Assembly (NCBI GenBank): GCA_020849655.1
Contig: JADLFU010000066.1
Coordinates: 1-64,000 of the forward strand
Length of the DNA stretch: 64,000 nt
DNA from: Polyangiaceae bacterium
Lineage (GTDB): Bacteria; Myxococcota_A; Polyangia; Polyangiales; Polyangiaceae
Direction of reading: 5' to 3'
How positions within the stretch are numbered: position 1 is the stretch's first letter; each line of letters opens with the position of its first letter. Positions 1 to 64,000 of the stretch are shown in pieces. A program made the position numbers and the translations under genes. The notes below the pieces were generated by a model. The model did not search any database and had not been told where the DNA came from. It was given only the letters and a program-made list of their open reading frames with translations.

Positions 1-3000
1 GTCGACCGCGCGGGCGTCCTCCGCGGACTCCTCCACGATCTCCTCGTAGAGCTTCGTGGCGCGGTCCTTGTCGTGGAGCTGCTCACGGTAGGTCGCGGCG
101 GCGTCATGCTTCAGCCTCGCGCGCTCCGTGGCCTCGGTCGTGAGCTCGGCGCGCTTCAGCAGCAGGCGCACGACGTCCGCGTGGTCCCCCGCGGCGGCGC
201 GCAACGCGCCGAGCTCCTCGAGCGCCCCCTGGTCGGCGTCGGCGTCCTCGAGCAGCTGCCGCAGGATGGCCTCGGCGAGCGCCGCGTCCGCGAGCGGATC
301 GGCGGCGAGCGCGCGCGCCTCGCGCAGCAGCGAGCGGCGCGTGTCCCGCTCCGACTCGAGCTTCGCCCGGAGGCGCAGCGTGTCGACGAGCGCGCGATCG
401 CGGCCGGGCGCGCGCCTCAGCTCCTCCAGGAGCCGGACGATGTCGAGCGACTCGGGATCGCGCGCGAGCGCCTCCTCGTACGCCTGCTCCGCCGCCGCGC
501 GGTCGCCCACCTTGTTGCGCTGCCAGTCGCCGACCCGCATCAGCAGCTCGCGCGCGGTGTCGCGGGGCAGCTCCTTCTTCGCGACCGCGCGGGAGAGCGC
601 CGCCGCCGCGCTCGCCCAGCCGCCGTGGATCGGCGCGACGCGCTCCACCTCGGCGAGGACGTCCGGATCCGTCGGATCGTCCATCATCGCGGCCTCGATC
701 GCGCCCTGCGCCGCGGCGAGATCCTTCGCGTCCTCCTCGAGCACGCGCGCGAGGTCGAGGCGCATCTTCACGCGGTCCGCGGGCACCGGCGCGCGATCGA
801 TGCGCCTGCCGAGCAGCGAGGCGAGGCGGCCGTGATCCCCGAGCGCCCGGTACGTCTGCTCGAGGATGTCGCTCACCTCGGCGAACAGGCTCTCGCGGTC
901 GAGCAGGCGCTCGAGCGCCTCGCGGGCCCCCACGTGCGCCTGGCGAGACTCGAGCGCGGCGCGCAGCGAGGCCACGCCCGCCGCGGGATCGGCGAACCGG
1001 GAGATCTGCAGCTCGGCGAGGCGGTGGTGGAGATCGGCGCGCGCGTCCGCGTCGTCGTCGAGGCCGATGCGCCGCTCGAGGATCTCGGCGAGCCCCTTGT
1101 CGTCACCCGCGCGGCCGTAGAGCCGATCGAGCGACAGGAGCAGCTCGGGCGCGTCGCCGCCGTCGTCGAGCGCGGCCCGGAAGGCCGCGATCGCGCGGGC
1201 GTCGTCCGACAGGCGGGTCTCGGCCACGCGGCCGAGGCGCGTGCGCAGCCCCCTCGTGATCTCCGCGTCGAACACCGCCGCGGCGCGCTCCTCGAGGGCC
1301 GTCGCATACTTGGTAAAATCACCTAGCTCGTCGGAGAGCCGCTCGGCCTCCGCGTGCACGGTGTCGTCGTCCGGGGCCTCGACGAGCGCGCGCAGGAGGG
1401 CGTCGAGCGCGGCGGCCGGCGCGGCGAGGTTCAGCTCGTGCGTGATCGCCAGCGTGCGGAGGGTCTGCGCCCGCGACTGGGCGTCGCCCTGCGAGCGCAG
1501 CTTCAGCTCGAGCGCCCTCACGAGCTCCGGGAAACGCCCCGACAGGCGGAGCACGGGTTCGAGCACGTCGACCGCGGCGGCGCGGTGCTCGTCACGCCCG
1601 TCAGCGATCCCGAAGCACGCGGCGACGGCGCCAGGATCGGACGGCTCGTCCTCCAGCACTTGCCGGTAGCACTCGAGCGCCTCCGTCGGCTCGTCGAGCT
1701 TCTCGCGGTAGAGGTCGCCCATCGCGCGGCGCAGGCGCACGCGCTCGGCCGGCGCCTCGGCGGACGCAGCCTGCAGGCGCAGGTTGTCGAGCAGATCGGG
1801 CCAGAGCTCCTCGGCGGAGAGGACGCGGTCGAGCTCGGCGAGCACCTCCTGGTCCGCGGGGCGCGCTGCGAGGGCCTCGCGGAGCGCGTCGATGGCGTCC
1901 CTGCGCCGCCCGAGCTTGGCCTCGAGCGCCCCGGCGATGCGCCGCGACAGCTCGTACTTGAGGTCGGCGTCGTCCGCGCCTGCGAGCTCGACCCGGCGCC
2001 GGCACAGCTCCACCAGGCGGGCGGGATCGTCCTTGCCCTCGACGAGCTCGATGAGGCAATCGATCGTGTACGCGCTGTCGGGCTCGAGCTCGGCCGCGCG
2101 CTCGTAGGCGGCGATCGCGCCGTCGGCGTCGTCGAGCATGTCGCGCTTCGACTCGCCGATGCGGCGGTACAGCGCCGCGCGCGCGTCGTCCTCGGTCGCG
2201 AGCGCGATCTTCTTCTCGAGCACCCGCACGATCGCGCTCCAGTCGGAGAGCATCATCGCGAGCAGATCCATCTGCTCGAGCGGCTCGGGGTCGGTCTCGT
2301 CGAGCGCGGCGAGCCGCGTGAAGGCGTTGAGCGCCGCGCGCGGATCGTCGCGGCGCTGGTCGTGCAGGCGGGCGAGCGCGAGCAGCAGCTCCCGCTTGAC
2401 GTGATCCTCGGCCTTCTCGATGGCCTGCTCGTACGTCCCGGCGAGCGCGTCCCACGACGAGAGCGAGCTCGCGAGGCGCTCGAGATCGGCGCGAGCGTCG
2501 GTCTCCGGATCGAGCACGAGGCACCGCTCGAGCGCCTCGAACGCCGCCTTCGGATCGGCGCCGCGGGTCTCCTGGAGCTTCGCGATCTCGCGCAGGATGC
2601 CGACCTTCTCGCCGGCGCCGTCCGCGAGCTCGAGGCGCCGCTCGTTGATGCGCACGAGATCACGCCAGTCGTCGCTGCGCTCGTACAGCGGCAGGAGGAT
2701 CTCGACGACGCGGGCCTTGTGCTCGGGGTCGCGCGACAGGCGCTCGAGCTCGGCGATCGCGTCGCGGTGCCACGGCAGCGCCTCGACGATCGTCTGCAGC
2801 TGGTCGATGGCGGCGCTCGTGTCGCCGAGCTCGTCGGCGTACAGCTTCGCGAGGGCGAGGCGGAGCGCCGCGACCTCGTCGCCGTCGCCGGAGGTCTCGA
2901 CCCGGCGCTCGTAGTGCGCCGCGAGATCCTGGTAGCGCTTCGTCGCGCGGTACAGGCGCGTGAGCGCGTCGAGCGAGGTCACGTCGCGCTCGTCGACGTC

Positions 3001-6000
3001 GAGCGCCTCCCGGTGCGTGTCGATCGCGCGCTCCTGCTGCTCGAGCGGCCCCTCCTCGAGCTCCGCGATCGCGTGGAGGAGCTTCAGGCGGTCGGCGTCG
3101 TCGGTGCGGTGATCCAGCGTCGCGCGGTAGAGCGCCACGCGCGCGGCGTGGTCGCCCGCGCGGACGAGCAGCGCGTCGACCTCGGAGAACAGCTCGCGGG
3201 ACTCGGGCTCGAAGGCGAGCGCGCGGCGGAAGTACGCGAGCGCCTTGTCGAAGCGCTCGGCGGCGAGCGAGAGCTCGCCCGTCCGCCGCGCGAGCTTCGC
3301 GGTGTGCTCCTCGTCGGCGGCGATCTTCTCGAGCTCGGCCTCGTAGATCTCGGCGAGGCGCCCCGACGCGCCCGTCACCCGCGCCAGCCGCTCGCACTCG
3401 GCCCACGCGGACTCGTCCGACAGGTCCTCCGCGAGGAGCCGGGCGGCCACCTCGAGCGCGGCGCGCGCGTCGTCCCCCGACTCCTCGCGGAGCTGGATGA
3501 GGCGGCGGAGCAGGCCCTTGCGCTCCTCCGGATCCTGGCTGGCGGCGAGCCGCGCGTCGACGCAGCCCACGACCTTCTGCCACTCCGCGCGGCGGAGGTA
3601 GACGGGCTCGAGCAGCTCCGCGGCGCGTGCACGCACCTCGACCGCCCGCTCGGGCGACATCAGCCCCTCGAGCGTGGCGGCGGCGCCGTCGTGCGACGGA
3701 TCGATCTCGAGCGCCGCGACGAGCTCGTCGAACGCCCGCTCGACGTCGCCCTGCTGGTGCTCGGCGATGCCCGCGAGCTTCACGCGGAGGCTCGCCTTGT
3801 CGCCCACGCCCTCGGAGATCTGCCGCTCGAAGAGCGCGACGAGATCGTCCCAGCGCGCCTCCTTCGCGTAGAGCTCCTCGAGCGCGGCGAGGGCGGCCGG
3901 ATCGAGCCCGAGGTCGAGGATGGCCTCGTACACCGAGATCGCCTCCCGCGGCCCCTCCACCTCGCGCGTGAGCGTGGCCTGCCGGAAGTACAGGGCGCGG
4001 CGGGCGTCGTCGTCGGTCGCCGCGTCGACCCGCCTGCGGGTCGTCTCGAGCAGCGCGGGCAGATCGCCCATCTGCTCGTAGACGGCCGCGAGCGACGCGA
4101 GGAGCTGCGGATCGTCACCGCGCAGCGCGACGGCCTCCTTGAACCAGTCGCGCGCGTCCGCGAGGTTGCCCAGGTGGTCGCGCGAGATCTCGGCCAGCCG
4201 GACGCGGACGCGCACGGACAGCTCCTCGTCGAGCACCTCGGGGGCGATGGCCTTCAGCCCCTCGACCAGCTCGCCGTAGCGCGCCGTCGCCGCGGCGAGC
4301 TGCTCGGCGCGCTCGAGCCACGCGGCGAGGCTGGGCTCCCCCGCGGCCTCCTTCAGCCCGGCGAGCGCGAACGAGAACGCGCGGGCGCGGTCGGCGAGCG
4401 GCCCCGCCGCGGTGCGCTCGGCCTGGTCGAGCAGCGCGAGGCGCTCGCTCGGGGTGTCGGCGCACTCGATCTCGATCGACAGGACCGCGAGCAGCTTCTC
4501 GAAGGCGCCGTCCGCCTCGTACAGCGGGTGGAGCGTCTCGGCCACCTCGCGGCGCACGTCGGCGCTCTGCAGCAGCGCCTCCAGCGACTCGCGCGCGGCG
4601 GCGTGGGACGGCGCGAGCGTGAGGGCCTGGCGGTACGCGTCGAGCGCGCCGGAGAGATCCTCGAGGTGAGCGCGACGGACGTCGCCGAGCGCGACCAAGA
4701 GCTCGACCCGCGCGGCCTCGTCCTCGGCGACGTCGAGCTGCAGCGCGAGCGTCTCGGCGAGATCATGGTGCGCGCCGGACTTCGCGTACAGGCCGGCGAG
4801 CGCGACCAGCAGCGAGGGATCGGGGCCGAACTCATCGACGACGGTGCGGTATGCGAGCACCGCCTCGGTGGTGTCGCCGAGCTTCGCGCCGAGGGTCTCG
4901 GCCGTCTTCACGAGCAGCCGCCGACGCTCGACCGGATCCTGGCTGACCTGCTCGTGCGCGCGCAGCACCTGGACGAGCTCCTTCCAGGCCCCGGCCGCGT
5001 CGTGGAGCCGCTCGAGCGCCGCGAGCGCCTGCTCGTCCGACGGATCGTCCGCGAGCCGCGCCTGCCAGGCGGCGATGGCGCCGTCGCGGTCGGCCTGCAC
5101 GGTCTCTGCGAGCTCGCCGAGGCGGCCCCACAGCTCACGACGCTTGTCGGCGTCCCCTTCGAGCTTCACCTGGAGCTTCAGCGACGACGCGAGCTTCGAG
5201 GTGTCGCCCGACGCGAGGTGCAAGCGCTCGAGCGCTCGCGCGGCGGGGAGCGCGAGCTCGGCGTCGTCGGGATCGATCGCGACGACGCGGTCGAGCACCG
5301 CCTCCGCCTTCGCGCCGTCCGAGAGGAAATCTTCGTACAGACGCGCGACCTCGAGCAGGAGCTCGGCCTTGCGGGTCTTCAGGTCGGCGGCGTCGGCCGC
5401 GGCCGACAGCACCTCGGCGACGCGCGCGTACGCTCCCAGCCTGCGGCCGGTGTCGACGAGGCGAGCGCGAGACTCGTCGTCGTCCGGGGCCATCGGGAGC
5501 AGCGCCGCGAGCGCGTCGAAGCTCCCCGCGTCGTCGTGGAGGCGCTCGTCGCGCAGGGAGGCGATGCGCCGCAAGAGCTCGCGCTTGCGGTCCGAGTTCT
5601 CGGCGGACTCCAGCAGCACCGCGAGCACGCGGACGAGGTTGCGAGCGTCGTCGCGCACCTCGTAGCAAGCCTCGAGGGCCGCTGCCGCGCGCGGGCGGAG
5701 CGCGTCGACGCCGAGCACGCGCTCGACGAGGTCGCGCGCCTCGTCGACCATCGGATCGATCGAGAGCACCTCGGCGAGGTGCGCGAGCGCGCCCTCGGGC
5801 TGCTCGAGCTCGAGGTACAGGCGACCGAGGCGCAGCCGGAGGCCCTGGGCCTCGTCCTCGGTCGCGGCCTCGCGGCGGCGCTCGAGCAGGGCGGCGAGGT
5901 CGCGCGGCCGCTTCTCGGCCTGGTAGAGCGAGTCGAGCGAGCGCACCGCCTGCTCGTGCAGCGGATCGATCGCGAGGATGCGCTCGTAGTAGGTGATCGC

Positions 6001-9000
6001 CTTCGCGGGCTGCTGGGTGATCTCCTCGCAGACGAGGGCGACCTCGGCGAACAGCTCGACCCTCCGCGCGTCGTCGGGCGCGGCCGCGGCGACGCGCTCA
6101 TACAGCTCCTCGAGGGTCTGCCACTTCTCGGTGGAGGTCAGCACCTGCTTCATCCGGCTGAACGCGCGCTCGTCCTCCGGGCGCTTCTGCAGCACGAGGT
6201 CGAGGTACGGCAGCGCGGCCTCGGGGTTGCCGAGCCGCTCGTCGAACACGACGGCGGCGCGCTCGGCGAGCTCGAGCTCCGTCTGCTCGGGCAGCTCGGT
6301 CGCGAGCGCCTCCCGGAGCGCGTCGCCGAGGGCGGCCGCCGAGCCCGTCACCTGCGCGAGGTCCGTCGCACGATCCCAGAGGCCGAGCTCGGCGGGGAAC
6401 TCGCGCGCCCCGCGGAGGAGCACCTCGAGCGCGGGCCTCGGCGCCGCGAGCTTCTGCTCGTGCGCGTCGGCGAGCCGCGAGAAGAGCTCGAGGCGGCGAG
6501 CGGGATCGGTCGTGCCGTCCAGCAGCTTGGCGATGCTCTCGGCCTCCTTCTTCGCGTCGCCGGAGCGCGCGTACTCTCGCGACAGGAGCTCCGTCGCGGC
6601 GGCCCGGGTCGCGTCGTGCGTGGCGACGCGCTCGAGCAAGGCGATCGCCCGCGCGTCTCCCGGCAGCAGCTCGAGCGCGGCGGAGACGCACACGAGCGCC
6701 TCGGTCGGCGCGCCGAGCTTGTCGACGTACTGCTCCGCGAGATCGAGATCGCGGTGGGCGCGGTCGTCCCCGACGGCGAGCTCTCGACGGCGCTGCAGGA
6801 GCGCCACGGCCTTCGCGGAGTCGCCGGCGGCGAGGTGCAGGCGCGACAGCGCGGCGAGGGCGGAGGGGTGATCGGGGCGCGCCTCGACCACCTTCTCGTA
6901 CAGGTCGATGGCGCGCGCGGGCTCTCCGAACGCCTCGTCCTCGAGCTCGGCCCACTCGGCGTACACGGCAGCCCTGGCGTCGCCCTCGGCGCGCTCGACC
7001 TTCAGCCCGAAGAGCCAGCGCAGATCGTCGCGGCGATCGGCGCGGCGCAGGAGCCCGTCGAGCATCGCGACCGTCGCCGCGTCGGACGGATCCTCCTCGA
7101 CGAGCGCGCGGTACAGCGCGACGGCGTCGTCGATCTTGCCCTGCTGCGTGAGCTTGAGCTCCGCGAGGCGAGCCTCCACGGCGCGGCGCTCCTCGCGAGC
7201 CATGGTCGCCCTCGCCTCCTCGAGCCGCCGCGACAGCGCGGCGATCAAGGCGTCGTACGCCCCCGCCTCGCGCGCCGTCGCCTCGAAGAACTGCAGGCTC
7301 TCCGGGTCCTCGGGGGTGAGGCGGTACGCGCGCTCCGCGAGCGCCATCGCGCCCGCACGGTCGCCGAGGCGCTGCCCGGTGACCTGCGACATTCGTCGCA
7401 GCGTCGCGACCTGCGCGGCCGGGGTCGGCTCCGACGCGAGCACGATCTCGAGGATGGGCACGAGCCGCGCCCAGCGCTCCTCGCGCTCGTAGATCGGCAC
7501 GAGCGCCCGCGCCGCGCCCTCGTCATCAGGCTTGACGCCGAGCACGCGCTCGTACGCGCGGAAGGCGCGATCGGGCGCCTGCAGCTTCTCCTCGAACACG
7601 CGCGCGCTGCGGCGGGAGAGCGCGATCTTCTGCTCGACGTCGGTCGCGCGGTCGGCCGCGCTCGACAGCACCTCCGCGAGCGACTCCCAGTCGTTGCCGG
7701 GCGCGTACAGCTCCTCCAGCGCGTCGAGGTCGCCCGACGCGAGGTGGGCGTCGCGCAGCGTGCGCAGCGCCTTCGCGTGCCCGGGCGACAGCTCCAGCAC
7801 GCGCCGCCACGTCCTCGCCGCTCCCGCCGCGTCGCCGAGCCGCTCGGTGAAGAGCGCGCCGAGCTTCTGCAGCAGCGTGAGGCGCGCGGCGTCGTCGGGC
7901 GCGGCGTCGACGCGGCGCTCGAGCACCCACGCGGCGGTCGCCCAGTCCTTCTCGCGCTCGGCCTGCTTCTCGAGCGCGTCCATCGCGCCCGGCGCGCCCG
8001 GCTCCAGCGTCAGCGCCTCGCGGTAGAACCGCACGGCGTCCTCGCCGCGATCGAGGCGCTCGCCGGCGAGCTTCGCCATCTCGAGCAAGAGATCGACGCG
8101 GCCCTGCCCGGTGGCCGACGGCAGCTCCTTCTCGGCCAGCGCGAACAGCTGCGGCCACGCGCGGCGCTTGCCGTACAGCTCGCGGAGGCGCGCCTGCGCC
8201 TCGGCGTCGGTCGGCGCGACCTCGAGCAGCTTCTCGTACGAGTCGATCGCGTTCGCGACGTTGTTGAACTGGTCGAGCCAGCGCGCCGCGATCTCGCGGT
8301 ACAGCCGCGCCTTGTCGGCGGGATCGGTGAGCAGCTCGGCGAGCCGCTGCTGGTACGTGACGAGATCGCGCCACCGCGACAAGGCCTCGTAGACCCGCAC
8401 GAGATCGCGGATGGCGGCCTCGTCCTGGTCGTCGAGGCCGACGATCTGCGTGAGCACCGTGACGAGCGCGGTGTCGCTCTTGATGTGCGTGCGATAGATG
8501 GCCGCGATGTCGCGCAGCACGGCGAGGCGCGCCGCCTTGTCGTCGGCCGGGGCGCGCTCGAGCTCCTGGCGCAGCAGCTCGACGAGCGCGTTCCACGCCT
8601 CCGTCTGCGTGTAGAGGCGGCGCAGCGAGTCGCGCGCCTCACGGTTGTGCGGATCCTGGCGGAGGATGGCCTTGTACTGCTCGATGGCGCGGCCCGCGTT
8701 CGCGTCGTCCTCCGCGAGCCGCGCGATCTCGCCCGCGAGCGCCGCGCGCTGCGGGCCGTCGGGCAGGGCGCGCTGCGCGTCGGACAGGATGTTCGACAGG
8801 CGCGACTTCTGGTCGCGCGCGCCGCACAGCTCGCGGAAGAAAGAGAGCATCCCCTCGTGGGTCGGATCGAGGCGCCGCACGCGCTCGAACCACGGCTCGG
8901 CGCTGTCGGGGCGCTGGCGCATGCGCCAGTGGGTCATCGCGATCTGCACGAGCGTGCCGAGCTCCTGCCCCGGCTTGACGGCGCCGCTCTGGAGCTGATC

Positions 9001-9858
9001 CTCGTAGAGCGCGACCAGGTGGTCCCAGTCCTCCTTCTCGGAGAAGTGTCGCGCGAGGAAGCTCATCGCCTCGTGGTGGCCGGGCGACAGGTCCGAGACG
9101 CGCTCGTACGCCGTCGCGGCGCGGCCCGCGTCCTTCATGCGCAGCGCGAACATGCGGCCGAGCCGCACGAGCGCGGCGATCCGCTCGTCGCGATCGCGGG
9201 CGTCGTCGGCGTAGCGAGAGAGCACCGCCGCGGCCGCCTCCCAGTCCTCCTGGGTGCGGTGGATGCGCTCGAGCAGCCCCGCCGCGCGGCGGTTCGTCGG
9301 ATCGTGGCCGAGCGACTGCTCGAGCATCGAGCACATCTGCTCGAGGGCCTTCTTCTTCCGGCCGCCGTAGCGCCACGCGACCTCCGCCGCGGAGAGCAGC
9401 AGCGAGCTCTTGAACGCGGGCTCGGTCGCCTCCTCGACCTCCTTCAGGTAGCGCTTCACGAGCTCCTTCGACTTCTCCCGCTTCGCGTCGATGCGGCCGA
9501 GGGCCTCCGCCGCCGCGGGGTCGTCGGGGCGGAGCTCGAGCAGCCGGCGGTACGCGGCGACCGCCGCCTTGTCGTCGAGCGTCTCCTCGTCCTCCACCCG
9601 GGCGAGCTCACCCTGCAGCCGCGCCTCGTCGTCGGTGCCTCTCGCGAGACCGACCGCGAGCTCGAGCAGCCGCGCGACGGCGTCCCACTCGCGCCTGTGC
9701 TCGTGACCCCGTCGGGCCGACGAGAGCAGCGCCCCGAGCTCCGCCGTCGACAGCTCGCTCTGGGACGGCACCGCCTCCGACAGATCCGTCCAGGCCCCCG
9801 CCTGCTCGGGGTCGTCCTGCAACTGGCCAAGTGCCGTCCTGATCTTCTGAGCGCTCAT
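1..9858 (-). CDS. Giant tetratricopeptide-repeat protein (3' end outside window)
   Basis: An unbroken minus-strand frame runs from ATG at 9858 to the left edge, at least 3286 codons. The N-terminus (MSAQKIRTALGQLQDDPEQA) has no signal peptide or membrane segment, so a cytoplasmic protein is expected. The whole frame is helical repeats of roughly 34-40 residues rich in Ala, Leu, Glu and Arg, with TPR-like elements such as AYRRLLELRPDDPAAAEALG near the start and ATKLYEEIVEESAEDARAVD at the left edge. No catalytic domain is visible in the part present. Known: such arrays are protein-binding scaffolds. Inference: a very large scaffold in the class of giant myxobacterial TPR proteins. The opposite strand is also open for about 2880 codons but encodes only Arg/Leu/Glu-rich low complexity. 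Confidence 0.9.
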   Translation of the reverse strand, partial: MSAQKIRTALGQLQDDPEQAGAWTDLSEAVPSQSELSTAELGALLSSARRGHEHRREWDAVARLLELAVGLARGTDDEARLQGELARVEDEETLDDKAAVAAYRRLLELRPDDPAAAEALGRIDAKREKSKELVKRYLKEVEEATEPAFKSSLLLSAAEVAWRYGGRKKKALEQMCSMLEQSLGHDPTNRRAAGLLERIHRTQEDWEAAAAVLSRYADDARDRDERIAALVRLGRMFALRMKDAGRAATAYERVSDLSPGHHEAMSFLARHFSEKEDWDHLVALYEDQLQSGAVKPGQELGTLVQIAMTHWRMRQRPDSAEPWFERVRRLDPTHEGMLSFFRELCGARDQKSRLSNILSDAQRALPDGPQRAALAGEIARLAEDDANAGRAIEQYKAILRQDPHNREARDSLRRLYTQTEAWNALVELLRQELERAPADDKAARLAVLRDIAAIYRTHIKSDTALVTVLTQIVGLDDQDEAAIRDLVRVYEALSRWRDLVTYQQRLAELLTDPADKARLYREIAARWLDQFNNVANAIDSYEKLLEVAPTDAEAQARLRELYGKRRAWPQLFALAEKELPSATGQGRVDLLLEMAKLAGERLDRGEDAVRFYREALTLEPGAPGAMDALEKQAEREKDWATAAWVLERRVDAAPDDAARLTLLQKLGALFTERLGDAAGAARTWRRVLELSPGHAKALRTLRDAHLASGDLDALEELYAPGNDWESLAEVLSSAADRATDVEQKIALSRRSARVFEEKLQAPDRAFRAYERVLGVKPDDEGAARALVPIYEREERWARLVPILEIVLASEPTPAAQVATLRRMSQVTGQRLGDRAGAMALAERAYRLTPEDPESLQFFEATAREAGAYDALIAALSRRLEEARATMAREERRAVEARLAELKLTQQGKIDDAVALYRALVEEDPSDAATVAMLDGLLRRADRRDDLRWLFGLKVERAEGDARAAVYAEWAELEDEAFGEPARAIDLYEKVVEARPDHPSALAALSRLHLAAGDSAKAVALLQRRRELAVGDDRAHRDLDLAEQYVDKLGAPTEALVCVSAALELLPGDARAIALLERVATHDATRAAATELLSREYARSGDAKKEAESIAKLLDGTTDPARRLELFSRLADAHEQKLAAPRPALEVLLRGAREFPAELGLWDRATDLAQVTGSAAALGDALREALATELPEQTELELAERAAVVFDERLGNPEAALPYLDLVLQKRPEDERAFSRMKQVLTSTEKWQTLEELYERVAAAAPDDARRVELFAEVALVCEEITQQPAKAITYYERILAIDPLHEQAVRSLDSLYQAEKRPRDLAALLERRREAATEDEAQGLRLRLGRLYLELEQPEGALAHLAEVLSIDPMVDEARDLVERVLGVDALRPRAAAALEACYEVRDDARNLVRVLAVLLESAENSDRKRELLRRIASLRDERLHDDAGSFDALAALLPMAPDDDESRARLVDTGRRLGAYARVAEVLSAAADAADLKTRKAELLLEVARLYEDFLSDGAKAEAVLDRVVAIDPDDAELALPAARALERLHLASGDTSKLASSLKLQVKLEGDADKRRELWGRLGELAETVQADRDGAIAAWQARLADDPSDEQALAALERLHDAAGAWKELVQVLRAHEQVSQDPVERRRLLVKTAETLGAKLGDTTEAVLAYRTVVDEFGPDPSLLVALAGLYAKSGAHHDLAETLALQLDVAEDEAARVELLVALGDVRRAHLEDLSGALDAYRQALTLAPSHAAARESLEALLQSADVRREVAETLHPLYEADGAFEKLLAVLSIEIECADTPSERLALLDQAERTAAGPLADRARAFSFALAGLKEAAGEPSLAAWLERAEQLAAATARYGELVEGLKAIAPEVLDEELSVRVRVRLAEISRDHLGNLADARDWFKEAVALRGDDPQLLASLAAVYEQMGDLPALLETTRRRVDAATDDDARRALYFRQATLTREVEGPREAISVYEAILDLGLDPAALAALEELYAKEARWDDLVALFERQISEGVGDKASLRVKLAGIAEHQQGDVERAFDELVAALEIDPSHDGAAATLEGLMSPERAVEVRARAAELLEPVYLRRAEWQKVVGCVDARLAASQDPEERKGLLRRLIQLREESGDDARAALEVAARLLAEDLSDESAWAECERLARVTGASGRLAEIYEAELEKIAADEEHTAKLARRTGELSLAAERFDKALAYFRRALAFEPESRELFSEVDALLVRAGDHAARVALYRATLDHRTDDADRLKLLHAIAELEEGPLEQQERAIDTHREALDVDERDVTSLDALTRLYRATKRYQDLAAHYERRVETSGDGDEVAALRLALAKLYADELGDTSAAIDQLQTIVEALPWHRDAIAELERLSRDPEHKARVVEILLPLYERSDDWRDLVRINERRLELADGAGEKVGILREIAKLQETRGADPKAAFEALERCLVLDPETDARADLERLASSLSSWDALAGTYEQAIEKAEDHVKRELLLALARLHDQRRDDPRAALNAFTRLAALDETDPEPLEQMDLLAMMLSDWSAIVRVLEKKIALATEDDARAALYRRIGESKRDMLDDADGAIAAYERAAELEPDSAYTIDCLIELVEGKDDPARLVELCRRRVELAGADDADLKYELSRRIAGALEAKLGRRRDAIDALREALAARPADQEVLAELDRVLSAEELWPDLLDNLRLQAASAEAPAERVRLRRAMGDLYREKLDEPTEALECYRQVLEDEPSDPGAVAACFGIADGRDEHRAAAVDVLEPVLRLSGRFPELVRALELKLRSQGDAQSRAQTLRTLAITHELNLAAPAAALDALLRALVEAPDDDTVHAEAERLSDELGDFTKYATALEERAAAVFDAEITRGLRTRLGRVAETRLSDDARAIAAFRAALDDGGDAPELLLSLDRLYGRAGDDKGLAEILERRIGLDDDADARADLHHRLAELQISRFADPAAGVASLRAALESRQAHVGAREALERLLDRESLFAEVSDILEQTYRALGDHGRLASLLGRRIDRAPVPADRVKMRLDLARVLEEDAKDLAAAQGAIEAAMMDDPTDPDVLAEVERVAPIHGGWASAAAALSRAVAKKELPRDTARELLMRVGDWQRNKVGDRAAAEQAYEEALARDPESLDIVRLLEELRRAPGRDRALVDTLRLRAKLESERDTRRSLLREARALAADPLADAALAEAILRQLLEDADADQGALEELGALRAAAGDHADVVRLLLKRAELTTEATERARLKHDAAATYREQLHDKDRATKLYEEIVEESAEDARAVD

Positions 9859-9919
9859 TCATCAACCTCGTCCCCGCGGAGGGGACCGAAGAACTGCGTG
9901 CCAACCGGCGAAACGCGAG

Positions 9920-9939
9920 GCCCGTGCGCGCGCACGGGC
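9920..9939. promoter_or_regulatory. Perfect 20-bp palindrome in the TPR/lipoprotein intergenic region
   Basis: GCCCGTGCGCGCGCACGGGC is its own reverse complement over all 20 bases. It lies between the divergent genes starting at 9858 and 10055, inside the inferred 5' leader of the TPR gene. It could be an operator or a leader hairpin; alternating GC in such a genome can also arise by chance. Confidence 0.4.
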
Positions 9940-9979
9940 GGGGCTGCCGCCGGCGCCCGCGGGCGACGACGGGGCACGC

Positions 9980-10008
9980 ATCGTAGGTAACCCAACCCCG
10001 GCCCACAA
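9980..10008 (-). promoter_or_regulatory. Candidate sigma-70-type promoter of the giant TPR gene
   Basis: Read on the minus strand, TTGTGG (10008-10003) and TACGAT (9985-9980) are separated by 17 bases. The expected transcript start is about 110 bases upstream of the ATG at 9858. The -35 element is poor and this is pattern matching only. Confidence 0.35.
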
Positions 10009-10054
10009 GCGCTTCCCCAACTCTTCTTCGAGGGGTATCGTCCGCGCCGAACGG

Positions 10055-10495
10055 ATGCGGCTCGCGCGCCCCCTCTCGCTGCTGATTTTCGCGCTGCTCG
10101 GCGCGTGCGTGCCGTCGTCGCAGGGGTCGACTCCGAAGACCCCGGACGGCAAGAGTTGCGCGACGCGGCTGGTGGGCGAGTGGCGCTTCGTCGGCTTCGT
10201 CCCCGACCCTCCGATCCCGGAGGACGTCAGGCAGTCGATCGAGCGACTTCACGGCGGGCTGCGCGTCGGGTTCGACGGGCAGCGGACGTTCACGACGGGG
10301 CCCGGCCTCTCGCAGGCGTCCCCGTACCAGGTGCAGAACGACGACGGGCTCTCGTGCAGGCTGCTGTCACCGGACGAGCAGGGCGCGGTGTCGGAGACGT
10401 GGGTGAGGTTCCTCGACGCGAACCACCTCGAGCTGCTCGATCGCCGCCCCGCGAGCGCCGCGCCCGGCACGGCGAGGCTCGAGCGCACGCGCTGA
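10055..10495 (+). CDS. Small hypothetical lipoprotein
   Basis: A 146-residue protein. It has a short basic N-terminus, a hydrophobic core and a lipobox LLGAC with Cys18 as the predicted lipidated residue. Mature part: about 125 residues with VGEWRFVGF near the start, DGQRTFTTG in the middle and a C-terminal strand-like LELLDRRP. This pattern resembles the first strand of small calycin/lipocalin-like bacterial lipoproteins, but I cannot assign a family. It is transcribed away from the giant TPR gene across a 196-base gap. Its last 206 bases overlap the tail of the convergent coiled-coil gene; the composition of this frame looks like genuine protein, that of the overlapping tail does not. Function unknown. 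Confidence 0.75.
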   Translation: MRLARPLSLLIFALLGACVPSSQGSTPKTPDGKSCATRLVGEWRFVGFVPDPPIPEDVRQSIERLHGGLRVGFDGQRTFTTGPGLSQASPYQVQNDDGLSCRLLSPDEQGAVSETWVRFLDANHLELLDRRPASAAPGTARLERTR

Positions 10496-12290
10496 TCTCG
10501 AGGCGCCGGCGCCCGCGTAACGGCTGAAAATACCGGCCGACCTGCTCGCGGTACTCCTCGGGCACCTCGCCGCGATCGATGCCGCCGGTCTCCGCCTTGC
10601 CGACCTCGCCGATGGCGCCCGTGCCGCGCGTGTTCGCGGTGTCGCCCTCTCGCCCGCCGGTGCGCCCGATGGTGATGCCGGCGGTGGGGGCCTTCCCGTT
10701 CACCTTCGACTTCGCCCGCGCGCGGAGCTCGTCGGCGCTCACGTCGGCGGACTTGCCCGTGTGATCGCCCGTGCCCTTGTCCTCGGAGTGCCCAGGCGCG
10801 CCGGGCGTGCCGGACGACGCGTCGCCGGACCCCTTGGGAGCGGGGCCGCCCGGAGCGCCGGGGCTCGGGGGGCCGGGCATCGGCATCGGCGCCCCGCCGA
10901 GCTGCTTCTGCGCGTCGCCGAGCCCGCGCTGCGCGTCGTCGAGGCCCTTCTGTCGCTCCGACTCGCCGTCCTTGTCGTCCGCGGTGGCCATGCGCCGCAG
11001 CTCCTCCTCGAGCGCCTTCTGCCCCTCGGGCGTCGAGAGCTCGCGGGCCATGTCCTCGAGGCGCGATCGCGACGCGGGATCGAGCTGCTCTCCGCGCTCC
11101 TGCAGCTGCTTCTTCAGCTTCTCCGCGAGCCGCTTGCGCTCCTCGGGCGTGAGCTTCTTCAAGGCGTCGCCCATGCCCTTCGCGATCTTCTTCGCGTCGG
11201 CGTCGCTCCCGGGCGGCTGGAGCAGATCGTCGAGGTCCTTCTTCTGCTCCGGCGTCATCGCGCCCTCGAGCGCCTTCTGCAGCTCGCGGAGCTCCTCCGC
11301 GCGCGCGGCCCGCTGCTCGAGGAGCTCGCGCTGCCGGTCGAGCGCCTTGCCGACGTCGGCGGCGCCGCCCTCCTTCGCGGCCTCGGCGGCCTCCTTCAGG
11401 ATCTGCTTCGCGCGGTCGCGATCGGTCTTCTCGCGCGAGTTCGCGAGCTTCTGCATCTCCTCGTCGAACTTCACCAGATCGCGGTCGGCGAGCGCCTTCG
11501 CGGCGTCCTTCGTCAGGGGATCCTGCGCGAGGCGCCCGAGCGCCGCCTCGAGCCCCGCGCGCTTCTCGCCGTCGCCGAGGCTGAGGCGCTCCGCGTCGAC
11601 GGCGTCCTGCAGCTTGCCGAGCTCGGCGAGCGCCTCTCGTCGCTCCGTGCCCTCGCGGAGCTTCTCGCGCAGCGCCGCGGCGTCCTTCGCGATCTTGTCG
11701 AGGCGCTTCTTCTGCTCCTCGTCGCGCGCGTGGAGCTTCGCGAGCTCCGCGACCTTCTCGAGCCCCTTGACCTCCGCGAGCATCACCGTGTCGGCGCCTG
11801 GCGCCTGCGCCTTCGCCTCGCGCGGCGGCAGCGGCATCCACGCGACGTAGCCGATGGCGAGCGCCGCGAGCGGGGCGAGCGCGTGCCACGGCGACAGCAC
11901 GCGCACGCGCAGACGGCCCGGATCGGCGGCCGCGAGCGCGCGCTCGGCCTCCCGCGCGACGTGCTCGCGCACCTCCCCCGCTCCGACGCCGCCCCGATCG
12001 ATCGCGGTCGTCACGATCTCCGCGGTGCCGAGGCGCTGATCGAGGAAGAGCGCGACCTCCTCGTCGTCGAGGCGCCGCCGCCGCGCCGCGACGAGGCCCG
12101 CGCCCGCGCCGAGCGCGCCCGCGCCGAGCGCCGCCCAGCGATCGGGCCCCCGCCCCGCGCGCCACAGCGCGAGCGCCGCGACGACGCCGACGGCCAGCCC
12201 CACGGCCGCGCCCGTGAGCGCCGTGCGCGTCGCCAGCCGCCGCCGCAACCTCGACGCGTGCCTCGAGAACAACGCCGACAGCTCGCTCAC
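10290..12290 (-). CDS. Membrane-anchored coiled-coil protein (DUF4175-like)
   Basis: A 666-residue frame from GTG at 12290, with GGGAGG eight bases upstream as Shine-Dalgarno. Residues about 22-45, 50-70 and 155-175 are hydrophobic and probably cross the inner membrane. They are followed by about 300 residues of Lys/Glu/Ala-rich coiled coil and a Gly/Pro/Ser-rich region. The layout resembles DUF4175-type proteins that accompany MoxR/vWA clusters. The family-like ending VPEEYREQVGRYFQP is followed by about 80 residues of Arg/Ala/Ser-rich sequence that is antisense to the lipoprotein at 10055-10495, so the natural stop may have been lost. It lies 45 bases after nuoI on the same strand and may be read with the nuo operon. 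The role is unknown. Confidence 0.75.
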   Translation of the reverse strand: MSELSALFSRHASRLRRRLATRTALTGAAVGLAVGVVAALALWRAGRGPDRWAALGAGALGAGAGLVAARRRRLDDEEVALFLDQRLGTAEIVTTAIDRGGVGAGEVREHVAREAERALAAADPGRLRVRVLSPWHALAPLAALAIGYVAWMPLPPREAKAQAPGADTVMLAEVKGLEKVAELAKLHARDEEQKKRLDKIAKDAAALREKLREGTERREALAELGKLQDAVDAERLSLGDGEKRAGLEAALGRLAQDPLTKDAAKALADRDLVKFDEEMQKLANSREKTDRDRAKQILKEAAEAAKEGGAADVGKALDRQRELLEQRAARAEELRELQKALEGAMTPEQKKDLDDLLQPPGSDADAKKIAKGMGDALKKLTPEERKRLAEKLKKQLQERGEQLDPASRSRLEDMARELSTPEGQKALEEELRRMATADDKDGESERQKGLDDAQRGLGDAQKQLGGAPMPMPGPPSPGAPGGPAPKGSGDASSGTPGAPGHSEDKGTGDHTGKSADVSADELRARAKSKVNGKAPTAGITIGRTGGREGDTANTRGTGAIGEVGKAETGGIDRGEVPEEYREQVGRYFQPLRGRRRLEISACARASPCRARRSRGGDRAARGGSRRGTSPTSPTPRPARPVTAACTRARRRSAPGTGTPARGRAPS

Positions 12291-12335
12291 CCGCGAAGCC
12301 TCCCAGGGACTCGGCCGCCGCGCAAGCGCCGGGCG

Positions 12336-12956
12336 TCAGTGCTTCAGGCGGTCGGGGGTGTGGCCGCGCGCCGGATCGTCCTTGGGGTTCTCGGTGAGCT
12401 GGCGGCCGCTCGGATCGGAGAAGCTCATCAGCGTCTCGCGCTCGTAGATGAACTGGTCGCGCGAGTCGTACGGCACCGCGTGCTGCCCGGTGTCCATGCG
12501 GATGGCGTCGCACGGGCACGCCTCGACGCAGTAGCCGCAGAAGATGCAGCGCAGCTCGTCGATCACGAAGGACACGGGGTACTTCTCCCAGCCCTTCTTG
12601 TCGGCGTCCGCGTACTCGCCCGCGACGATGTGGATGCACTGCGCGGGGCACGCCGTCGAGCAGCACAGGCAGGCGACGCAGCGCGGGTTGCCGTCCTCGC
12701 GCAGCGTGAGGCGGTGCACGCCGCGGAAGCGCTCCGGGTACGGGCGCTTCTGCTCGGGGTAGCTGATCGTGGTGACGCCGTCGTCGAACGCCTCGAGCAC
12801 GGGATCGTTGCGCTGGCCGAACGCGAGCTCCTTCGTGTTCTTGAAGAAGTGCTTCACCGTGACGCCGATGCCGGCGACGACCGAAGGCAGGTACGCCTGC
12901 ACCTTCGCGTCGCGCGAGGGGCGGGGGATGGGCTTGCCGATGATTCCGTTTCCCAT
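12336..12956 (-). CDS. nuoI: NADH-quinone oxidoreductase subunit I
   Basis: A 206-residue member of the NuoI/TYKY family, the two-cluster ferredoxin-like subunit of complex I that passes electrons to NuoB through clusters N6a and N6b. Both 4Fe-4S motifs are complete: CVACLCCSTACP (Cys93, 96, 99, 103) and CIFCGYCVEACP (Cys137, 140, 143, 147). The N-terminal part has the amphipathic membrane-contact region (VVAGIGVTVKHFFKNT). It is the last recognisable nuo gene here, starting 13 bases after the nuoH stop. The usual followers nuoJ-N are absent. Confidence 0.97.
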   Translation of the reverse strand: MGNGIIGKPIPRPSRDAKVQAYLPSVVAGIGVTVKHFFKNTKELAFGQRNDPVLEAFDDGVTTISYPEQKRPYPERFRGVHRLTLREDGNPRCVACLCCSTACPAQCIHIVAGEYADADKKGWEKYPVSFVIDELRCIFCGYCVEACPCDAIRMDTGQHAVPYDSRDQFIYERETLMSFSDPSGRQLTENPKDDPARGHTPDRLKH

Positions 12957-12969
12957 GTGGTGGTCTCCG

Positions 12970-14772
12970 TCAGGCCTGCATCGGGGTCTCGGGGGTGCGA
13001 CCGACGCGGCCGACCCGGGCCGCGACGCCGCTCGACGTGAACCGCGCGCGCTCGACCGGCGACAAGAGGAGCCGCGCGAACTTCACCGCGAGGAACGCCG
13101 ACGCCCCGATCACGATGAACCCGGTCGCGTCCGCCGCGAGGCGCAGGCCGCTCGCGACCGACGGGCCCGCGCTCGACGCGCCGAGCACCAGGAGGCCCGT
13201 GAGCACGATGTTCGCGATGACCGCGGGGAGCATGAACTTCCACCCGAACGCCATGATCTGGTCGTACCGGAAGCGCGGCAGCGTCCAGCGGAGGAAGATC
13301 TGGAAGAACGACATCGACAGCACCTTGCCGAAGAAGATGCCGACCCCGAGCAGCGTCGCCACGAGGTGGCTCATCTGCGAGTGCAGGAGCACGGTGTCGC
13401 CGAACGCGACGTGCACGGCGTCGCGGTGGAGGAACGGCATCGTCCAGCCGCCGAGGAAGATCGTGACGAGCAGCGCGCTCGACGTGACGAGCTCGATGTA
13501 CTCGCCCGTGTAGAACATCGCGAACTTGAAGCTCGAGTACTCGACGAAGTACCCGGCGATGATCTCGCTCTCGCCCTCGGGCGCGTCGAACGGCGTGCGC
13601 TTCTGCTCTGCGATGGCGGCCGCGAAGAACAGGAAGAACGCGAGCGGCTGCACGAAGATGCCCCAGGTGTTCTCGGCCTGCCACCGCACCATCTCGCCGA
13701 GGCGGGGCGTGCCGTAGACCATGAAGGCGCCGACGAGCGACAGGCCCATCGCGACCTCGTAGCTGACCATCTGGCTGGCTGCGCGCAGGCCGCCGAGGAG
13801 GCTCCACTTGTTGTCGCTCGACCAGCCGGCGAGCGCCGCGCCGATGATGCCAGTGCCACCCATCGCGAACAGGTAGAGAACGCCGATGTTGAGATCCGCG
13901 ATCTGCAGGCTCACCGCCTGCTGGCCCTCGGCGCAGGCGCCGACGGTCGACGCCGTCTCGGCGAGCTTCGTCACGTCGAGCGCGCCGTTCGTCGTGCCGA
14001 AGCAGAGCGCGTCGCCGAACGGGATGATCGCGTACGTCACGAGCGCCGGGAACAGCGAGATGAGCGGCCCGAGCGAGTGCAGGAGCTTGTCGGCCTTCGG
14101 CGGGACGAAGTCCTCCTTGAACGCGAATTTCAGCGCGTCCGCGATCGAGTGCAGCAGCCCCGCCGCGCGCAGCTCGACCGTGCCCGACGGGATGCGGTAG
14201 CCGAGGTACGCCGCGACCAGGAGCAGCACGCCCGCGAGCGCCGCCGGGCCGCCGAGCGCGAAGGCCTTCGACACCTCGGCCTCGTTGGCCGGCGACGAGG
14301 CCCCGTAGAGCACGCCGAGCGCGAGGTGCAGGAACCCGCCCGTGTAGAAGATCCACCGCGGATCGCGCATGTCGCGGAGCGCGGCCTCGAGCGGGTTCGC
14401 GGCGTCGCCCGACACACGCACGTACCCGGCGAGCACGAGCGCGTGCGACCAGAGCACGAGCGTCGCGAGCTCGGCCATCCAGAACCCGCGACCCACGCCC
14501 GTCTCCGGGGGGTTCGCGGGGAAGAACTTGAAGCACAGCGCCGCGACGGCCACGCCGGCGAGCAGCGCGGGCGTGGCGAGCGCGCCCTTCAAGAGGAAGC
14601 CGGGCACCTTCACGACGGCGCGGTTCGGGCCGACGCGGTCCTGGATGAGCGCGGCCTGCCGGCGCTCGACGAACACGAGCACCGGCGCGAGGTTCAAGAA
14701 GAACCCGAGCATGATCAGGATCTTCACGAGCGCGAAGATCAGCACCTGGTACTCGGCGATGAATTTCACCAT
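12970..14772 (-). CDS. nuoH: NADH-quinone oxidoreductase subunit H, enlarged
   Basis: A 600-residue protein from ATG at 14772. The frame stays open further upstream through nuoG, but MVKFIAEYQVLIFALVKILI is the natural first membrane helix. NuoH holds the quinone-channel interface of complex I. Conserved parts include LVFVERRQAALIQDRVGPNR, LLHSIADALKFAFKEDF, the EQKRTPFDAPEGESEIIAGY loop and FQIFLRWTLPRFRYDQIM. Typical NuoH proteins have about 320-430 residues. Here residues about 53-203 form an insertion directly after RVGPNRA, with about four extra hydrophobic segments (near 66-83, 97-117, 141-157 and 173-192). A second, smaller insertion (about 255-290) contains a Cys pair. Confidence 0.95.
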   Translation of the reverse strand: MVKFIAEYQVLIFALVKILIMLGFFLNLAPVLVFVERRQAALIQDRVGPNRAVVKVPGFLLKGALATPALLAGVAVAALCFKFFPANPPETGVGRGFWMAELATLVLWSHALVLAGYVRVSGDAANPLEAALRDMRDPRWIFYTGGFLHLALGVLYGASSPANEAEVSKAFALGGPAALAGVLLLVAAYLGYRIPSGTVELRAAGLLHSIADALKFAFKEDFVPPKADKLLHSLGPLISLFPALVTYAIIPFGDALCFGTTNGALDVTKLAETASTVGACAEGQQAVSLQIADLNIGVLYLFAMGGTGIIGAALAGWSSDNKWSLLGGLRAASQMVSYEVAMGLSLVGAFMVYGTPRLGEMVRWQAENTWGIFVQPLAFFLFFAAAIAEQKRTPFDAPEGESEIIAGYFVEYSSFKFAMFYTGEYIELVTSSALLVTIFLGGWTMPFLHRDAVHVAFGDTVLLHSQMSHLVATLLGVGIFFGKVLSMSFFQIFLRWTLPRFRYDQIMAFGWKFMLPAVIANIVLTGLLVLGASSAGPSVASGLRLAADATGFIVIGASAFLAVKFARLLLSPVERARFTSSGVAARVGRVGRTPETPMQA

Positions 14773-14780
14773 GGCGTCTC

Positions 14781-16379
14781 TCACTCGGCCGGCGGGGCCG
14801 GGATGCTCTTCGGGGGCAGGCTCGCGCTCGGCTCGGCGGCCATCGCCCGGCGCAGCTCGGCGAGCTTGCGCATCGGCGTCGCGAACCCGAGCTCCTTCGC
14901 GATCACGGCGACCCACTCCCAGCCGGGCCGCGAGTCGCCCTGCGGGTGGATGGCGCGCTGGCTGCGCTGCGGGGTGTCCTGGGCGTTGACGTACGTGCCG
15001 TCCATCTCGGCCCACGAGCACGCGGGGAGCACGACGTGCGCGGCCTTCGCGATCGGGCCCTCGTGCGCGCTGATGGCGACGAAGCCCTTCGCGCGGGAGA
15101 GCGCGGCGATCGCGGGGCCGTCGAGCGCCGCCTCGCTGCCGAGCGCGAGGACGTGCGTGTAGCGGCCCGCGGAGACGCCGGCGACCAGATCGGCGAGGGG
15201 CTTCGGCGGGGTCGTCGACGCGACCTGCACCGCGCCCGCCGTGTTGGGGTTGCGGTCGGCCGACATCAGCACGCCGTCGGCCTCGCCGGGCGCCCGCCCC
15301 GCGAGGAAGAAGTCGCCCGCGCCGAGGTAGGTCTTCGCGAGCGTGACCAGCGCGAAGTTGTCCTCGCTCGCGTGCTCGGCGGACAGGACGATCGCGAGGG
15401 TGCCGGGGTTCGTGAGGCGACGCTTCGCCTCCGCGAGCGCGTCCGCGACCGTCGTCGCGACGCCGGCGACGCGCGCCTCGGTGATGCGCCCCTCGTGCGC
15501 CCGCGCGTACGACAGCATCCCGTGGTCGCACATCCAGTACTTGTTGATCTCCTCGTTGTCGCGCGGGCGGTGGCGGTACGCGCGCTGGTTGCGCGGGTCG
15601 AAGTCCAGGTGCGCGTTGCAGCCCGTCGCGCAGCCCTGGCACACCGTGCGCGCCGAGCGGAGGAACCACACGCGCGCCTTGAACCGGAAGTCCTTCGAGG
15701 TGAGCGCGCCCACGGGGCAGACGTGCTCGGTCATCAGCGTGTAGTTGTTGTCGAGCTGCCGCCCCTCGGCGACGAAGATCTCGCCGAGGTTGCCGCGCTC
15801 ACGCTTCTCGAGCACCGGGTCCTTCGCGACCTCCTCGACGAAGCGGACGCAGCGCGTGCAGACGATGCAGCGCTCGGCGTCGTACACGATCGTGGGGCCG
15901 AAGCTGACGGCCTTCGGCTTGTGCACGATGTCGTCGTGCATCCGCTTCTTGTAGCGGCCGTGCTCGAGCCAGTAGTCCTGGAGGCGGCACTCGCCCGCCT
16001 GGTCGCAGATCGGGCAGTCGACGGGGTGGTTCAGCAGCAACAGCTCCTGCACCGTCTTGCGCGCGTCCGCGACGTGCGGCGACGAGTCGCTCAGCACCTC
16101 CATGCCGTCGGTGCAGCCGATCTGGCACGCGGGCTGGAGCTTGGGCTTCTGGGTGGAGACGTACTCCTTGCCGTTCCACTGGAGCACGTCGAGGCGCATC
16201 GCGCGCTGGCCCGGCGGCGGCAGGATCTCGACGAGGCACATGCGGCAGTTCGCCGCGACCGAGAGGCCCGGGTGCCAGCAGTAGTGCGGGACGTCGATGC
16301 CCGCGCGGTGCGCCGCGCGGATGATCGTGTCGCCGTTCATGAACGGGATCTCGCGTCCGTCCAGCTTGATGTTGGGCAT
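14781..16379 (-). CDS. nuoG: NADH-quinone oxidoreductase subunit G, short form
   Basis: A 532-residue NuoG, the iron-sulfur electron-wire subunit. It has an N-terminal 2Fe-2S domain (Cys34, 45, 48 and probably 85), the His-Cys3 site (His118, Cys122, 125, 131), a 4Fe-4S site (Cys171, 174, 177, 221), and a further Cys set (Cys247, 250, 254, 284) matching the N7-type motif. The molybdopterin-like region that follows is shortened: the protein is well below the 700-900 residues of many NuoG. It ends in a Pro-rich tail. It lies 33 bases after nuoD and 8 bases before nuoH. nuoE and nuoF, often placed just before nuoG, are missing. Confidence 0.95.
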   Translation of the reverse strand: MPNIKLDGREIPFMNGDTIIRAAHRAGIDVPHYCWHPGLSVAANCRMCLVEILPPPGQRAMRLDVLQWNGKEYVSTQKPKLQPACQIGCTDGMEVLSDSSPHVADARKTVQELLLLNHPVDCPICDQAGECRLQDYWLEHGRYKKRMHDDIVHKPKAVSFGPTIVYDAERCIVCTRCVRFVEEVAKDPVLEKRERGNLGEIFVAEGRQLDNNYTLMTEHVCPVGALTSKDFRFKARVWFLRSARTVCQGCATGCNAHLDFDPRNQRAYRHRPRDNEEINKYWMCDHGMLSYARAHEGRITEARVAGVATTVADALAEAKRRLTNPGTLAIVLSAEHASEDNFALVTLAKTYLGAGDFFLAGRAPGEADGVLMSADRNPNTAGAVQVASTTPPKPLADLVAGVSAGRYTHVLALGSEAALDGPAIAALSRAKGFVAISAHEGPIAKAAHVVLPACSWAEMDGTYVNAQDTPQRSQRAIHPQGDSRPGWEWVAVIAKELGFATPMRKLAELRRAMAAEPSASLPPKSIPAPPAE

Positions 16380-16412
16380 GCTCGTCTGGTCTCTCTCAGG
16401 CCGCTCGGGCGG

Positions 16413-17627
16413 TCAGTGGTCGCACTCGCCGCCGATCATGTTCATCGAGCCGAACGTGGGCACGATGTCGGCGATCATGCCGCCCTCGATCAGGTGGTGC
16501 AGGGCCGACGTGATGATGAAGCACGGCGGGCGGATGCGGACGCGGTAGGGCGTGCCGGAGCCGTCGCTGACGAGGTAGAACCCGAGCTCGCCGTTGCCCG
16601 CCTCCGTGTAGCTGTAGCACTCGCCGGCGGGCACCTTGACGCCCTCCATCACGATCTTGAAGTGCTGGATCGTGCCCTCGATCGTCTTGTAGACCTCGTC
16701 CTTCGGCGGGAGCGTGACGCGGGCGTCCTCGACCATCACGGGGCCGTCGTCGGGCATCTGCTCGAGCGCCTGCGCGACGATGCGCGCCGACTGCCGGAGC
16801 TCCTCGAGGCGCACCATGAAGCGGTCGTAGTTGTCGCCGGTCGTGCCGACCGGCACGTCGAAGTCGAAGCGATCGTAGACGGAGTACGGGTGGGCCTTGC
16901 GCACGTCGTACGCGACGCCCGTCGAGCGCAGGCACGGGCCCGTCCAGCCGTACGCGCTGGCGAGCTCGGGGGTCATCACGCCGACGCCGTCGAGCCGGTC
17001 GATGAAGATGCGGTTCGACAGGAGCAGCGCCTCGCCCTCCTTGACGAGCGCGAGCACCCCGGCGACCGCCGCGCGCACGTGCTCCTTGAAGCGCTTCGTC
17101 GGGGGCTTCGCCATCCCGCCGATGCGACCGAACGAGTGCGTGAGGCGCGCGCCGGTCTCCTCCTCGAAGATGTCCCAGACCATGTCGCGGGCCTTGATGA
17201 ACCAGAGGAACGGCGTGAACGCGCCGAGCTCCATGGCCATCGCGCCGTTGCACGTCAGGTGGTCGCAGATGCGCGCGAGCTCGCCGAGCACGACGCGGTA
17301 GTACTCGCAGCGCTCGGTCGGCTTGATGCCGAGCATCTTCTCGACCGCCATCGCGAACGCGTTGTTGTTCAGCATCGGCGAGACGTAGTTGAGGCGGTCG
17401 ACGTAGGGGAACACCTGCCCCCACGTGCCGCGCTCGCACATCTTCTCGAACGCGCGGTGCAGGTAGCCGACCTGCACGTCGCACTTCACGATCGTCTCGC
17501 CGGAGACCTCGAGCATCATGCGCACGGTGCCGTGCATCGCGGGGTGCGCCGGGCCCATCTTCAGCTGCATCGGCTCGGCCGGCAGCTCGAGCTCGGACTC
17601 GTCCAGATCTTGATCGAGCGGTTCCAT
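16413..17627 (-). CDS. nuoD: NADH-quinone oxidoreductase subunit D
   Basis: A 404-residue, 49-kDa-type subunit that forms the quinone-binding pocket together with NuoB. It shows the GPAHPAMHG loop, the VGYLHRAFEK and DRLNYVSPMLNNNAFA blocks with the conserved Tyr, and the C-terminal GNGELGFYLVSDG and PSF-like region found throughout the family. It ends in GGECDH rather than the more usual DVDR. The ATG follows the nuoC stop after a single base (TGAGATG), which indicates translational coupling. Confidence 0.97.
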   Translation of the reverse strand: MEPLDQDLDESELELPAEPMQLKMGPAHPAMHGTVRMMLEVSGETIVKCDVQVGYLHRAFEKMCERGTWGQVFPYVDRLNYVSPMLNNNAFAMAVEKMLGIKPTERCEYYRVVLGELARICDHLTCNGAMAMELGAFTPFLWFIKARDMVWDIFEEETGARLTHSFGRIGGMAKPPTKRFKEHVRAAVAGVLALVKEGEALLLSNRIFIDRLDGVGVMTPELASAYGWTGPCLRSTGVAYDVRKAHPYSVYDRFDFDVPVGTTGDNYDRFMVRLEELRQSARIVAQALEQMPDDGPVMVEDARVTLPPKDEVYKTIEGTIQHFKIVMEGVKVPAGECYSYTEAGNGELGFYLVSDGSGTPYRVRIRPPCFIITSALHHLIEGGMIADIVPTFGSMNMIGGECDH

Positions 17628-17628
17628 C

Positions 17629-18216
17629 TCAGTTCACCTCGGGGGAGCCGGGCGCGCCGTGGGTCTGCCGGCCGAACGGCATGCCCTCGTCCGCGCCGAA
17701 CGGCGCGAGCTTGCCCTGCACGCCCGCGCCCTCTCGGTACGGGACGAGCGGCTGCGTGCGCGCGGCGGGGTAGTCCTTGCGGAGCGGGTGCCCCTCGAAC
17801 TCCGGGTACGTCAGGATGCGGCGAAGATCGGGGTGCCCCGCGAAGCGCACGCCGAACATGTCGAACGCCTCGCGCTCCATCCAGTCGGCGCTGCGCCACA
17901 CGGAGAGCAGCGAGTCGACCACGGCGTCGTCGCCGTCCGCGTCGCCGACGGCCGTCTTCACGCGCAGGCGGTGCTTCTTCGTGAGCGAGTAGAGGTGCGT
18001 CACGACCTCGAAGCGCGGCTCGCGGTCGGGGTAGTCGACGCCGCAGAGATCGATCAGCATCTGCATCTGCGAGGACGGATCGTCGCGGAGGAACAGGTGC
18101 ACCTCGCGCCAGTCGGCGGGGGCGACCACCACGGCCTCGTCGCCGTGCTGCGACGTCGCGGCGAGGATGCGCGCGCCGAAGCGCGCCGTGAGCTTCTGTT
18201 GCAGGGCCTTCGACAT
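17629..18216 (-). CDS. nuoC: NADH-quinone oxidoreductase subunit C
   Basis: A 195-residue, 30-kDa-type subunit of the complex I peripheral arm. The family block ADWMEREAFDMFGVRFAGHP followed by LRRILTYPEFEGHPLRKDYP is present. C and D are separate genes here, not fused. The ATG follows the nuoB stop after one base, and the stop is one base before nuoD, so B, C and D are tightly coupled. Confidence 0.96.
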   Translation of the reverse strand: MSKALQQKLTARFGARILAATSQHGDEAVVVAPADWREVHLFLRDDPSSQMQMLIDLCGVDYPDREPRFEVVTHLYSLTKKHRLRVKTAVGDADGDDAVVDSLLSVWRSADWMEREAFDMFGVRFAGHPDLRRILTYPEFEGHPLRKDYPAARTQPLVPYREGAGVQGKLAPFGADEGMPFGRQTHGAPGSPEVN

Positions 18217-18217
18217 G

Positions 18218-18826
18218 TCAGCCTCCGAGCCTCTTCACCTTGGCCTCGAGCGCCGCGTGGCTCTCCTCGAGGTCGGCGGGGGTGCGCAGCGTGACGAGCT
18301 GCCCCTGCTTCGGGTCGACGCGCGGCTTGATGATCCCCGGGGTGCGGTCGCCCGTCGCGATCTTGTCCTGGAGGAGCAACAGGCCGTCGATGACGGCCTC
18401 GGGGCGCGGCGGGCAGCCGGGCACGTAGACGTCGACGGGGATGATCTTGTCGATGCCGGCGACGGTCGCGTAGTTGTCGTAGAACCCGCCGCAGCTCGCG
18501 CACGTGCCGAACGCGAGCACCCACTTCGGCTCGGTCATCTGCTCCCAGACGCGGCGGAGCACCGGGGCCTGTCGCTGGCTGATCGTGCCGACGACCCACA
18601 GCAGGTCGGCCTGGCGCGGCGAGAAGCGCGGGGCCTCGGCGCCGAACCGCGCCATGTCGAACCGCGGGCTCGCGAAGCTCATGAACTCCATGCCGCAGCA
18701 CGCCGTGACGAACGGGTACTGGAACAGCGAGTACTTGCGCGCCCAGCCGAGCAGATCCTGGAACCGCGTGGTCGCGAAGCCCTGCTCGGAGCCCTCGACG
18801 ACGTGCGTGCGCGTCAGATCTCCCAC
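18218..18826 (-). CDS. nuoB: NADH-quinone oxidoreductase subunit B
   Basis: A 202-residue subunit carrying cluster N2, the last iron-sulfur cluster before quinone. The ligands are visible: the tandem Cys43-Cys44 in TACCGMEF, Cys109 in FGTCASCGG and Cys138 in PGCPPRPE. The GTG at 18826 is the most likely start. It overlaps the end of nuoA by 13 bases and gives the expected short N-terminus (MGDLTRTHVVEGSEQGF). The frame continues upstream as low-complexity Arg/Gly sequence antisense in character, which is not plausible protein. Confidence 0.95.
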   Translation of the reverse strand: MGDLTRTHVVEGSEQGFATTRFQDLLGWARKYSLFQYPFVTACCGMEFMSFASPRFDMARFGAEAPRFSPRQADLLWVVGTISQRQAPVLRRVWEQMTEPKWVLAFGTCASCGGFYDNYATVAGIDKIIPVDVYVPGCPPRPEAVIDGLLLLQDKIATGDRTPGIIKPRVDPKQGQLVTLRTPADLEESHAALEAKVKRLGG

Positions 18827-19173
18827 TCGAGGGCTCCCTTCTTCCAGCAGTAGACGAGGCCGACCACGAGGACGACGAGGAAGCTCAGCATCGTCAGGAA
18901 GCCCGTCCACCCGAGCTCCTTGAACGACACCGCCCACGGGTAGACGAACACCGACTCGATGTCGAAGACCACGAAGAGGATCGCCGTCAGGTAGAACTTC
19001 ACCGAGAGCTTCGCGTTGCCGGCGCCGCCCGACTCGTTGCCGCACTCGAACGGCATGTCCTTCTCGGGGGTCGACCGCTTCTCACCGAGGAAGTGGCCAG
19101 CGCCGAACATGCCGGCGGCGACGGCCGCCGCGAGCACGAACAGCAGGAAGATGGGCGCATACGAGGCAACCAT
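18814..19173 (-). CDS. nuoA: NADH-quinone oxidoreductase subunit A
   Basis: A 119-residue, three-helix membrane subunit. The N-terminal helix MVASYAPIFLLFVLAAAVAA, the conserved CGNE motif in DMPFECGNESGG and the block KFYLTAILFVVFDIESVFVYPW identify it securely. It is the first gene of the partial nuo operon and has an ATG start. Confidence 0.97.
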   Translation of the reverse strand: MVASYAPIFLLFVLAAAVAAGMFGAGHFLGEKRSTPEKDMPFECGNESGGAGNAKLSVKFYLTAILFVVFDIESVFVYPWAVSFKELGWTGFLTMLSFLVVLVVGLVYCWKKGALEWEI

Positions 19174-19209
19174 GGGGGCTCCGAGGGGCTCGAGGGATCG
19201 AGCGGGGGC

Positions 19210-19238
19210 GGCGTAGTTTCGGTTCGCCCGTGCGTCAA
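19210..19238 (-). promoter_or_regulatory. Candidate promoter of the nuo operon
   Basis: On the minus strand TTGACG (19238-19233) and TACGCC (19215-19210) are spaced by exactly 17 bases. The inferred transcript start is about 30 bases before the nuoA ATG at 19173. The -35 matches the consensus at five of six positions, the -10 poorly. Confidence 0.45.
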
Positions 19239-19344
19239 CGCTCGGGGGTCGTCGGGGCGCCGGGCGCGCGCGGGTGATCCATCGCAGCCGACGCGTCGCG
19301 TCGCTTGACGGGCGCGGCGGGCGGCTCCAAACCTCGCGCGGTTC

Positions 19345-19358
19345 TTTCGTACACGAAA
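19345..19358. promoter_or_regulatory. Inverted repeat upstream of acyl-CoA dehydrogenase
   Basis: TTTCGT-AC-ACGAAA is a perfect 6-bp inverted repeat with a 2-base spacer, one of the few AT-containing palindromes in the 221-base divergent gap. It ends 36 bases before the ATG at 19395. It may be the site of a fatty-acid-responsive regulator; no regulator gene is adjacent. Confidence 0.4.
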
Positions 19359-19394
19359 CACCTCCTCCCCACCCGACGAGGCCCCCCGCTCCCC

Positions 19395-21245
<1,851 letters not shown>

Positions 21246-21261
21246 GCGCCCCACCCCGCGG

Positions 21262-21289
21262 CCGGCGCGAGCTCCTCCAGCTCGGCCGG
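21262..21289 (+). terminator. Stem-loop after the acyl-CoA dehydrogenase gene
   Basis: CCGGCGCGAGCT (21262-21273) pairs with AGCTCGGCCGG (21279-21289) with one bulged base and the loop CCTCC. It starts 16 bases after the stop codon. No T-tract follows, so it may be a weak terminator or an mRNA-end hairpin. Confidence 0.4.
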
Positions 21290-21330
21290 CGGTGGACCCC
21301 ACCCCACCTCGGTACTAACGTCGCGCCCGC

Positions 21331-23712
<2,382 letters not shown>

Positions 23713-23722
23713 CGCTCGGCGC

Positions 23723-24742
23723 ATGTGGAGCCCCGCCCCGCTCCCGCGGACGCTCGGCGCGGCGCTGCGCGACGTCGAGGATCCCCGCGCGAGCGTGCGG
23801 CTCTCCGCGCTCACCGACCTCGCGCGCCACGCCAACGCGAGCCCGCACGCCGTCGCGGCGGCGGCCCTCGCCGCGCTCGAGGACGCGTCGTCGCACGTGC
23901 GCGCCCACGCGGCCGCGGTGCTCGGGGCGTGCGCGCGGCTCGCCGACGTCCCGCCGCTCACGCGCGCCGTCGACGACGAGGACGCGCTCGTCCGGCAGAT
24001 GGCGCTCGAGGCGCTCGGCGAGATCGGCGGCGCGGACGCGCTCGCCGTCGTCTCGCGCGGCCTCGCCGATCCGCGCCCCGACGTCCGCTTCCAGGCGCTC
24101 ATCGTCGTCGCGCGCGGCCCCGACCCCGACGCAGCCGAGCGCGCGGTGCTCGCCGGGCTCGACGACGACGACGACTCGATCCGGCACATCGCGCTCCGCG
24201 CGGCGGAGGAGCGCTGGCAGCGCGGTGGGCCGCCCGACGCCGTGCTCGAGCGGGCGCGCGCGCGCCTCTCCGACCAGGTCGCCGAGGTGCGGGTGGCCGC
24301 CGCGGTGCTGCTCGCGGAGGCGGGGGATCACGCGGGCGCCTCGGTGCTGCTCGACGTCGTCGAGGACCGCAGCTCCTCCCGCGAGGTCGAGGACGTGCGC
24401 GCGGCGATCGAGCGGGCGGGTCGCGTGGTGGGCCCTCGCGCGTCGGCAGCGCTCGAGCGGCGGGCGTTCGGCGCAGCGCGGTTCTTCCGTGAACGGCACG
24501 CGTGGAGCGCCACGGTGGCGCTCGCCTCGCTCGGGCACGAGCGCGCCGTCGGCGAGGTGGTCCGCGCGCTCGCGTCGCGCTCGCGGGGGAAGCGGGAGGT
24601 CGGCGTCGCGGCCGTCGGCGTCGCGGGGCTCTCCGCGCTGCGCGCGCGGGTCGAGCAGCTGCGCGCCGAGGACCGGGTGGACCCGGGCGTCGCCGACGAG
24701 GCGCTCTCACGGCTCGATCGCGTACACTCCGCGCCGCGATGA
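23723..24742 (+). CDS. HEAT-repeat protein
   Basis: A 339-residue protein made almost entirely of HEAT/PBS-lyase-type repeats of about 31 residues, for example LRDVEDPRASVRLSALTDLA, AVDDEDALVRQMALEALGEI and LADPRPDVRFQALIVVA. It has no signal peptide, so a cytoplasmic scaffold is expected. It begins 10 bases after the lon stop, and its TGA overlaps the ATG of the next gene (ATGA), so the three genes are probably one operon. The last 100 residues are more divergent. No enzymatic motif is seen. Confidence 0.85.
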   Translation: MWSPAPLPRTLGAALRDVEDPRASVRLSALTDLARHANASPHAVAAAALAALEDASSHVRAHAAAVLGACARLADVPPLTRAVDDEDALVRQMALEALGEIGGADALAVVSRGLADPRPDVRFQALIVVARGPDPDAAERAVLAGLDDDDDSIRHIALRAAEERWQRGGPPDAVLERARARLSDQVAEVRVAAAVLLAEAGDHAGASVLLDVVEDRSSSREVEDVRAAIERAGRVVGPRASAALERRAFGAARFFRERHAWSATVALASLGHERAVGEVVRALASRSRGKREVGVAAVGVAGLSALRARVEQLRAEDRVDPGVADEALSRLDRVHSAPR

Positions 24743-25722
24743 ACGACGCCCACGAGTGGAACTCCCTCCGGTACTCGCCGGCGCGCGGCGGCGGCCACGT
24801 CGAGAGCTACTTCTTCAAGCTCAACTCCCCGGACGGCGAGCGCGCGCTCTGGCTGCGCACGACGCTCCTCGCGCGCCCGGGCGCCGCCCCGGTCGCCGAG
24901 GCGTGGGCGATCTCGTTCCGTCGCGACGGTCGCCACGTCGCCTGCAAGGAGGTCGTGCCGCTCGCGGCCGCGCGCTTCGATCCGTCGGACCTCGGCGCCG
25001 AGGTGGCGTCGCTGCGCACCGCGCCGGGCTCCATCTCCGGCAGCGTCGCTCGCGGGCCCTCGCGCGTCGCCGTGGCGCTGACGTTCGAGGACTCGACCCC
25101 GCCGCTCGTGCCCTTCCCGCACGCGTCGATGTACACGGGGGCGCTGCCGAAATCGAAGCTGGTGTCGCCGTATCCCGACGCGCGCTTCGACGGCTGGTAC
25201 GAGGTCGACGGCGAGCGCGTCGACGTCCGCGGCTGGCGCGGCATGCAGGGCCACAACTGGGGTCCCTGCCACACGCACCACTACGCCTGGGCGCACTGCA
25301 ACCAGTTCGACGGCGAGGACGCGGTGTTCGAGGGGCTCACGGGCCGCGTGAAGATGGGCCCGCTCGTGCTGCCGCCGCTGACGCTGCTGTGCCTCCGCTA
25401 CCGCGGCGCGCGCTACTCGTGGAACCGCCTGCGCGACCTCGCGTCCGCGAGCGGGAGCATCGGCCGCAGGACGTGGAGCTTCCGCGCCGAGAACGATCTC
25501 GGCGTGCTCGAGGGGACGCTCTCGTCGCCCGACGACCTCGTGGTCGGCCTGCTGTACGAGAACCCCGAGGGGCCGCCGACGTACTGCCTCAACTCCAAGC
25601 TCTCGACCGCCACGCTGTCGCTGACGCCGCGCGGGCGCCCGCCGGTCACGCTCCGCAGCCGCGCGGCCGCGCTCGAGATCGCGACGACCGATCCGCGCCA
25701 CGGCGTCCGGCTCCGCGCCTGA
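24739..25722 (+). CDS. Lipocalin-like (AttH/CrtC-type) protein, hypothetical
   Basis: A 327-residue protein translationally coupled to the HEAT gene by an ATGA overlap, which fixes the start at 24739. It has no signal peptide. The sequence is rich in beta-strand and aromatic residues and holds a conserved-looking centre GWRGMQGHNWGPCHTHHYAW followed by AHCNQFDGEDAVFEG. That arrangement resembles the two-lobed lipocalin-like proteins related to AttH, Svf1 and hydroxyneurosporene synthase. I cannot name the substrate; the assignment rests on motif memory, not a search. It is the last gene before a 276-base gap. Confidence 0.75.
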   Translation: MNDAHEWNSLRYSPARGGGHVESYFFKLNSPDGERALWLRTTLLARPGAAPVAEAWAISFRRDGRHVACKEVVPLAAARFDPSDLGAEVASLRTAPGSISGSVARGPSRVAVALTFEDSTPPLVPFPHASMYTGALPKSKLVSPYPDARFDGWYEVDGERVDVRGWRGMQGHNWGPCHTHHYAWAHCNQFDGEDAVFEGLTGRVKMGPLVLPPLTLLCLRYRGARYSWNRLRDLASASGSIGRRTWSFRAENDLGVLEGTLSSPDDLVVGLLYENPEGPPTYCLNSKLSTATLSLTPRGRPPVTLRSRAAALEIATTDPRHGVRLRA

Positions 25723-25869
25723 CCCCCGCGACCGCGACTCGGATGTCATGCCGAGGCCGGTGAATAGGCGCGGCCGGCGGGTCGTCCCACCGCGCGGCGC
25801 CGAAAGATCGTCACCGGGAGGTTGCAATTCCCGACCGAACGCGCCAAAAGCCCGCGCCCCACCGAGCCG

Positions 25870-25886
25870 CTGGCTCCGGGCTTGCT
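25870..25886 (+). promoter_or_regulatory. Candidate sigma-54 promoter
   Basis: CTGGCTCCGGGCTTGCT matches the -24/-12 consensus (YTGGCACGRNNNTTGCW) at 15 of 17 positions and keeps the diagnostic GG-N10-GC spacing. The predicted start is about 100 bases before the ATG at 25999 and the site lies in the longest gap of this area. No enhancer-binding protein gene is nearby. Confidence 0.45.
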
Positions 25887-25998
25887 AGAGACGTCCCGCT
25901 GACCTGCGTCAGGCGCGGCGACGCAGACCGATCACAAAAAACCTTCGTGTGCCCGCGTCGGGCCTCGAGACGAGAAGAACAATCATAGGAGGCTGAGT

Positions 25999-27627
25999 AT
26001 GTCGAATCGTGGCTTGTGGATGATGTTGGGTGCAGCGGGCCTCTCCGGTCTGCTCGCGGTGGCTTGTGGTGGCAGCGACTCCGACTCGCCCTCCGGGACG
26101 ACGGCGGCGGGCGGCGCGACGGGCAAGGCCGGCTCGGGCAACAAGGCCGGCTCGAGCACCGCCGGCGGCGGCGGGTCGACGGCCAACGGCGGCACCAGCG
26201 CGGGCGGCACCAGCGCGGGCGGCACCAGCGCGGGCGGCAAGGCCGGCACCTCGGCCGGCGGCTCGACGAGCCAGCCCCAGCCCCCGACGCCGGGCAGCAT
26301 CGGCAAGGCGTGCTCGAGCGACGCGGCGTGCGGCACCGGCGGGACGTGCATCAAGACGGACAGCACCGACTTCCTCGGCGTCGGCGCGCCGAACGGCTAC
26401 TGCTCGATGGACTGCACCGACTTCCTCAAGAAGGCGATCACCGATCCGAACACCGCGGGCGACGATCCCTGCGGGGACGGCGCGAGCGGCCTCAACTTCG
26501 GCACCGGCGACGGCGTCGACAAGGCGAAGGGCGTCTGCGTGCAGCTCTGCACGTTCGGCTCGCCGGAGCTGGCGTTCGAGCCCCCGCCGGACGACAAGTG
26601 CCGCGGCCGCGAGGACGTCGGCTGCTTCCCGCTCCACGAGAGCGAGACCGACCCGAAGGTCACGCCGAAGCTGATCCGCGCGACGATCGACGGCAAGGAC
26701 GTCCCCGTCGGGTTCTGCCGCCCGCTCTGCACGGACGACACGTCGTGCAAGTCCGGCTACAAGTGCGACCTCGGCTCCGGCGGCTGCATCCCGAAGGGCA
26801 CGAAGTGCCAGCAGCACGAGACGAAGTGCGACCCGACGCTCGTCGACGCGGCCGGCGACAACGTGAAGCAGTGCGAGGGCCTCTGCGTCAGCATCTACGG
26901 CTCCGACGCGCCGGCCGACAAGCAGAAGATCGGCATCTGCATGGACCCGTGCGCGGCCGGCAACACCGCGGCGTGTGACGGCCAGAACGGTCAGGGCGCG
27001 TTCTGCGGCCTGTACAACCTCTACGGCTACGACGGCGAGGGCCGCGTCGACGTGGGCGTCGGCGACCAGGCGGTCTGCGGCTGGTTCGCGTCGTCCGGCA
27101 CGTCCGACAACGAGTGCGGCTGGGAGGCGGGCTCGTTCGTCCGCACCTTCAAGACCCAGAGCCAGCCCATCCCGATCTGCGTGATCTCGAGCGAGTGCAC
27201 GTCGAACGACGACTGCACCTACGAGTGCAAGACGGCGGCGGACTGCGAGACGGGCGACTCCTGCACCGGCGGCAAGTGCATCAAGGCGGACGGCACGCCG
27301 AACACCGGCGGCAACTCCTGCACCGAGGTCGCCGAGCTGGGCGCGAAGTTCTGCCTCGACCACAAGCCGACGGGCCTGAAGCCGAAGGGCTCGCCTGGCT
27401 GCACGGGCGCCGGCGGCGCGGGTGGTAGCGCGGGCGCGGCAGGCGCGGGCGGCGCGGCGGCAGGCGCCGGCGGCGCGGCGGCGGGCGCGGGCGGCGCGGC
27501 GGCGGGCGCGGGCGGCGCGGCGGCGGGCGCGGGCGGTGACGCGGGCGCGGGCGGCGCGGCGGCGGGTGCCGGCGGTGACGCGGGCGCAGGCGGCTCGGCG
27601 GCCGGCAGCGCCGGCGCGGGCGGCTGA
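25999..27627 (+). CDS. Cys-rich surface lipoprotein with Gly/Ala linkers
   Basis: A 542-residue exported protein. AGGAGG six bases before the ATG is one of the strongest ribosome sites in the window. Signal peptide with Cys23 in LLAVACGG as the likely lipidation site. Residues about 30-95 are a Gly/Ala/Ser/Thr linker. The centre (about 100-460) is a Cys-rich domain with motifs such as ACSSDAACGTGGTCIKTDS and CTSNDDCTYECKTAADCETG that resemble small disulfide-bonded modules. The last 70 residues are AAAGAGG repeats. It probably sits at the outer membrane surface. Preceded by a sigma-54-like site and followed by a good terminator, it may be monocistronic. The function is unknown. Confidence 0.85.
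   Translation: MSNRGLWMMLGAAGLSGLLAVACGGSDSDSPSGTTAAGGATGKAGSGNKAGSSTAGGGGSTANGGTSAGGTSAGGTSAGGKAGTSAGGSTSQPQPPTPGSIGKACSSDAACGTGGTCIKTDSTDFLGVGAPNGYCSMDCTDFLKKAITDPNTAGDDPCGDGASGLNFGTGDGVDKAKGVCVQLCTFGSPELAFEPPPDDKCRGREDVGCFPLHESETDPKVTPKLIRATIDGKDVPVGFCRPLCTDDTSCKSGYKCDLGSGGCIPKGTKCQQHETKCDPTLVDAAGDNVKQCEGLCVSIYGSDAPADKQKIGICMDPCAAGNTAACDGQNGQGAFCGLYNLYGYDGEGRVDVGVGDQAVCGWFASSGTSDNECGWEAGSFVRTFKTQSQPIPICVISSECTSNDDCTYECKTAADCETGDSCTGGKCIKADGTPNTGGNSCTEVAELGAKFCLDHKPTGLKPKGSPGCTGAGGAGGSAGAAGAGGAAAGAGGAAAGAGGAAAGAGGAAAGAGGDAGAGGAAAGAGGDAGAGGSAAGSAGAGG
27452..27620 (+). repeat. In-gene tandem repeat encoding AAAGAGG units
   Basis: About eight near-identical 21-base units in the 3' end of the lipoprotein gene encode an Ala/Gly tail with occasional Asp and Ser. 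Such arrays change copy number by slippage. Confidence 0.8.
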
Positions 27628-27648
27628 GCTCCCGGCTCCCCCCGGAGG

Positions 27649-27687
27649 CGGCGCGTCGGCGAGGGCCGGCGCGCCGTTTCGCTTTTT
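27649..27687 (+). terminator. Rho-independent terminator after the Cys-rich lipoprotein
   Basis: CGGCGCG (27649-27655) pairs with CGCGCCG (27670-27676) around a GC-rich interior, followed by TTTCGCTTTTT. It is the best intrinsic terminator in the window. It ends 12 bases before the ATG of the next small frame. Confidence 0.7.
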
Positions 27688-27698
27688 GTGAGAGCCCC

Positions 27699-27956
27699 AT
27701 GAAGCGCCACTCCTGCGTCGCCGCGATCGCCACCGGCCTGTGTGGGGTGCTCGTCTCGCTCGTGCCAGCGTGCCGCTGCGCTCCTTCGGACGTCGGCGCG
27801 GGCGCCGCGGGCGCTCCGGCCACGCCGTCGAGCGCGCCCGCGGTGTCGGTCGACTCGGCCGCCGTGCGGAGGGTGAACCTCCGCCCGAACCTCCGCCCGC
27901 TGGTCCTCTCGCCCTCGGGGATCCGCCCGCCGATCACGGCGCCGACCACGCGGTAG
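27699..27956 (+). CDS. Small exported hypothetical peptide
   Basis: An 85-residue frame with a convincing signal-peptide-like start (MKRHSCVAAIATGLCGVLVS) and Cys residues at VPACRCAP that could serve as a lipobox. It is followed by an Ala/Ser/Pro stretch and a short VRRVNLRPNLRPLVL segment. It has no recognisable family. It begins immediately after a terminator, so its own promoter is unclear; either the terminator leaks or the frame is not a gene. It could also be a leader for the E1-alpha gene 52 bases downstream. Confidence 0.4.
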   Translation: MKRHSCVAAIATGLCGVLVSLVPACRCAPSDVGAGAAGAPATPSSAPAVSVDSAAVRRVNLRPNLRPLVLSPSGIRPPITAPTTR

Positions 27957-28008
27957 CTGGGAGAGGTCGGCTCGCCGGGGGCGCGCGGCTGGTGTAGACG
28001 CCGAGTCG

Positions 28009-29124
28009 ATGCTCACTGCGCCGACAGTCGAGGGCCCCGACACCGGTTTGTTTCGTGTGCTGCGCGACGACGGCAGCGCCGACCCCGCGAGCGACCCCTT
28101 CCTCTCGAAAGCGCAGCTCGCGTCGATGCACCGCCACATGCGCCGGCTGCGCGTGATGGAGGCCCGCATGGTGGTGCTGCAGCGCCAGGGTCGAGTCGGG
28201 TTCTACGGCTCGTGCACGGGGCAGGAGGCCACGCCGATCGCGGTGGGGCTCGCGCTCGCGCCCGGCGACTGGGTGTTCCCCGCGCTGCGCGAGAGCGCGA
28301 TCATGCTGGTGCGCGGGTTCCCCCTCACGAGCTACGTCGCGCAGGTCTTCGGCAACTCGAGGGATCTGCTGAAGGGCCGCCAGATGCCGTCGCACATGAG
28401 CGGGCGCTCGGTGAACCAGGTGTCGTGGTCGAGCTGCATCGGGCCCCAGATCCCGCAGGCGGTCGGGTGCGCGATGGCGATGCAGCGCGAGAACAAACGC
28501 AACATCGCGGTCGGCTTCTCCGGCGACGGCGCGACGAGCCAGCCGGATTTTCACAACGCGATGACGTTCGCGGCGCGGTTCAGGGCGCCGTGCCTCATCA
28601 TCTGCCAGAACAACCACTGGTCGATCAGCGTCCCCACCGCGAAGCAGACGGCGAGCGCGACGATCGCGGTGAAGGGCCGCGCGTACGGCGTCCCGAGCGT
28701 CCGGGTCGACGGCAACGACGTGCTCGCGGTCTACGTCGCCGTGCGCGACGCGGCGGCGAGGGCGCGCGACGGCGGCGGGCCCGCCTTCCTCGAGTGCGTG
28801 ACGTACCGGATGGGCGCGCACTCGACGAGCGACGATCCCACGCGCTACCGCTCGAACGAGGAGGTGGAGAGCTGGGCGAAGAAGGATCCGCTCGACCGCC
28901 TGGAGCGCTACCTCCGCCGCGCCGGGCTGCTCGACGACGCGGCGATCGCGGCGATGGACGCGGAGCTGACGGCGGAGATCGAGCGGGCGATCGACGAGGT
29001 CGAGCCCGCGCCGCCGCCGGACCGCACAGCGCTGTTCGACGACGTGTACGCGCAGCCCACCTGGCCGCTCCGCGAGCAGCGCGCCGCGCTCGCCCAGCTG
29101 CCGAAGGCCGAGAGCCCCCACTGA
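28009..29124 (+). CDS. Branched-chain 2-oxoacid dehydrogenase E1-alpha-type protein
   Basis: A 371-residue thiamine-diphosphate enzyme subunit. E1 decarboxylates the 2-oxoacid and passes the acyl group to the lipoyl domain of E2. The TPP site GFSGDGATSQPDFHNAMTF and the phosphorylation-loop region YRMGAHSTSDDPTRYRSNEE are present. GNSRDLLKGRQMPSHM and the HSTSDD..YRS pattern match branched-chain (BCKDH) E1-alpha better than pyruvate dehydrogenase. The usual partners (E1-beta, E2, E3) are not adjacent, so it is an orphan here. Substrate preference is inferred. Confidence 0.88.
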   Translation: MLTAPTVEGPDTGLFRVLRDDGSADPASDPFLSKAQLASMHRHMRRLRVMEARMVVLQRQGRVGFYGSCTGQEATPIAVGLALAPGDWVFPALRESAIMLVRGFPLTSYVAQVFGNSRDLLKGRQMPSHMSGRSVNQVSWSSCIGPQIPQAVGCAMAMQRENKRNIAVGFSGDGATSQPDFHNAMTFAARFRAPCLIICQNNHWSISVPTAKQTASATIAVKGRAYGVPSVRVDGNDVLAVYVAVRDAAARARDGGGPAFLECVTYRMGAHSTSDDPTRYRSNEEVESWAKKDPLDRLERYLRRAGLLDDAAIAAMDAELTAEIERAIDEVEPAPPPDRTALFDDVYAQPTWPLREQRAALAQLPKAESPH

Positions 29125-29159
29125 CGGAACTTCTCTCGCGCGGGGTGGTCGGAGGCACG

Positions 29160-30818
29160 ATGCGCAACCTGGCGACGCTCTCGCTCGCGCTCCCCGCGCT
29201 CTCGTACCTGATCGGCTGCGGCGCCGCCGGCGTGCCCGCGCGGCCCCCCGCGGCGACCCCGGCGGCGGCGACGGCCGAGGCGCCGAAGCGCCCCGCGCCG
29301 CTCGAGCTCGACCGCGCGCCGTTCACGGTGCCGCTCGATCTGCGCACCGAGCCTGCTCACCTGATGGACCTGCCGGCGAGCGAGCTCACGCCCGCTGCGC
29401 TGCCCGCCGCGCCGGCGAGCGTGCCCGCGCCGCCGAAGAGCTGCGCCCTCGCGCCGAGGCCGCTGCGGTCTTCCTGCGCCGATCCGGCCGCGGCGCGCGC
29501 CGCCCTCGCGGACGCGCTCGCGTCTCCCGCCGCGCAGCAGCAGGCCGAGCTCGCCGCGCTCGAGGGTTGCGCCGGGCTCCCGGGGGGGTTCGTCAGCGCG
29601 CTCCGCGCGGAGCTCGCGCCGGCCGTCTGCGCGGACGTCGTCGCCGCGCCGGCGCTCTCCCGACCCGCCGCGTCGATCCGACCGCTGATCACCGGCGCGC
29701 TGCAGGGGCACGTCGTCGCGGGCCGCCTCGCGCGCCTGCCCTCGCCGCCGCCGCGGCTCGAGCCGCCGTTCGACAAGCAGCGGGTGCTCGATCACATCAG
29801 GGGGCCGGTCGCGCGGTGGCTCGTCGAGCAGTCCGAGGCGGTCGAGGAGACCAGCCGCGCCGCGGAGCGCCTGACGTTCTACGGCCGCGCGGTAGCCGCC
29901 CTCGAGGCCGGCATGGCCGATCTGCGGATGGTCGAGGCGATGCGCGCGATGCCCGTCTCCGACGAGATCGCGCGCGACCCCGAGCTGCGCAGCGTCTACG
30001 AGGGCGCGCTCGAGGAGAGCCTCGATCCTCGCAAGGCGCGCGGCCGCGACGCCGTACTCGTCGCGCTCGGCGATTTCGCCGCGGTGGGCGCGCTCTCCGA
30101 CCCGCGCGTGACCCGCGCGCGCGCGCTGCTCGCCAAGATGTACGGCGGGCGCCGCATCGACGCGCTCGACGCCTTGTGGCTCCCGTCGCTGCCGGAGCTG
30201 AAGGCGGCGACGGTCGAGCAGCGGCTCGCGCTGTCGCTCCCCACGTTCTACTCGGCGGTGCTGCTCGACCCGGCGGTCGTGTCGGACGAGGCGACGCTGG
30301 TCGCGCTGTCCGGGCGGGGCGTGCCCGGGCCCGCGCGTCGCGCGATGTCCGGTCGCGCGACGCCCGAGGCGAAGCGGCAGGCGGCGGTCTTGCGGCTCAG
30401 GTTCGGGCAGACGTACTGGCGCGCGTTCGATTTCGACGAGGCCGCGACGCTGCTGCGCGACGCGCCCCACACGGGCGAGCCGGGCCTCTTGCTCGCCCTC
30501 GCGCTCGCCCTGCGCGGCGGCCCCGAGAACGCCGCCGCGATGATGCGCCGCGCGCCGGGCAAGGCGCTGTCGCTCGGCGATCCACGGGCGCTCGAGCAGG
30601 TCGCGAAGGGCACGGACGAGCTCGCGGGCCTCGCGGCGTACGACGCGGCCGTCCTCCGCGAGCTCACGGTCGCGCCCGACGCGCCCGCGGCGTTCTGGGA
30701 CGATCTCGCCGGCCGCTACGACGCCGCCGCGGCGCGCATCACGCTGCCCGCGTGGCGCGCTCGCGCGACCTCGGCGGCGGCCGCCGCGCGCGCCATCCGC
30801 GCCGCGCTCCCGCGGTGA
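29160..30818 (+). CDS. Large alpha-helical lipoprotein, hypothetical
   Basis: A 552-residue protein starting at ATG 29160. MRNLATLSLALPALSYLIGC gives a signal peptide with lipobox Cys20. A Pro/Ala-rich linker (about 25-95) follows. The remainder is Ala/Leu/Glu/Arg-rich helix, with a Cys pair near 110 and further Cys at about 145 and 160. The C-terminal half resembles irregular TPR-like helical hairpins (for example TYWRAFDFDEAATLLRDAP). It lies 35 bases after the E1-alpha gene in the same direction. It ends convergently with the shikimate-kinase-like gene, 6 bases apart. Function unknown. Confidence 0.8.
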   Translation: MRNLATLSLALPALSYLIGCGAAGVPARPPAATPAAATAEAPKRPAPLELDRAPFTVPLDLRTEPAHLMDLPASELTPAALPAAPASVPAPPKSCALAPRPLRSSCADPAAARAALADALASPAAQQQAELAALEGCAGLPGGFVSALRAELAPAVCADVVAAPALSRPAASIRPLITGALQGHVVAGRLARLPSPPPRLEPPFDKQRVLDHIRGPVARWLVEQSEAVEETSRAAERLTFYGRAVAALEAGMADLRMVEAMRAMPVSDEIARDPELRSVYEGALEESLDPRKARGRDAVLVALGDFAAVGALSDPRVTRARALLAKMYGGRRIDALDALWLPSLPELKAATVEQRLALSLPTFYSAVLLDPAVVSDEATLVALSGRGVPGPARRAMSGRATPEAKRQAAVLRLRFGQTYWRAFDFDEAATLLRDAPHTGEPGLLLALALALRGGPENAAAMMRRAPGKALSLGDPRALEQVAKGTDELAGLAAYDAAVLRELTVAPDAPAAFWDDLAGRYDAAAARITLPAWRARATSAAAAARAIRAALPR

Positions 30819-30824
30819 CCGGCC

Positions 30825-31460
30825 TCACGAGCCGCACGCCGCGAGGAACCCCACGAGGCCCGGATCGCTCGCCTCGAGCGCGGCGCCGTCCAGCGTGACG
30901 TGCGCCAGCGCGCGGTAGCGGGCGTCGCGACCGCCGAGCAGCTCGCGGTAGCTGCGCGACAGCGCCGCGCGCTCATCCTCACCGCGCTCGCGCGTGTACG
31001 CGCCGCCCCACACGACCGGCTTCGGCTCCGCGAGGTAGCGCGCGAGCATCGCGTCCACGCGCGACGGCGGGGTCTGCAGGTAGACGACGCGCGTCTGCGC
31101 AGCCAGCCGCTCCTGCAGCGCTCGCGACAGGTACACGACGCTGCCCGTGCAGTCGATCACGTGGCGCGCGTCGGTCGAGGCCTCGAGCGCGCGCGCCGTC
31201 ACCTGCTCCTCGAGCGCGAGGTAGCGCGCCTCGCGCTCGGCGTACCCCGGCGTCCACGGCATGCCCATCCACCGACCGAGCGCGCGCACCGGCTCCTCGC
31301 CGTCGTCGGGCGTGACGAGCTCGGTGAGCCGCGCGGCGATCTCGCCGTCACAGTCGTGTCGGGTCCAGCCCGCGTCGACGAGGCGCTTCGCCCAGAAGCT
31401 CTTGCCCACCCCCGACATGCCCACGAGGCAGAGGGGCGCGCGCGCGTCGCTCGGGATCAC
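30825..31460 (-). CDS. Shikimate-kinase-like P-loop protein
   Basis: A 211-residue protein with Walker A GMSGVGKS at residues 14-21 and DCDGE at about 36-40, the place where shikimate kinases bind substrate and magnesium. HVIDCTGSVVYLS at mid-length matches the third family strand and the substrate-binding Gly motif in modified form. It lacks a clear copy of the lid motif RxxxY-xE, and is a little longer than typical AroK (about 170-180). It may be a shikimate kinase or another small-molecule kinase of that fold. It is divergent from the tetR gene, with 75 bases between them. Confidence 0.78.
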   Translation of the reverse strand: MIPSDARAPLCLVGMSGVGKSFWAKRLVDAGWTRHDCDGEIAARLTELVTPDDGEEPVRALGRWMGMPWTPGYAEREARYLALEEQVTARALEASTDARHVIDCTGSVVYLSRALQERLAAQTRVVYLQTPPSRVDAMLARYLAEPKPVVWGGAYTRERGEDERAALSRSYRELLGGRDARYRALAHVTLDGAALEASDPGLVGFLAACGS

Positions 31461-31493
31461 GCGCCCGCCTTAGCGCTTTTTCGACGTCGGCTC

Positions 31494-31532
31494 TTGACGT
31501 TCACACGTGAAGTAACTAACCGGGTGGTTACT
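31494..31532 (+). promoter_or_regulatory. Promoter and TetR-type operator of the efflux operon
   Basis: TTGACG (31494-31499) is followed after 17 bases by TAACCG (31517-31522). The -10 lies inside an imperfect 22-bp palindrome at 31511-31532, AGTAACTAACCGGGTGGTTA plus CT, with 9 of 11 symmetric pairs matched. The palindrome ends three bases before the tetR ATG, so binding by the encoded repressor would block its own operon. Confidence 0.65.
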
Positions 31533-31535
31533 TCG

Positions 31536-32222
31536 ATGCCCCCGCGTCCGGCCCGTGATCCAGAGCGCACCCGCGCGCGCATCCTCGCGGCGGCGCTCGC
31601 GGAGTTCGCGTCGCGCGGGCTCGCGGGCGCGCGGGTCGACGCGATCGCCGCGGCGGCGGGCGTCAACAAGCGGATGCTGTACCACTACTACGGGCACAAG
31701 GACGACCTCTACAACGCCGTCCTGCAAGACCGCCTCGAGCGGCGGGGCGCGTCGATGGCGAGCGCCCCGGACGATCCGCTCCGCACGATCGAGATGTTCC
31801 AGCGCGAGGTGCGCGAGGACACGGACTGGGTGCGGTTCCTGATGTGGGAGGCGCTCGAGCAGACGGAGAGCCCGCTGGTCGGCGAGTGCGAGCGGCAGTC
31901 GAAGTGCGCGACGGCGGTCGCGATGATCGAGCGGATGCAGGCCAACGGGTTCCTCCCGGGGGCCCACCCGGCGCACCTCGCGCTCTCGATGATGGCGATG
32001 GTGCTGTGGCCGTACGCGTTCCCGCAGTTCGCCAGGATGATGACCGGCCTCGATCCGGCGTCGGAGGAGTTCCTGGAGGCGCGCCTCGCGTTCTTCCGGA
32101 GCCTGACGAGCGGCGCCCGCGCGGCGCCCGCGCCGGAGTCGTCGCGTCGACAGAAGTCAGGGGGGGGCGAGCAGTCCCGATCGAAGCCCACGAGGGCGAA
32201 GGCACACCGGAGAGACCCATGA
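31536..32222 (+). CDS. TetR-family transcriptional regulator
   Basis: A 228-residue regulator. The N-terminal winged DNA-binding domain is typical ([20 protein letters not shown] then [20 protein letters not shown] with the recognition helix, then [10 protein letters not shown]). The C-terminal ligand-binding helices are less conserved, ending in a basic low-complexity tail. The ATG at 31536 was chosen, although a GTG at 31524 is also in frame but would lie inside the operator. It overlaps the adaptor gene by ATGA. Inference: it represses the efflux operon and itself. Confidence 0.93.
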
Positions 32223-33426
32223 CTACCCAGAGATTGTTGCCCCTCGCCCTGTGCGCCGTCGCCGCGCTCGCGGGCTGCCGCCGCAAGGAGGCCCCCGTCG
32301 GGGACGCAGCGCGGGCCGCCGGCAAGAAGCCGGTGGCGACGACGTTCGCGCGGGCGACGGCGCGAGAGATCCCGGTGTGCGTCGATCTGTCGGGGACGCT
32401 GGCGGCCGACGAGGAGAGCCAGGTGGCCACGCAGACGGCCGGCAGCGTCTCCGCGGTGCTGGTCGACATCGGCTCGCGCGTGAAGAAGGGCGACCCGCTC
32501 GTGCGCCTCGACACGCGCGAGGCGTCGCTGCGCGCGGCGCAGGCGGGCGCGACGGTCACCCAGGCCCGCGAGCGCCTCGCGTTCGACAAGACGAAGGGCT
32601 TCGACCCGGACCTCGTCCCCGAGGTCAAGGCGGCGAAGGAGGCGGCCGACCTCGCGGACCAGGACGCCGCGCGCGCGAAGGCGCTCGTCGAGAGCGGGGC
32701 GGTCTCCGTCGCCGCGTGGGACGCCGCGCGCAGCCGGGCCGAGCAGGCGCGCGCGCAGCACGCCGCGGCCGTCGGCGCCGCGAAGTCCGCCTACGCGGGG
32801 ATGAACGCCGCCTCCGCGCAGGCGGGCCTCGCCGGCAAGCAGGTCTCGGACGGCGTCGTGCGCGCGCCGTTCGACGGCGCGGTCGCCGAGCGGCGCGTGT
32901 CGGTCGGCGAGTTCGCGCCCGTCGGCAAGGTCGTCGTCGTCGTCGTCGCCGACGATCCGTTGCGCCTGAAGCTCGACGTCGCCGAGGAGGACATCGGCAA
33001 GATCGCCGTCGGCAAGGCGGTCGAGGTCGAGGTCGCCGCGTTCCCGGGCGCGGTGTTCGCCGGCTCGATCACGCGGATCGGCGCGAGCCTGCGCACGCAG
33101 TCGCGCACGCTGCCCGTCGAGGCCACCCTCCCGAACGCCGACGGCAAGCTGAAGCCCGGCCTGTTCGCGCGGGCGCGCGTCGCCGTCCCGGACAAGAAGG
33201 AGAAGGGCGTGTTCGTGCCCGTGGTCGCCGTCGGCTCGACCGGCGCGTCGGCGCGCGTGTTCGTGAAGAAGGGCGCGAAGGTCGAGGAGCGCCTCGTCAA
33301 GACGGGGTTGCGCATCGAGGATCGCGTCGCGGTCTCCGGCGTCGCGGCCGACGACGAGGTCGCGACGTCCAACCTCGGCGACCTGCGGGACGGCGCCGAC
33401 GTCGCGCCGGCGGGGGGCTTACCGCC

Positions 33427-36549
<3,123 letters not shown>

Positions 36550-36572
36550 TCTCCAGCTCCACAGAGAACCCC

Positions 36573-38036
36573 ATGCGAACCCACGTCACCCTCGCGTCCA
36601 CGCTCGCGCTCGCGCTCATCGCGGCGCCGAGCGTCGCCGCCGACCCCGAGCCCGCGCCGCCCGAGCGCACGAACACCGCGGAGAAGCGCGAGGCGCGCAT
36701 CCTGCCGCGCGCCGGGGGCTGGACGGCCGACACCGCCGCGTCCCGCGCGAAGGACACGAGCTTCGACGTCGCGGCGAAGCGCGCCGCGATCGAGGCGGCG
36801 GCCGCGAAGGCAGATCAGGCGCTGCTCCAGTTCATGCCGAGGCTCGCCGGCACCGCGCGCTACACGCGCCTCTCCAGCATCACGCCGCCGGGCGGGTTCA
36901 CGATGGTGAGCGCGCTCGGGCCGGACGGCAGGCCCGTCCCGCCGGGGCCCGTCGCGCCTGGCTCGACGCTGGTCGCCGCGGGGTTTCGGTTCCCGGTCGT
37001 GCTCGACAACTGGTTGTTCCAGGCGTCGCTGACGGTGCCGCTCTCCGACTACCTGTTCCGCGCGAGCCCCGCGTTGACGGCCGCGAGCCGCGGCGAGGAC
37101 GCCGCCCGCCTCGAGCGGATCGCCACCGAGGCGAAGGTGAAGGCCGACGCCAAGGTCGCGTTCTACGACTGGGTGAAGGCGCTCGGGCAGCGCGAGGTGC
37201 TCGCGCAGCAGCTCGAGGTCGCCGGCGAGCGCAAGCGCGACGCGGAGGCGCTGTTCAAGGTCGGCAAGGCGTCGAAGGCCGACGTGCTCGCCGCCGACGC
37301 CGCGCTCGCGCAGGGCAAGCTCGCGGAGGATCAGGCCGAGGAGCTCGTCGGCCTCGCCGAGGCGCAGCTGCGCGCGCTGACGCAGGCGCCCGACACCGAG
37401 CGCATCGGGCTCGGCGAGGACGTCACCGTCCCGCTCCCGCCCTTGCCGGTCGATCTCGCCGCGCTCCGCCAGGAGGCCGTCGCGTCGAGGCCCGATCTGC
37501 GCGCGCTCGGCGCGAGCGAGGAGGCGCTCGTCAAGAGCGCGCGGGCGGTGCGCGCGAGCCAGCTGCCGAGGCTCGACGCGTTCGGCGACCTCATCCACTC
37601 GAACCCGAACCAGCGCTACCAGCCGGCCGTGAAGAAGTTCCACACCACGTGGGACGTCGGGCTCCAGGTCACGTGGTCGCCGAACGACGCGTTCTCGGGG
37701 CGGGCGCAGGGCGCCGAGCTCGAGGCGAACGCGGCGAAGCTCCGCGCCGAGCGCTCGCGGGCGCGCGACGCCGTGATGGTGGAGGTCACGCGCGCGGCCC
37801 TCGCGGTGCGCACGGCCGACGCCTCCGTCGAGTCGACGTCGCTCGGCATCGCCGCCGCGACCGAGGCGCACCGCGTGCGACGCGAGCTGTACCGCGCCGG
37901 CCAGGCGACGGGCGTCGAGCTCTCCGACGCGGAGGCGAGCCTCTTCCGGGCGAAGCTCTCGGCCGTCGCGGCGCGCATCGATCAGCGCGTCTCGCGCGTG
38001 CGCCTCGACCACGCCACCGGCCGCGACACGAAGTAG
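36573..38036 (+). CDS. Outer-membrane efflux channel (TolC/OEP family)
   Basis: A 487-residue exported protein with a Sec signal peptide (cleavage near PSVAA-DPE) and two OEP repeats of long helices, for example DAEALFKVGKASKADVLAAD in the first and RRELYRAGQATGVELSDAEA in the second, the classical TolC-family helix ends. It has no lipobox, unlike OprM-type channels. It completes the tripartite pump. It ends convergently with the GMC oxidoreductase, with one base between stop codons. Confidence 0.94.
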   Translation: MRTHVTLASTLALALIAAPSVAADPEPAPPERTNTAEKREARILPRAGGWTADTAASRAKDTSFDVAAKRAAIEAAAAKADQALLQFMPRLAGTARYTRLSSITPPGGFTMVSALGPDGRPVPPGPVAPGSTLVAAGFRFPVVLDNWLFQASLTVPLSDYLFRASPALTAASRGEDAARLERIATEAKVKADAKVAFYDWVKALGQREVLAQQLEVAGERKRDAEALFKVGKASKADVLAADAALAQGKLAEDQAEELVGLAEAQLRALTQAPDTERIGLGEDVTVPLPPLPVDLAALRQEAVASRPDLRALGASEEALVKSARAVRASQLPRLDAFGDLIHSNPNQRYQPAVKKFHTTWDVGLQVTWSPNDAFSGRAQGAELEANAAKLRAERSRARDAVMVEVTRAALAVRTADASVESTSLGIAAATEAHRVRRELYRAGQATGVELSDAEASLFRAKLSAVAARIDQRVSRVRLDHATGRDTK

Positions 38037-38037
38037 C

Positions 38038-39651
38038 CTACGACGAGAGCATCAGCTCGGCGCAGCGCTCGCCGATCATCATCGCGGGCGCGTTGGTGTT
38101 GCCGCCGGTGATGCTCGGCATGACCGACGCGTCCGCGACGCGCAGGCCGTCGACGCCGCGCACCCGCAGCGAGGGATCGACGACGCTCCGCTCGTCCTGG
38201 CCCATGCGGCACGTCCCGACGGGGTGGTAGACGGTGTGGATGCGCGTCTTCAGGAGCTCGCGCAGCTGCTCGTCGCTCGCGTGCTCGGCCCCCGGGTGCA
38301 GCTCGCCGGTGACGATCTTCGAGAGCGATCCGTGGGCCATGATCTGTCGCACGAGCCGCATGCCCTCGAGGAGCAGCCGCGCGTCGTCCGGATCGGAGAG
38401 GTACGCGGGATCGATGTGCGGCGCCGCCAGCGGATCGGTCGAGAGGAGCCGCAGCTCGCCCCGGCTCTTCGGGTAGATGAGCGTCGGCATCACCGTCATC
38501 GCCGGGCGCTTGTCGACCACGGGGCGCACGGGCAGATCCTGGTTCGGCGACGGGTACGACCACGGCAGGCAGTGGATCTGGATGTCGGGCGCGGGCCCCT
38601 GACACTTCGACGACTTCACGAACGCCGCGGCCTCGAACACCGTCCGGCCGAACCAGCTGTCGCCGCGGGTCATCTCCGCGAACATCCCGCTGAAGAAGTG
38701 GAGCGCAGTGCCCCGGTGGATCGCCTGCGGCGCGAGGAACGTCATCGGCACGAACAGGTGATCGTGGAGGTTCTTGCCGACGGGCAGATCGGAGACGACC
38801 TCGACGCCCAGCGCCGAGAGGTCGGCCGCGGGCCCGACGCCCGACAGCAGCAGCAGCTGCGCCGAGCCGATGACGCCGCCCGACAGCACGACCTCGCCGG
38901 ACGCCCGCACGACGCGCCTCTCCTTGCCCGCGAGGAGCTCGACCCCCGTCGCGCGCCCGCGCTCGATGACGACCTTGGCGACCGTGGCCCCAGTCAGGAT
39001 TGTCAGGTTGCTCGGGGGCGCCTGCAGGTACGCCTCCGAGGTGCTGTAGCGCCGGCCGTTGCGCGCGCTCATCTGGAAGAGGCTCGCGCCCTCCTGCTCG
39101 GCGGCGTTGTAGTCGTCGAGCACCGGCACGCCGCACGTCTCGGCGATGGCGCCGACGAGCACCTCGGACGCGGGCGTGACGTCGCGCTGCTTCGTCACGG
39201 CGACGGGGCCGCCCTTGCCGCGGAACTCCGTCTCTCCACCCTCCCAGTCCTCGAGGCGCTTGAAGGCGCGGAGGACGTCCTCCTCGCCCCAGCCGGTGCA
39301 GCCGTCGGCGAGCCAGTCGCGGTAGTTCTGCCGGTGGCCGCGCACGTACAGCATGCCGTTGATCGAGCTCGAGCCGCCGAGCACGCGCCCGCGCACCGTG
39401 GGGATGCGGCGGTCGGCCGCGTGCCGCTGAGGCGTCGTGTAGTAGCCCCAGTCGAACTTCTTCTTCACCTGCGGCGTCGTGTGGATGATCGACACCATCC
39501 CCGGCACCATGCAGAGGCGTGAGCGGTCGGAGCCGCCGGCCTCGATGAGCAGCGTGCGCCGCCCCGCCGCGGCGAGCCTCGCCGCCACGATGGCGCCCGC
39601 CGAGCCCGCGCCCACCACGATCACCTCGTACTCGTCTGCCGTGCCGCTCAT
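38038..39651 (-). CDS. GMC-family FAD oxidoreductase
   Basis: A 537-residue flavoprotein of the glucose-methanol-choline family. Dinucleotide-binding motif VVGAGSAGAIVAARLAAAG at the N-terminus followed by LIEAGG. GMC signature GRVLGGSSSINGMLYVRGH. C-terminal catalytic region HPVGTCRMGQD with the active-site His and, further on, GGNTNAPAMMIGERCAEL carrying the conserved Asn. It is closest in appearance to choline or alcohol dehydrogenase-like members. The ATG at 39651 (MSGTADEYEVIVVGAG) was preferred to an upstream start because the Rossmann strand then begins at residue 9. No signal peptide. Confidence 0.92.
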   Translation of the reverse strand: MSGTADEYEVIVVGAGSAGAIVAARLAAAGRRTLLIEAGGSDRSRLCMVPGMVSIIHTTPQVKKKFDWGYYTTPQRHAADRRIPTVRGRVLGGSSSINGMLYVRGHRQNYRDWLADGCTGWGEEDVLRAFKRLEDWEGGETEFRGKGGPVAVTKQRDVTPASEVLVGAIAETCGVPVLDDYNAAEQEGASLFQMSARNGRRYSTSEAYLQAPPSNLTILTGATVAKVVIERGRATGVELLAGKERRVVRASGEVVLSGGVIGSAQLLLLSGVGPAADLSALGVEVVSDLPVGKNLHDHLFVPMTFLAPQAIHRGTALHFFSGMFAEMTRGDSWFGRTVFEAAAFVKSSKCQGPAPDIQIHCLPWSYPSPNQDLPVRPVVDKRPAMTVMPTLIYPKSRGELRLLSTDPLAAPHIDPAYLSDPDDARLLLEGMRLVRQIMAHGSLSKIVTGELHPGAEHASDEQLRELLKTRIHTVYHPVGTCRMGQDERSVVDPSLRVRGVDGLRVADASVMPSITGGNTNAPAMMIGERCAELMLSS

Positions 39652-39737
39652 GCGCGCGACTGTAGAACACGTTTCACTCCGGCCGCCAGCGCGATCCTCG
39701 TTGTCGCGCCTCGGCCCCCGCGAGAGCATCGCCGCCC

Positions 39738-40697
39738 ATGCGCGCTCCCGCGATCCTGGTCGTCGTCACGTGGCTCACGCTCCCGGTCGCCTGCGGCGGA
39801 GGGACGGACGAGGCGACGGGCATCACCATCGAGCAGACCGGCGGCGCCGGAGCCTCCGGCGCGAGCGGCGGCGGCGCGGGCAAGGCGGGCACGGGCGGCG
39901 GCGCGGGCAACGCGGGCGGGGGCGTTGGCAAGGCGGGCGCGAGCAGCGCCGGAGCTGCTGGCGCGGGAGCCGCGGGAGCCGCGGGAGCCGCGGGCAAGGC
40001 AGGCGCGAGCGGCGGCGCAGGAGCCGCCGGGAAGGCAGGCGCGAGCGGCGCGGGAGCCGCCGGCAAGGCTGGAGCGAGCGGCGCAGGCGCCGCGGGCAAG
40101 GCGGGCGCGGGCGGCGCGGGAGCCGCGGGCAAGGCGGGCGCGGGCGGCGGGACGGGCGGCGGCGCGGCCGGCAAGGCAGGCGCGAGCGGCGGGCTGTGCG
40201 CGGGCGTCGAGTCGGCGCCCTTCGATCCACCCGGCGTGTGCGACGGCCCGAGCGGCCAGACCTCGAAGGAGGTGCCGTCGAACGGCGTGTACTCGACGAG
40301 CTGGTTCGGCTGCTACAGAAAGTCCGACGGCAGCATCTACAAGGATCCGGGTGACAACTGCGAGTTCGCCTGCGGACCGAAGGGTCACTGCCCGGCGTCG
40401 CAGCCCGGCCCCGAGTGCGAGGCGACGCTGAAATGGTTCTCGGCCGACGCCGACCGCTACGGCTGCGGCGCGAAGCTCCGCCTCACCAACTGCGCGAACG
40501 GCAAGCGGGTCATCCTGGTGGCGCTCGACCGCGGGCCCAACTGCACCAGCGTGGAGAAGAAGGTCGGCGCGCCCGTGCTCGACATGTCACACGACGCGAT
40601 GGTCTACCTGTTCGACGGCGCCACGTACGGCGGCAACGAGAAGAAGCGCGTGGTGGTCGAGGAGGTCGACGCGGCGACGCCGCTCGGCCCGGAGTGA
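39738..40697 (+). CDS. Lipoprotein with Gly/Ala linker and double-psi beta-barrel domain
   Basis: A 319-residue exported protein. Lipobox LPVACGG with Cys19. Residues about 32-152 are an AGKAGA-type flexible linker. From Cys154 the sequence is a compact Cys-rich domain ending in YGCGAKLRLTNCANGKRVIL and VALDRGPNC, then VLDMSHDAMVYLF. That order (strand, DRGP, then the L-D-x-S motif) is the signature of RlpA/expansin-like double-psi beta-barrels, which bind or cut peptidoglycan or polysaccharide. The expected catalytic Asp is present in DRGP and again in LDMS. It is divergent from the GMC gene across 86 bases. Enzyme activity is not established. Confidence 0.82.
   Translation: MRAPAILVVVTWLTLPVACGGGTDEATGITIEQTGGAGASGASGGGAGKAGTGGGAGNAGGGVGKAGASSAGAAGAGAAGAAGAAGKAGASGGAGAAGKAGASGAGAAGKAGASGAGAAGKAGAGGAGAAGKAGAGGGTGGGAAGKAGASGGLCAGVESAPFDPPGVCDGPSGQTSKEVPSNGVYSTSWFGCYRKSDGSIYKDPGDNCEFACGPKGHCPASQPGPECEATLKWFSADADRYGCGAKLRLTNCANGKRVILVALDRGPNCTSVEKKVGAPVLDMSHDAMVYLFDGATYGGNEKKRVVVEEVDAATPLGPE
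39843..40190 (+). repeat. Low-complexity Gly/Ala/Lys linker repeat
   Basis: About 115 codons of irregular 15-base units encoding AGKAG/GAGAA patterns within the double-psi lipoprotein gene. A likely flexible spacer and a site prone to copy-number change. Confidence 0.75.
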
Positions 40698-40770
40698 CGC
40701 GGTCGCCCGGAGATTGTCATGGCTGGCGCCAGCCGGGCGCGACGGGCGCTGACACCGGCGTCCGCGCTCC

Positions 40771-40947
40771 TCAGCGCCGCCCCTTGAACCCCATCATCCC
40801 CTGGACGACGGCCTCGCTCCCCTCGGCGATCTCGGCCGCCTCGCGCGCGCGATCGGCGCAATCTTCACATAGCTTCTTCGCCTTGCCGTCGAGCTTCACT
40901 GTCACCAGCGCGTCCACGTCGTCTCCGCACTCCTTGCAGGTCGCCAT
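40771..40947 (-). CDS. Small four-cysteine (zinc-ribbon-like) protein
   Basis: A 58-residue protein from ATG at 40947. Two CxxC knuckles, Cys4-Cys7 (MATCKECGDD) and Cys27-Cys30 (KKLCEDCADR), flank a short beta-rich stretch, which is a compact zinc-ribbon arrangement. A helical tail rich in Ala and Glu follows. The frame is open further upstream but would run through the enoyl-CoA hydratase gene, so the short form is chosen. Only about 30 bases separate it from that divergent gene, so the two promoters must overlap. The role is unknown. Confidence 0.7.
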   Translation of the reverse strand: MATCKECGDDVDALVTVKLDGKAKKLCEDCADRAREAAEIAEGSEAVVQGMMGFKGRR

Positions 40948-40978
40948 CTCGCGCCGATGATATACGCGCCGCCTCGTG

Positions 40979-41761
40979 ATGACAGACCCCTTGCATGTCG
41001 AGCGCCGCGGCGGCGCGGCCATCCTGACGATCGACCGCGAGGCGCGCCGCAACGCGCTGTCCCGCGACACCCTGCTCGCGCTCGGGCGCGCGGGGCGCGA
41101 GCTGTCGGCCGATCCCGCCGTGCGGGTGATCGTGGTCACCGGCCGCGGCGACAAGGCGTTCTGCGCGGGCGCCGATCTGAAGGAGCGCCAAGGCTCTACC
41201 GACGACGACGTGCGCGCGCAGATCTCGCTCTACCGCACCGAGCTCGGCCCCCTCGATCGATCGCCGAAGCCGGTCGTCGCCGCCATCAACGGCGTCGCGT
41301 TCGGCGGCGGCCTCGAGCTCGCGCTGGTCTGCGATCTGCGCGTCGCCGCGGCGCACGCCGAGCTCGCGTTGCCGGAGACGGGCCTCGGGATCATCCCGGG
41401 CGCCGGAGGCACGCAGCGGCTGCCGCGCGTCGTCGGCGAGGCCCGCGCGAAGGAGATGATCCTGCTCGGCCGGCGGCTGTCGGCCGAGGAGGCGCTCCGC
41501 TGGGGTCTCGTCAACCACGTCGTCGCCGAGGGCGCCGATCTGCTCGCGGAGACCCTCGCATACGTCGCGCCCATCGCCGACGGCGCGCCTGTCGCCCAGG
41601 CCGCCGCGCTCGCCGCGATCGACGCCGCGCTCGAGGTGCCGCTCGATCGCGGCCTCGAGCTCGAGCGGCTGCACTACGACGCGACGCTGCGGAGCGCCGA
41701 TCGTCGCGAGGCCCTCTCGGCGTTCGCCGAGAAGCGCCGACCGCGCTTCACCGGCGCGTGA
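40979..41761 (+). CDS. Enoyl-CoA hydratase
   Basis: A 260-residue crotonase-fold enzyme that hydrates trans-2-enoyl-CoA. Oxyanion-hole segments KAFCAGADLKE and NGVAFGGGLELAL, and both catalytic glutamates are present: Glu113 in GGGLELALVCD and Glu133 in LPETGLGIIPGAGGTQRLPR, 20 residues apart as in rat mitochondrial hydratase. So hydratase activity is likely. It is close in type to methylglutaconyl-CoA hydratases. A GTG three bases upstream is an alternative start. Its TGA overlaps the next gene's GTG. Confidence 0.93.
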   Translation: MTDPLHVERRGGAAILTIDREARRNALSRDTLLALGRAGRELSADPAVRVIVVTGRGDKAFCAGADLKERQGSTDDDVRAQISLYRTELGPLDRSPKPVVAAINGVAFGGGLELALVCDLRVAAAHAELALPETGLGIIPGAGGTQRLPRVVGEARAKEMILLGRRLSAEEALRWGLVNHVVAEGADLLAETLAYVAPIADGAPVAQAAALAAIDAALEVPLDRGLELERLHYDATLRSADRREALSAFAEKRRPRFTGA

Positions 41762-42603
41762 CCCGGCGCCGCGGCTACGCCCTCGTCGTCGCGGCCGCGA
41801 CGTCGTGGGGACTGTGGAGCCTGGTCCTGCGCCCCGTCGAGCGGCGCGGGCCCGTCTCCGCGGAGGCGCAGGCGCTCATCGTGATGGCGGTGATCGCGAT
41901 CGTGCTGCTCCCGTGGGCGGCGCGGGACACGGCGCGGCGCGGGCTGTCGCCTCGCGATCTGCTGGTGCTGTTCGCGCTCGGGCTCTCGGACGCCGGGAAC
42001 ATCCGGCTGTTCTTCCGGGCGATGCGCGCGACGACCCTGCCGGTCGCGGTGCTGTCCCACTGCACGGCGCCGATGCTGGTGGCGCTCGCGGCGCCGCTCG
42101 TCGGCGAGCGGCTCCGTCCGCGCACGCTCGGCCTCGTCGCCGTGGCGCTCCTGGGCCTCGCGCTGCTGCTCTGGCCGTTCGGCGCGGGCGGGAGCGTGAC
42201 GGGCGCGCTGCTCGGCCTCGCGTCGGCGGTGTTCTACGCGACCAATGTCTGGCTCCAGAAGCGCGCGGCCGCGCGGCTGACGGCGATGCAACTGATGAGC
42301 CTGCACGCGCTCGTCAGCGCCGCCGTCCTCGCGCTGTTCCTGCCCACGGGCGGCCTCGCCCTCGACGGCGGGCAGTGGGCGATGATGCTCGCGGGCGCGC
42401 TCTCGCTCGGCGCGGCGGCCGGCGTCGCGTTCGTCTCCGCGCTCTCGGCCGTGCCCGCGACGCACGCGGCGACGCTCGCGCTCCTCGAGCCGCTCGTCGC
42501 GGTCGTCGTCGGCGTCACCGTGTGGAGGGAGCCGCTCGGCCCGTACGGCGCGCTCGGCGCCGCGCTGATGCTCGCCGCGCTCGTCGGCACCGTGAGGGGG
42601 TGA
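41758..42603 (+). CDS. EamA/DMT-family membrane transporter
   Basis: A 281-residue protein with about ten hydrophobic segments in two five-helix halves. Family signatures include YALVVAAATSWGLWSLV at the start and LLEPLVAVVVGVTVWREPLG near the end of the second repeat. GTG start at 41758 coupled to the hydratase stop by a 4-base GTGA overlap. Members export amino acids or metabolites; the substrate is not predictable. Confidence 0.9.
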   Translation: MTRRRGYALVVAAATSWGLWSLVLRPVERRGPVSAEAQALIVMAVIAIVLLPWAARDTARRGLSPRDLLVLFALGLSDAGNIRLFFRAMRATTLPVAVLSHCTAPMLVALAAPLVGERLRPRTLGLVAVALLGLALLLWPFGAGGSVTGALLGLASAVFYATNVWLQKRAAARLTAMQLMSLHALVSAAVLALFLPTGGLALDGGQWAMMLAGALSLGAAAGVAFVSALSAVPATHAATLALLEPLVAVVVGVTVWREPLGPYGALGAALMLAALVGTVRG

Positions 42604-42690
42604 CGATCCGGGCGACCCGCGGCGCGGCGCGCCGCCCTCCACCCGCGAGCACAGGCCGATCCGTGCTAACCCTCGCGTCCGCGCCCGACC

Positions 42691-44064
42691 ATGAGCCTCG
42701 GCCTCCGCCTCCTCCGCGCCACGTGGCTCCTGTTCCGCATCTTCGCGAGCTACATGATCCAGCTCGCGCTCGACAAGGTGTTCCAGCGTGACTACGTGCG
42801 GCCGCCGTGGCTCGCGGCGCGCAAGGAGCGCGTCGACCGCAAGAACGCGAAGCGCCTGCTCGCCGGGATGCTCCGCCTGCGCGGCGTGTTCATCAAGCTC
42901 GGCCAGGTGCTCTCGATCATGGGAGGGTTCCTCCCGCGCGCGTACACCGAGGAGCTCGAGCAGCTCCAGGACAACGTGCCCCCGCACCCGTTCCGCGAGG
43001 TCGAGGGCTCCATCCTCCGCGATCTCGGCAAGCACCCCGACGAGCTCTTCAAGGACTTCGCGCGGGAGCCGCTCGCCGCCGCGTCGCTCGGGCAGGTGCA
43101 CGTCGCGCACCTGAAGACCGGCGAGAAGGTCGCCGTGAAGGTGCTGTACGCCGGCATCCGCGACGTCATCCGCGTCGACATGCGCGTGCTCGGGTGGGGG
43201 ATGCGCGTGTACATGTGGTTCTTCCCGTTTCGCAACATCGAGCGCGTGCACGCGTCGCTCGTCGATCTGCTGAAGCGCGAGACCGACTACGTGCACGAGG
43301 CCGACTGCATGCGACGGATGGCGAAGAACTTCGAGGGCGACGCGGGGCTCGACTTCCCGAAGCCCATCGACGCGCTGACGAGCCGCGACGTGCTGACGAT
43401 GACGTTCATGGAGGGCGTCAAGATCACGAACTTCACGGAGTTCGAGCGGCTCGGCATCGACCGCGATCTGGTCGCGACGCGCTTCATCCAGGCGTTCTAC
43501 AAGCAGCTGTTCTTCGACCGGTTCTTCCACGCCGATCCGCACCCGGGGAACTTCCTCGTGCGCAAGGACGGCGACGAGACGACGCTCATCATCCTCGATT
43601 TCGGCGCCATCAGCACCGTCGAGCCCCACCTCGTCGACGGCGCGTTCGAGATCCTGACGGCGGTGCTCACGCAGGACCAGGCGAAGGTGCTCTCCGGGTT
43701 CCACAAGATGGGCTTCGTCGCCGAGGACGGCAACAAGGAGCTGCTCGAGAAGACGGTCGTCTCGTACTTTCAGAAGCTCCTGAAGGTGAAGGATCGCTCG
43801 CCGGCCGCGCTGATGAAGGCGAACCGCAAGCAGCTCGAGAAGCTCGCGGACCCGGAGGTCGAGCGCAAGGAGCTGCGCGAGCTGATGAAGTCGTTCGACT
43901 ACCCGGAGGGGTGGTTCTACGTCGAGCGCGCGAGCGTGCTCGCGTTCTGGCTGTGCGGGCAGATCGCGCCCGAGCTCGACGCCGCGACCGTGGGCATCCC
44001 GTACGTGATGCCGATGATGGTGCAGCGGCAGATGGAGCAGCAGCTCGCGCAGGCGAGCGCGTGA
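42691..44064 (+). CDS. ABC1/UbiB-family atypical kinase
   Basis: A 457-residue protein of the UbiB/COQ8 family, ATPases linked to isoprenoid-quinone biosynthesis. It shows the KxGQ motif (FIKLGQVLSIMGGFLP), the Ala-rich replacement of the P-loop (LAAASLGQVHVAHL), the ion-pair Lys in VAVKVL, and the catalytic FFHADPHPGNFLV and LDFGAIS motifs. The N-terminus has a hydrophobic stretch (LLFRIFASYMIQLAL) that could bind membrane. No ubi or men genes are adjacent. It is coupled to the next gene by GTGA. Confidence 0.92.
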   Translation: MSLGLRLLRATWLLFRIFASYMIQLALDKVFQRDYVRPPWLAARKERVDRKNAKRLLAGMLRLRGVFIKLGQVLSIMGGFLPRAYTEELEQLQDNVPPHPFREVEGSILRDLGKHPDELFKDFAREPLAAASLGQVHVAHLKTGEKVAVKVLYAGIRDVIRVDMRVLGWGMRVYMWFFPFRNIERVHASLVDLLKRETDYVHEADCMRRMAKNFEGDAGLDFPKPIDALTSRDVLTMTFMEGVKITNFTEFERLGIDRDLVATRFIQAFYKQLFFDRFFHADPHPGNFLVRKDGDETTLIILDFGAISTVEPHLVDGAFEILTAVLTQDQAKVLSGFHKMGFVAEDGNKELLEKTVVSYFQKLLKVKDRSPAALMKANRKQLEKLADPEVERKELRELMKSFDYPEGWFYVERASVLAFWLCGQIAPELDAATVGIPYVMPMMVQRQMEQQLAQASA

Positions 44065-46307
44065 TCCCTCGCGCGGCGCGCGTCGTCGGGATCGACGGCG
44101 CGCTGGTCGCGGCGGCGTCGCTCGCGACGGGATGGCTCCCGCTCTCGGCCGGGCCCGGGTACGAGTCCGCGCTCGCGACGGGCCTGTTCGCGCCGGCCGT
44201 CGCGGCGGCGTCGGTCGCCGTGCGGACGAGCCACCCGCTCCTCTCGCACGGCGCGCGCGTGGCGACAGGGATCGGGCGGGGCGCGGGCCTCGCGCTCGTC
44301 GCCTACGCGGCGACGCTCTTGCACGGCGTGCGCGCGGGGTTCTGCGATCTGACGGGTGGCACCCTGCTGTTCGCGCTCGGGCCGATGTGCGGCGTCGTGA
44401 TGGGCGGCGCGTGGGGCGCCTTGGCCGGCGAGCTCGCGTCGAGGGCGAAGACCCCGCGCGCGCGGCTCGTGGCGGCGCTGTCGCTCGGCCTCGCGGGGCC
44501 GCTCGCGTCGGCGCTCGTGAGCCTCGCGCGGTTCTACACGTCGCCGATGGTGTTCGCGTTCGATCCGTTCGCGGGGTTCTTCAGCGGGATGCTGTACGAC
44601 ACGGTCGTCGACGGCGCGCCGAGGCTCGTGACGTACCGCGCGGGCTCGCTCGGCACGCTGGTCGCGCTGTCGCTCACGGCCGCGCTGCGCGATCACCCCG
44701 CGTGGCGGAGAGGTCCAGCCGCCGTGGGCGCTCTGCTCGGCGCGGCGGCGTCGGTCGGCGTGACGCTCTCTGCGACCTCGCTCGGACACGCACAGACGCC
44801 GGCGAGCATCGCGCGGGCGCTCGGCGGTCGGCGCGAGGGCGCGCGCTGCACCGTGATCCACGCGACGACGGCGAGGCCCGACGACGTCGCGCTCTTCACG
44901 CGGGACTGCGACGAGCGCGTGGTCGAGGTCTCGGCGACGCTCGGCGTGCCCCCGCCCCACGTGACGGCGTACCTCTTCCCCGACGCGGAGACGAAGCGGC
45001 GGCTGATGGGCGCGGCCGAGGTGTACGTCGCGAAGCCGTGGCGCCGCGAGGTCTACGTGCAGCCCGCCGGGTACCCGCACCCCGTCCTCGGGCACGAGAT
45101 CGCGCACGTCGTCGCGGGCTCGTTCGCCAGGGGGCCGTTCCGGGTCGCCGGGAGCTTTCTAGGTATGTTGCCCAACCCGGGGCTCATCGAGGGGCTCGCG
45201 GTGGCGGCGGCGCCCGAAGAGGGGGACGATCTCTCGGCCGAGGCGTGGAGCCGCGCGATGCTCGATCTCGGCCTGTTGCCGCCGATGGAGGCGCTGTTCT
45301 CGCTGGGGTTCCTCGGTCACGACGCGGGCAAGGCCTACACGGCCGCGGGCGCCTTCGTCGGGTACGTCGCGCGGGCGCACGGCTGGAGCGCGGTGCGGCG
45401 GTGGTACGGCGGCGAGCCGCTGCCTCGCGTGACAGGCAAGAGCCTCGCCGCGCTCGACGCCGAGTTTCGGGCGCAGCTGTCCCGCACCCCGATGGACGAC
45501 CGGACGCGCGAGATCGCGCGCGCGCGCTTCGACAGGCCCGCCGTGTTCGCGCGGGTGTGCCCGCACGAGCTCGACCGTGACAAGCGCGACGCCGCCACGC
45601 GGCTCGCCGCGGGTGACGTCGACGACGCCACCAGGAGGCTCGATCGCGTGCTCGCCACCACGCCGCGCGACGCCGCGGCGAGGCTCACGCGCGCGACGTG
45701 CAGCCTGCGGCGGGGCGATCCCGGCGACGCCGCGGCGCGGCTGCGCGCGCTCGCCGACGACGGGCGGGCGAGCCGCATGGCGCGCGACCACGCGGAGGAG
45801 CGGCTCGGCGATCTCGCGCTCTCCCTCGGCGACGTCGACGCGGCCGCGGCGAGGTACCGCGCCGTGCTCGCGCGCACGGTCGACGACGATCGCAGGCGGA
45901 CGCTCGACGTGAAGCTGCGCGCGACCGAGGACGCGGCGGCGAGGCCGGCCGTCGTCGCGCTCCTGATCGGCGATCCGAGGCGGGGAGTCGACGCGGCCGA
46001 CGCCGGGTTCGCGCTCGGCGCGTGGATGGCGAAGGGCGATCCGGACGGGCTCGCTCACTACCTCCACGCCCGGCTGGCGATGAACAAGGGCGACCACCGG
46101 ACGGCGATCGCGCGGCTCGACGAGGCGCTGGCCGTCGGCCCCGCGCCCGCGTCGGTGCACCGCGAGGCGCTGAGGTTGTCAGCTGTCGCCCGGTGCGCGA
46201 CGGGTGACAGGGAGGGCGCGGCGGCGTTCGCGGCGCGGTACAGGGCGGAGTGGCCAGGTGAGCGCGCGCTCCGGCTCGACGCGCAGGTGGCGCGCTGCGG
46301 GCGGTGA
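44061..46307 (+). CDS. Membrane metallopeptidase with C-terminal TPR-like domain
   Basis: A 748-residue protein from GTG at 44061, coupled to the UbiB gene by GTGA. The first 250 residues hold about six to seven hydrophobic segments. A zinc-peptidase domain follows: HEIAH at residues 345-349 and a downstream Glu377 in PGLIEGLAVA give the HExxH...E gluzincin pattern. The remaining 300 residues are Ala/Arg/Asp-rich helical hairpins (TPR-like, such as LARLAMNKGDHRTAIARLDE-type units). I know no named member with this order. Its last 60 bases are duplicated beyond the graspetide cassette (see the 71-bp repeats), which marks this 3' end as an insertion point. Confidence 0.85.
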   Translation: MIPRAARVVGIDGALVAAASLATGWLPLSAGPGYESALATGLFAPAVAAASVAVRTSHPLLSHGARVATGIGRGAGLALVAYAATLLHGVRAGFCDLTGGTLLFALGPMCGVVMGGAWGALAGELASRAKTPRARLVAALSLGLAGPLASALVSLARFYTSPMVFAFDPFAGFFSGMLYDTVVDGAPRLVTYRAGSLGTLVALSLTAALRDHPAWRRGPAAVGALLGAAASVGVTLSATSLGHAQTPASIARALGGRREGARCTVIHATTARPDDVALFTRDCDERVVEVSATLGVPPPHVTAYLFPDAETKRRLMGAAEVYVAKPWRREVYVQPAGYPHPVLGHEIAHVVAGSFARGPFRVAGSFLGMLPNPGLIEGLAVAAAPEEGDDLSAEAWSRAMLDLGLLPPMEALFSLGFLGHDAGKAYTAAGAFVGYVARAHGWSAVRRWYGGEPLPRVTGKSLAALDAEFRAQLSRTPMDDRTREIARARFDRPAVFARVCPHELDRDKRDAATRLAAGDVDDATRRLDRVLATTPRDAAARLTRATCSLRRGDPGDAAARLRALADDGRASRMARDHAEERLGDLALSLGDVDAAAARYRAVLARTVDDDRRRTLDVKLRATEDAAARPAVVALLIGDPRRGVDAADAGFALGAWMAKGDPDGLAHYLHARLAMNKGDHRTAIARLDEALAVGPAPASVHREALRLSAVARCATGDREGAAAFAARYRAEWPGERALRLDAQVARCGR

Positions 46308-46315
46308 GGTCACCC
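46245..46315. repeat. 71-bp direct repeat, copy 1 (inside metallopeptidase 3' end)
   Basis: Matches 47610-47680 at 68 of 71 bases in the same orientation. It covers the last 21 codons and stop of the metallopeptidase gene and the last codons of the convergent ATP-grasp gene. Mismatches are near 46256, 46268 and 46309. Confidence 0.9.
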
Positions 46316-47218
46316 GCGCGCAGCAGGCGCCTCACGCGCCGCGACGCGCTCGATGGCACGCCACACCGCGCTAAAGATGCCCCTGTCGCCGTCGTCGAGC
46401 CAGCCCCACTCGCCGTTGGTGGTCACCTCGAGGAAGACCAGCCTGCCCTCCGGCGTCCGCAGGAAGTCGAGCCGCCCGAAGGAGAGGCCCGCGTCGCGCA
46501 TGAATCGCCGGATCGCCGCTGTCTCCTCCGGACGCAAGTCAACGGCCCGCCAGGGGAGCGGGCGCGCTTCGGAGATGAACTTGCGCCAGTCCTCGCCCTC
46601 GAACGTCTCGCGGTCGAGCGCCGCGGCGAACGTCTCACCGTCCACGAACACGACCGTGACGTCTTCGCCGTGATGCTCCTCTTGCAAGTACCAGGGCCAG
46701 GCTGGGTCGAGCTGGGCTGGGTCGACCCTGCGAGTGAACAGGAACCTCCCGCCGAGAAACCCCGCGGCGACCAGCGACTTGGCCACGACGGGCCACGACG
46801 GCGTGGGCAGCGTTCCCCACGCGACCCCTCCGTCGGGGACGGCGAAGTGACGCCTCGCCACGCGCAGTTGGGAGAGCTTGTCGACCCGCGCTTCGTCCGC
46901 CGGATCGACGAGCACGAGGCGCCTGGCGTCGCGCGCCCAGTTGACGAGGTGCTCGACCACACCCCGCACCTGGGATCGAGCCCAGCGCTCCGCGACGTCG
47001 CCCTCCTCCGCCCCGAACCAGTGGGGCTTGCGGTAGTAGACCGCGGCGCAGGTGTCGGTGGAGATGGCGCGACCGGTTGGGTCGGTGAGCGCGAAGCCGT
47101 CGTCCCTGACGGAGACTCGGTAGTCTCGCCAGAGATCGACGTTGAACCGAACCACCGGGACGGCCCCGCCGAGCGCGAGCAACTGCGTGGCGGTGCCGTC
47201 CTCGGAGTTCGTGAGCAA
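46310..47218 (-). CDS. ATP-grasp peptide ligase, graspetide-type (MvdC/D-like)
   Basis: About 302 residues. The N-terminal third resembles the pre-ATP-grasp domain of microviridin-type ligases, with TNSEDGTATQ, PVVRFNVDLW and AAVYYRKPHWFGAEE. ATP-grasp elements: VVAKSLVAAG (ATP-binding Lys), WPWYLQEEHHGEDVTVVFVD, and the metal/catalytic segment GRLDFLRTPEGRLVFLEVTT continuing NGEWGW, the ExxxNG[EQ]W pattern of graspetide ligases. Such enzymes phosphorylate Asp/Glu side chains of a precursor and form omega-esters or amides with Thr/Ser/Lys. No ATG or GTG fits the start; TTG at 47218 is used here, but upstream CTG codons would restore the first strand (AHLLLLTNSED). It lies directly downstream of the repeated peptide gene, in the same frame, after its stop. 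Confidence 0.85.
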   Translation of the reverse strand: MLTNSEDGTATQLLALGGAVPVVRFNVDLWRDYRVSVRDDGFALTDPTGRAISTDTCAAVYYRKPHWFGAEEGDVAERWARSQVRGVVEHLVNWARDARRLVLVDPADEARVDKLSQLRVARRHFAVPDGGVAWGTLPTPSWPVVAKSLVAAGFLGGRFLFTRRVDPAQLDPAWPWYLQEEHHGEDVTVVFVDGETFAAALDRETFEGEDWRKFISEARPLPWRAVDLRPEETAAIRRFMRDAGLSFGRLDFLRTPEGRLVFLEVTTNGEWGWLDDGDRGIFSAVWRAIERVAAREAPAARG

Positions 47219-47254
47219 GAGGAGGTGGGCCAGGGGTCCCCCCAGGGTCCGCCG

Positions 47255-47482
47255 TCAGTCGCGATTGGAGTCGGTGGGCTGCCCCCTGCCGTCGAAGGTC
47301 TGGAGCGTCTGCCCGCCCACGGTCGTCGAGTCCATGGGCTGCCCCCTGCCGTTGAACGTCTGCTTCTGCGGGCCTCCGACGGGCGCCACCCTGCCCTGGG
47401 TGGCCCAGTCGTAGGCGCCCGCGTCGCGGTGCTCGATCGTCGGCATGCTCGCGAGGTCGTCCGGTGTGAAGAGTCGGTCCAT
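47255..47482 (-). CDS. Candidate graspetide precursor peptide
   Basis: A 75-residue peptide from ATG at 47482, with GGAGA (47491-47487) as Shine-Dalgarno. Leader-like part (about residues 1-40) begins MDRLFTPDDLASMPTIEHRD. The C-terminal part holds two near copies of a 12-residue motif: QTFNGRGQPMDS (41-52) and QTFDGRGQPTDS (61-72), period 20, separated by TTVGGQTL. Each has a Thr and a downstream Asp eight residues later, suitable for side-chain ester closure. There is no Cys. The gene is 36 bases upstream of the ATP-grasp gene, the usual placement of a RiPP substrate and its ligase. The core does not match the microviridin (TxKxPSD) or plesiocin (TTxxxxEE) cores I know. Confidence 0.72.
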   Translation of the reverse strand: MDRLFTPDDLASMPTIEHRDAGAYDWATQGRVAPVGGPQKQTFNGRGQPMDSTTVGGQTLQTFDGRGQPTDSNRD

Positions 47483-47498
47483 GTCGTCTCCGTTCTGT

Positions 47499-47513
47499 CG
47501 TGCACGATGCACG
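47499..47513. promoter_or_regulatory. Inverted repeat before the precursor gene
   Basis: CGTGCA-CGA-TGCACG has 6-bp perfect arms with a 3-base centre, 17-31 bases upstream of the precursor ATG. A (GA)7 tract lies at 47534-47548. The repeat could be an operator or 5'-UTR hairpin. Confidence 0.35.
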
Positions 47514-47609
47514 CGTCGGCACGCTCGCACATCGAGAGAGAGAGAGAGCAAGCGCCGATCCAGCCCGGCCCGTGCGGCGGGGAGCGTCAGGCCCTCGACG
47601 GCGAGTATG

Positions 47610-47680
47610 GCGGAGTGGCCGGGTGAGCGCGCCCTCCGGCTCGACGCGCAGGTGGCGCGCTGCGGGCGGTGAGATCACCC
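47610..47680. repeat. 71-bp direct repeat, copy 2 (remnant of metallopeptidase 3' end)
   Basis: Same orientation as 46245-46315, three mismatches. It encodes again the ending AEWPGERALRLDAQVARCGR plus stop, but without the upstream gene. It ends 11 bases before the stop codon of the Ser/Thr kinase gene (47692). Confidence 0.9.
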
Positions 47681-47691
47681 ACTCGTCACGG

Positions 47692-49005
47692 TCAGAACCC
47701 CACCTTGTCACGCCCCCCCCCCCCGACGGGCGCCACCTTCGTGGGGACCGCGGGCTTCGCCGGGTGAGGCACCTTGGCGGTCGGGTTCGCTGGTGGAGCG
47801 GCGCTCGCGCTTGGCGCCGCAGGCGCCTGGGGCGCGGCCGAGCTCTCGCCGGCGGGCGCAGGCGTGGGGGGAGGGTCGGCGGGCGTGGGCGCTGTCGACT
47901 TCGGCTCGGGAGCGGCGACCGACGCGGCGGGCGCCGACTCACCTGCGGGCCCGCTACGCATAACAACAAATCCAACTCCCGACGCGAGGAGCACACCCGC
48001 GACGAGCGCCCCGCCCACGACCAGGCCCTTGCCCTTCGCCGGCGGGGGCGTCTGCACCGTCCGCGCCGCGTCTCCGAGGGTGACCGGTCGCTGCGCGGGC
48101 GGGAGCCCGTCGGACACGCCGGGCATCGACACCATCGACTCGCGCGCCGAGCCTGCCGCCGGGGCCTCGCCCAGCGCCGCTGCCAACCCATCCACCAGCT
48201 CGCGCACGCTGCCATAGCGCTCGCTGGGCTCGCGCGCGCTCGCCCGCTGCCAGAACACCTCGATCGCCTCGGGCAGCTCCGGCGCGCGCTCGCGCACCGT
48301 CGGGATGGGGTACGACACGATGCGCAGGATGAGATCACCGAGCGAGTCGCTGTCGAACGGGCGGAACCCGGTCAGGCACTCATACACAATCACGCCGAGC
48401 GACCAGACGTCGGAGCGGTGATCGATCGCCTTCACGCCCTTCGCCTGCTCGGGCGACATGTAATACGGCGTGCCCATCACCGATCCGGTGCGCGTCTGCA
48501 CCCCCGCGGCGAGCGGATCGATGAACTTGGCGATGCCGAAATCGAGGATCTTCACGAGGTCGCGATCCTCGTCGCGCACGAGGAAGAGGTTGTCGGGCTT
48601 CAGGTCGCGGTGCACGATCCCGAGCCCGTGCGCCTTGGTGAGCGCGCGCGCCGCCTGGCTCACGAGCTCGAGCACCACGCGCGGCGGGAGCTTCGTCATC
48701 CGCTCGAGGCGCTTCGAGAGCTCCTCGCCCTCGAGCAGCTCCATCGCGATGTAGGGCATGTCGTCCCAGGTGCCCGTGTCGAGCACTTGCACCACGTTCG
48801 GGCTCCGCAGCGCGGCGGCCGCGCGCGCCTCCGTCGCGAACCGGGCGCGGGCGTCCTCGGTGACGGCGGCGCTCTCGATGAACTTGACCGCGCACGGGAT
48901 GCCGAGCTGCAGGTGGTGCGCGAGCCAGACCGAGCCCATCCCGCCGCGGCCGAGCTCGCGGACGAGGCGAAAGCGATCCGCGACGACGAGGTCTGCCTGC
49001 GGCAT
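47692..49005 (-). CDS. Ser/Thr protein kinase, membrane-anchored (module 1)
   Basis: A 437-residue PknB-type kinase. Gly-rich loop ELGRGGMGSVW, Lys41 in AVKF, HRDLKPDN with Asp134, DFGIAKF with Asp155 and GTPYYMSPEQAKG, so it is predicted active. After the kinase domain there is one membrane helix (GLVVGGALVAGVLLASGVGF) and a Pro/Ala/Ser-rich periplasmic tail without a recognised sensor domain. The ATG at 49005 follows the lipoprotein stop by two bases (TAGCCATG). It is last in the module operon TPR/PEGA, lipoprotein, kinase. The 3' end carries a run of 12 G on the coding strand. Confidence 0.94.
   Translation of the reverse strand: MPQADLVVADRFRLVRELGRGGMGSVWLAHHLQLGIPCAVKFIESAAVTEDARARFATEARAAAALRSPNVVQVLDTGTWDDMPYIAMELLEGEELSKRLERMTKLPPRVVLELVSQAARALTKAHGLGIVHRDLKPDNLFLVRDEDRDLVKILDFGIAKFIDPLAAGVQTRTGSVMGTPYYMSPEQAKGVKAIDHRSDVWSLGVIVYECLTGFRPFDSDSLGDLILRIVSYPIPTVRERAPELPEAIEVFWQRASAREPSERYGSVRELVDGLAAALGEAPAAGSARESMVSMPGVSDGLPPAQRPVTLGDAARTVQTPPPAKGKGLVVGGALVAGVLLASGVGFVVMRSGPAGESAPAASVAAPEPKSTAPTPADPPPTPAPAGESSAAPQAPAAPSASAAPPANPTAKVPHPAKPAVPTKVAPVGGGGRDKVGF
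47713..47724. repeat. Homopolymer C12 (G12 in the kinase coding strand)
   Basis: Twelve C bases near the 3' end of the kinase gene encode a short poly-Gly (PVGGGGRDKVGF). A length change would only alter the last few residues. Such runs slip in vivo and are also a common sequencing-error site. Confidence 0.85.
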
Positions 49006-49007
49006 GG

Positions 49008-51113
49008 CTACTTCGAGACCCCGCGGAGCGAGCCCTGCACAGTATAGAACACCGTGGTGGCGCTGGTGGCGAGCGCGGCCCCGATCGCGGTGACCGGAGG
49101 CGTGCCCGTGGCGATCGCGCGGTAGCCGCTGCCGTCGTACTTGACGAAGCCGACGAGGTTCTCCTGCGTCCAGTAGACGCCGTCGGCGTCGGCCACCAGG
49201 CCCGTGACCGGCTTCGTGGTCGTGAAGATGACCAGCTTCGGCCCGCCCGCGATGAGGCCCGACGTGATCGTCGACGTGCTCGCGCCGTGCTTCGCCCACA
49301 CGAGCGACGTGCCGGAGACGGCCATCAAGTCCGCCTCCTCACCGCTGTACAGCTCCTCCACCACGGTATCTCCCGCCTGCACGCGCGACACGCTCGGCCC
49401 CGCGGCGGTGAAGAACACGTACTTGGACGTGGCGGCCAGCCCGTACGCGTCGGACTCGCAGCCGGCGACGTCGAAGACGCCCACGGCGCCCGTCATGCTG
49501 CCCCGGACCTTGTCGTTCGCGGACTCGGTCCAGAAGATGTAGCCCCCCCCGAGCGCCGCGGTCCGCGTCCCGACGCCGCCCGCGTAGGCTTGCGAGGTGG
49601 TCGCTTTCAATGAGTTGGTGGACCACACGTAGCGACGCAACGAGTCGGCCAGCAGCCCCAGCGTGGCGCCGCCGCCGAGGTTCACGCTGCCCGAGGACAC
49701 GCCGTTCGCGCTGAGGTCGAGCGGCCACACGTACACGGCGGTCGAGCTGCCGCCGGTGTTGGCGGCGTAGACGTTCGCCCCCTCCACCGCCACGGCCGCG
49801 ATCCCGCCGAGCCCCGAGCCCACGACAGGGGCGCAGGCGCCGGCGACGCAGGAGCCGATGGCGCAGGCGTGGCCGCACGTGCCGCAGTGATCCTTCGATG
49901 TCTGCAGATCGACGCAGGTTCCGTTGCACATCGAAGCGCAGGTGCACGCCGACGAGTCCACCCCGCAGGCGCTGGTGCACGTGACCTGCCCCGACCACAG
50001 CGGGCCCTTCACCGACGCGCACGTGTTCGAGCCGAGGTCGCTCCCGTCACACGCCTCCGCGCCGTCGAGCTTGCCGTTGCCGCAGTACTGACAGGCGGCG
50101 GTGGAGACGTTGCAGCTCGCGTCGCACGAGAGGCTCCCGGACGCGGGCTTGCCAGTGACGGAGGCGCAGGTCGAGGTGCCAAAGTCGCTCTTGTCGCAGG
50201 CCTCGCTCCCCTCGCGGTCGCCGTCGCCGCAGTACACGCAGTCGCTCGTGCTGCGGGTGCAGTTGGACTTGCACGTCAGCGTCCCGGTGCCTCCTGGGAA
50301 GAGTGATCCGCACGAATCGGCGCCGAAGTCCTGGCCATCGCACTCCTCCGTGCCGCCCCGCGTCCCGTCGCCGCAGCCGGGCGGCGCGGAGCACCCGGAG
50401 GTGTCCAGTGAACAGTCGGACTTGCAGCTCACGCTGCCCGTGCTGCCCGTCCCGACGGCGGAGGCGCAGGTCGCCCCGTTGACGTCGGCCCCCTCGCAGG
50501 CCTCTGTGTTGTTGCGCTTGCCATCGCCGCAGTACTCGCACTTCGACGTGTCGAACTGGCAACCGCTGGTGCAGGACAGCGTGCCGGTCGCGGCCTTCCC
50601 GGTGGCGGTCGCGCAGGTGTTGCTGGCGAGATCCGCGCCGTCACACTGTTCGCTGCCCTGGCGCGCGCCGTCTCCGCACGTGCCGCCGCTCCCGCCGGAG
50701 CCCGCGACCGCGCCGCCGCTCCCGCCGGCCCCACCGACCGCGCCGCCGCTCCCACTCGAGCCCGCGACCGCGCCGCCGCTGCCGGCCTTCCCGGACGATC
50801 CTCCGCCGGACGTGCCTGCGCTCCCCGCGGCGGCCCCGCCGCCGTTGCCAGCCTTCCCGGACGATCCTCCGCCGGACGTGCCTGCGCTCCCTGCGGCGGC
50901 CCCGCCACCCGTCGCGCCCGCCCCCCCCTGGGCCGTGCCACCCTTGCCGCTGCCGGCCGCGCCGGCCGTCGAGCCCGCGGCGCCGGCCCCGCCCGCGCTC
51001 CCGCCCGTGGCCGCGCCTGCCTTCCCCTCGGGGCCGTCGAACGAGTAGCTGTCGCCGAGGACCTGCGCGCAGCCCACCAGCCCGAGCAGCCCCGTCAGCC
51101 AGATCGTGCGCAT
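49008..51113 (-). CDS. Lipoprotein with myxobacterial disulfide repeats and propeller-like C-terminus (module 1)
   Basis: A 701-residue exported protein starting at ATG 51113, overlapping the previous stop as TGATG. Lipobox GLVGCAQ (Cys15). A Gly/Ser/Ala linker follows to about residue 140, including a repeated AGTSGGGSSGKAG unit. Then come five repeats of about 45 residues of the type CGDGxxxxxExCDGxDxGxxTC followed by GTLxCxxxCxxDxSxC, the myxobacterial disulfide-repeat type. The C-terminal 280 residues have repeated short strands (VYAANTGGSSTAVYVWPLDL, GVYWTQENLVGFVKYDGSGY) resembling a beta-propeller. Probably a surface adhesion or recognition protein served by the same operon as a kinase. 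Confidence 0.88.
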   Translation of the reverse strand: MRTIWLTGLLGLVGCAQVLGDSYSFDGPEGKAGAATGGSAGGAGAAGSTAGAAGSGKGGTAQGGAGATGGGAAAGSAGTSGGGSSGKAGNGGGAAAGSAGTSGGGSSGKAGSGGAVAGSSGSGGAVGGAGGSGGAVAGSGGSGGTCGDGARQGSEQCDGADLASNTCATATGKAATGTLSCTSGCQFDTSKCEYCGDGKRNNTEACEGADVNGATCASAVGTGSTGSVSCKSDCSLDTSGCSAPPGCGDGTRGGTEECDGQDFGADSCGSLFPGGTGTLTCKSNCTRSTSDCVYCGDGDREGSEACDKSDFGTSTCASVTGKPASGSLSCDASCNVSTAACQYCGNGKLDGAEACDGSDLGSNTCASVKGPLWSGQVTCTSACGVDSSACTCASMCNGTCVDLQTSKDHCGTCGHACAIGSCVAGACAPVVGSGLGGIAAVAVEGANVYAANTGGSSTAVYVWPLDLSANGVSSGSVNLGGGATLGLLADSLRRYVWSTNSLKATTSQAYAGGVGTRTAALGGGYIFWTESANDKVRGSMTGAVGVFDVAGCESDAYGLAATSKYVFFTAAGPSVSRVQAGDTVVEELYSGEEADLMAVSGTSLVWAKHGASTSTITSGLIAGGPKLVIFTTTKPVTGLVADADGVYWTQENLVGFVKYDGSGYRAIATGTPPVTAIGAALATSATTVFYTVQGSLRGVSK

Positions 51114-52084
51114 CAGAACGTCCCCCCGACGCCGGCGCTCGCGCCGGTGCCCTTCGTGCTCCCGTTGACGAGGAAGTACGTCCCCGCTCCCAGCCCGACG
51201 ACGCCCACCGCGAACCCGATGGTGGACAGCGTCGCGGCGGACTTGAACGAGTCGTGCGTGCCCTCTGCGGAGGGAGGACACTTGCCGTCGACGCAGGCGC
51301 CGTTCAGATCGCTCTTCTTCCCCATCGCCTTCAGCCCGAACACAGCGCCCACGAGGACGCCCACCGCGCCGACGCCGAGGCCGACGTACGCGCCGGGGTG
51401 GGTCTTGCCCTTGCTCGCGGGGGCGGGCTCGGGCGGGGCCGCGGGCGGAGGCGACGCAGCGGGGGGCGCGGCCACGGGCGTAGCGCCCGACAGCGGCTGC
51501 AGCGTGAGCGTGACGCTGGCGTCTCGCTTGCCCTCCGCGACGATCACCTCGGCCTCGGCGGCCTGCATGCCGTCGGCCTCGGCCCGCACCTTGTGGGGTC
51601 CAGGATCGATGGGCCTCGGCGACCCGAGCGCGGCCGACGAGAGGGGCTCGCCGTCGACCGTGACGCGAGGCTCCTTCGCGCCGGCCGGCTTCACGATCTG
51701 CACGGTGAGCGCCGGGACGCGGGGCGCGAGCTCGGCGAGCTCCTTCGCGGCGACCCTCACCGCGTCGACGAAGGCCGCGGGCGACCCGGGCGGCAGCTGC
51801 TCGCGGCTGAGGCGCTGGTACACCTCCTGCGCGAGCACGAGGCGGCCGACCTTGACGGCGGACCGCGCGAGGCCGAGCTCGACCGTCGGCGCAGAGTAGA
51901 GTTTGTTTGCTTTCGTGAACGACTGGAAGGCGCCCGAGAAATCCTGCTTCGCGAGCTGGTCTAGGCCTTGCTGCGTGAGCTGACGGGCCTGCGCCTTGTC
52001 CGCGTCGGAGGGCGCCGCAGCGACGGGGTACGCCGCGCTGAGCGTCGTCGCCACGAGGAGGATCGAGAGGAAAGTGCGGCGCAT
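51113..52084 (-). CDS. Exported TPR/PEGA membrane protein (module 1)
   Basis: A 323-residue protein. The frame is open further upstream, but MRRTFLSILLVATTLSAAYP is a clear signal peptide, so ATG 52084 is chosen. It has a TPR-like helical part (QLTQQGLDQLAKQDFSGAFQ), then a PEGA-type beta domain (EPRVTVDGEPLSSAALGSP and PGPHKVRAEADGM), a Pro/Ala linker, and two membrane segments (GLGVGAVGVLVGAVFGL and FAVGVVGLGAGTYFLV). Between them lies a loop with two Cys (NGACVDGKCP). The same layout recurs at 59667-60674. First gene of kinase module 1. The function is unknown; PEGA domains often bind at the cell surface. Confidence 0.85.
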   Translation of the reverse strand: MRRTFLSILLVATTLSAAYPVAAAPSDADKAQARQLTQQGLDQLAKQDFSGAFQSFTKANKLYSAPTVELGLARSAVKVGRLVLAQEVYQRLSREQLPPGSPAAFVDAVRVAAKELAELAPRVPALTVQIVKPAGAKEPRVTVDGEPLSSAALGSPRPIDPGPHKVRAEADGMQAAEAEVIVAEGKRDASVTLTLQPLSGATPVAAPPAASPPPAAPPEPAPASKGKTHPGAYVGLGVGAVGVLVGAVFGLKAMGKKSDLNGACVDGKCPPSAEGTHDSFKSAATLSTIGFAVGVVGLGAGTYFLVNGSTKGTGASAGVGGTF

Positions 52085-52169
52085 GAGAATGGCGTCGAGC
52101 GGAGCACGACGCTCCGGACCGGTCAAGAGCCGGAGCCGCCGCGGCGCGGGGCCGTGACAGGATGCGCGC

Positions 52170-52266
52170 ATGAACACGCTCGAGCCCTGTAGCTACTGCG
52201 GCAACACCTCGTTCACCTGCGTGCCGAACGTCGCGCTCGACTCCGGGCACCTGGCAACCGAGGTCG
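52170..52266 (+). pseudogene. Possible truncated zinc-ribbon gene start
   Basis: An ATG at 52170 opens MNTLEPCSYCGNTSFTCVPN, a CxxC knuckle typical of small zinc-ribbon proteins, followed by VALDSGHLATEVV. After about 31 codons the frame runs into the 3' end of the opposite-strand lipoprotein and becomes Arg/Pro low complexity. It looks like a remnant whose second CxxC is lost. The evidence is the residue pattern only. Confidence 0.35.
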
Positions 52267-53499
52267 TCAGCGCGCCGAGGCGCCCCAGAACGCGACGCCA
52301 GGCGTGCTCAGCACGGAGCCTGCGCCCGTCGCGGGATCGATCGACAGCACCTCGCCGTTGCACGTCAGGCCGTAGAGCAGGCTGCCGTAGGCCGCGAGGC
52401 CCCAGATGCAGTCGAAGCCAGTGCTGCCCACGATCGAGCCCGCGCCGGTCACCAGATCGAGCTCGACGAGCACGTCCGGGCCCGTGCTCGCGCCCGCGTT
52501 CGCGGTGCCGAGCAGGCGCCCGTCGAGGAAGGCCAGATCGCCCGACGCGGACGTGCCAGGCGGGAAGCTCGCGACCTTCGTCGCCACGCCGACCGAGGGC
52601 AGGAGGCGCAGCACCGCGCTCGACGCGGCCACGTAGAGCGCGCCGTCGGGCCCCGCGTCCATGCCGACCGCGTCCATCACGCCCTTCACCCCGACGACCG
52701 GCGTGAGCTTCGCGGTCTTCGTGTCGACGGTGAGCAGCGCGTTGAAGGTGAGCGCGTAGAGCGTCCCGTCGGAGGTGAGCGCGATGTCAGTGATGCTGGT
52801 CGTGCCGAGGGGGCCGATGAGCTTGTCCTTGCCGCTCGGCAGGCGCACCTCGTAGAGTTTGTTCACGCTGTGCGCGTAGGCGAGGGCCGAGCACCCGCCC
52901 TCGCTCGCGTCGCACGTGTGGCTGACGGGGCAGAGCGAGTCGTCGGGCTTCGACGCGCAGGCGCCGGTCGGCTCCGCGCAGACGTCGACCGTGCAGGCGA
53001 CGCCGTCGTCGCAGCTGAGGCCCGGAGAGACGCAGCCGAGGCTCGGATCGCAGACCTCGACGCCGTTGCACGCCTGCGCGTCGTGGCACTGGCTGTCGAC
53101 GGGGGTGTGCACGCACGCGCCGGCGACGCACGCGTCGGAGGTGCACGCGACGCCGTCATCGCAGTCGAGCGACAGGCAAGGGTCGACGGCGCCGCCCGCG
53201 CCCGCGCCACCTCCGGCCGCGCCGCCCGCGCCCGCGAGCGATCCGCCCGCGCCCGCGCCGCCCGCGAGCGATCCCCCCGCGCCCGCGCCGCCCGCCAGCG
53301 ATCCCCCCGCGCCCGCGCCCGCGAGACCCGCCGCGCCGGACGCGCCTCCGACCTGCTGCCCCGCTGCGCCCGCCTTGCCGCCATGCGCGCCGCCCGCGCC
53401 GCCCCTCAGCATCGGGACGGGCTCGTCCTCGAACGATGATCGGCCGCCGCACGCGAGCGAGGAGAGCAGCGCGACCGGCGCGAGCCAGCGGATCGACAT
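52267..53499 (-). CDS. Cys-rich lipoprotein with propeller-like domain
   Basis: A 410-residue exported protein from ATG 53499, overlapping the previous stop as TGATG. Lipobox SSLACGG (Cys17). Gly/Ala/Ser linker (about 30-105) with GAGAGGSLAG repeats. Then Cys-rich segments of the type CDDGVACTSDACVAGACVHT repeated two to three times, as in myxobacterial extracellular proteins. The last 210 residues show strand repeats (ITDIALTSDGTLYALTFNAL, GPDGALYVAASSAVLRL) of an SMP-30/NHL-like propeller. It is the third gene of the HEAT, propeller/HEAT, Cys-rich operon. No enzyme motif. Confidence 0.85.
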   Translation of the reverse strand: MSIRWLAPVALLSSLACGGRSSFEDEPVPMLRGGAGGAHGGKAGAAGQQVGGASGAAGLAGAGAGGSLAGGAGAGGSLAGGAGAGGSLAGAGGAAGGGAGAGGAVDPCLSLDCDDGVACTSDACVAGACVHTPVDSQCHDAQACNGVEVCDPSLGCVSPGLSCDDGVACTVDVCAEPTGACASKPDDSLCPVSHTCDASEGGCSALAYAHSVNKLYEVRLPSGKDKLIGPLGTTSITDIALTSDGTLYALTFNALLTVDTKTAKLTPVVGVKGVMDAVGMDAGPDGALYVAASSAVLRLLPSVGVATKVASFPPGTSASGDLAFLDGRLLGTANAGASTGPDVLVELDLVTGAGSIVGSTGFDCIWGLAAYGSLLYGLTCNGEVLSIDPATGAGSVLSTPGVAFWGASAR

Positions 53500-55313
53500 C
53501 ACGCCTTGCCTTTCTTCTTCGTGGGCTTCACGTCGACGTCCTCGTCGGCGGGGATGACGACCCCCTCCGCGAGCGGCTCGAGGCGCGCCTTCACGCTCGG
53601 GAGCGTGAACGTGTCGCGCGCGGCGCGCGCGACGATGATCTTGCCGCGCAGGCCGGCGATCTTCACGAGCGCCTCGGCGACGCGACCGACCGCCTCGACC
53701 ATGTCGTCGTTCTCGGCGGTCGCGCGGTTGAGCGCGAGGAACGCCTCGAGATCGCGCACCTCCGCCTCTCCGCCGAGCGCGATCATCGCGGCGGCGGCGT
53801 GCTTCACGTCGTCGGGGGACGTCTGCGGATCGAGCAGCGCCTTGACCAGCAGCGGGGCGGCGCGCCGCTCGCCCATCGCCGCGAGCGCGTCCGCGATGGG
53901 CCCGACCGGCGGCGGCCGCGAGACGTCGCGCAGGTAGTCGTACGACTGGCCGAGCGCCGCGAGCAGGTGCTCGGCCCCCGTCCGCCGGGCCGCGAGCATC
54001 GCGCGCACGTCCGCGGCGAGCGCGGGCGACGTGCGCGGATCGCGCGCGAGCTCCACGAGCACGCGCGTCGCCTCGCCGTCCTGCTGCTGCGCGAGCTCGC
54101 GCAGGATGTACCGCTGCGCCGTCACGAGATCGTGCGCGCCCACGCGCAAGGCGTCGCCCATCTGCGCCGCGAGCGACGGGGGCGCGGCGCCCGACGCCGC
54201 CCGCTCGAGGCCGTCCGCGAGCACGACGCACGAGCGCAGCGCGCGCCCGAGCGACAGCGCGCCGTTGGGCATGCCGCTCGCGGCGTCGTAGAAGGTGACC
54301 TTCCCCTCGGCGTCGCACAGCGCGAGCCCGCCCCTGTACGCCGCGCCGCCGAGCGCGTCGGCCGCGAGCGGCCGCACCCAGCGCAGCCCCGGATCGGTCG
54401 CCGAGAGCCCGAACGCCAGGCGGTAGTACGTCGAATAGTAGGCGCCGCCCTCGACGGCGAGCGGCGCGGGCGCGGGCGTCGGGCGGGCGTACACGCGCAC
54501 CTTGTCGGTCGCGCCCGCCGTCACCTCCTTGCGCTCCCCCGCCGGTTGCAGCCACCGCGCCGTGCCGACGAGCTCTCGCTCGGGGAGCGTGAGCGTGCTC
54601 GCGAGGCCGCGCGAGGCGCCCCCGATGCCCTCATCAAATCTGACAAGACTGATCTCGCCGAAGTACAGCGCGCCGCCCACTCGCAACGCGTGGCTCGCGC
54701 CGACGCGCAGCGTGACGCGCGCGATCTCGTCGCCGGCGCCGATGTCGTACGCGGTGACGTACTGGCCCTGCCACGGGAAGAACGCGATGCCGGCGAGGAC
54801 CGCGGGGCGGCCGATCTTCTTGTCGGTCTCGACCTGTCGCAGCACGGTGCCGTCGCGCGCGATGGCGAGCGCGGTGCTGCCGGTGCCGCCGGGCTGCTCG
54901 ATCGCGACGACCGTGAGCTCGCCGTCGTCGCCCGCGCCGATGAGCTCGCCGCCGCCGATCGCGCGGCGCCAGAGCAGGTTGCCGGTCGACGACTGCAGGC
55001 AGAAGAGCTCGCCGTCGCCCGCGCCGACCACCACCCCGCCGGCCACGTCGGGCCGGGAGGACAGCTTGTGCGAGAACGTCCACGTCGAGCCGCCGGACAG
55101 CGGGATCCCCACGATCGCGTCGTCGCCGACGCCCACCGCGACGTCGACGGGCGGCGCGGGCTGCCTGTCGCGCAGGCGCGCCTCGAGCGCCGAGATGCTG
55201 CGGCCGCCGTCGTCCTCCCAGTCGGTCGTGAACGCGCGACCGAGGCGCGTCTGGCCCGCGCTGCACGCGGCGAGCGACACGAGCGGCAAGAGCGCGGCGA
55301 GCCGGCGGATCAC
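53499..55313 (-). CDS. Lipoprotein with PQQ-type beta-propeller and HEAT-like repeats
   Basis: A 604-residue protein from GTG 55313, coupled to the upstream gene by GTGA. Signal peptide and lipobox SLAACSAG (Cys17). The N-terminal 330 residues hold propeller strands of BamB/PQQ type (GELFCLQSSTGNLLWRRAIG, GKVTFYDAASGMPNG). The C-terminal 270 residues are HEAT-like helical repeats (APLLVKALLDPQTSPDDVKH, LAQQQDGEATRVLVELARDP). It ends in a Lys-rich tail (KPTKKKGKA). An outer-membrane-associated scaffold is plausible; it is not BamB itself, because the bam genes are absent and the fusion is unusual. Confidence 0.85.
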   Translation of the reverse strand: MIRRLAALLPLVSLAACSAGQTRLGRAFTTDWEDDGGRSISALEARLRDRQPAPPVDVAVGVGDDAIVGIPLSGGSTWTFSHKLSSRPDVAGGVVVGAGDGELFCLQSSTGNLLWRRAIGGGELIGAGDDGELTVVAIEQPGGTGSTALAIARDGTVLRQVETDKKIGRPAVLAGIAFFPWQGQYVTAYDIGAGDEIARVTLRVGASHALRVGGALYFGEISLVRFDEGIGGASRGLASTLTLPERELVGTARWLQPAGERKEVTAGATDKVRVYARPTPAPAPLAVEGGAYYSTYYRLAFGLSATDPGLRWVRPLAADALGGAAYRGGLALCDAEGKVTFYDAASGMPNGALSLGRALRSCVVLADGLERAASGAAPPSLAAQMGDALRVGAHDLVTAQRYILRELAQQQDGEATRVLVELARDPRTSPALAADVRAMLAARRTGAEHLLAALGQSYDYLRDVSRPPPVGPIADALAAMGERRAAPLLVKALLDPQTSPDDVKHAAAAMIALGGEAEVRDLEAFLALNRATAENDDMVEAVGRVAEALVKIAGLRGKIIVARAARDTFTLPSVKARLEPLAEGVVIPADEDVDVKPTKKKGKA

Positions 55314-56155
55314 GGGGCCTCCTTCTTCGAGTCGACGGCGCCCGCGGTCGCGCGCGCGGCCTGCTCGAGCGCCGTCTTCACGCGGTCGGAGCCGGAGAAG
55401 CCCTCGGCCTGGCCCTTCAGGAACCGATGCGCCTCGCCGGTCGCGAGGTCCCGCACGCGCTCGATGATCTTGACCTTCTGATCGTCGCTGACGTCGGCGC
55501 GGGACAGGATCTGCTGGAAGCCGCTCGTCATCACGTCGAGCGGGAGCTTCGTGGTCTGCCTGGCGAACGCCTCGCACTCGTCGCCCCGGCAGAGCTGGCC
55601 GATGGCCGCGGCCGCCTCCAGCACCTTGCGCGAGAGCGCGAGCGTCAGCTCGGGCAGGGCCTCGTGCGCGCCGAGGGCGCCGAGCCCGCTCGCCGCGGCG
55701 CCCCGCACGCGGGCGTCGGCGTCGGACAGCGCCCCGCGCATCGTGGGCACCGCGGCCGAGCCCCGCACCTTCGTGAGTGCGCCGAGCGCCGCGCGGCGGA
55801 TCTCCGCGTCGCGGTGCTTCGCGTAGCGCGCCACGTCGCCGCTGCTCGACGGCTCGCCGATCTCCGCCGTCGCGCCGAGCGCCTCCTTCGCCAGCTCGCG
55901 CGACAGCCCGCGGTCGAGCAGCCGCACGAGCAACGGCAGCACCGGCGCGGCGTCCTTGCCCCCGGCGCGCACCGCCGCGAAGCCCTCGCGCAGCCGCGCG
56001 GGATCTCCGCTCGTGAGGAGCTGGGCCGTCGCCTTCGCGTCGAATTTCGGGGGCTTCGAGCGCGATCGAGGCGCGGCCTCTGCCGGCGACGACGCGAGCG
56101 CGAGCGCGAGCCCCGCCACCCACATCAGCCCAGAGTTGCCCACCGACCTGCTCAT
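55310..56155 (-). CDS. Exported HEAT-repeat protein
   Basis: A 281-residue protein from ATG 56155, with a Sec signal peptide (LALALASSPAEA-AP). The mature part is HEAT-like repeats such as RDAEIRRAALGALTKVRGSA and SDADARVRGAAASGLGALGA. A Cys pair occurs in QLCRGDECEAF. It lacks a lipobox. It is first in the three-gene operon and is divergent from the cytochrome/PHM gene across 54 bases. A periplasmic scaffold is inferred. Confidence 0.82.
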   Translation of the reverse strand: MSRSVGNSGLMWVAGLALALASSPAEAAPRSRSKPPKFDAKATAQLLTSGDPARLREGFAAVRAGGKDAAPVLPLLVRLLDRGLSRELAKEALGATAEIGEPSSSGDVARYAKHRDAEIRRAALGALTKVRGSAAVPTMRGALSDADARVRGAAASGLGALGAHEALPELTLALSRKVLEAAAAIGQLCRGDECEAFARQTTKLPLDVMTSGFQQILSRADVSDDQKVKIIERVRDLATGEAHRFLKGQAEGFSGSDRVKTALEQAARATAGAVDSKKEAP

Positions 56156-56209
56156 CCGCCGGTCTTCAGCATGGTCGCGGCGGGAAAACCAGGCAAATTG
56201 GGCGCACCC

Positions 56210-57625
56210 ATGACCCAGCTCAAGATCCTGACGCTCTCGGCGCCCCTCGTGCTCACCGTCGCGGCCGCTTGCGGCGGCGGATCCGACAGCGGAGGCGCGG
56301 CGGGCGGAGGCGCCGCCGCGACCGCGGGCGATCTGCCCTGCGAGGTCGCCGCGCTCGTCGCGGCGCGGTGCCAGGAGTGTCACTCGAACCCGCCGACGAA
56401 CACGGCGCCGGTGCCGCTCGTGACCGCGGCGGACTTCCGCGCGAAGGGGGTCGCGTCGCCCGCGACGCCGGACGGCGCGGACAAGACGCTCGGCGAGCTC
56501 GCGGTGGCGAAGCTCTCCGCGACGACGAACCCGATGCCGCCCGCGCCACGCGCGCCCGCGACCGACGCGGAGAAGGCCGCGCTGCAGGCGTGGGTCGCCG
56601 CCGGGATGCCGCCACGCGCGGCCGGTGAGACGTGCGGCGCGGGACAGGGCGGCGGCGGGCAAGGCGGCGGCGCGCAGGGAGGTGCCGCCCAGGCGGGCGG
56701 CGCGCAGGGTGGGAGCGCGCAGGGTGGGCAGGCCGGCGCGCCGTCGGCGAGCTGCACCCCCGACATCGTGCTGAAGGCCGCGACGCCATGGACGATGCCG
56801 AAGGCGACGGCCGACGAGTACGTCTGCTTCGGCGTCGAGCTGCCCGCGTCGGCGGAGGACCGCCACGTCACCGCGATCCTGCCGAGGGTCGACAACACGA
56901 AGATCGTGCATCACTTGCTGGTGTACCGGGTGGAGGCGAGCGAGAAGATCTCGCCGACGCCGGCGCCCTGCGCGAACGTCGTCAAGCCGGGCTGGAAGCT
57001 CTACTACGCGTGGGGCCCGGGCACCCCGCCCGCCGTGTTGCCCGCAGAGGCTGGCTACCGGATGCCAGGCGGGCAGAGCTCTCACTACATCGTCAACATC
57101 CACTACTCGAACCTCACCCACCTCGACGGCGAGCGCGACGCGACCGAGATCGATCTCTGCAGCGGGCCGCCGCGCCAGTACGACGCCGACGTGCTCGCGG
57201 TCGGGTCGACGGACTTCGATCTGCCCGCGCACGCCGAGTCCACGATAGAGTGCTCGACGAAGGCCGCCATCATCCCGTCGACGGCCCCGTACCACGTGTT
57301 CCAGACCTGGCCCCACATGCACCTGCTCGGCACGCACCTGTCGACGGAGATCCGCCACGCGGACGGCACGTCGACGCCCGTCACCGATCGCCCGTACGAC
57401 TTCTACAGCCAGATCACCTACCCGCTCGCGCTCACCGTCGACAAGACCGACACTTTCATCACGCGCTGCACGTGGAACAACACCACCGCGTCGAAGGTCT
57501 CCTTCGGCGAGAACACGGCGCAGGAGATGTGCTTCAACTTCCTCTCGTATTACCCCGCGCCGCCCCCCGGGGCGACGTGGGCCTGGATCGCCCCCTCTGC
57601 CCTCGCGACCTGCAAGAAACAGTGA
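56210..57625 (+). CDS. Cytochrome c/PHM-like copper monooxygenase lipoprotein
   Basis: A 471-residue exported protein with lipobox TVAAACGG (Cys21). Residues about 40-140 are a small cytochrome c-like domain with CQECH at 54-58 and MPPAP near 109-113. A Gly/Gln linker (142-178) follows. Residues about 180-471 match the two-domain ascorbate-dependent copper monooxygenases (PHM/DBM): CuM/CuH-type ligands are in place as His234-His235 (KIVHHLLVYR), His298 (NIHYS), His369 and His371 (WPHMHLLG) and Met440 (AQEMCFNFLSYYP). Predicted to hydroxylate or otherwise oxidise an extracytoplasmic substrate with electrons from its own heme. The start at 56210 is preferred to 56171. Its TGA overlaps a GTG by GTGA. 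Confidence 0.88.
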   Translation: MTQLKILTLSAPLVLTVAAACGGGSDSGGAAGGGAAATAGDLPCEVAALVAARCQECHSNPPTNTAPVPLVTAADFRAKGVASPATPDGADKTLGELAVAKLSATTNPMPPAPRAPATDAEKAALQAWVAAGMPPRAAGETCGAGQGGGGQGGGAQGGAAQAGGAQGGSAQGGQAGAPSASCTPDIVLKAATPWTMPKATADEYVCFGVELPASAEDRHVTAILPRVDNTKIVHHLLVYRVEASEKISPTPAPCANVVKPGWKLYYAWGPGTPPAVLPAEAGYRMPGGQSSHYIVNIHYSNLTHLDGERDATEIDLCSGPPRQYDADVLAVGSTDFDLPAHAESTIECSTKAAIIPSTAPYHVFQTWPHMHLLGTHLSTEIRHADGTSTPVTDRPYDFYSQITYPLALTVDKTDTFITRCTWNNTTASKVSFGENTAQEMCFNFLSYYPAPPPGATWAWIAPSALATCKKQ

Positions 57626-57749
57626 AGGCGCGCCCGGGGCGCCTCCGCACGTCGCGCGCGCGCTCGTCGTCTCGCTCGGGATCGCCGCCGCCGGCCTCGG
57701 CGCCGCCGTCGCGCTGAGGCCCGCGCCGTCGCCCCCGCCCGCGCCCGGC

Positions 57750-58661
57750 GTGTCCGGGAGCGCCGCGGGGGATGACTTCCCCGAGGCGACTGGCGAGGCC
57801 CAGGCGCCGCTGCGCGAGCCGCTGGTGCTCACCGCCGACGAGCAGCGCCGCGGGATGGGGGAGTGCGCGACGCCCGATCCGGGCAGGGGCGACTACGGCG
57901 ATCCGGGGACGCTGCCGGGCGGGGGACACATCGTCATCCCGCGGAGCGGCGGGCACGACGACTCGCTCGGGTTCGACGTGGTGCTTCACTTTCATGGCTT
58001 CCCTGCGATGCGCAAGAGCGTCGTGCGCGCGCGCACCGGCGTCGTCCTCGCCGGCTATGACTGGGGGACGGGCAGCGGGGCCTACGAGGCGCGCGCCGAG
58101 CCCGGCCGGATGTTCGAGGCCCTCACGACGGACGTCACCCGCGCGCTGCGGGCGCACACGGGTGACGAGCGGGCGCACGTCCGTCACCTCGCGCTCTCGG
58201 GCTGGAGCGCGGGCTACGGCGCGGTGAGCGCGCTCTTGCGCAAGGGCGACTCGGGCGTCGACGCGGTCGTGCTGCTCGACGGGTTCCACGCGAGCTACGG
58301 CCCCGGCGCGCGGGGCGACAGGGTCGACACCACGGCGCACGCCGCGATCGTCGCGTTCGCGGAGCGCGCCGCGCACGGCGAGAAGACCTTCTACTTCACC
58401 CACAGCGCGATCCAGACGACTGGCTACGCCTCGACGACCGAGGTGGCGGCGCTGCTGGCGTCGCGGCTGGGCGTCACGCTCACCCAGGCCGAGGGGACGG
58501 ACGATCCGCTCGGCCTGCGCGCGTTCGCCGACGTCCGGGGGTTTCACTTGCGGAGCTTCAAGGGCGACGACAAGCGAGCGCACTGTGATCACCTGCGCCA
58601 CGCGACCGCGGCCATCCGGGACGTGCTCGTGCCCGCGTGGCAGACCCCGGCGCCCGGGTAG
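57750..58661 (+). CDS. Alpha/beta-hydrolase-like protein, N-terminus apparently frameshifted
   Basis: A 303-residue frame from GTG 57750. It has the nucleophile elbow LALSGWSAGYGAV (GxSxG), the strand VVLHFHGFP for the oxyanion region, and a later LLDGFHASYG Asp strand; a His occurs at AHCDHLRHAT. So a serine hydrolase fold is likely, but the substrate is unknown. The frame upstream of 57750 encodes a clear signal-anchor (ALVVSLGIAAAGLGAAVALR) with no start codon. A GTG at 57622, coupled to the monooxygenase stop, would reach it if the (CG)5 tract at 57653-57662 were one unit shorter. The true gene is probably 57622-58661, about 345 residues. Confidence 0.8.
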   Translation: MSGSAAGDDFPEATGEAQAPLREPLVLTADEQRRGMGECATPDPGRGDYGDPGTLPGGGHIVIPRSGGHDDSLGFDVVLHFHGFPAMRKSVVRARTGVVLAGYDWGTGSGAYEARAEPGRMFEALTTDVTRALRAHTGDERAHVRHLALSGWSAGYGAVSALLRKGDSGVDAVVLLDGFHASYGPGARGDRVDTTAHAAIVAFAERAAHGEKTFYFTHSAIQTTGYASTTEVAALLASRLGVTLTQAEGTDDPLGLRAFADVRGFHLRSFKGDDKRAHCDHLRHATAAIRDVLVPAWQTPAPG

Positions 58662-58671
58662 CTCGGTCAGC

Positions 58672-59670
58672 TCAGCGACAGCCGAGCGCGGCCGCCGCCA
58701 CCTCGTCGCCCTTGCCGCAGAACGCGAGCGCGAAGACCTTGCAGGAGACGACGTGGGTGCTGCCGCAGTAGGGGCCGATGCCCGTCCCCGTGCGCGAGGG
58801 GGTGTACGGGACGTACCCGGTGCCGGAGCACGCGCCGATGGCGAGGCCGCTGCACGCGGGCTCGAAGGTCATCGCGGCCGGGCTCTCCTTGCCGTCGCAG
58901 TCGTAGTCGAACGAGACGTTCGCGGGAGCGCCGGGCAGCGCGTAGGGCGCGCCGAAATAGGCGGTCTGCCCCGGGAAGACGTCCTTGTTGCCGTCATGAC
59001 AGTCATCGGCCTCGAGGACCCATTTCGCCGTGGGCTCCTCGGGGGGCTGGGTGCAGGAGTCCTGGCTGCCGAGCAGCGGGGTGCCGTGCCCGTCCTTGTC
59101 GACGTCGCGGTACCAGGTCTTCATGGTGCAGCCGCCCCCGCCTGCCTGACCTGCGCCGCCCTGACCTGCGCCGCCCTGGCCGGCGCCGCCCTGACCTGCG
59201 CCGCCCTGACCTGCCCCGCCCTGGCCGGCCCCGCCCTGGCCGGCCCCGCCCTGACCCGCTCCGCCCTGGCCGGCCCCGCCCTGACTTGTGCCGCCCTGGC
59301 CGGCCCCGCCCTGACCCGCTCCGCCCTGGCCGGCCCCGCCTTGACCTGCGCCCGCCTGCCCCGAGTCTCCGGCCTGCCCCGCGCCCGCCTGTCCGGCGGC
59401 TCCGCCTTGACCCGCGCTCGGCTGGCCTGCTTGTCCGGCCGATCCACCCAGCCCCGCGCTCGGCTGGCCTCCTTGACCCGCGCCCCCCTGCCCGGCCCCC
59501 ACCTGACCGCCGCCGCCGCGCCCCGCAGCCTGGCTGCCCGCAGTGCCCTGGCTCGCGCCGGCAGCGCCGACGGGGGCGGCCGCGTAGTCGTCGAAGTCGT
59601 AGGAGCCCGTGAGCGCGCACCCGGCGGACCCGAGCAGCACAGTGATCGCCAGCGCGTGGACGGACCTCAT
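58672..59670 (-). CDS. Gly/Gln-repeat lipoprotein with MopE-like metal-binding motif (module 2)
   Basis: A 332-residue exported protein. Lipobox LLGSAGCALT (Cys18). Residues about 40-178 are a linker that becomes 15 tandem AGQGG units. The C-terminal 155 residues are Cys-rich and begin TMKTWYRDVDKDGHGTPLLG, then DDCHDGNKDVFPGQ and VSFDYDCDGKES. This is the calcium/copper-motif pattern of MopE-like and other myxobacterial surface proteins (DxDxDGxG then DCxDGxxxxxPG). The ATG overlaps the previous stop as ATGA. It is the last gene of module 2 (kinase, TPR/PEGA, lipoprotein). Confidence 0.87.
   Translation of the reverse strand: MRSVHALAITVLLGSAGCALTGSYDFDDYAAAPVGAAGASQGTAGSQAAGRGGGGQVGAGQGGAGQGGQPSAGLGGSAGQAGQPSAGQGGAAGQAGAGQAGDSGQAGAGQGGAGQGGAGQGGAGQGGTSQGGAGQGGAGQGGAGQGGAGQGGAGQGGAGQGGAGQGGAGQGGAGQAGGGGCTMKTWYRDVDKDGHGTPLLGSQDSCTQPPEEPTAKWVLEADDCHDGNKDVFPGQTAYFGAPYALPGAPANVSFDYDCDGKESPAAMTFEPACSGLAIGACSGTGYVPYTPSRTGTGIGPYCGSTHVVSCKVFALAFCGKGDEVAAAALGCR
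59140..59364 (-). repeat. 15-bp tandem repeat encoding AGQGG units
   Basis: Fifteen consecutive 15-base units, one of them TSQGG and the last AGQAG, lie inside the lipoprotein gene. Near identity of many units suggests recent slippage-driven expansion. Confidence 0.88.
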
Positions 59671-60674
59671 GGGAGCGCTCCCTTCACGGACAGTGTGGCC
59701 GCGCCGGGGGCAGCGTGCACGCCCAGCGCCGTGCGCGCCTCGCCCGAGGGCCCGCGCCGGAGGATGAGGTACGTCCCCACCCCCACGCCGACCAGCCCCA
59801 CGGCCCAGAGCGCTGTGTTGACCTTCAACAGTGACTTGCCGCTGCTGGCGGCGTCGAGGCCCTGCTGATCGCAGACGCGACCGCCCTTGTCACAGTGATC
59901 GTCGACGGTGCCTTGCTTCGACGAGAGCATCAGCCCCGTGATCCCGGCGCCGACCAAGCCGAGCGCGCCGACCCCGGCGACGGCGTAGCCCGTCGTGCGA
60001 GAGGGGTGCGCAGACGGGGGCGAAGGTGGCGGCTCGGCCGCTGACGCCGCGGGCTCCACCTGCGCAGGCGCCGAGGAGGAGGCGGGGGCAGGGGCAGCTG
60101 CGATCGCCGCGCCGGGCGCGACCTCGATCGAGCGTGACTCCCCGACCACCAAGGAGACGCGCGCCTCGGCGTCCTTGTGGCTCGGCGCGCGCGCGACGAT
60201 CACGTGCTCGCCCGGGTCGACCGGCAGCGCCACGTCGAGCCCCGCCGCGCGCAGCTCCACGCCGTCACGCACGACCACGGTGCCAGGAGGGGCGGCCTTC
60301 TTCAGGCGGATGGTCAGCTTGGGGAGCTTCTTCTCGAGCGCGGCGAGCCGCTGACGCGCGATGGGCAGGCGATCGTCGGTGAGCTTGCCGGCGGACGTCA
60401 GCGTGTCGACGAGGCGCTGCCAGCGCTCGTGGGCGGAGGCCACGCGCCCTCGCCCCTCCTCGCACTCCGCGAGGTTGAAGAGCGTGCCGGGGGCCGGATC
60501 GAGGCGCAGGCTCTCGGCGAGCTTGGGGCAGGCGGCGTCGAAGTTCTTCTGCTTCAGGAGCGCGCGCGCCTCGCGGAAGAGCGCGTCGGCCGCCGCGGGA
60601 TCCCTCGTGTCGGCGAGCGCGGGGCCCCCGACCACGATCAAGGACAGCGGGAGCCACGTGAAGCGCCGAGTCAT
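59667..60674 (-). CDS. Exported TPR/PEGA membrane protein (module 2)
   Basis: A 335-residue paralogue in layout of the protein at 51113-52084. Signal peptide (MTRRFTWLPLSLIVVGGPAL), TPR-like helices (ALLKQKNFDAACPKLAESLR, LFNLAECEEGRGRVASAHER), a PEGA-like domain (GTVVVRDGVELRAAGLDVAL, PGEHVIVARAPSHKD), a Pro/Ala linker and two membrane segments (AVAGVGALGLVGAGITGLML, LWAVGLVGVGVGTYLIL) with two Cys in the loop between (DDHCDKGGRVCDQQG). ATG 60674 is four bases after the kinase stop; a GTG at 60695 overlaps the kinase gene and is an alternative. Second gene of module 2. Confidence 0.86.
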   Translation of the reverse strand: MTRRFTWLPLSLIVVGGPALADTRDPAAADALFREARALLKQKNFDAACPKLAESLRLDPAPGTLFNLAECEEGRGRVASAHERWQRLVDTLTSAGKLTDDRLPIARQRLAALEKKLPKLTIRLKKAAPPGTVVVRDGVELRAAGLDVALPVDPGEHVIVARAPSHKDAEARVSLVVGESRSIEVAPGAAIAAAPAPASSSAPAQVEPAASAAEPPPSPPSAHPSRTTGYAVAGVGALGLVGAGITGLMLSSKQGTVDDHCDKGGRVCDQQGLDAASSGKSLLKVNTALWAVGLVGVGVGTYLILRRGPSGEARTALGVHAAPGAATLSVKGALP

Positions 60675-60678
60675 CGGC

Positions 60679-62121
60679 TCAGTTTCTTGACTCACCCGGG
60701 TCGCGACGTCCAGCGGGCAGAGGCGCGGGCACCGGGGGTGTGGGCTTCGTGGGCTGCCTGGGCTCGGCGCGCCTGGGCTCGGCGCGCCTGGGCGGCGGCG
60801 CGCTCGACGGTGACGCGCTCGGCGCCTCGGTCGACGGAGGCGGCGTGACGATCGGGGGAGCCGCGCTCATCGTCGCGGCGGGCGGCCCTGCGGACGCGGG
60901 CGCGGCAGATCCGGCGGGCGCCGGCGCGTCGGACCGCAGCGCCAGCGTCAGCCCCAGGGCGGCGAGCAGCGCGAGCGCGACGAGCGCGGCGACCACGCCG
61001 CGCCGACCGAACGCCCGCGGGGCCACGAGCTCGGTGAGGTCGACCTCTGACGAGACTCCCCGTGACGACGCGAGCGTCTCCGTCGCCTCGGGGGTGTCCG
61101 GCGCGCGCGGCTGGCGCGTGGTCGCTGGCCCGGGCATCGGCGCCGAGACGACGGCGCTCGTGGCGCTCGCGAACGACGAGCGCGGCGGCGGCGGCGGCGG
61201 CACGAACCCGGCGGGGGACGGCTTCGGTGGCACGAACACCGCGCTCGACGCGGCCGCCGCGCGCAGCGCCTGGCGCATCTCCTCCGCGGACGCCCACCGG
61301 TCGGCGGGATCGAACGCGAGCGCGCGGTCGACGACCGCCACGATGGGCGCGGGCACGCCGGGCGCGACGGTCGCGAGCGAGCGCGCGCGCTGGGTCATCA
61401 CTTGCACGAGCAGCGCCGAGACCGTGGGCACGTCGTGCACGAGCTTGCCGCTGATCAAGTAGAAGAGCGTCGCGCCCGTCGACCAGAGATCGGTGCGCGC
61501 GCCGACGGCGCCCCGCTCTCCGCGCGCCTGCTCGGGCGGCATGAACGCAGGCGTGCCGAGGCTCGAGCCGCTCTGCGTCGACGAGACGCCCGCGCCGGTG
61601 ACCTCGTCGATGCGGGCGATGCCGAAGTCGAGCACCTTCGTCTCGCCGTCGACCGTGAGGAAGATGTTCTCGGGCTTGATGTCGCGGTGGACCATCCCTC
61701 GCCGGTGCCCCGCCTCGAGCACGGCGAGCACGGCGTCGGTCACCGCGAGCGCGTCGCCGAGCGCGAGGTGGCCGTCGAGGCGGTCGCAGCGCGCGTCGGC
61801 CGTCTCGCCCTCGAGCAGCTCCATCACCAGGAAGGGCACGCCGTCGATCGCGCCGTCATCGAGCACCGAGACCGCGCCCGGGTGCTCGACGAGGTTCGCC
61901 GCGTAGCCCTCCCGCACGAACCGCTGCACGACGTGCGGCACGACGGCGAGGTGCGGGTGCAGGAGCTTGATGGCGACGCGCTTGCCGTTGCGGTGCCGCG
62001 CCGCGTACACCGCTGCCATCCCCCCGACGCCGAGCACCGCCTCGAGCTGCCACTTGCCGTCGATGACCGTGTGGAGACGGTCTCGAGCCATCGGCAAGAG
62101 GGGGTTCTCGAGCTCCGTCAT
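60679..62121 (-). CDS. Ser/Thr protein kinase, membrane-anchored (module 2)
   Basis: A 480-residue PknB-type kinase from ATG 62121. Gly-rich loop VLGVGGMAAVYAA, Lys52 in AIKLL, HRDIKPEN with Asp147, DFGIARI with Asp165 and GTPAFMPPEQARG, so all catalytic residues are present. A juxtamembrane Pro-rich stretch (FVPPPPPPRSS) precedes one membrane helix (VVAALVALALLAALGLTLAL). The tail is Ala/Pro/Ser-rich with PRRAEPRRAEPRQP repeats and no sensor domain. First gene of module 2; the order of genes is reversed relative to module 1. Confidence 0.94.
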   Translation of the reverse strand: MTELENPLLPMARDRLHTVIDGKWQLEAVLGVGGMAAVYAARHRNGKRVAIKLLHPHLAVVPHVVQRFVREGYAANLVEHPGAVSVLDDGAIDGVPFLVMELLEGETADARCDRLDGHLALGDALAVTDAVLAVLEAGHRRGMVHRDIKPENIFLTVDGETKVLDFGIARIDEVTGAGVSSTQSGSSLGTPAFMPPEQARGERGAVGARTDLWSTGATLFYLISGKLVHDVPTVSALLVQVMTQRARSLATVAPGVPAPIVAVVDRALAFDPADRWASAEEMRQALRAAAASSAVFVPPKPSPAGFVPPPPPPRSSFASATSAVVSAPMPGPATTRQPRAPDTPEATETLASSRGVSSEVDLTELVAPRAFGRRGVVAALVALALLAALGLTLALRSDAPAPAGSAAPASAGPPAATMSAAPPIVTPPPSTEAPSASPSSAPPPRRAEPRRAEPRQPTKPTPPVPAPLPAGRRDPGESRN

Positions 62122-62227
62122 GCGAGCCTGGGCGGCGAGGACAAGCGCCCCAGGATACGGGAGAGCGCGGCCGGATCCTAGCCGCGCGCGCGCCGGGCGG
62201 GCCGACGTGAGGTACGTCGGGCTCGGT

Positions 62228-64000
62228 TCAGCGGGGCAGCAGCGTCGCCTTGCGGACGAGATCGCCCTCCGCGACGGCGCTCCAGTCGCCCGAGGCGCGG
62301 CCGATGAGCGCGTAGCGGCCGTCGAGGTGGGGCACGCGAGAGAGGGCGACGAAGATCTGGCTCGATCCCGTGTCGCGCCCCGCGAGCGCCACGCCGACGG
62401 AGAGCGGCTCGAAGGGCGCAGGGGAGGTCTCGCAGCGCAGCGGCTCCTCGCCCGCGCCGCCGGTGCCGTCCCCGGCGCGATCGCCGAGCTGCACGACGAA
62501 CCCGGGCACGACCCGGTGCACCGCGACGCCGTCGTAGAACCCCGCCGCGACGAGCCGCGTGACGCGCGCGACCGCGGCCGGCGCGGCCCCAGGATCGAGC
62601 TCGAGCACCAGCGCGCCGGCGTCCGTGTCGAGCGCGATGCGGGCGCCCATCCGCGCCCCGTCGAGGTCTGCTGCGGCGCGCTCGTGGGGTACGGCCGGAC
62701 ACGACGCGGCCTTGTCACCGAGCGCGACGAGGGCCCGCTCCGCGTGCGCGCGCAGCGTCGGCCACGGGCTCTTGCAGAGCTCCACGAGCCGCGGCCTCGC
62801 GACCTCGAGCCGCACGGCGCCGGCCGCAGAGGCGAGCGCCGCGATCGTCTCGCCGTCATCCGGCGCCCACGCGCGATCGAGCGCCCGCTGGAGCGCGGCC
62901 TGCGGGTCGGCCGCCGGCGCGCCGCGCCGCGCCGGGCGGATGGACGCCGTCACGAGCTCGGGGCGGAGCGCGAGCGTCTCCGCCGCCGCCGCGACCGTGC
63001 CCGCGTGCGGCTGGTCGAGGCCCCACGCGACGAGCTCCCGCGCGGCCTCCACCTCTCGGTGCGTGCCCACGAGCCCGAGCGCCGCCGCGCGGACCCGCGC
63101 CGACGACGAGCGCACGAGCGCGTCCAGGATCGCCGCGCGCTCCCTCCCCTTGATGGGCTTCCTCCCGAGCACGGCGAGGCGGGCGAGCTCGCGCGGCTCC
63201 GACGACGCGCCCGCCGCGCACGCGACCACCCGCGGATCGCCGGGATCGTTCGCGAGGCGCGCGGCGGCCTCGCACCTCAGCCGCTCGACACGACGCCGCA
63301 GGGACGGCGGCGCGGCCTCGTCGACGGGCAGCTTCGCGATCGCGTCGAGCTGGCGCGCGGCGCTCGAGACGGGCGGGTGCGCGATCGACTCCACCGCGGT
63401 GAGCAGCGGCCCAAAGCTCGCGCCGACCAGTGACGAGCGAGAGACGGGATCGGCGCCCGGAAGCAGCGACGAGAGAGAGCGCGCGAGCTCCTCCTGACCC
63501 GGCGCGCCGAGACGCGCGAGCGACCGCGCGGCCTCGGCCCGCTCCGCGGCGGAGAAATCGGACGAGCCGAGCACCGCGCCGAGGCGCGCCGACCCGTCCG
63601 GGCCCGTGCGGCCGAGGGCGCGGACCGCGAACACGCGCGACGGCGTGGAGGGGCGCGCGAGCTGCGCCTCCGCGAGGTCCCTCACGCGCGCCGCGACGCC
63701 GCCGTCCTGATCGGTGCGCGAGAACGGAAAGAGCGCCTCGGCGTGCTCCGCGGCCGCCTTCGTCAGCGCCACGATCGACTCCTCGGAGAGCCTCCGTGAC
63801 TCGGCGACGTCACCGAGCGCGAGGCACGCCGCCTTCGCGCGCGCGGGCTCGCCCGACGTCCACGCGGCGAGCGTCGCCTCCGCGTCGTGCGTGGCGCAGC
63901 GACCGAGCGCCCGCGCGATCGCCGAGACGGCCTCGTCGGCGGACGCGTCCGGGGCCGCGGCCCGCGCGACGAGCGCGCGCGTCACGCCGTCGCGGTCGAG
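62228..64000 (-). CDS. HEAT-like protein fused to a C-terminal cyclophilin (5' end outside window)
   Basis: The frame is open to the right edge, so the start is not visible; at least 590 residues are present. The first 400 residues are Ala/Arg/Leu-rich HEAT-like helical repeats (AVRALGRTGPDGSARLGAVL, VRSSSARVRAAALGLVG). The last 150 form a cyclophilin-type peptidyl-prolyl isomerase: IALDTDAGALVLELDPGAAP, then FYDGVAVHRVVPGFVVQLGD with the catalytic Arg, then GSSQIFVALSRVPHLDGRYA. The usual FxMA is replaced, and the late Trp is not obvious. It probably acts in the periplasm if a signal lies outside the window. The kinase gene of module 2 begins 106 bases later, a gap with no clear site. Confidence 0.85.
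   Translation of the reverse strand, partial: LDRDGVTRALVARAAAPDASADEAVSAIARALGRCATHDAEATLAAWTSGEPARAKAACLALGDVAESRRLSEESIVALTKAAAEHAEALFPFSRTDQDGGVAARVRDLAEAQLARPSTPSRVFAVRALGRTGPDGSARLGAVLGSSDFSAAERAEAARSLARLGAPGQEELARSLSSLLPGADPVSRSSLVGASFGPLLTAVESIAHPPVSSAARQLDAIAKLPVDEAAPPSLRRRVERLRCEAAARLANDPGDPRVVACAAGASSEPRELARLAVLGRKPIKGRERAAILDALVRSSSARVRAAALGLVGTHREVEAARELVAWGLDQPHAGTVAAAAETLALRPELVTASIRPARRGAPAADPQAALQRALDRAWAPDDGETIAALASAAGAVRLEVARPRLVELCKSPWPTLRAHAERALVALGDKAASCPAVPHERAAADLDGARMGARIALDTDAGALVLELDPGAAPAAVARVTRLVAAGFYDGVAVHRVVPGFVVQLGDRAGDGTGGAGEEPLRCETSPAPFEPLSVGVALAGRDTGSSQIFVALSRVPHLDGRYALIGRASGDWSAVAEGDLVRKATLLPR

Follow-up and report, generated by a model that had tools for sequence, protein, structure and literature searches.

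A minimal graspetide gene cluster of ~1.3 kb lies between two copies of the 3' end of a neighbouring metallopeptidase gene. We consider a recent insertion accompanied by duplication of this gene end to be likely. The explanation that we prefer, and hold with about even confidence, is integrase-independent capture of the cluster by recombinational repair. The locus is not a new kind of system, and its interest lies in the detail. Within the window (the whole 64-kb stretch of DNA that was analysed), the locus contains the following features.

44061-46307, plus strand: metallopeptidase-like membrane protein with a HEIAH motif and a TPR C-terminus (open reading frame with TPR Pfam matches)
46244-46315, plus strand: repeat copy 1, comprising the metallopeptidase 3' end, its stop codon (46305-46307) and 8 bp
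46310-47218, minus strand: ATP-grasp graspetide ligase, 302 residues, TTG start as listed (TIGR and PDB matches)
47255-47482, minus strand: graspetide precursor, 75 residues, with an AYDWATQ leader and two core-like repeats, QTFNGRGQPMDS and QTFDGRGQPTDS
47483-47608, minus strand: 5' region of the cassette, from the precursor start to copy 2, the presumed promoter site
47609-47680, plus strand: repeat copy 2, a stand-alone second copy of the metallopeptidase 3' end
47692-49005, minus strand: Ser/Thr protein kinase, the convergent neighbour (Pkinase, E 1.8e-45)

The two copies form a direct repeat on one strand (46245-46315 and 47610-47680) with 68 of 71 bases identical, or 69 of 72 when the matching flanking base (46244/47609) is counted. 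The mismatches are located at 46256, 46268 and 46309, leaving exact runs of 12, 11, 40 and 6 bases. With a minimum length of 50 bp and a minimum identity of 85%, the pair (BLAST E = 3e-26) is the sole direct repeat in the window. Copy 1 is attached to the metallopeptidase gene and also contains the end of the opposite-strand ATP-grasp gene, whose last two codons are GGG TGA (46310-46315), so that the ligase stop codon lies inside the repeat. Copy 2 stands alone, with the kinase stop codon (47692-47694) 11 bp beyond it. This arrangement is as the initial annotation had described it. The same annotation had named a dispersed repeat as a finding that would speak against its proposal, and this was rejected, as the whole 6.56-Mb draft genome has only the two copies and the next match is a 33-bp GC-rich partial one. 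The edges of the repeat are sharp: gapped extension upstream behaves like that of random window pairs (0.37 of the pairs reach or exceed the observed value), and downstream it detects no further homology between the copies. A longer, decayed homology past the repeat was rejected, because gapped extension is no better than for random pairs. A terminator or structured RNA was also rejected, with fold energies similar to those of shuffled sequences (z -0.6 to 0.6) and no Rfam family. No tRNA is found in the 64-kb window.

The draft assembly is fragmented (307 contigs, 4.17% contamination), and another of its contigs ends in a 57-bp exact repeat, which could suggest that the bracket is an assembly artefact. 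We regard this as extremely unlikely, as the copies differ at three sites and agree exactly over no more than 40 bp in a row, and as the contig runs without a break through both junctions, over at least 64 kb.

The 1294 bp between the repeat copies contain two minus-strand genes, for the 75-residue precursor and the 302-residue ligase. The ligase matches TIGR04187 (E 2.5e-23) and TIGR04185 (E 1.4e-23), both below the curated cut-offs, as well as the PDB entries 5ig8 (ATP-grasp ligase, E 4e-13) and 7m4s (AMdnB, E 7e-13). Its fold is evident from the sequence. The closest full-length ligase homologue found is from a Xanthobacteraceae genome, with 33% identity. The precursor reading frame is 36 bp upstream of the ligase, contains a 60-bp internal repeat and has a core with Thr/Ser plus Asp/Glu. 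Searches gave no family match for it, and its leader has the form AYDxxTQ, common to the precursor and a small reading frame upstream of the closest ligase homologue (leader comparison, E 4e-4). A graspetide-type ligase and an adjacent precursor with a conserved leader and core are thus both present, and the assignment of a two-gene graspetide cassette, made earlier from the sequence alone, is supported. In the 5' region of the cassette we found no sigma-70 consensus. A GA microsatellite is present there around 47535-47550, on the 5' side of the precursor gene.

With a leader and repeated-core precursor and one ATP-grasp ligase, the cassette resembles TIGR04187 / MvdC-like graspetide clusters (PMC8939145, PMC13097080), but the ligase has ExT in place of the conserved ExN. 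This Glu-x-Thr is located near the C-terminus, where 12 of 12 aligned homologues have ExN. An Asn lies two residues past the ExT, and one homologue (L050) also has an Asn at this place. ExN contains the metal-binding Asn of ATP-grasp enzymes and is a mark of an active ligase, not of family membership. Judging from the alignment, the usual metal-binding Asn of this ligase may have been lost or displaced. Because ExT stands against ExN in the 12 homologues, ligase activity should not be assumed.

Under the preferred explanation, the minimal cluster (precursor plus ligase, ~1.3 kb) would have been captured recently in this lineage, in the 19-bp spacer between the convergent metallopeptidase and kinase genes or, alternatively, at a rearrangement junction. 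In any cassette-free junction between the metallopeptidase and kinase genes, the two stop codons would be 19 bp apart. Candidate repair routes are staggered-break fill-in, template switching, and uptake, by a single crossover, of a fragment that included the gene tail, any of which may have left the 71-72-bp copy of the metallopeptidase 3' end at the far side of the insert. As the junction is 8 bp behind the stop codon, the host metallopeptidase would never have been interrupted. Recombination between the direct repeats may occasionally allow precise loss of the cassette. What speaks against capture is that no empty-site genome was found among those compared, so that insertion, rather than loss elsewhere, is inferred, as are a single event and the repair route.

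Comparisons with other genomes bear on the age and source of the cassette. No ligase match is present in the sole same-genus genome compared (G001, 84% complete), and a close homologue of the cassette occurs in none of 108 family genomes. The homologues found are all distant, with an identity of at most about 40%. Searches of plasmids and phages gave no ligase homologue above 32% identity (plasmids and one phage record have distant homologues), and viral contigs gave none at all. A plasmid, phage or viral-contig origin was therefore rejected. The repeat copies have diverged by 4.2% (Poisson 95% CI 0.9-12.2%). The metallopeptidase genes of the window's genome and the same-genus genome differ by 21.6% overall and by 40% at fourfold sites. 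The smaller divergence between the copies suggests that the duplication is younger than the split of the two species, barring gene conversion. It is the absence of the cassette from the same-genus genome, together with a repeat that is unique and young, that makes a recent insertion likely. The codon adaptation of the ligase gene (0.575) is the lowest of eight genes compared, with six flanking genes at 0.63-0.86, which gives weak backing to a foreign origin of the ligase. Its GC content is slightly under that of most neighbours.

The kinase side of the locus is arranged differently in the same-genus genome. The kinase orthologue there is 78% identical and has a different 3' neighbour, a convergent esterase gene 16 bp behind the kinase stop codon. 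The esterase orthologue of the window's genome (66%) is on another contig, among other neighbours. The metallopeptidase orthologue of the same-genus genome is cut by the contig end at the position that corresponds to 45751 in the window. In this genome, the check for an empty site that the initial annotation had proposed, with a single copy between the metallopeptidase and kinase genes, shows the kinase followed by the esterase and a truncated metallopeptidase gene. Of 16 further family members, none has this kinase or the UbiB gene beside the metallopeptidase, and the gene at 51 kb has no clear orthologue outside the genus. We also note a 12-C run at 47713-47724, in the C-terminal part of the kinase gene, a possible slippage site or sequencing weakness.

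Judging from the neighbours of the kinase and metallopeptidase genes in the same-genus genome, synteny with that genome breaks at the window junction. Since the kinase is not beside the metallopeptidase there, we may be looking at a junction formed by rearrangement and not at a simple insertion. In such a case, a larger rearrangement in this lineage would have joined the metallopeptidase and kinase blocks, repair would have captured the cassette and duplicated the gene tail, and a cassette-free junction between the two genes would never have existed. We consider this possible, though on the unlikely side. The displaced esterase and the failure to find this metallopeptidase-kinase pair in any of the 16 other relatives favour it, as does the location of breakpoint and insertion in one short spacer. 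However, the same-genus genome may itself be the rearranged one, and the 3' side of its metallopeptidase gene is off the contig. Our confidences in this account and in the preferred capture overlap, because the former is partly a special case of the latter.

We also considered whether an integrative element had used the metallopeptidase gene as its target. A site-specific integrase would have joined an attP site and the metallopeptidase 3' end, copy 1 and copy 2 would be attL and attR, and the recombination genes would have been lost later, leaving a scar or a cis-mobilizable remnant. Direct repeats at both boundaries, one of them with the end of an intact gene, and the lack of a recombinase correspond to the anatomy of decayed elements and of 3'-end integration (PMC5704250), and the repeat is unique in the genome. 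In these respects the locus is like a CIME or decayed IME at the 3' end of a housekeeping gene, which has edge repeats, an intact target end and no integrase (PMC5704250). The differences are that att repeats are generally 8-60 bp (PMC5704250), whereas the repeat here is 71-72 bp with scattered mismatches and without a recognisable core; that the insert has only 1.3 kb and two genes; and that the target is poorly conserved. Metallopeptidase homologues are present in all 39 genomes searched in the family and order, with or without a cassette, and the protein was for this reason rejected as a cluster member acting as leader peptidase. Its C-terminal tail sequence is poorly conserved among relatives and would be a poor integrase target. 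A duplicated tail at the metallopeptidase gene was seen in none of 16 relatives, a small sample, in which a conserved target of related integrase-bearing elements was likewise not seen. No element using the metallopeptidase 3' site, including any related one with an integrase, was found, and plasmids, phages and viral contigs gave only the results stated above. Insertion after 46315 is also behind the stop codon, so that nothing in the metallopeptidase gene needed rebuilding. Taken together, a decayed integrative element seems unlikely.

These results separate two parts of the initial annotation, which had proposed that the cassette entered at the 3' end of the metallopeptidase gene and duplicated it in the manner of an integrative element rebuilding its target. 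Entry that duplicated the gene end is likely. The integrative style is unsupported, with no recombinase, a poorly conserved target, no tail duplications in the 16 relatives and comparable brackets elsewhere in the genome. The annotation was right that no recombinase is encoded; we found none in or next to the cassette, nor a related element.

The comparable brackets come from about 1.58 Mb of sampled sequence of the window's genome, in which two or three other brackets of 60-100 bp surround unrelated inserts. At C110:6763-8433, a 66-bp repeat (91%) surrounds 1.5 kb, and this locus is not conserved in the same-genus genome. At C133:9690-10560, a 98-bp direct repeat (99%) surrounds 0.7 kb with a truncated methyltransferase gene. 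At C9:1325-2208 (L147), a 62-bp orphan gene tail is located directly before an intact paralogue with the same tail. The remaining nearby matches are mostly repeats within a gene or in tandem, longer duplications with several kb between the copies, or a repeat at a contig end. Brackets around unrelated inserts indicate that the pattern is not specific to the graspetide cassette, and as they are found in the same genome, ordinary insertion and repair is a better explanation of the bracket than a mobile element that brings an integration system of its own. Some further features of these loci were observed. The C9 gene is Uma2-like by eye. The C133 locus (9586-10560, L115), upstream of prfB, also has a 332-bp segment that is duplicated, at 88%, from a stretch at a distance of 9 kb. 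C110:6986-7298 (L169) is a dispersed element of ~313 bp, with three near full-length copies (78-81%) and partial ones in the same-genus genome.

The orphan tail beside its intact paralogue at the C9 locus also provides a precedent for a residue of tandem duplication, in which the metallopeptidase end, the whole gene, or the tail plus cassette would have been doubled and the second copy mostly deleted. The cassette would have arrived in or before the duplication event, and an orphan tail would have been left beside the kinase. Both coding differences between the copies are synonymous (two of two), as if both copies had once been genes. However, several steps are needed, including a deletion ending close to the kinase stop codon, and no extra metallopeptidase sequence above chance is found upstream of copy 2. 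We think this history improbable. With the genomes compared, it remains a live rival alongside the rearrangement junction and the decayed integrative element, and the three are inseparable.

Capture by repair has parallels among small variable segments of bacterial genomes. In three bacterial species, 10-18% of such segments have flanking direct repeats, 66-94% of which are under 30 bp, and illegitimate or RecA-assisted recombination has been proposed to explain them (PMC2884548). Like these segments, the cassette is short, bracketed by direct repeats at both edges, without a recombinase, and absent from the relatives searched. In contrast to most of them, which have repeats under 30 bp (PMC2884548), its repeat is 71-72 bp and copies a gene end. 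This length counts against the capture reading. If the insertion is true, the locus would represent a clean, recent case in which a natural-product cluster, complete with two genes, was captured with neither an integrase nor a transposase. Its boundaries would be known almost to the base, the repeat could permit loss with the neighbouring gene undamaged, and it would become possible to test how minimal peptide clusters spread through large, rearranging genomes of this kind.

A wider proposal is that small peptide-biosynthesis cassettes in this bacterial group have no integrase of their own and are passively mobile, by way of the duplicated ends of adjacent genes. Brackets of duplicated gene edges would then mark a general capture route, and cassettes would move and be lost precisely. 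We consider such generality very unlikely. The graspetide loci of relatives have no flanking repeats of a comparable kind. In one genome (G124, L096), a 196-bp direct repeat with 82% identity (5379-5573 and 5917-6109) is located just upstream of a graspetide ligase gene.

Follow-up and report, generated by a model that had tools for sequence, protein, structure and literature searches.

Each of two operons in the stretch of DNA analysed here (64,000 nucleotides from a Polyangiaceae bacterium, hereafter the window) encodes a membrane Ser/Thr kinase, a TPR protein and a lipoprotein, and the C-terminal peptide of the kinase matches the type of the TPR protein encoded beside it. The family of such units is large and apparently undescribed. 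From the sequences we consider it probable that the products of each operon assemble into a single sensor-kinase complex, in which the TPR domain would be bound to the tail of the kinase.

Two three-gene operons in the window

Operon 1 lies on the minus strand and is transcribed in the order TPR1 (52084-51113, 323 aa), lipoprotein 1 (51113-49008, 701 aa) and kinase 1 (49005-47692, 437 aa). The stop of TPR1 and the start of lipoprotein 1 overlap by 1 nt, and a gap of 2 nt separates lipoprotein 1 from kinase 1. Operon 2, on the same strand, is transcribed in the order kinase 2 (62121-60679, 480 aa), TPR2 (60674-59667, 335 aa) and lipoprotein 2 (59670-58672, 332 aa), with a gap of 4 nt between the first two genes and an overlap of 4 nt between the last two. 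All six reading frames were found where the initial annotation had placed them, in two coupled operons of different gene order.

The same annotation spoke of two copies of one module. Two complete operons are indeed present, but a local duplication was rejected. The domains of the two kinases are 35% identical and the two TPR proteins about 31%, and each is much nearer to its own orthologue in a sister genome, with identities of 92% and 81% for the kinase domains and of 78% and 73% for the TPR proteins. Judging from these sequences, the two operons are distant paralogues and members of an old family.

Both gene orders are kept in a same-genus genome, where one locus (L160) has the order kinase, TPR, gene carrying the head of lipoprotein 2, and another (L260) the order TPR, lipoprotein, kinase; synteny, which the annotation had named as a check, thus held for both operons. 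The common order in the family is kinase, TPR, lipoprotein. That of operon 1 is unusual; apart from the sister genome, one similar case was found (L298, in the genome G055 described below).

Several neighbouring genes were also recorded. Directly downstream of kinase 1 (46310-47482, minus strand) are a peptide ORF of 75 aa, in which the segment QTF[ND]GRGQP[MT]DS is repeated, and then an ATP-grasp protein resembling MvdC/SAV_5884 (TIGR04185 1.4e-23 and TIGR04187 2.5e-23, both below the curated cut-offs); by sequence, the pair looks like a graspetide-type peptide locus. Upstream of operon 1, at 52267-56155 (minus strand) and 182 bp from TPR1, stand in tandem a HEAT-repeat protein, a PQQ-like/HEAT lipoprotein and a Gly-rich lipoprotein (ACGGRSSFEDE), which may form one longer transcript with operon 1. 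Between the operons, a secreted protein resembling copper type II ascorbate-dependent monooxygenases is encoded at 56210-57625 (plus strand). Directly upstream of kinase 2 (62228-63985, minus strand) is a protein that combines HEAT repeats with a peptidyl-prolyl isomerase domain of the cyclophilin type.

Structure of the TPR proteins

TPR1 and TPR2 are built alike: behind the signal peptide come a TPR domain, a beta-sandwich and a Pro-rich linker, and then a long helical hairpin whose loop carries a Cys pair. In TPR1 the TPR domain covers residues 27-122 (51719-52006, minus strand, as for all features below), and the AF2 model shows five helices with a pLDDT of about 97. It is followed by a PEGA-like beta-sandwich (residues 125-194, 51503-51712; strands with a pLDDT of about 95) and by the transmembrane hairpin (residues 230-307, 51164-51397), modelled as two long helices at a pLDDT of 60-70. 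The corresponding parts of TPR2 are residues 23-116 (60327-60608, pLDDT about 98), 119-185 (60120-60320, strands with a pLDDT of about 95) and 225-305 (59760-60002, also from the AF2 model). The mean pLDDT of the whole models is 79 and 81, respectively.

TPR2 exceeds the cut-off of the Pfam TPR_2 profile (2e-6). TPR1 has no Pfam TPR match, and belongs to the same family by the family HMM (E 6.5e-89) and to the same fold by AF2; the profiles assign TPR1 to type B, and TPR2 is of type A. The PEGA profile (PF08308) matched neither protein, and among 22 family members it matched six, the best at 5.4e-11.

The initial annotation had described a common ending of two transmembrane segments around a two-cysteine loop. 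This ending proved to be a hallmark of the family, as 190 of 216 members have C-x(2-10)-C within their last 130 residues. C264 and C269 of TPR1 are invariant in 18 type B proteins, and for C261 and C268 of TPR2 conservation across 22 paralogues is 90% or higher. The loop is predicted from sequence to be cytoplasmic.

A structure search, which covered mainly the TPR domain, aligned the TPR2 model best with solved TPR domains that bind C-terminal peptides (Z 13-15), a general property of TPR domains. The full canonical carboxylate clamp (K5 N9 - N6 - K2 R6 over three repeats) was found in neither type. The groove of type A keeps N6 (N67) and R6 (R109), with F at K5 and R or K at N9, and that of type B has neither N6 nor R6.

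As a separate observation, 149 of 216 TPR-family members (e.g. 59667-60674 and L088) end in G-x-[FWLY]-COOH, which is similar to the tails of type B kinases. The adaptor's own C-terminus might be a competitor for a TPR groove.

Kinases and their C-terminal tails

Both kinases consist of a Pkinase domain, one transmembrane segment and a Pro/Ala-rich tail. Against a cut-off of 31.7 bits, the PF00069 profile scored 155.9 bits for kinase 1 (1.8e-45) and 103.1 bits for kinase 2 (2.2e-29). HRDLK or HRDIK (the latter in kinase 2) and DFG are present in both, together with AVKF in kinase 1 and VAIK in kinase 2. Neither operon contains a fused kinase-TPR polypeptide; the two are separate genes.

Exactly one transmembrane segment was found in 149 of 160 kinases paired with a TPR gene, and the net charge is +2.3 before this segment and +0.6 after it. 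Since the excess of positive charge is on the kinase side, the tail of about 100 residues should be periplasmic, and we treat this as its predicted location.

The extreme end of the tail is conserved among paired kinases and falls into classes. Kinase 1 ends with GGGRDKVGF-COOH (47695-47721), a type B tail, and kinase 2 with RRDPGESRN-COOH (60682-60708), a type A tail; their orthologues have AGGRDNVGF and GRRDLGESRN. Genes were called with our own codon-usage caller, which trimmed some starts and left the C-termini unaffected. The tail ends are set by stop codons and escape errors in the calling of starts.

Co-localisation of the three families

About 40 TPR-family genes occur in the source genome, and up to 80 matches were obtained in a relative. 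By sequence search, about 37 TPR relatives were found in the source genome, along with at least 150 kinases; gene calling on 60 of its stretches together with the window gave 40 family members. Twenty-one of the 37 TPR genes have one of 150 listed kinases no more than 2 kb away, where about 13% would be expected (p about 4e-10). Many members in this genome have a kinase directly upstream, and several have a Gly-rich lipoprotein directly downstream. Within the same taxonomic family, 52 of 60 genomes have relatives of TPR2, and at the level of the phylum the profile of the protein family matched 144 of 235 genomes; the counts in most own-family genomes are to be read as "at least".

We then considered 100 loci from relatives, with Sorangium, Minicystis, Polyangium and Labilithrix among them. 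The gene at position -1 is a same-strand kinase for 62 of 98 TPR genes, compared with 0-4% at most other positions, and the gene at +1 is a same-strand lipoprotein for 40 of 99. In G055, a nearly complete genome that served as an independent sample and whose loci were collected with the TPR profile only, 48 of 62 TPR genes have a kinase within two genes. Altogether this holds for 160 of 219 TPR genes, mostly with the kinase directly upstream, and about a quarter have no kinase nearby.

Kinases and Gly-rich lipoproteins are common, so that the threesome could come from chance or from a general clustering of envelope genes. The genome does hold about 150 kinases, and lipoproteins with low-complexity linkers are found elsewhere too. 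However, the enrichment falls exactly at -1 and +1 in three samples, the genes overlap by 1-4 nt, and the kinase tails match the TPR types, as described in the next section. With the proximity to kinases added, these results led us to reject chance clustering, which we regard as extremely improbable.

The three families are therefore co-localised far above chance in three samples, which was the check proposed with the initial annotation. The conserved unit that it described stands in its core. Within the unit the kinase-TPR link is the strongest; a lipoprotein with the motif described below directly follows roughly one in three TPR genes of the two main types.

The tail class of the kinase matches the TPR type

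Kinases beside type A (TPR2-like) proteins have tails such as DPFDKRH and DPLSRRK, and those beside type B (TPR1-like) proteins have tails such as VDFGI and PDLGF; the type B loci were collected by similarity to TPR1 alone. Over all samples, R, K or H stands in the last two residues of 86 of 90 type A kinases and of none of the 28 type B kinases. Conversely, G-[FIYLWV] ends 27 of 28 type B kinases and 0 of 90 of type A. The ending [DN]xG[FIYLWV] was seen in 3 of 1906 non-kinase proteins. The simpler rule that paired kinases carry R at -1 or -2 was discarded, as it held for 9 of 21 paired and 17 of 40 unpaired kinases in the own genome; it becomes informative only after the TPR proteins are typed.

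Beside other TPR-family members, G055 and the own genome contain three more tail classes, KxECL/CM, NPYx and PGSGL. The G055 loci concerned form three groups (L315, L317, L319, L332, L333 and L336; L316, L325, L326, L331 and L335; L312, L313 and L321).

The distance between TPR domains correlates with that between the last six tail residues, with r of 0.36 in type A, 0.47 in type B and 0.245 in the rest (0 of 3000 permutations in each case), compared with 0.06, -0.09 and -0.07, respectively, for a control window of the tail. Hairpin distance tracks the tail weakly. In G055, the partial correlation of TPR domain and tail given the kinase domain is 0.296 (0 of 5000 permutations), and the signal weakens towards positions farther upstream in the tail. 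The source genome likewise shows TPR distance tracking the tail end and not the segments upstream of it, also after allowing for kinase-domain distance. The permutation tests ignore shared ancestry, which makes their p-values too small, and the class counts and the discordant cases described below are the safer evidence.

The match might simply reflect the inheritance of a signalling cassette as a whole, with the tail read by a protease or by another envelope protein and travelling with the TPR type. In agreement with such a history, TPR distances and kinase-domain distances correlate (r 0.57, 88 pairs). The lipoprotein motif also tracks TPR type, following the TPR domain as well as the hairpin, and the covariation of tail and TPR domain is thus not unique. 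Co-inheritance would not, however, readily lead the tail to track the TPR domain better than its own kinase domain, as it does in G055 (partial correlation 0.296 versus 0.106). The adjacent tail segments, which have the same history, show little or nothing, although they evolve fast. In five cases the nearest kinase domain is from the other type, and in all five the tail accords with the TPR type. Divergent or permuted gene pairs also obey the rule (16 of 17 in type A, 8 of 9 in type B), so that the adjoining of the kinase 3' end and the TPR gene is not supported as the sole cause of the match. Taken comprehensively, we think a merely co-inherited cassette unlikely.

TPR distances thus track the tail end, the rule extends to unusual gene orders and to the discordant cases, and TPR domains are known binders of C-terminal peptides. 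We therefore infer, on strong but indirect grounds, that the tail of the kinase is bound by the TPR domain. The initial annotation had proposed looking for interactions between the kinase and the cytoplasmic ends of the PEGA protein; our data instead favour a contact between the C-terminal tail of the kinase and the TPR domain, for each of which a periplasmic location is predicted.

A constant lipoprotein base with variable heads

From the lipidated Cys onward, the downstream lipoproteins have in common the motif C-x-x-[LIV]-[LIVA]-G-x-[DE]. It is followed by a low-complexity linker, often Gly-rich, and then by a variable head. The Gly-rich character noted in the initial annotation was found in the linkers of the window, but as a defining feature it was rejected, since linkers may be rich in Gly, Asp or Ser and the heads differ, while the motif after the Cys is shared.

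In lipoprotein 1 the lipobox is LVGC (Cys15), and the motif reads CAQVLGDSYSFDGP (51030-51071) and CAQVLGDGYSFDET in the sister genome. Behind its Gly-rich linker are Cys-rich repeats; the head had no Pfam match, and only a weak Cys-rich repeat was detected (TIGR02232 myxo_disulf_rpt, 1e-6). The lipobox of lipoprotein 2, SAGC (Cys18), was missed by the strict lipobox pattern and read from the sequence. This protein carries the related motif CALTGSYDFDDY, a long GGAGQ linker and a Cys-containing head of 150 aa; a relative in L161 has CMLAESYDFDGY, and a related head is present in L160.

A lipoprotein with the motif is encoded at +1 of 33 of 74, 7 of 16 and 7 of 30 genes in the three samples, compared with 9 of 731, 0 of 112 and 5 of 771 distal genes. 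Among type A TPR genes, 42 of 116 have such a gene directly 3', and among those of type B, 9 of 34; both are lower bounds because the pattern is strict, and many TPR genes have none. The heads include FGE-sulfatase-like, STIG1, DUF4397, RCC1, Kelch, Peripla_BP_6, C-type lectin, PD40 and other domains, and many are without a Pfam match. By sequence, the base of these lipoproteins seems to be constant and the head exchangeable. They may serve as sensors, a weaker inference than the binding of tail and TPR domain.

A proposed sensor-kinase complex

The complex that we consider probable would be built as follows. With the kinase domain in the cytoplasm, the single transmembrane segment and the disordered Pro/Ala tail of about 100 residues would put the last 5-9 residues into the periplasm. 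There the TPR domain of the neighbour would bind them, just as TPR domains bind the EEVD of Hsp70 and Hsp90, and distinct TPR types reading distinct tails would keep dozens of paralogous complexes apart in one cell. The transmembrane hairpin of the adaptor would anchor the complex. The lipoprotein, kept near by the motif beside its lipid anchor, would offer an exchangeable head to sense an envelope or external cue, and the signal would pass from this head through the adaptor to the kinase, whose activity may change in response. The model gives no role to the conserved Cys pair of the adaptor or to its usual C-terminal Phe.

The adaptor could instead be a factor for assembly or stability without a part in signalling, which holds the tail and tethers the kinase and the lipoprotein at one envelope site, for example at the outer membrane. 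Phe is the last residue in 165 of 216 family members, compared with 9.7% of all proteins, and in L093, L099, L103 and L130 the helical hairpin is replaced by longer C-termini that resemble outer-membrane beta-strands; both points would suit such a role. Most members, however, have the alpha-helical hairpin, which is more typical of the inner membrane, and the sensor-like heads of the lipoproteins fit signalling better than mere tethering. We consider a pure assembly factor improbable and prefer the signalling complex.

Relation to known systems

In the GlnH-GlnX-PknG system of actinobacteria, an extracytoplasmic solute-binding protein signals via a membrane protein to a Ser/Thr kinase (PMC11032199). 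The likeness is one of architecture, that is, an extracytoplasmic protein, a membrane protein and a Ser/Thr kinase in series, with TPRs involved. PknG, however, is cytoplasmic and has TPRs of its own, whereas the present kinase spans the membrane and the TPR domain is separate and predicted to be periplasmic. Variable heads, dozens of copies and distinct tail classes further set the present unit apart from that system as described.

In Ca. Uabimicrobium and S. cellulosum, membrane Ser/Thr kinases have TPR, WD40 or sulfatase-modifying-enzyme domains fused to their C-terminal, periplasmic side (PMC11032199). These also combine a cytoplasmic kinase, one transmembrane segment and a TPR domain across the membrane, and FGE-type domains recur as heads in the present family. 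Their domains are joined to the kinase, however, whereas here the TPR domain and the head are in separate proteins and a short C-terminal peptide is the likely link. Given GlnH-GlnX-PknG and the fused-TPR kinases, the parts and the logic of the unit have precedents.

The carboxylate-clamp co-chaperones Hop, CHIP and PP5, from which the clamp consensus was taken, bind EEVD C-termini (PMC2939883). They resemble the present adaptors in using a three-repeat TPR domain for an extreme C-terminal peptide, putatively so here, and N6 and R6 are kept in type A. In contrast, K5, N9 and K2 are not kept, the tails are basic or G-hydrophobic rather than EEVD, and the predicted location is the periplasm and not the cytosol. 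A functional parallel to the proposed unit is the envelope stress system RcsF-IgaA-RcsC, in which a lipoprotein acts on a kinase pathway through a protein of the inner membrane that has a periplasmic domain (PMC5978795); it differs in being a histidine phosphorelay of unrelated proteins and a single system per cell.

As the initial annotation had supposed for the three-gene unit, no description of it was found in the open-access literature searched, nor of the separate TPR adaptor, the tail classes or the shared lipoprotein base with variable heads. What is new here is that the kinase tail, predicted to be periplasmic, has at its end a short peptide whose class agrees with the TPR type of the neighbour, which is an unusual pairing rule.

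Significance for polyangial kinase signalling

The Ser/Thr kinomes of these organisms are among the largest in bacteria, with 353 kinases in Minicystis rosea and 317 in Sorangium cellulosum So ce56 (PMC8436480). For most polyangial Ser/Thr kinases the input is unknown; if our proposal is right, sequence would point to the adaptor, and often to a candidate sensor, for a share of them. There seems to us an even chance that polyangial myxobacteria use a C-terminal peptide code (with classes such as DPFxxRK, DxGF, KxECL, NPYx and PGSGL) by which kinases would each be wired to their own periplasmic TPR adaptor, and each adaptor would carry an exchangeable sensor lipoprotein. Such a code, if true, would amount to a modular receptor system in which a cell has dozens of membrane Ser/Thr kinases that are paralogues of one another, and the short tails would possibly explain how so many paralogous kinases avoid cross-talk.
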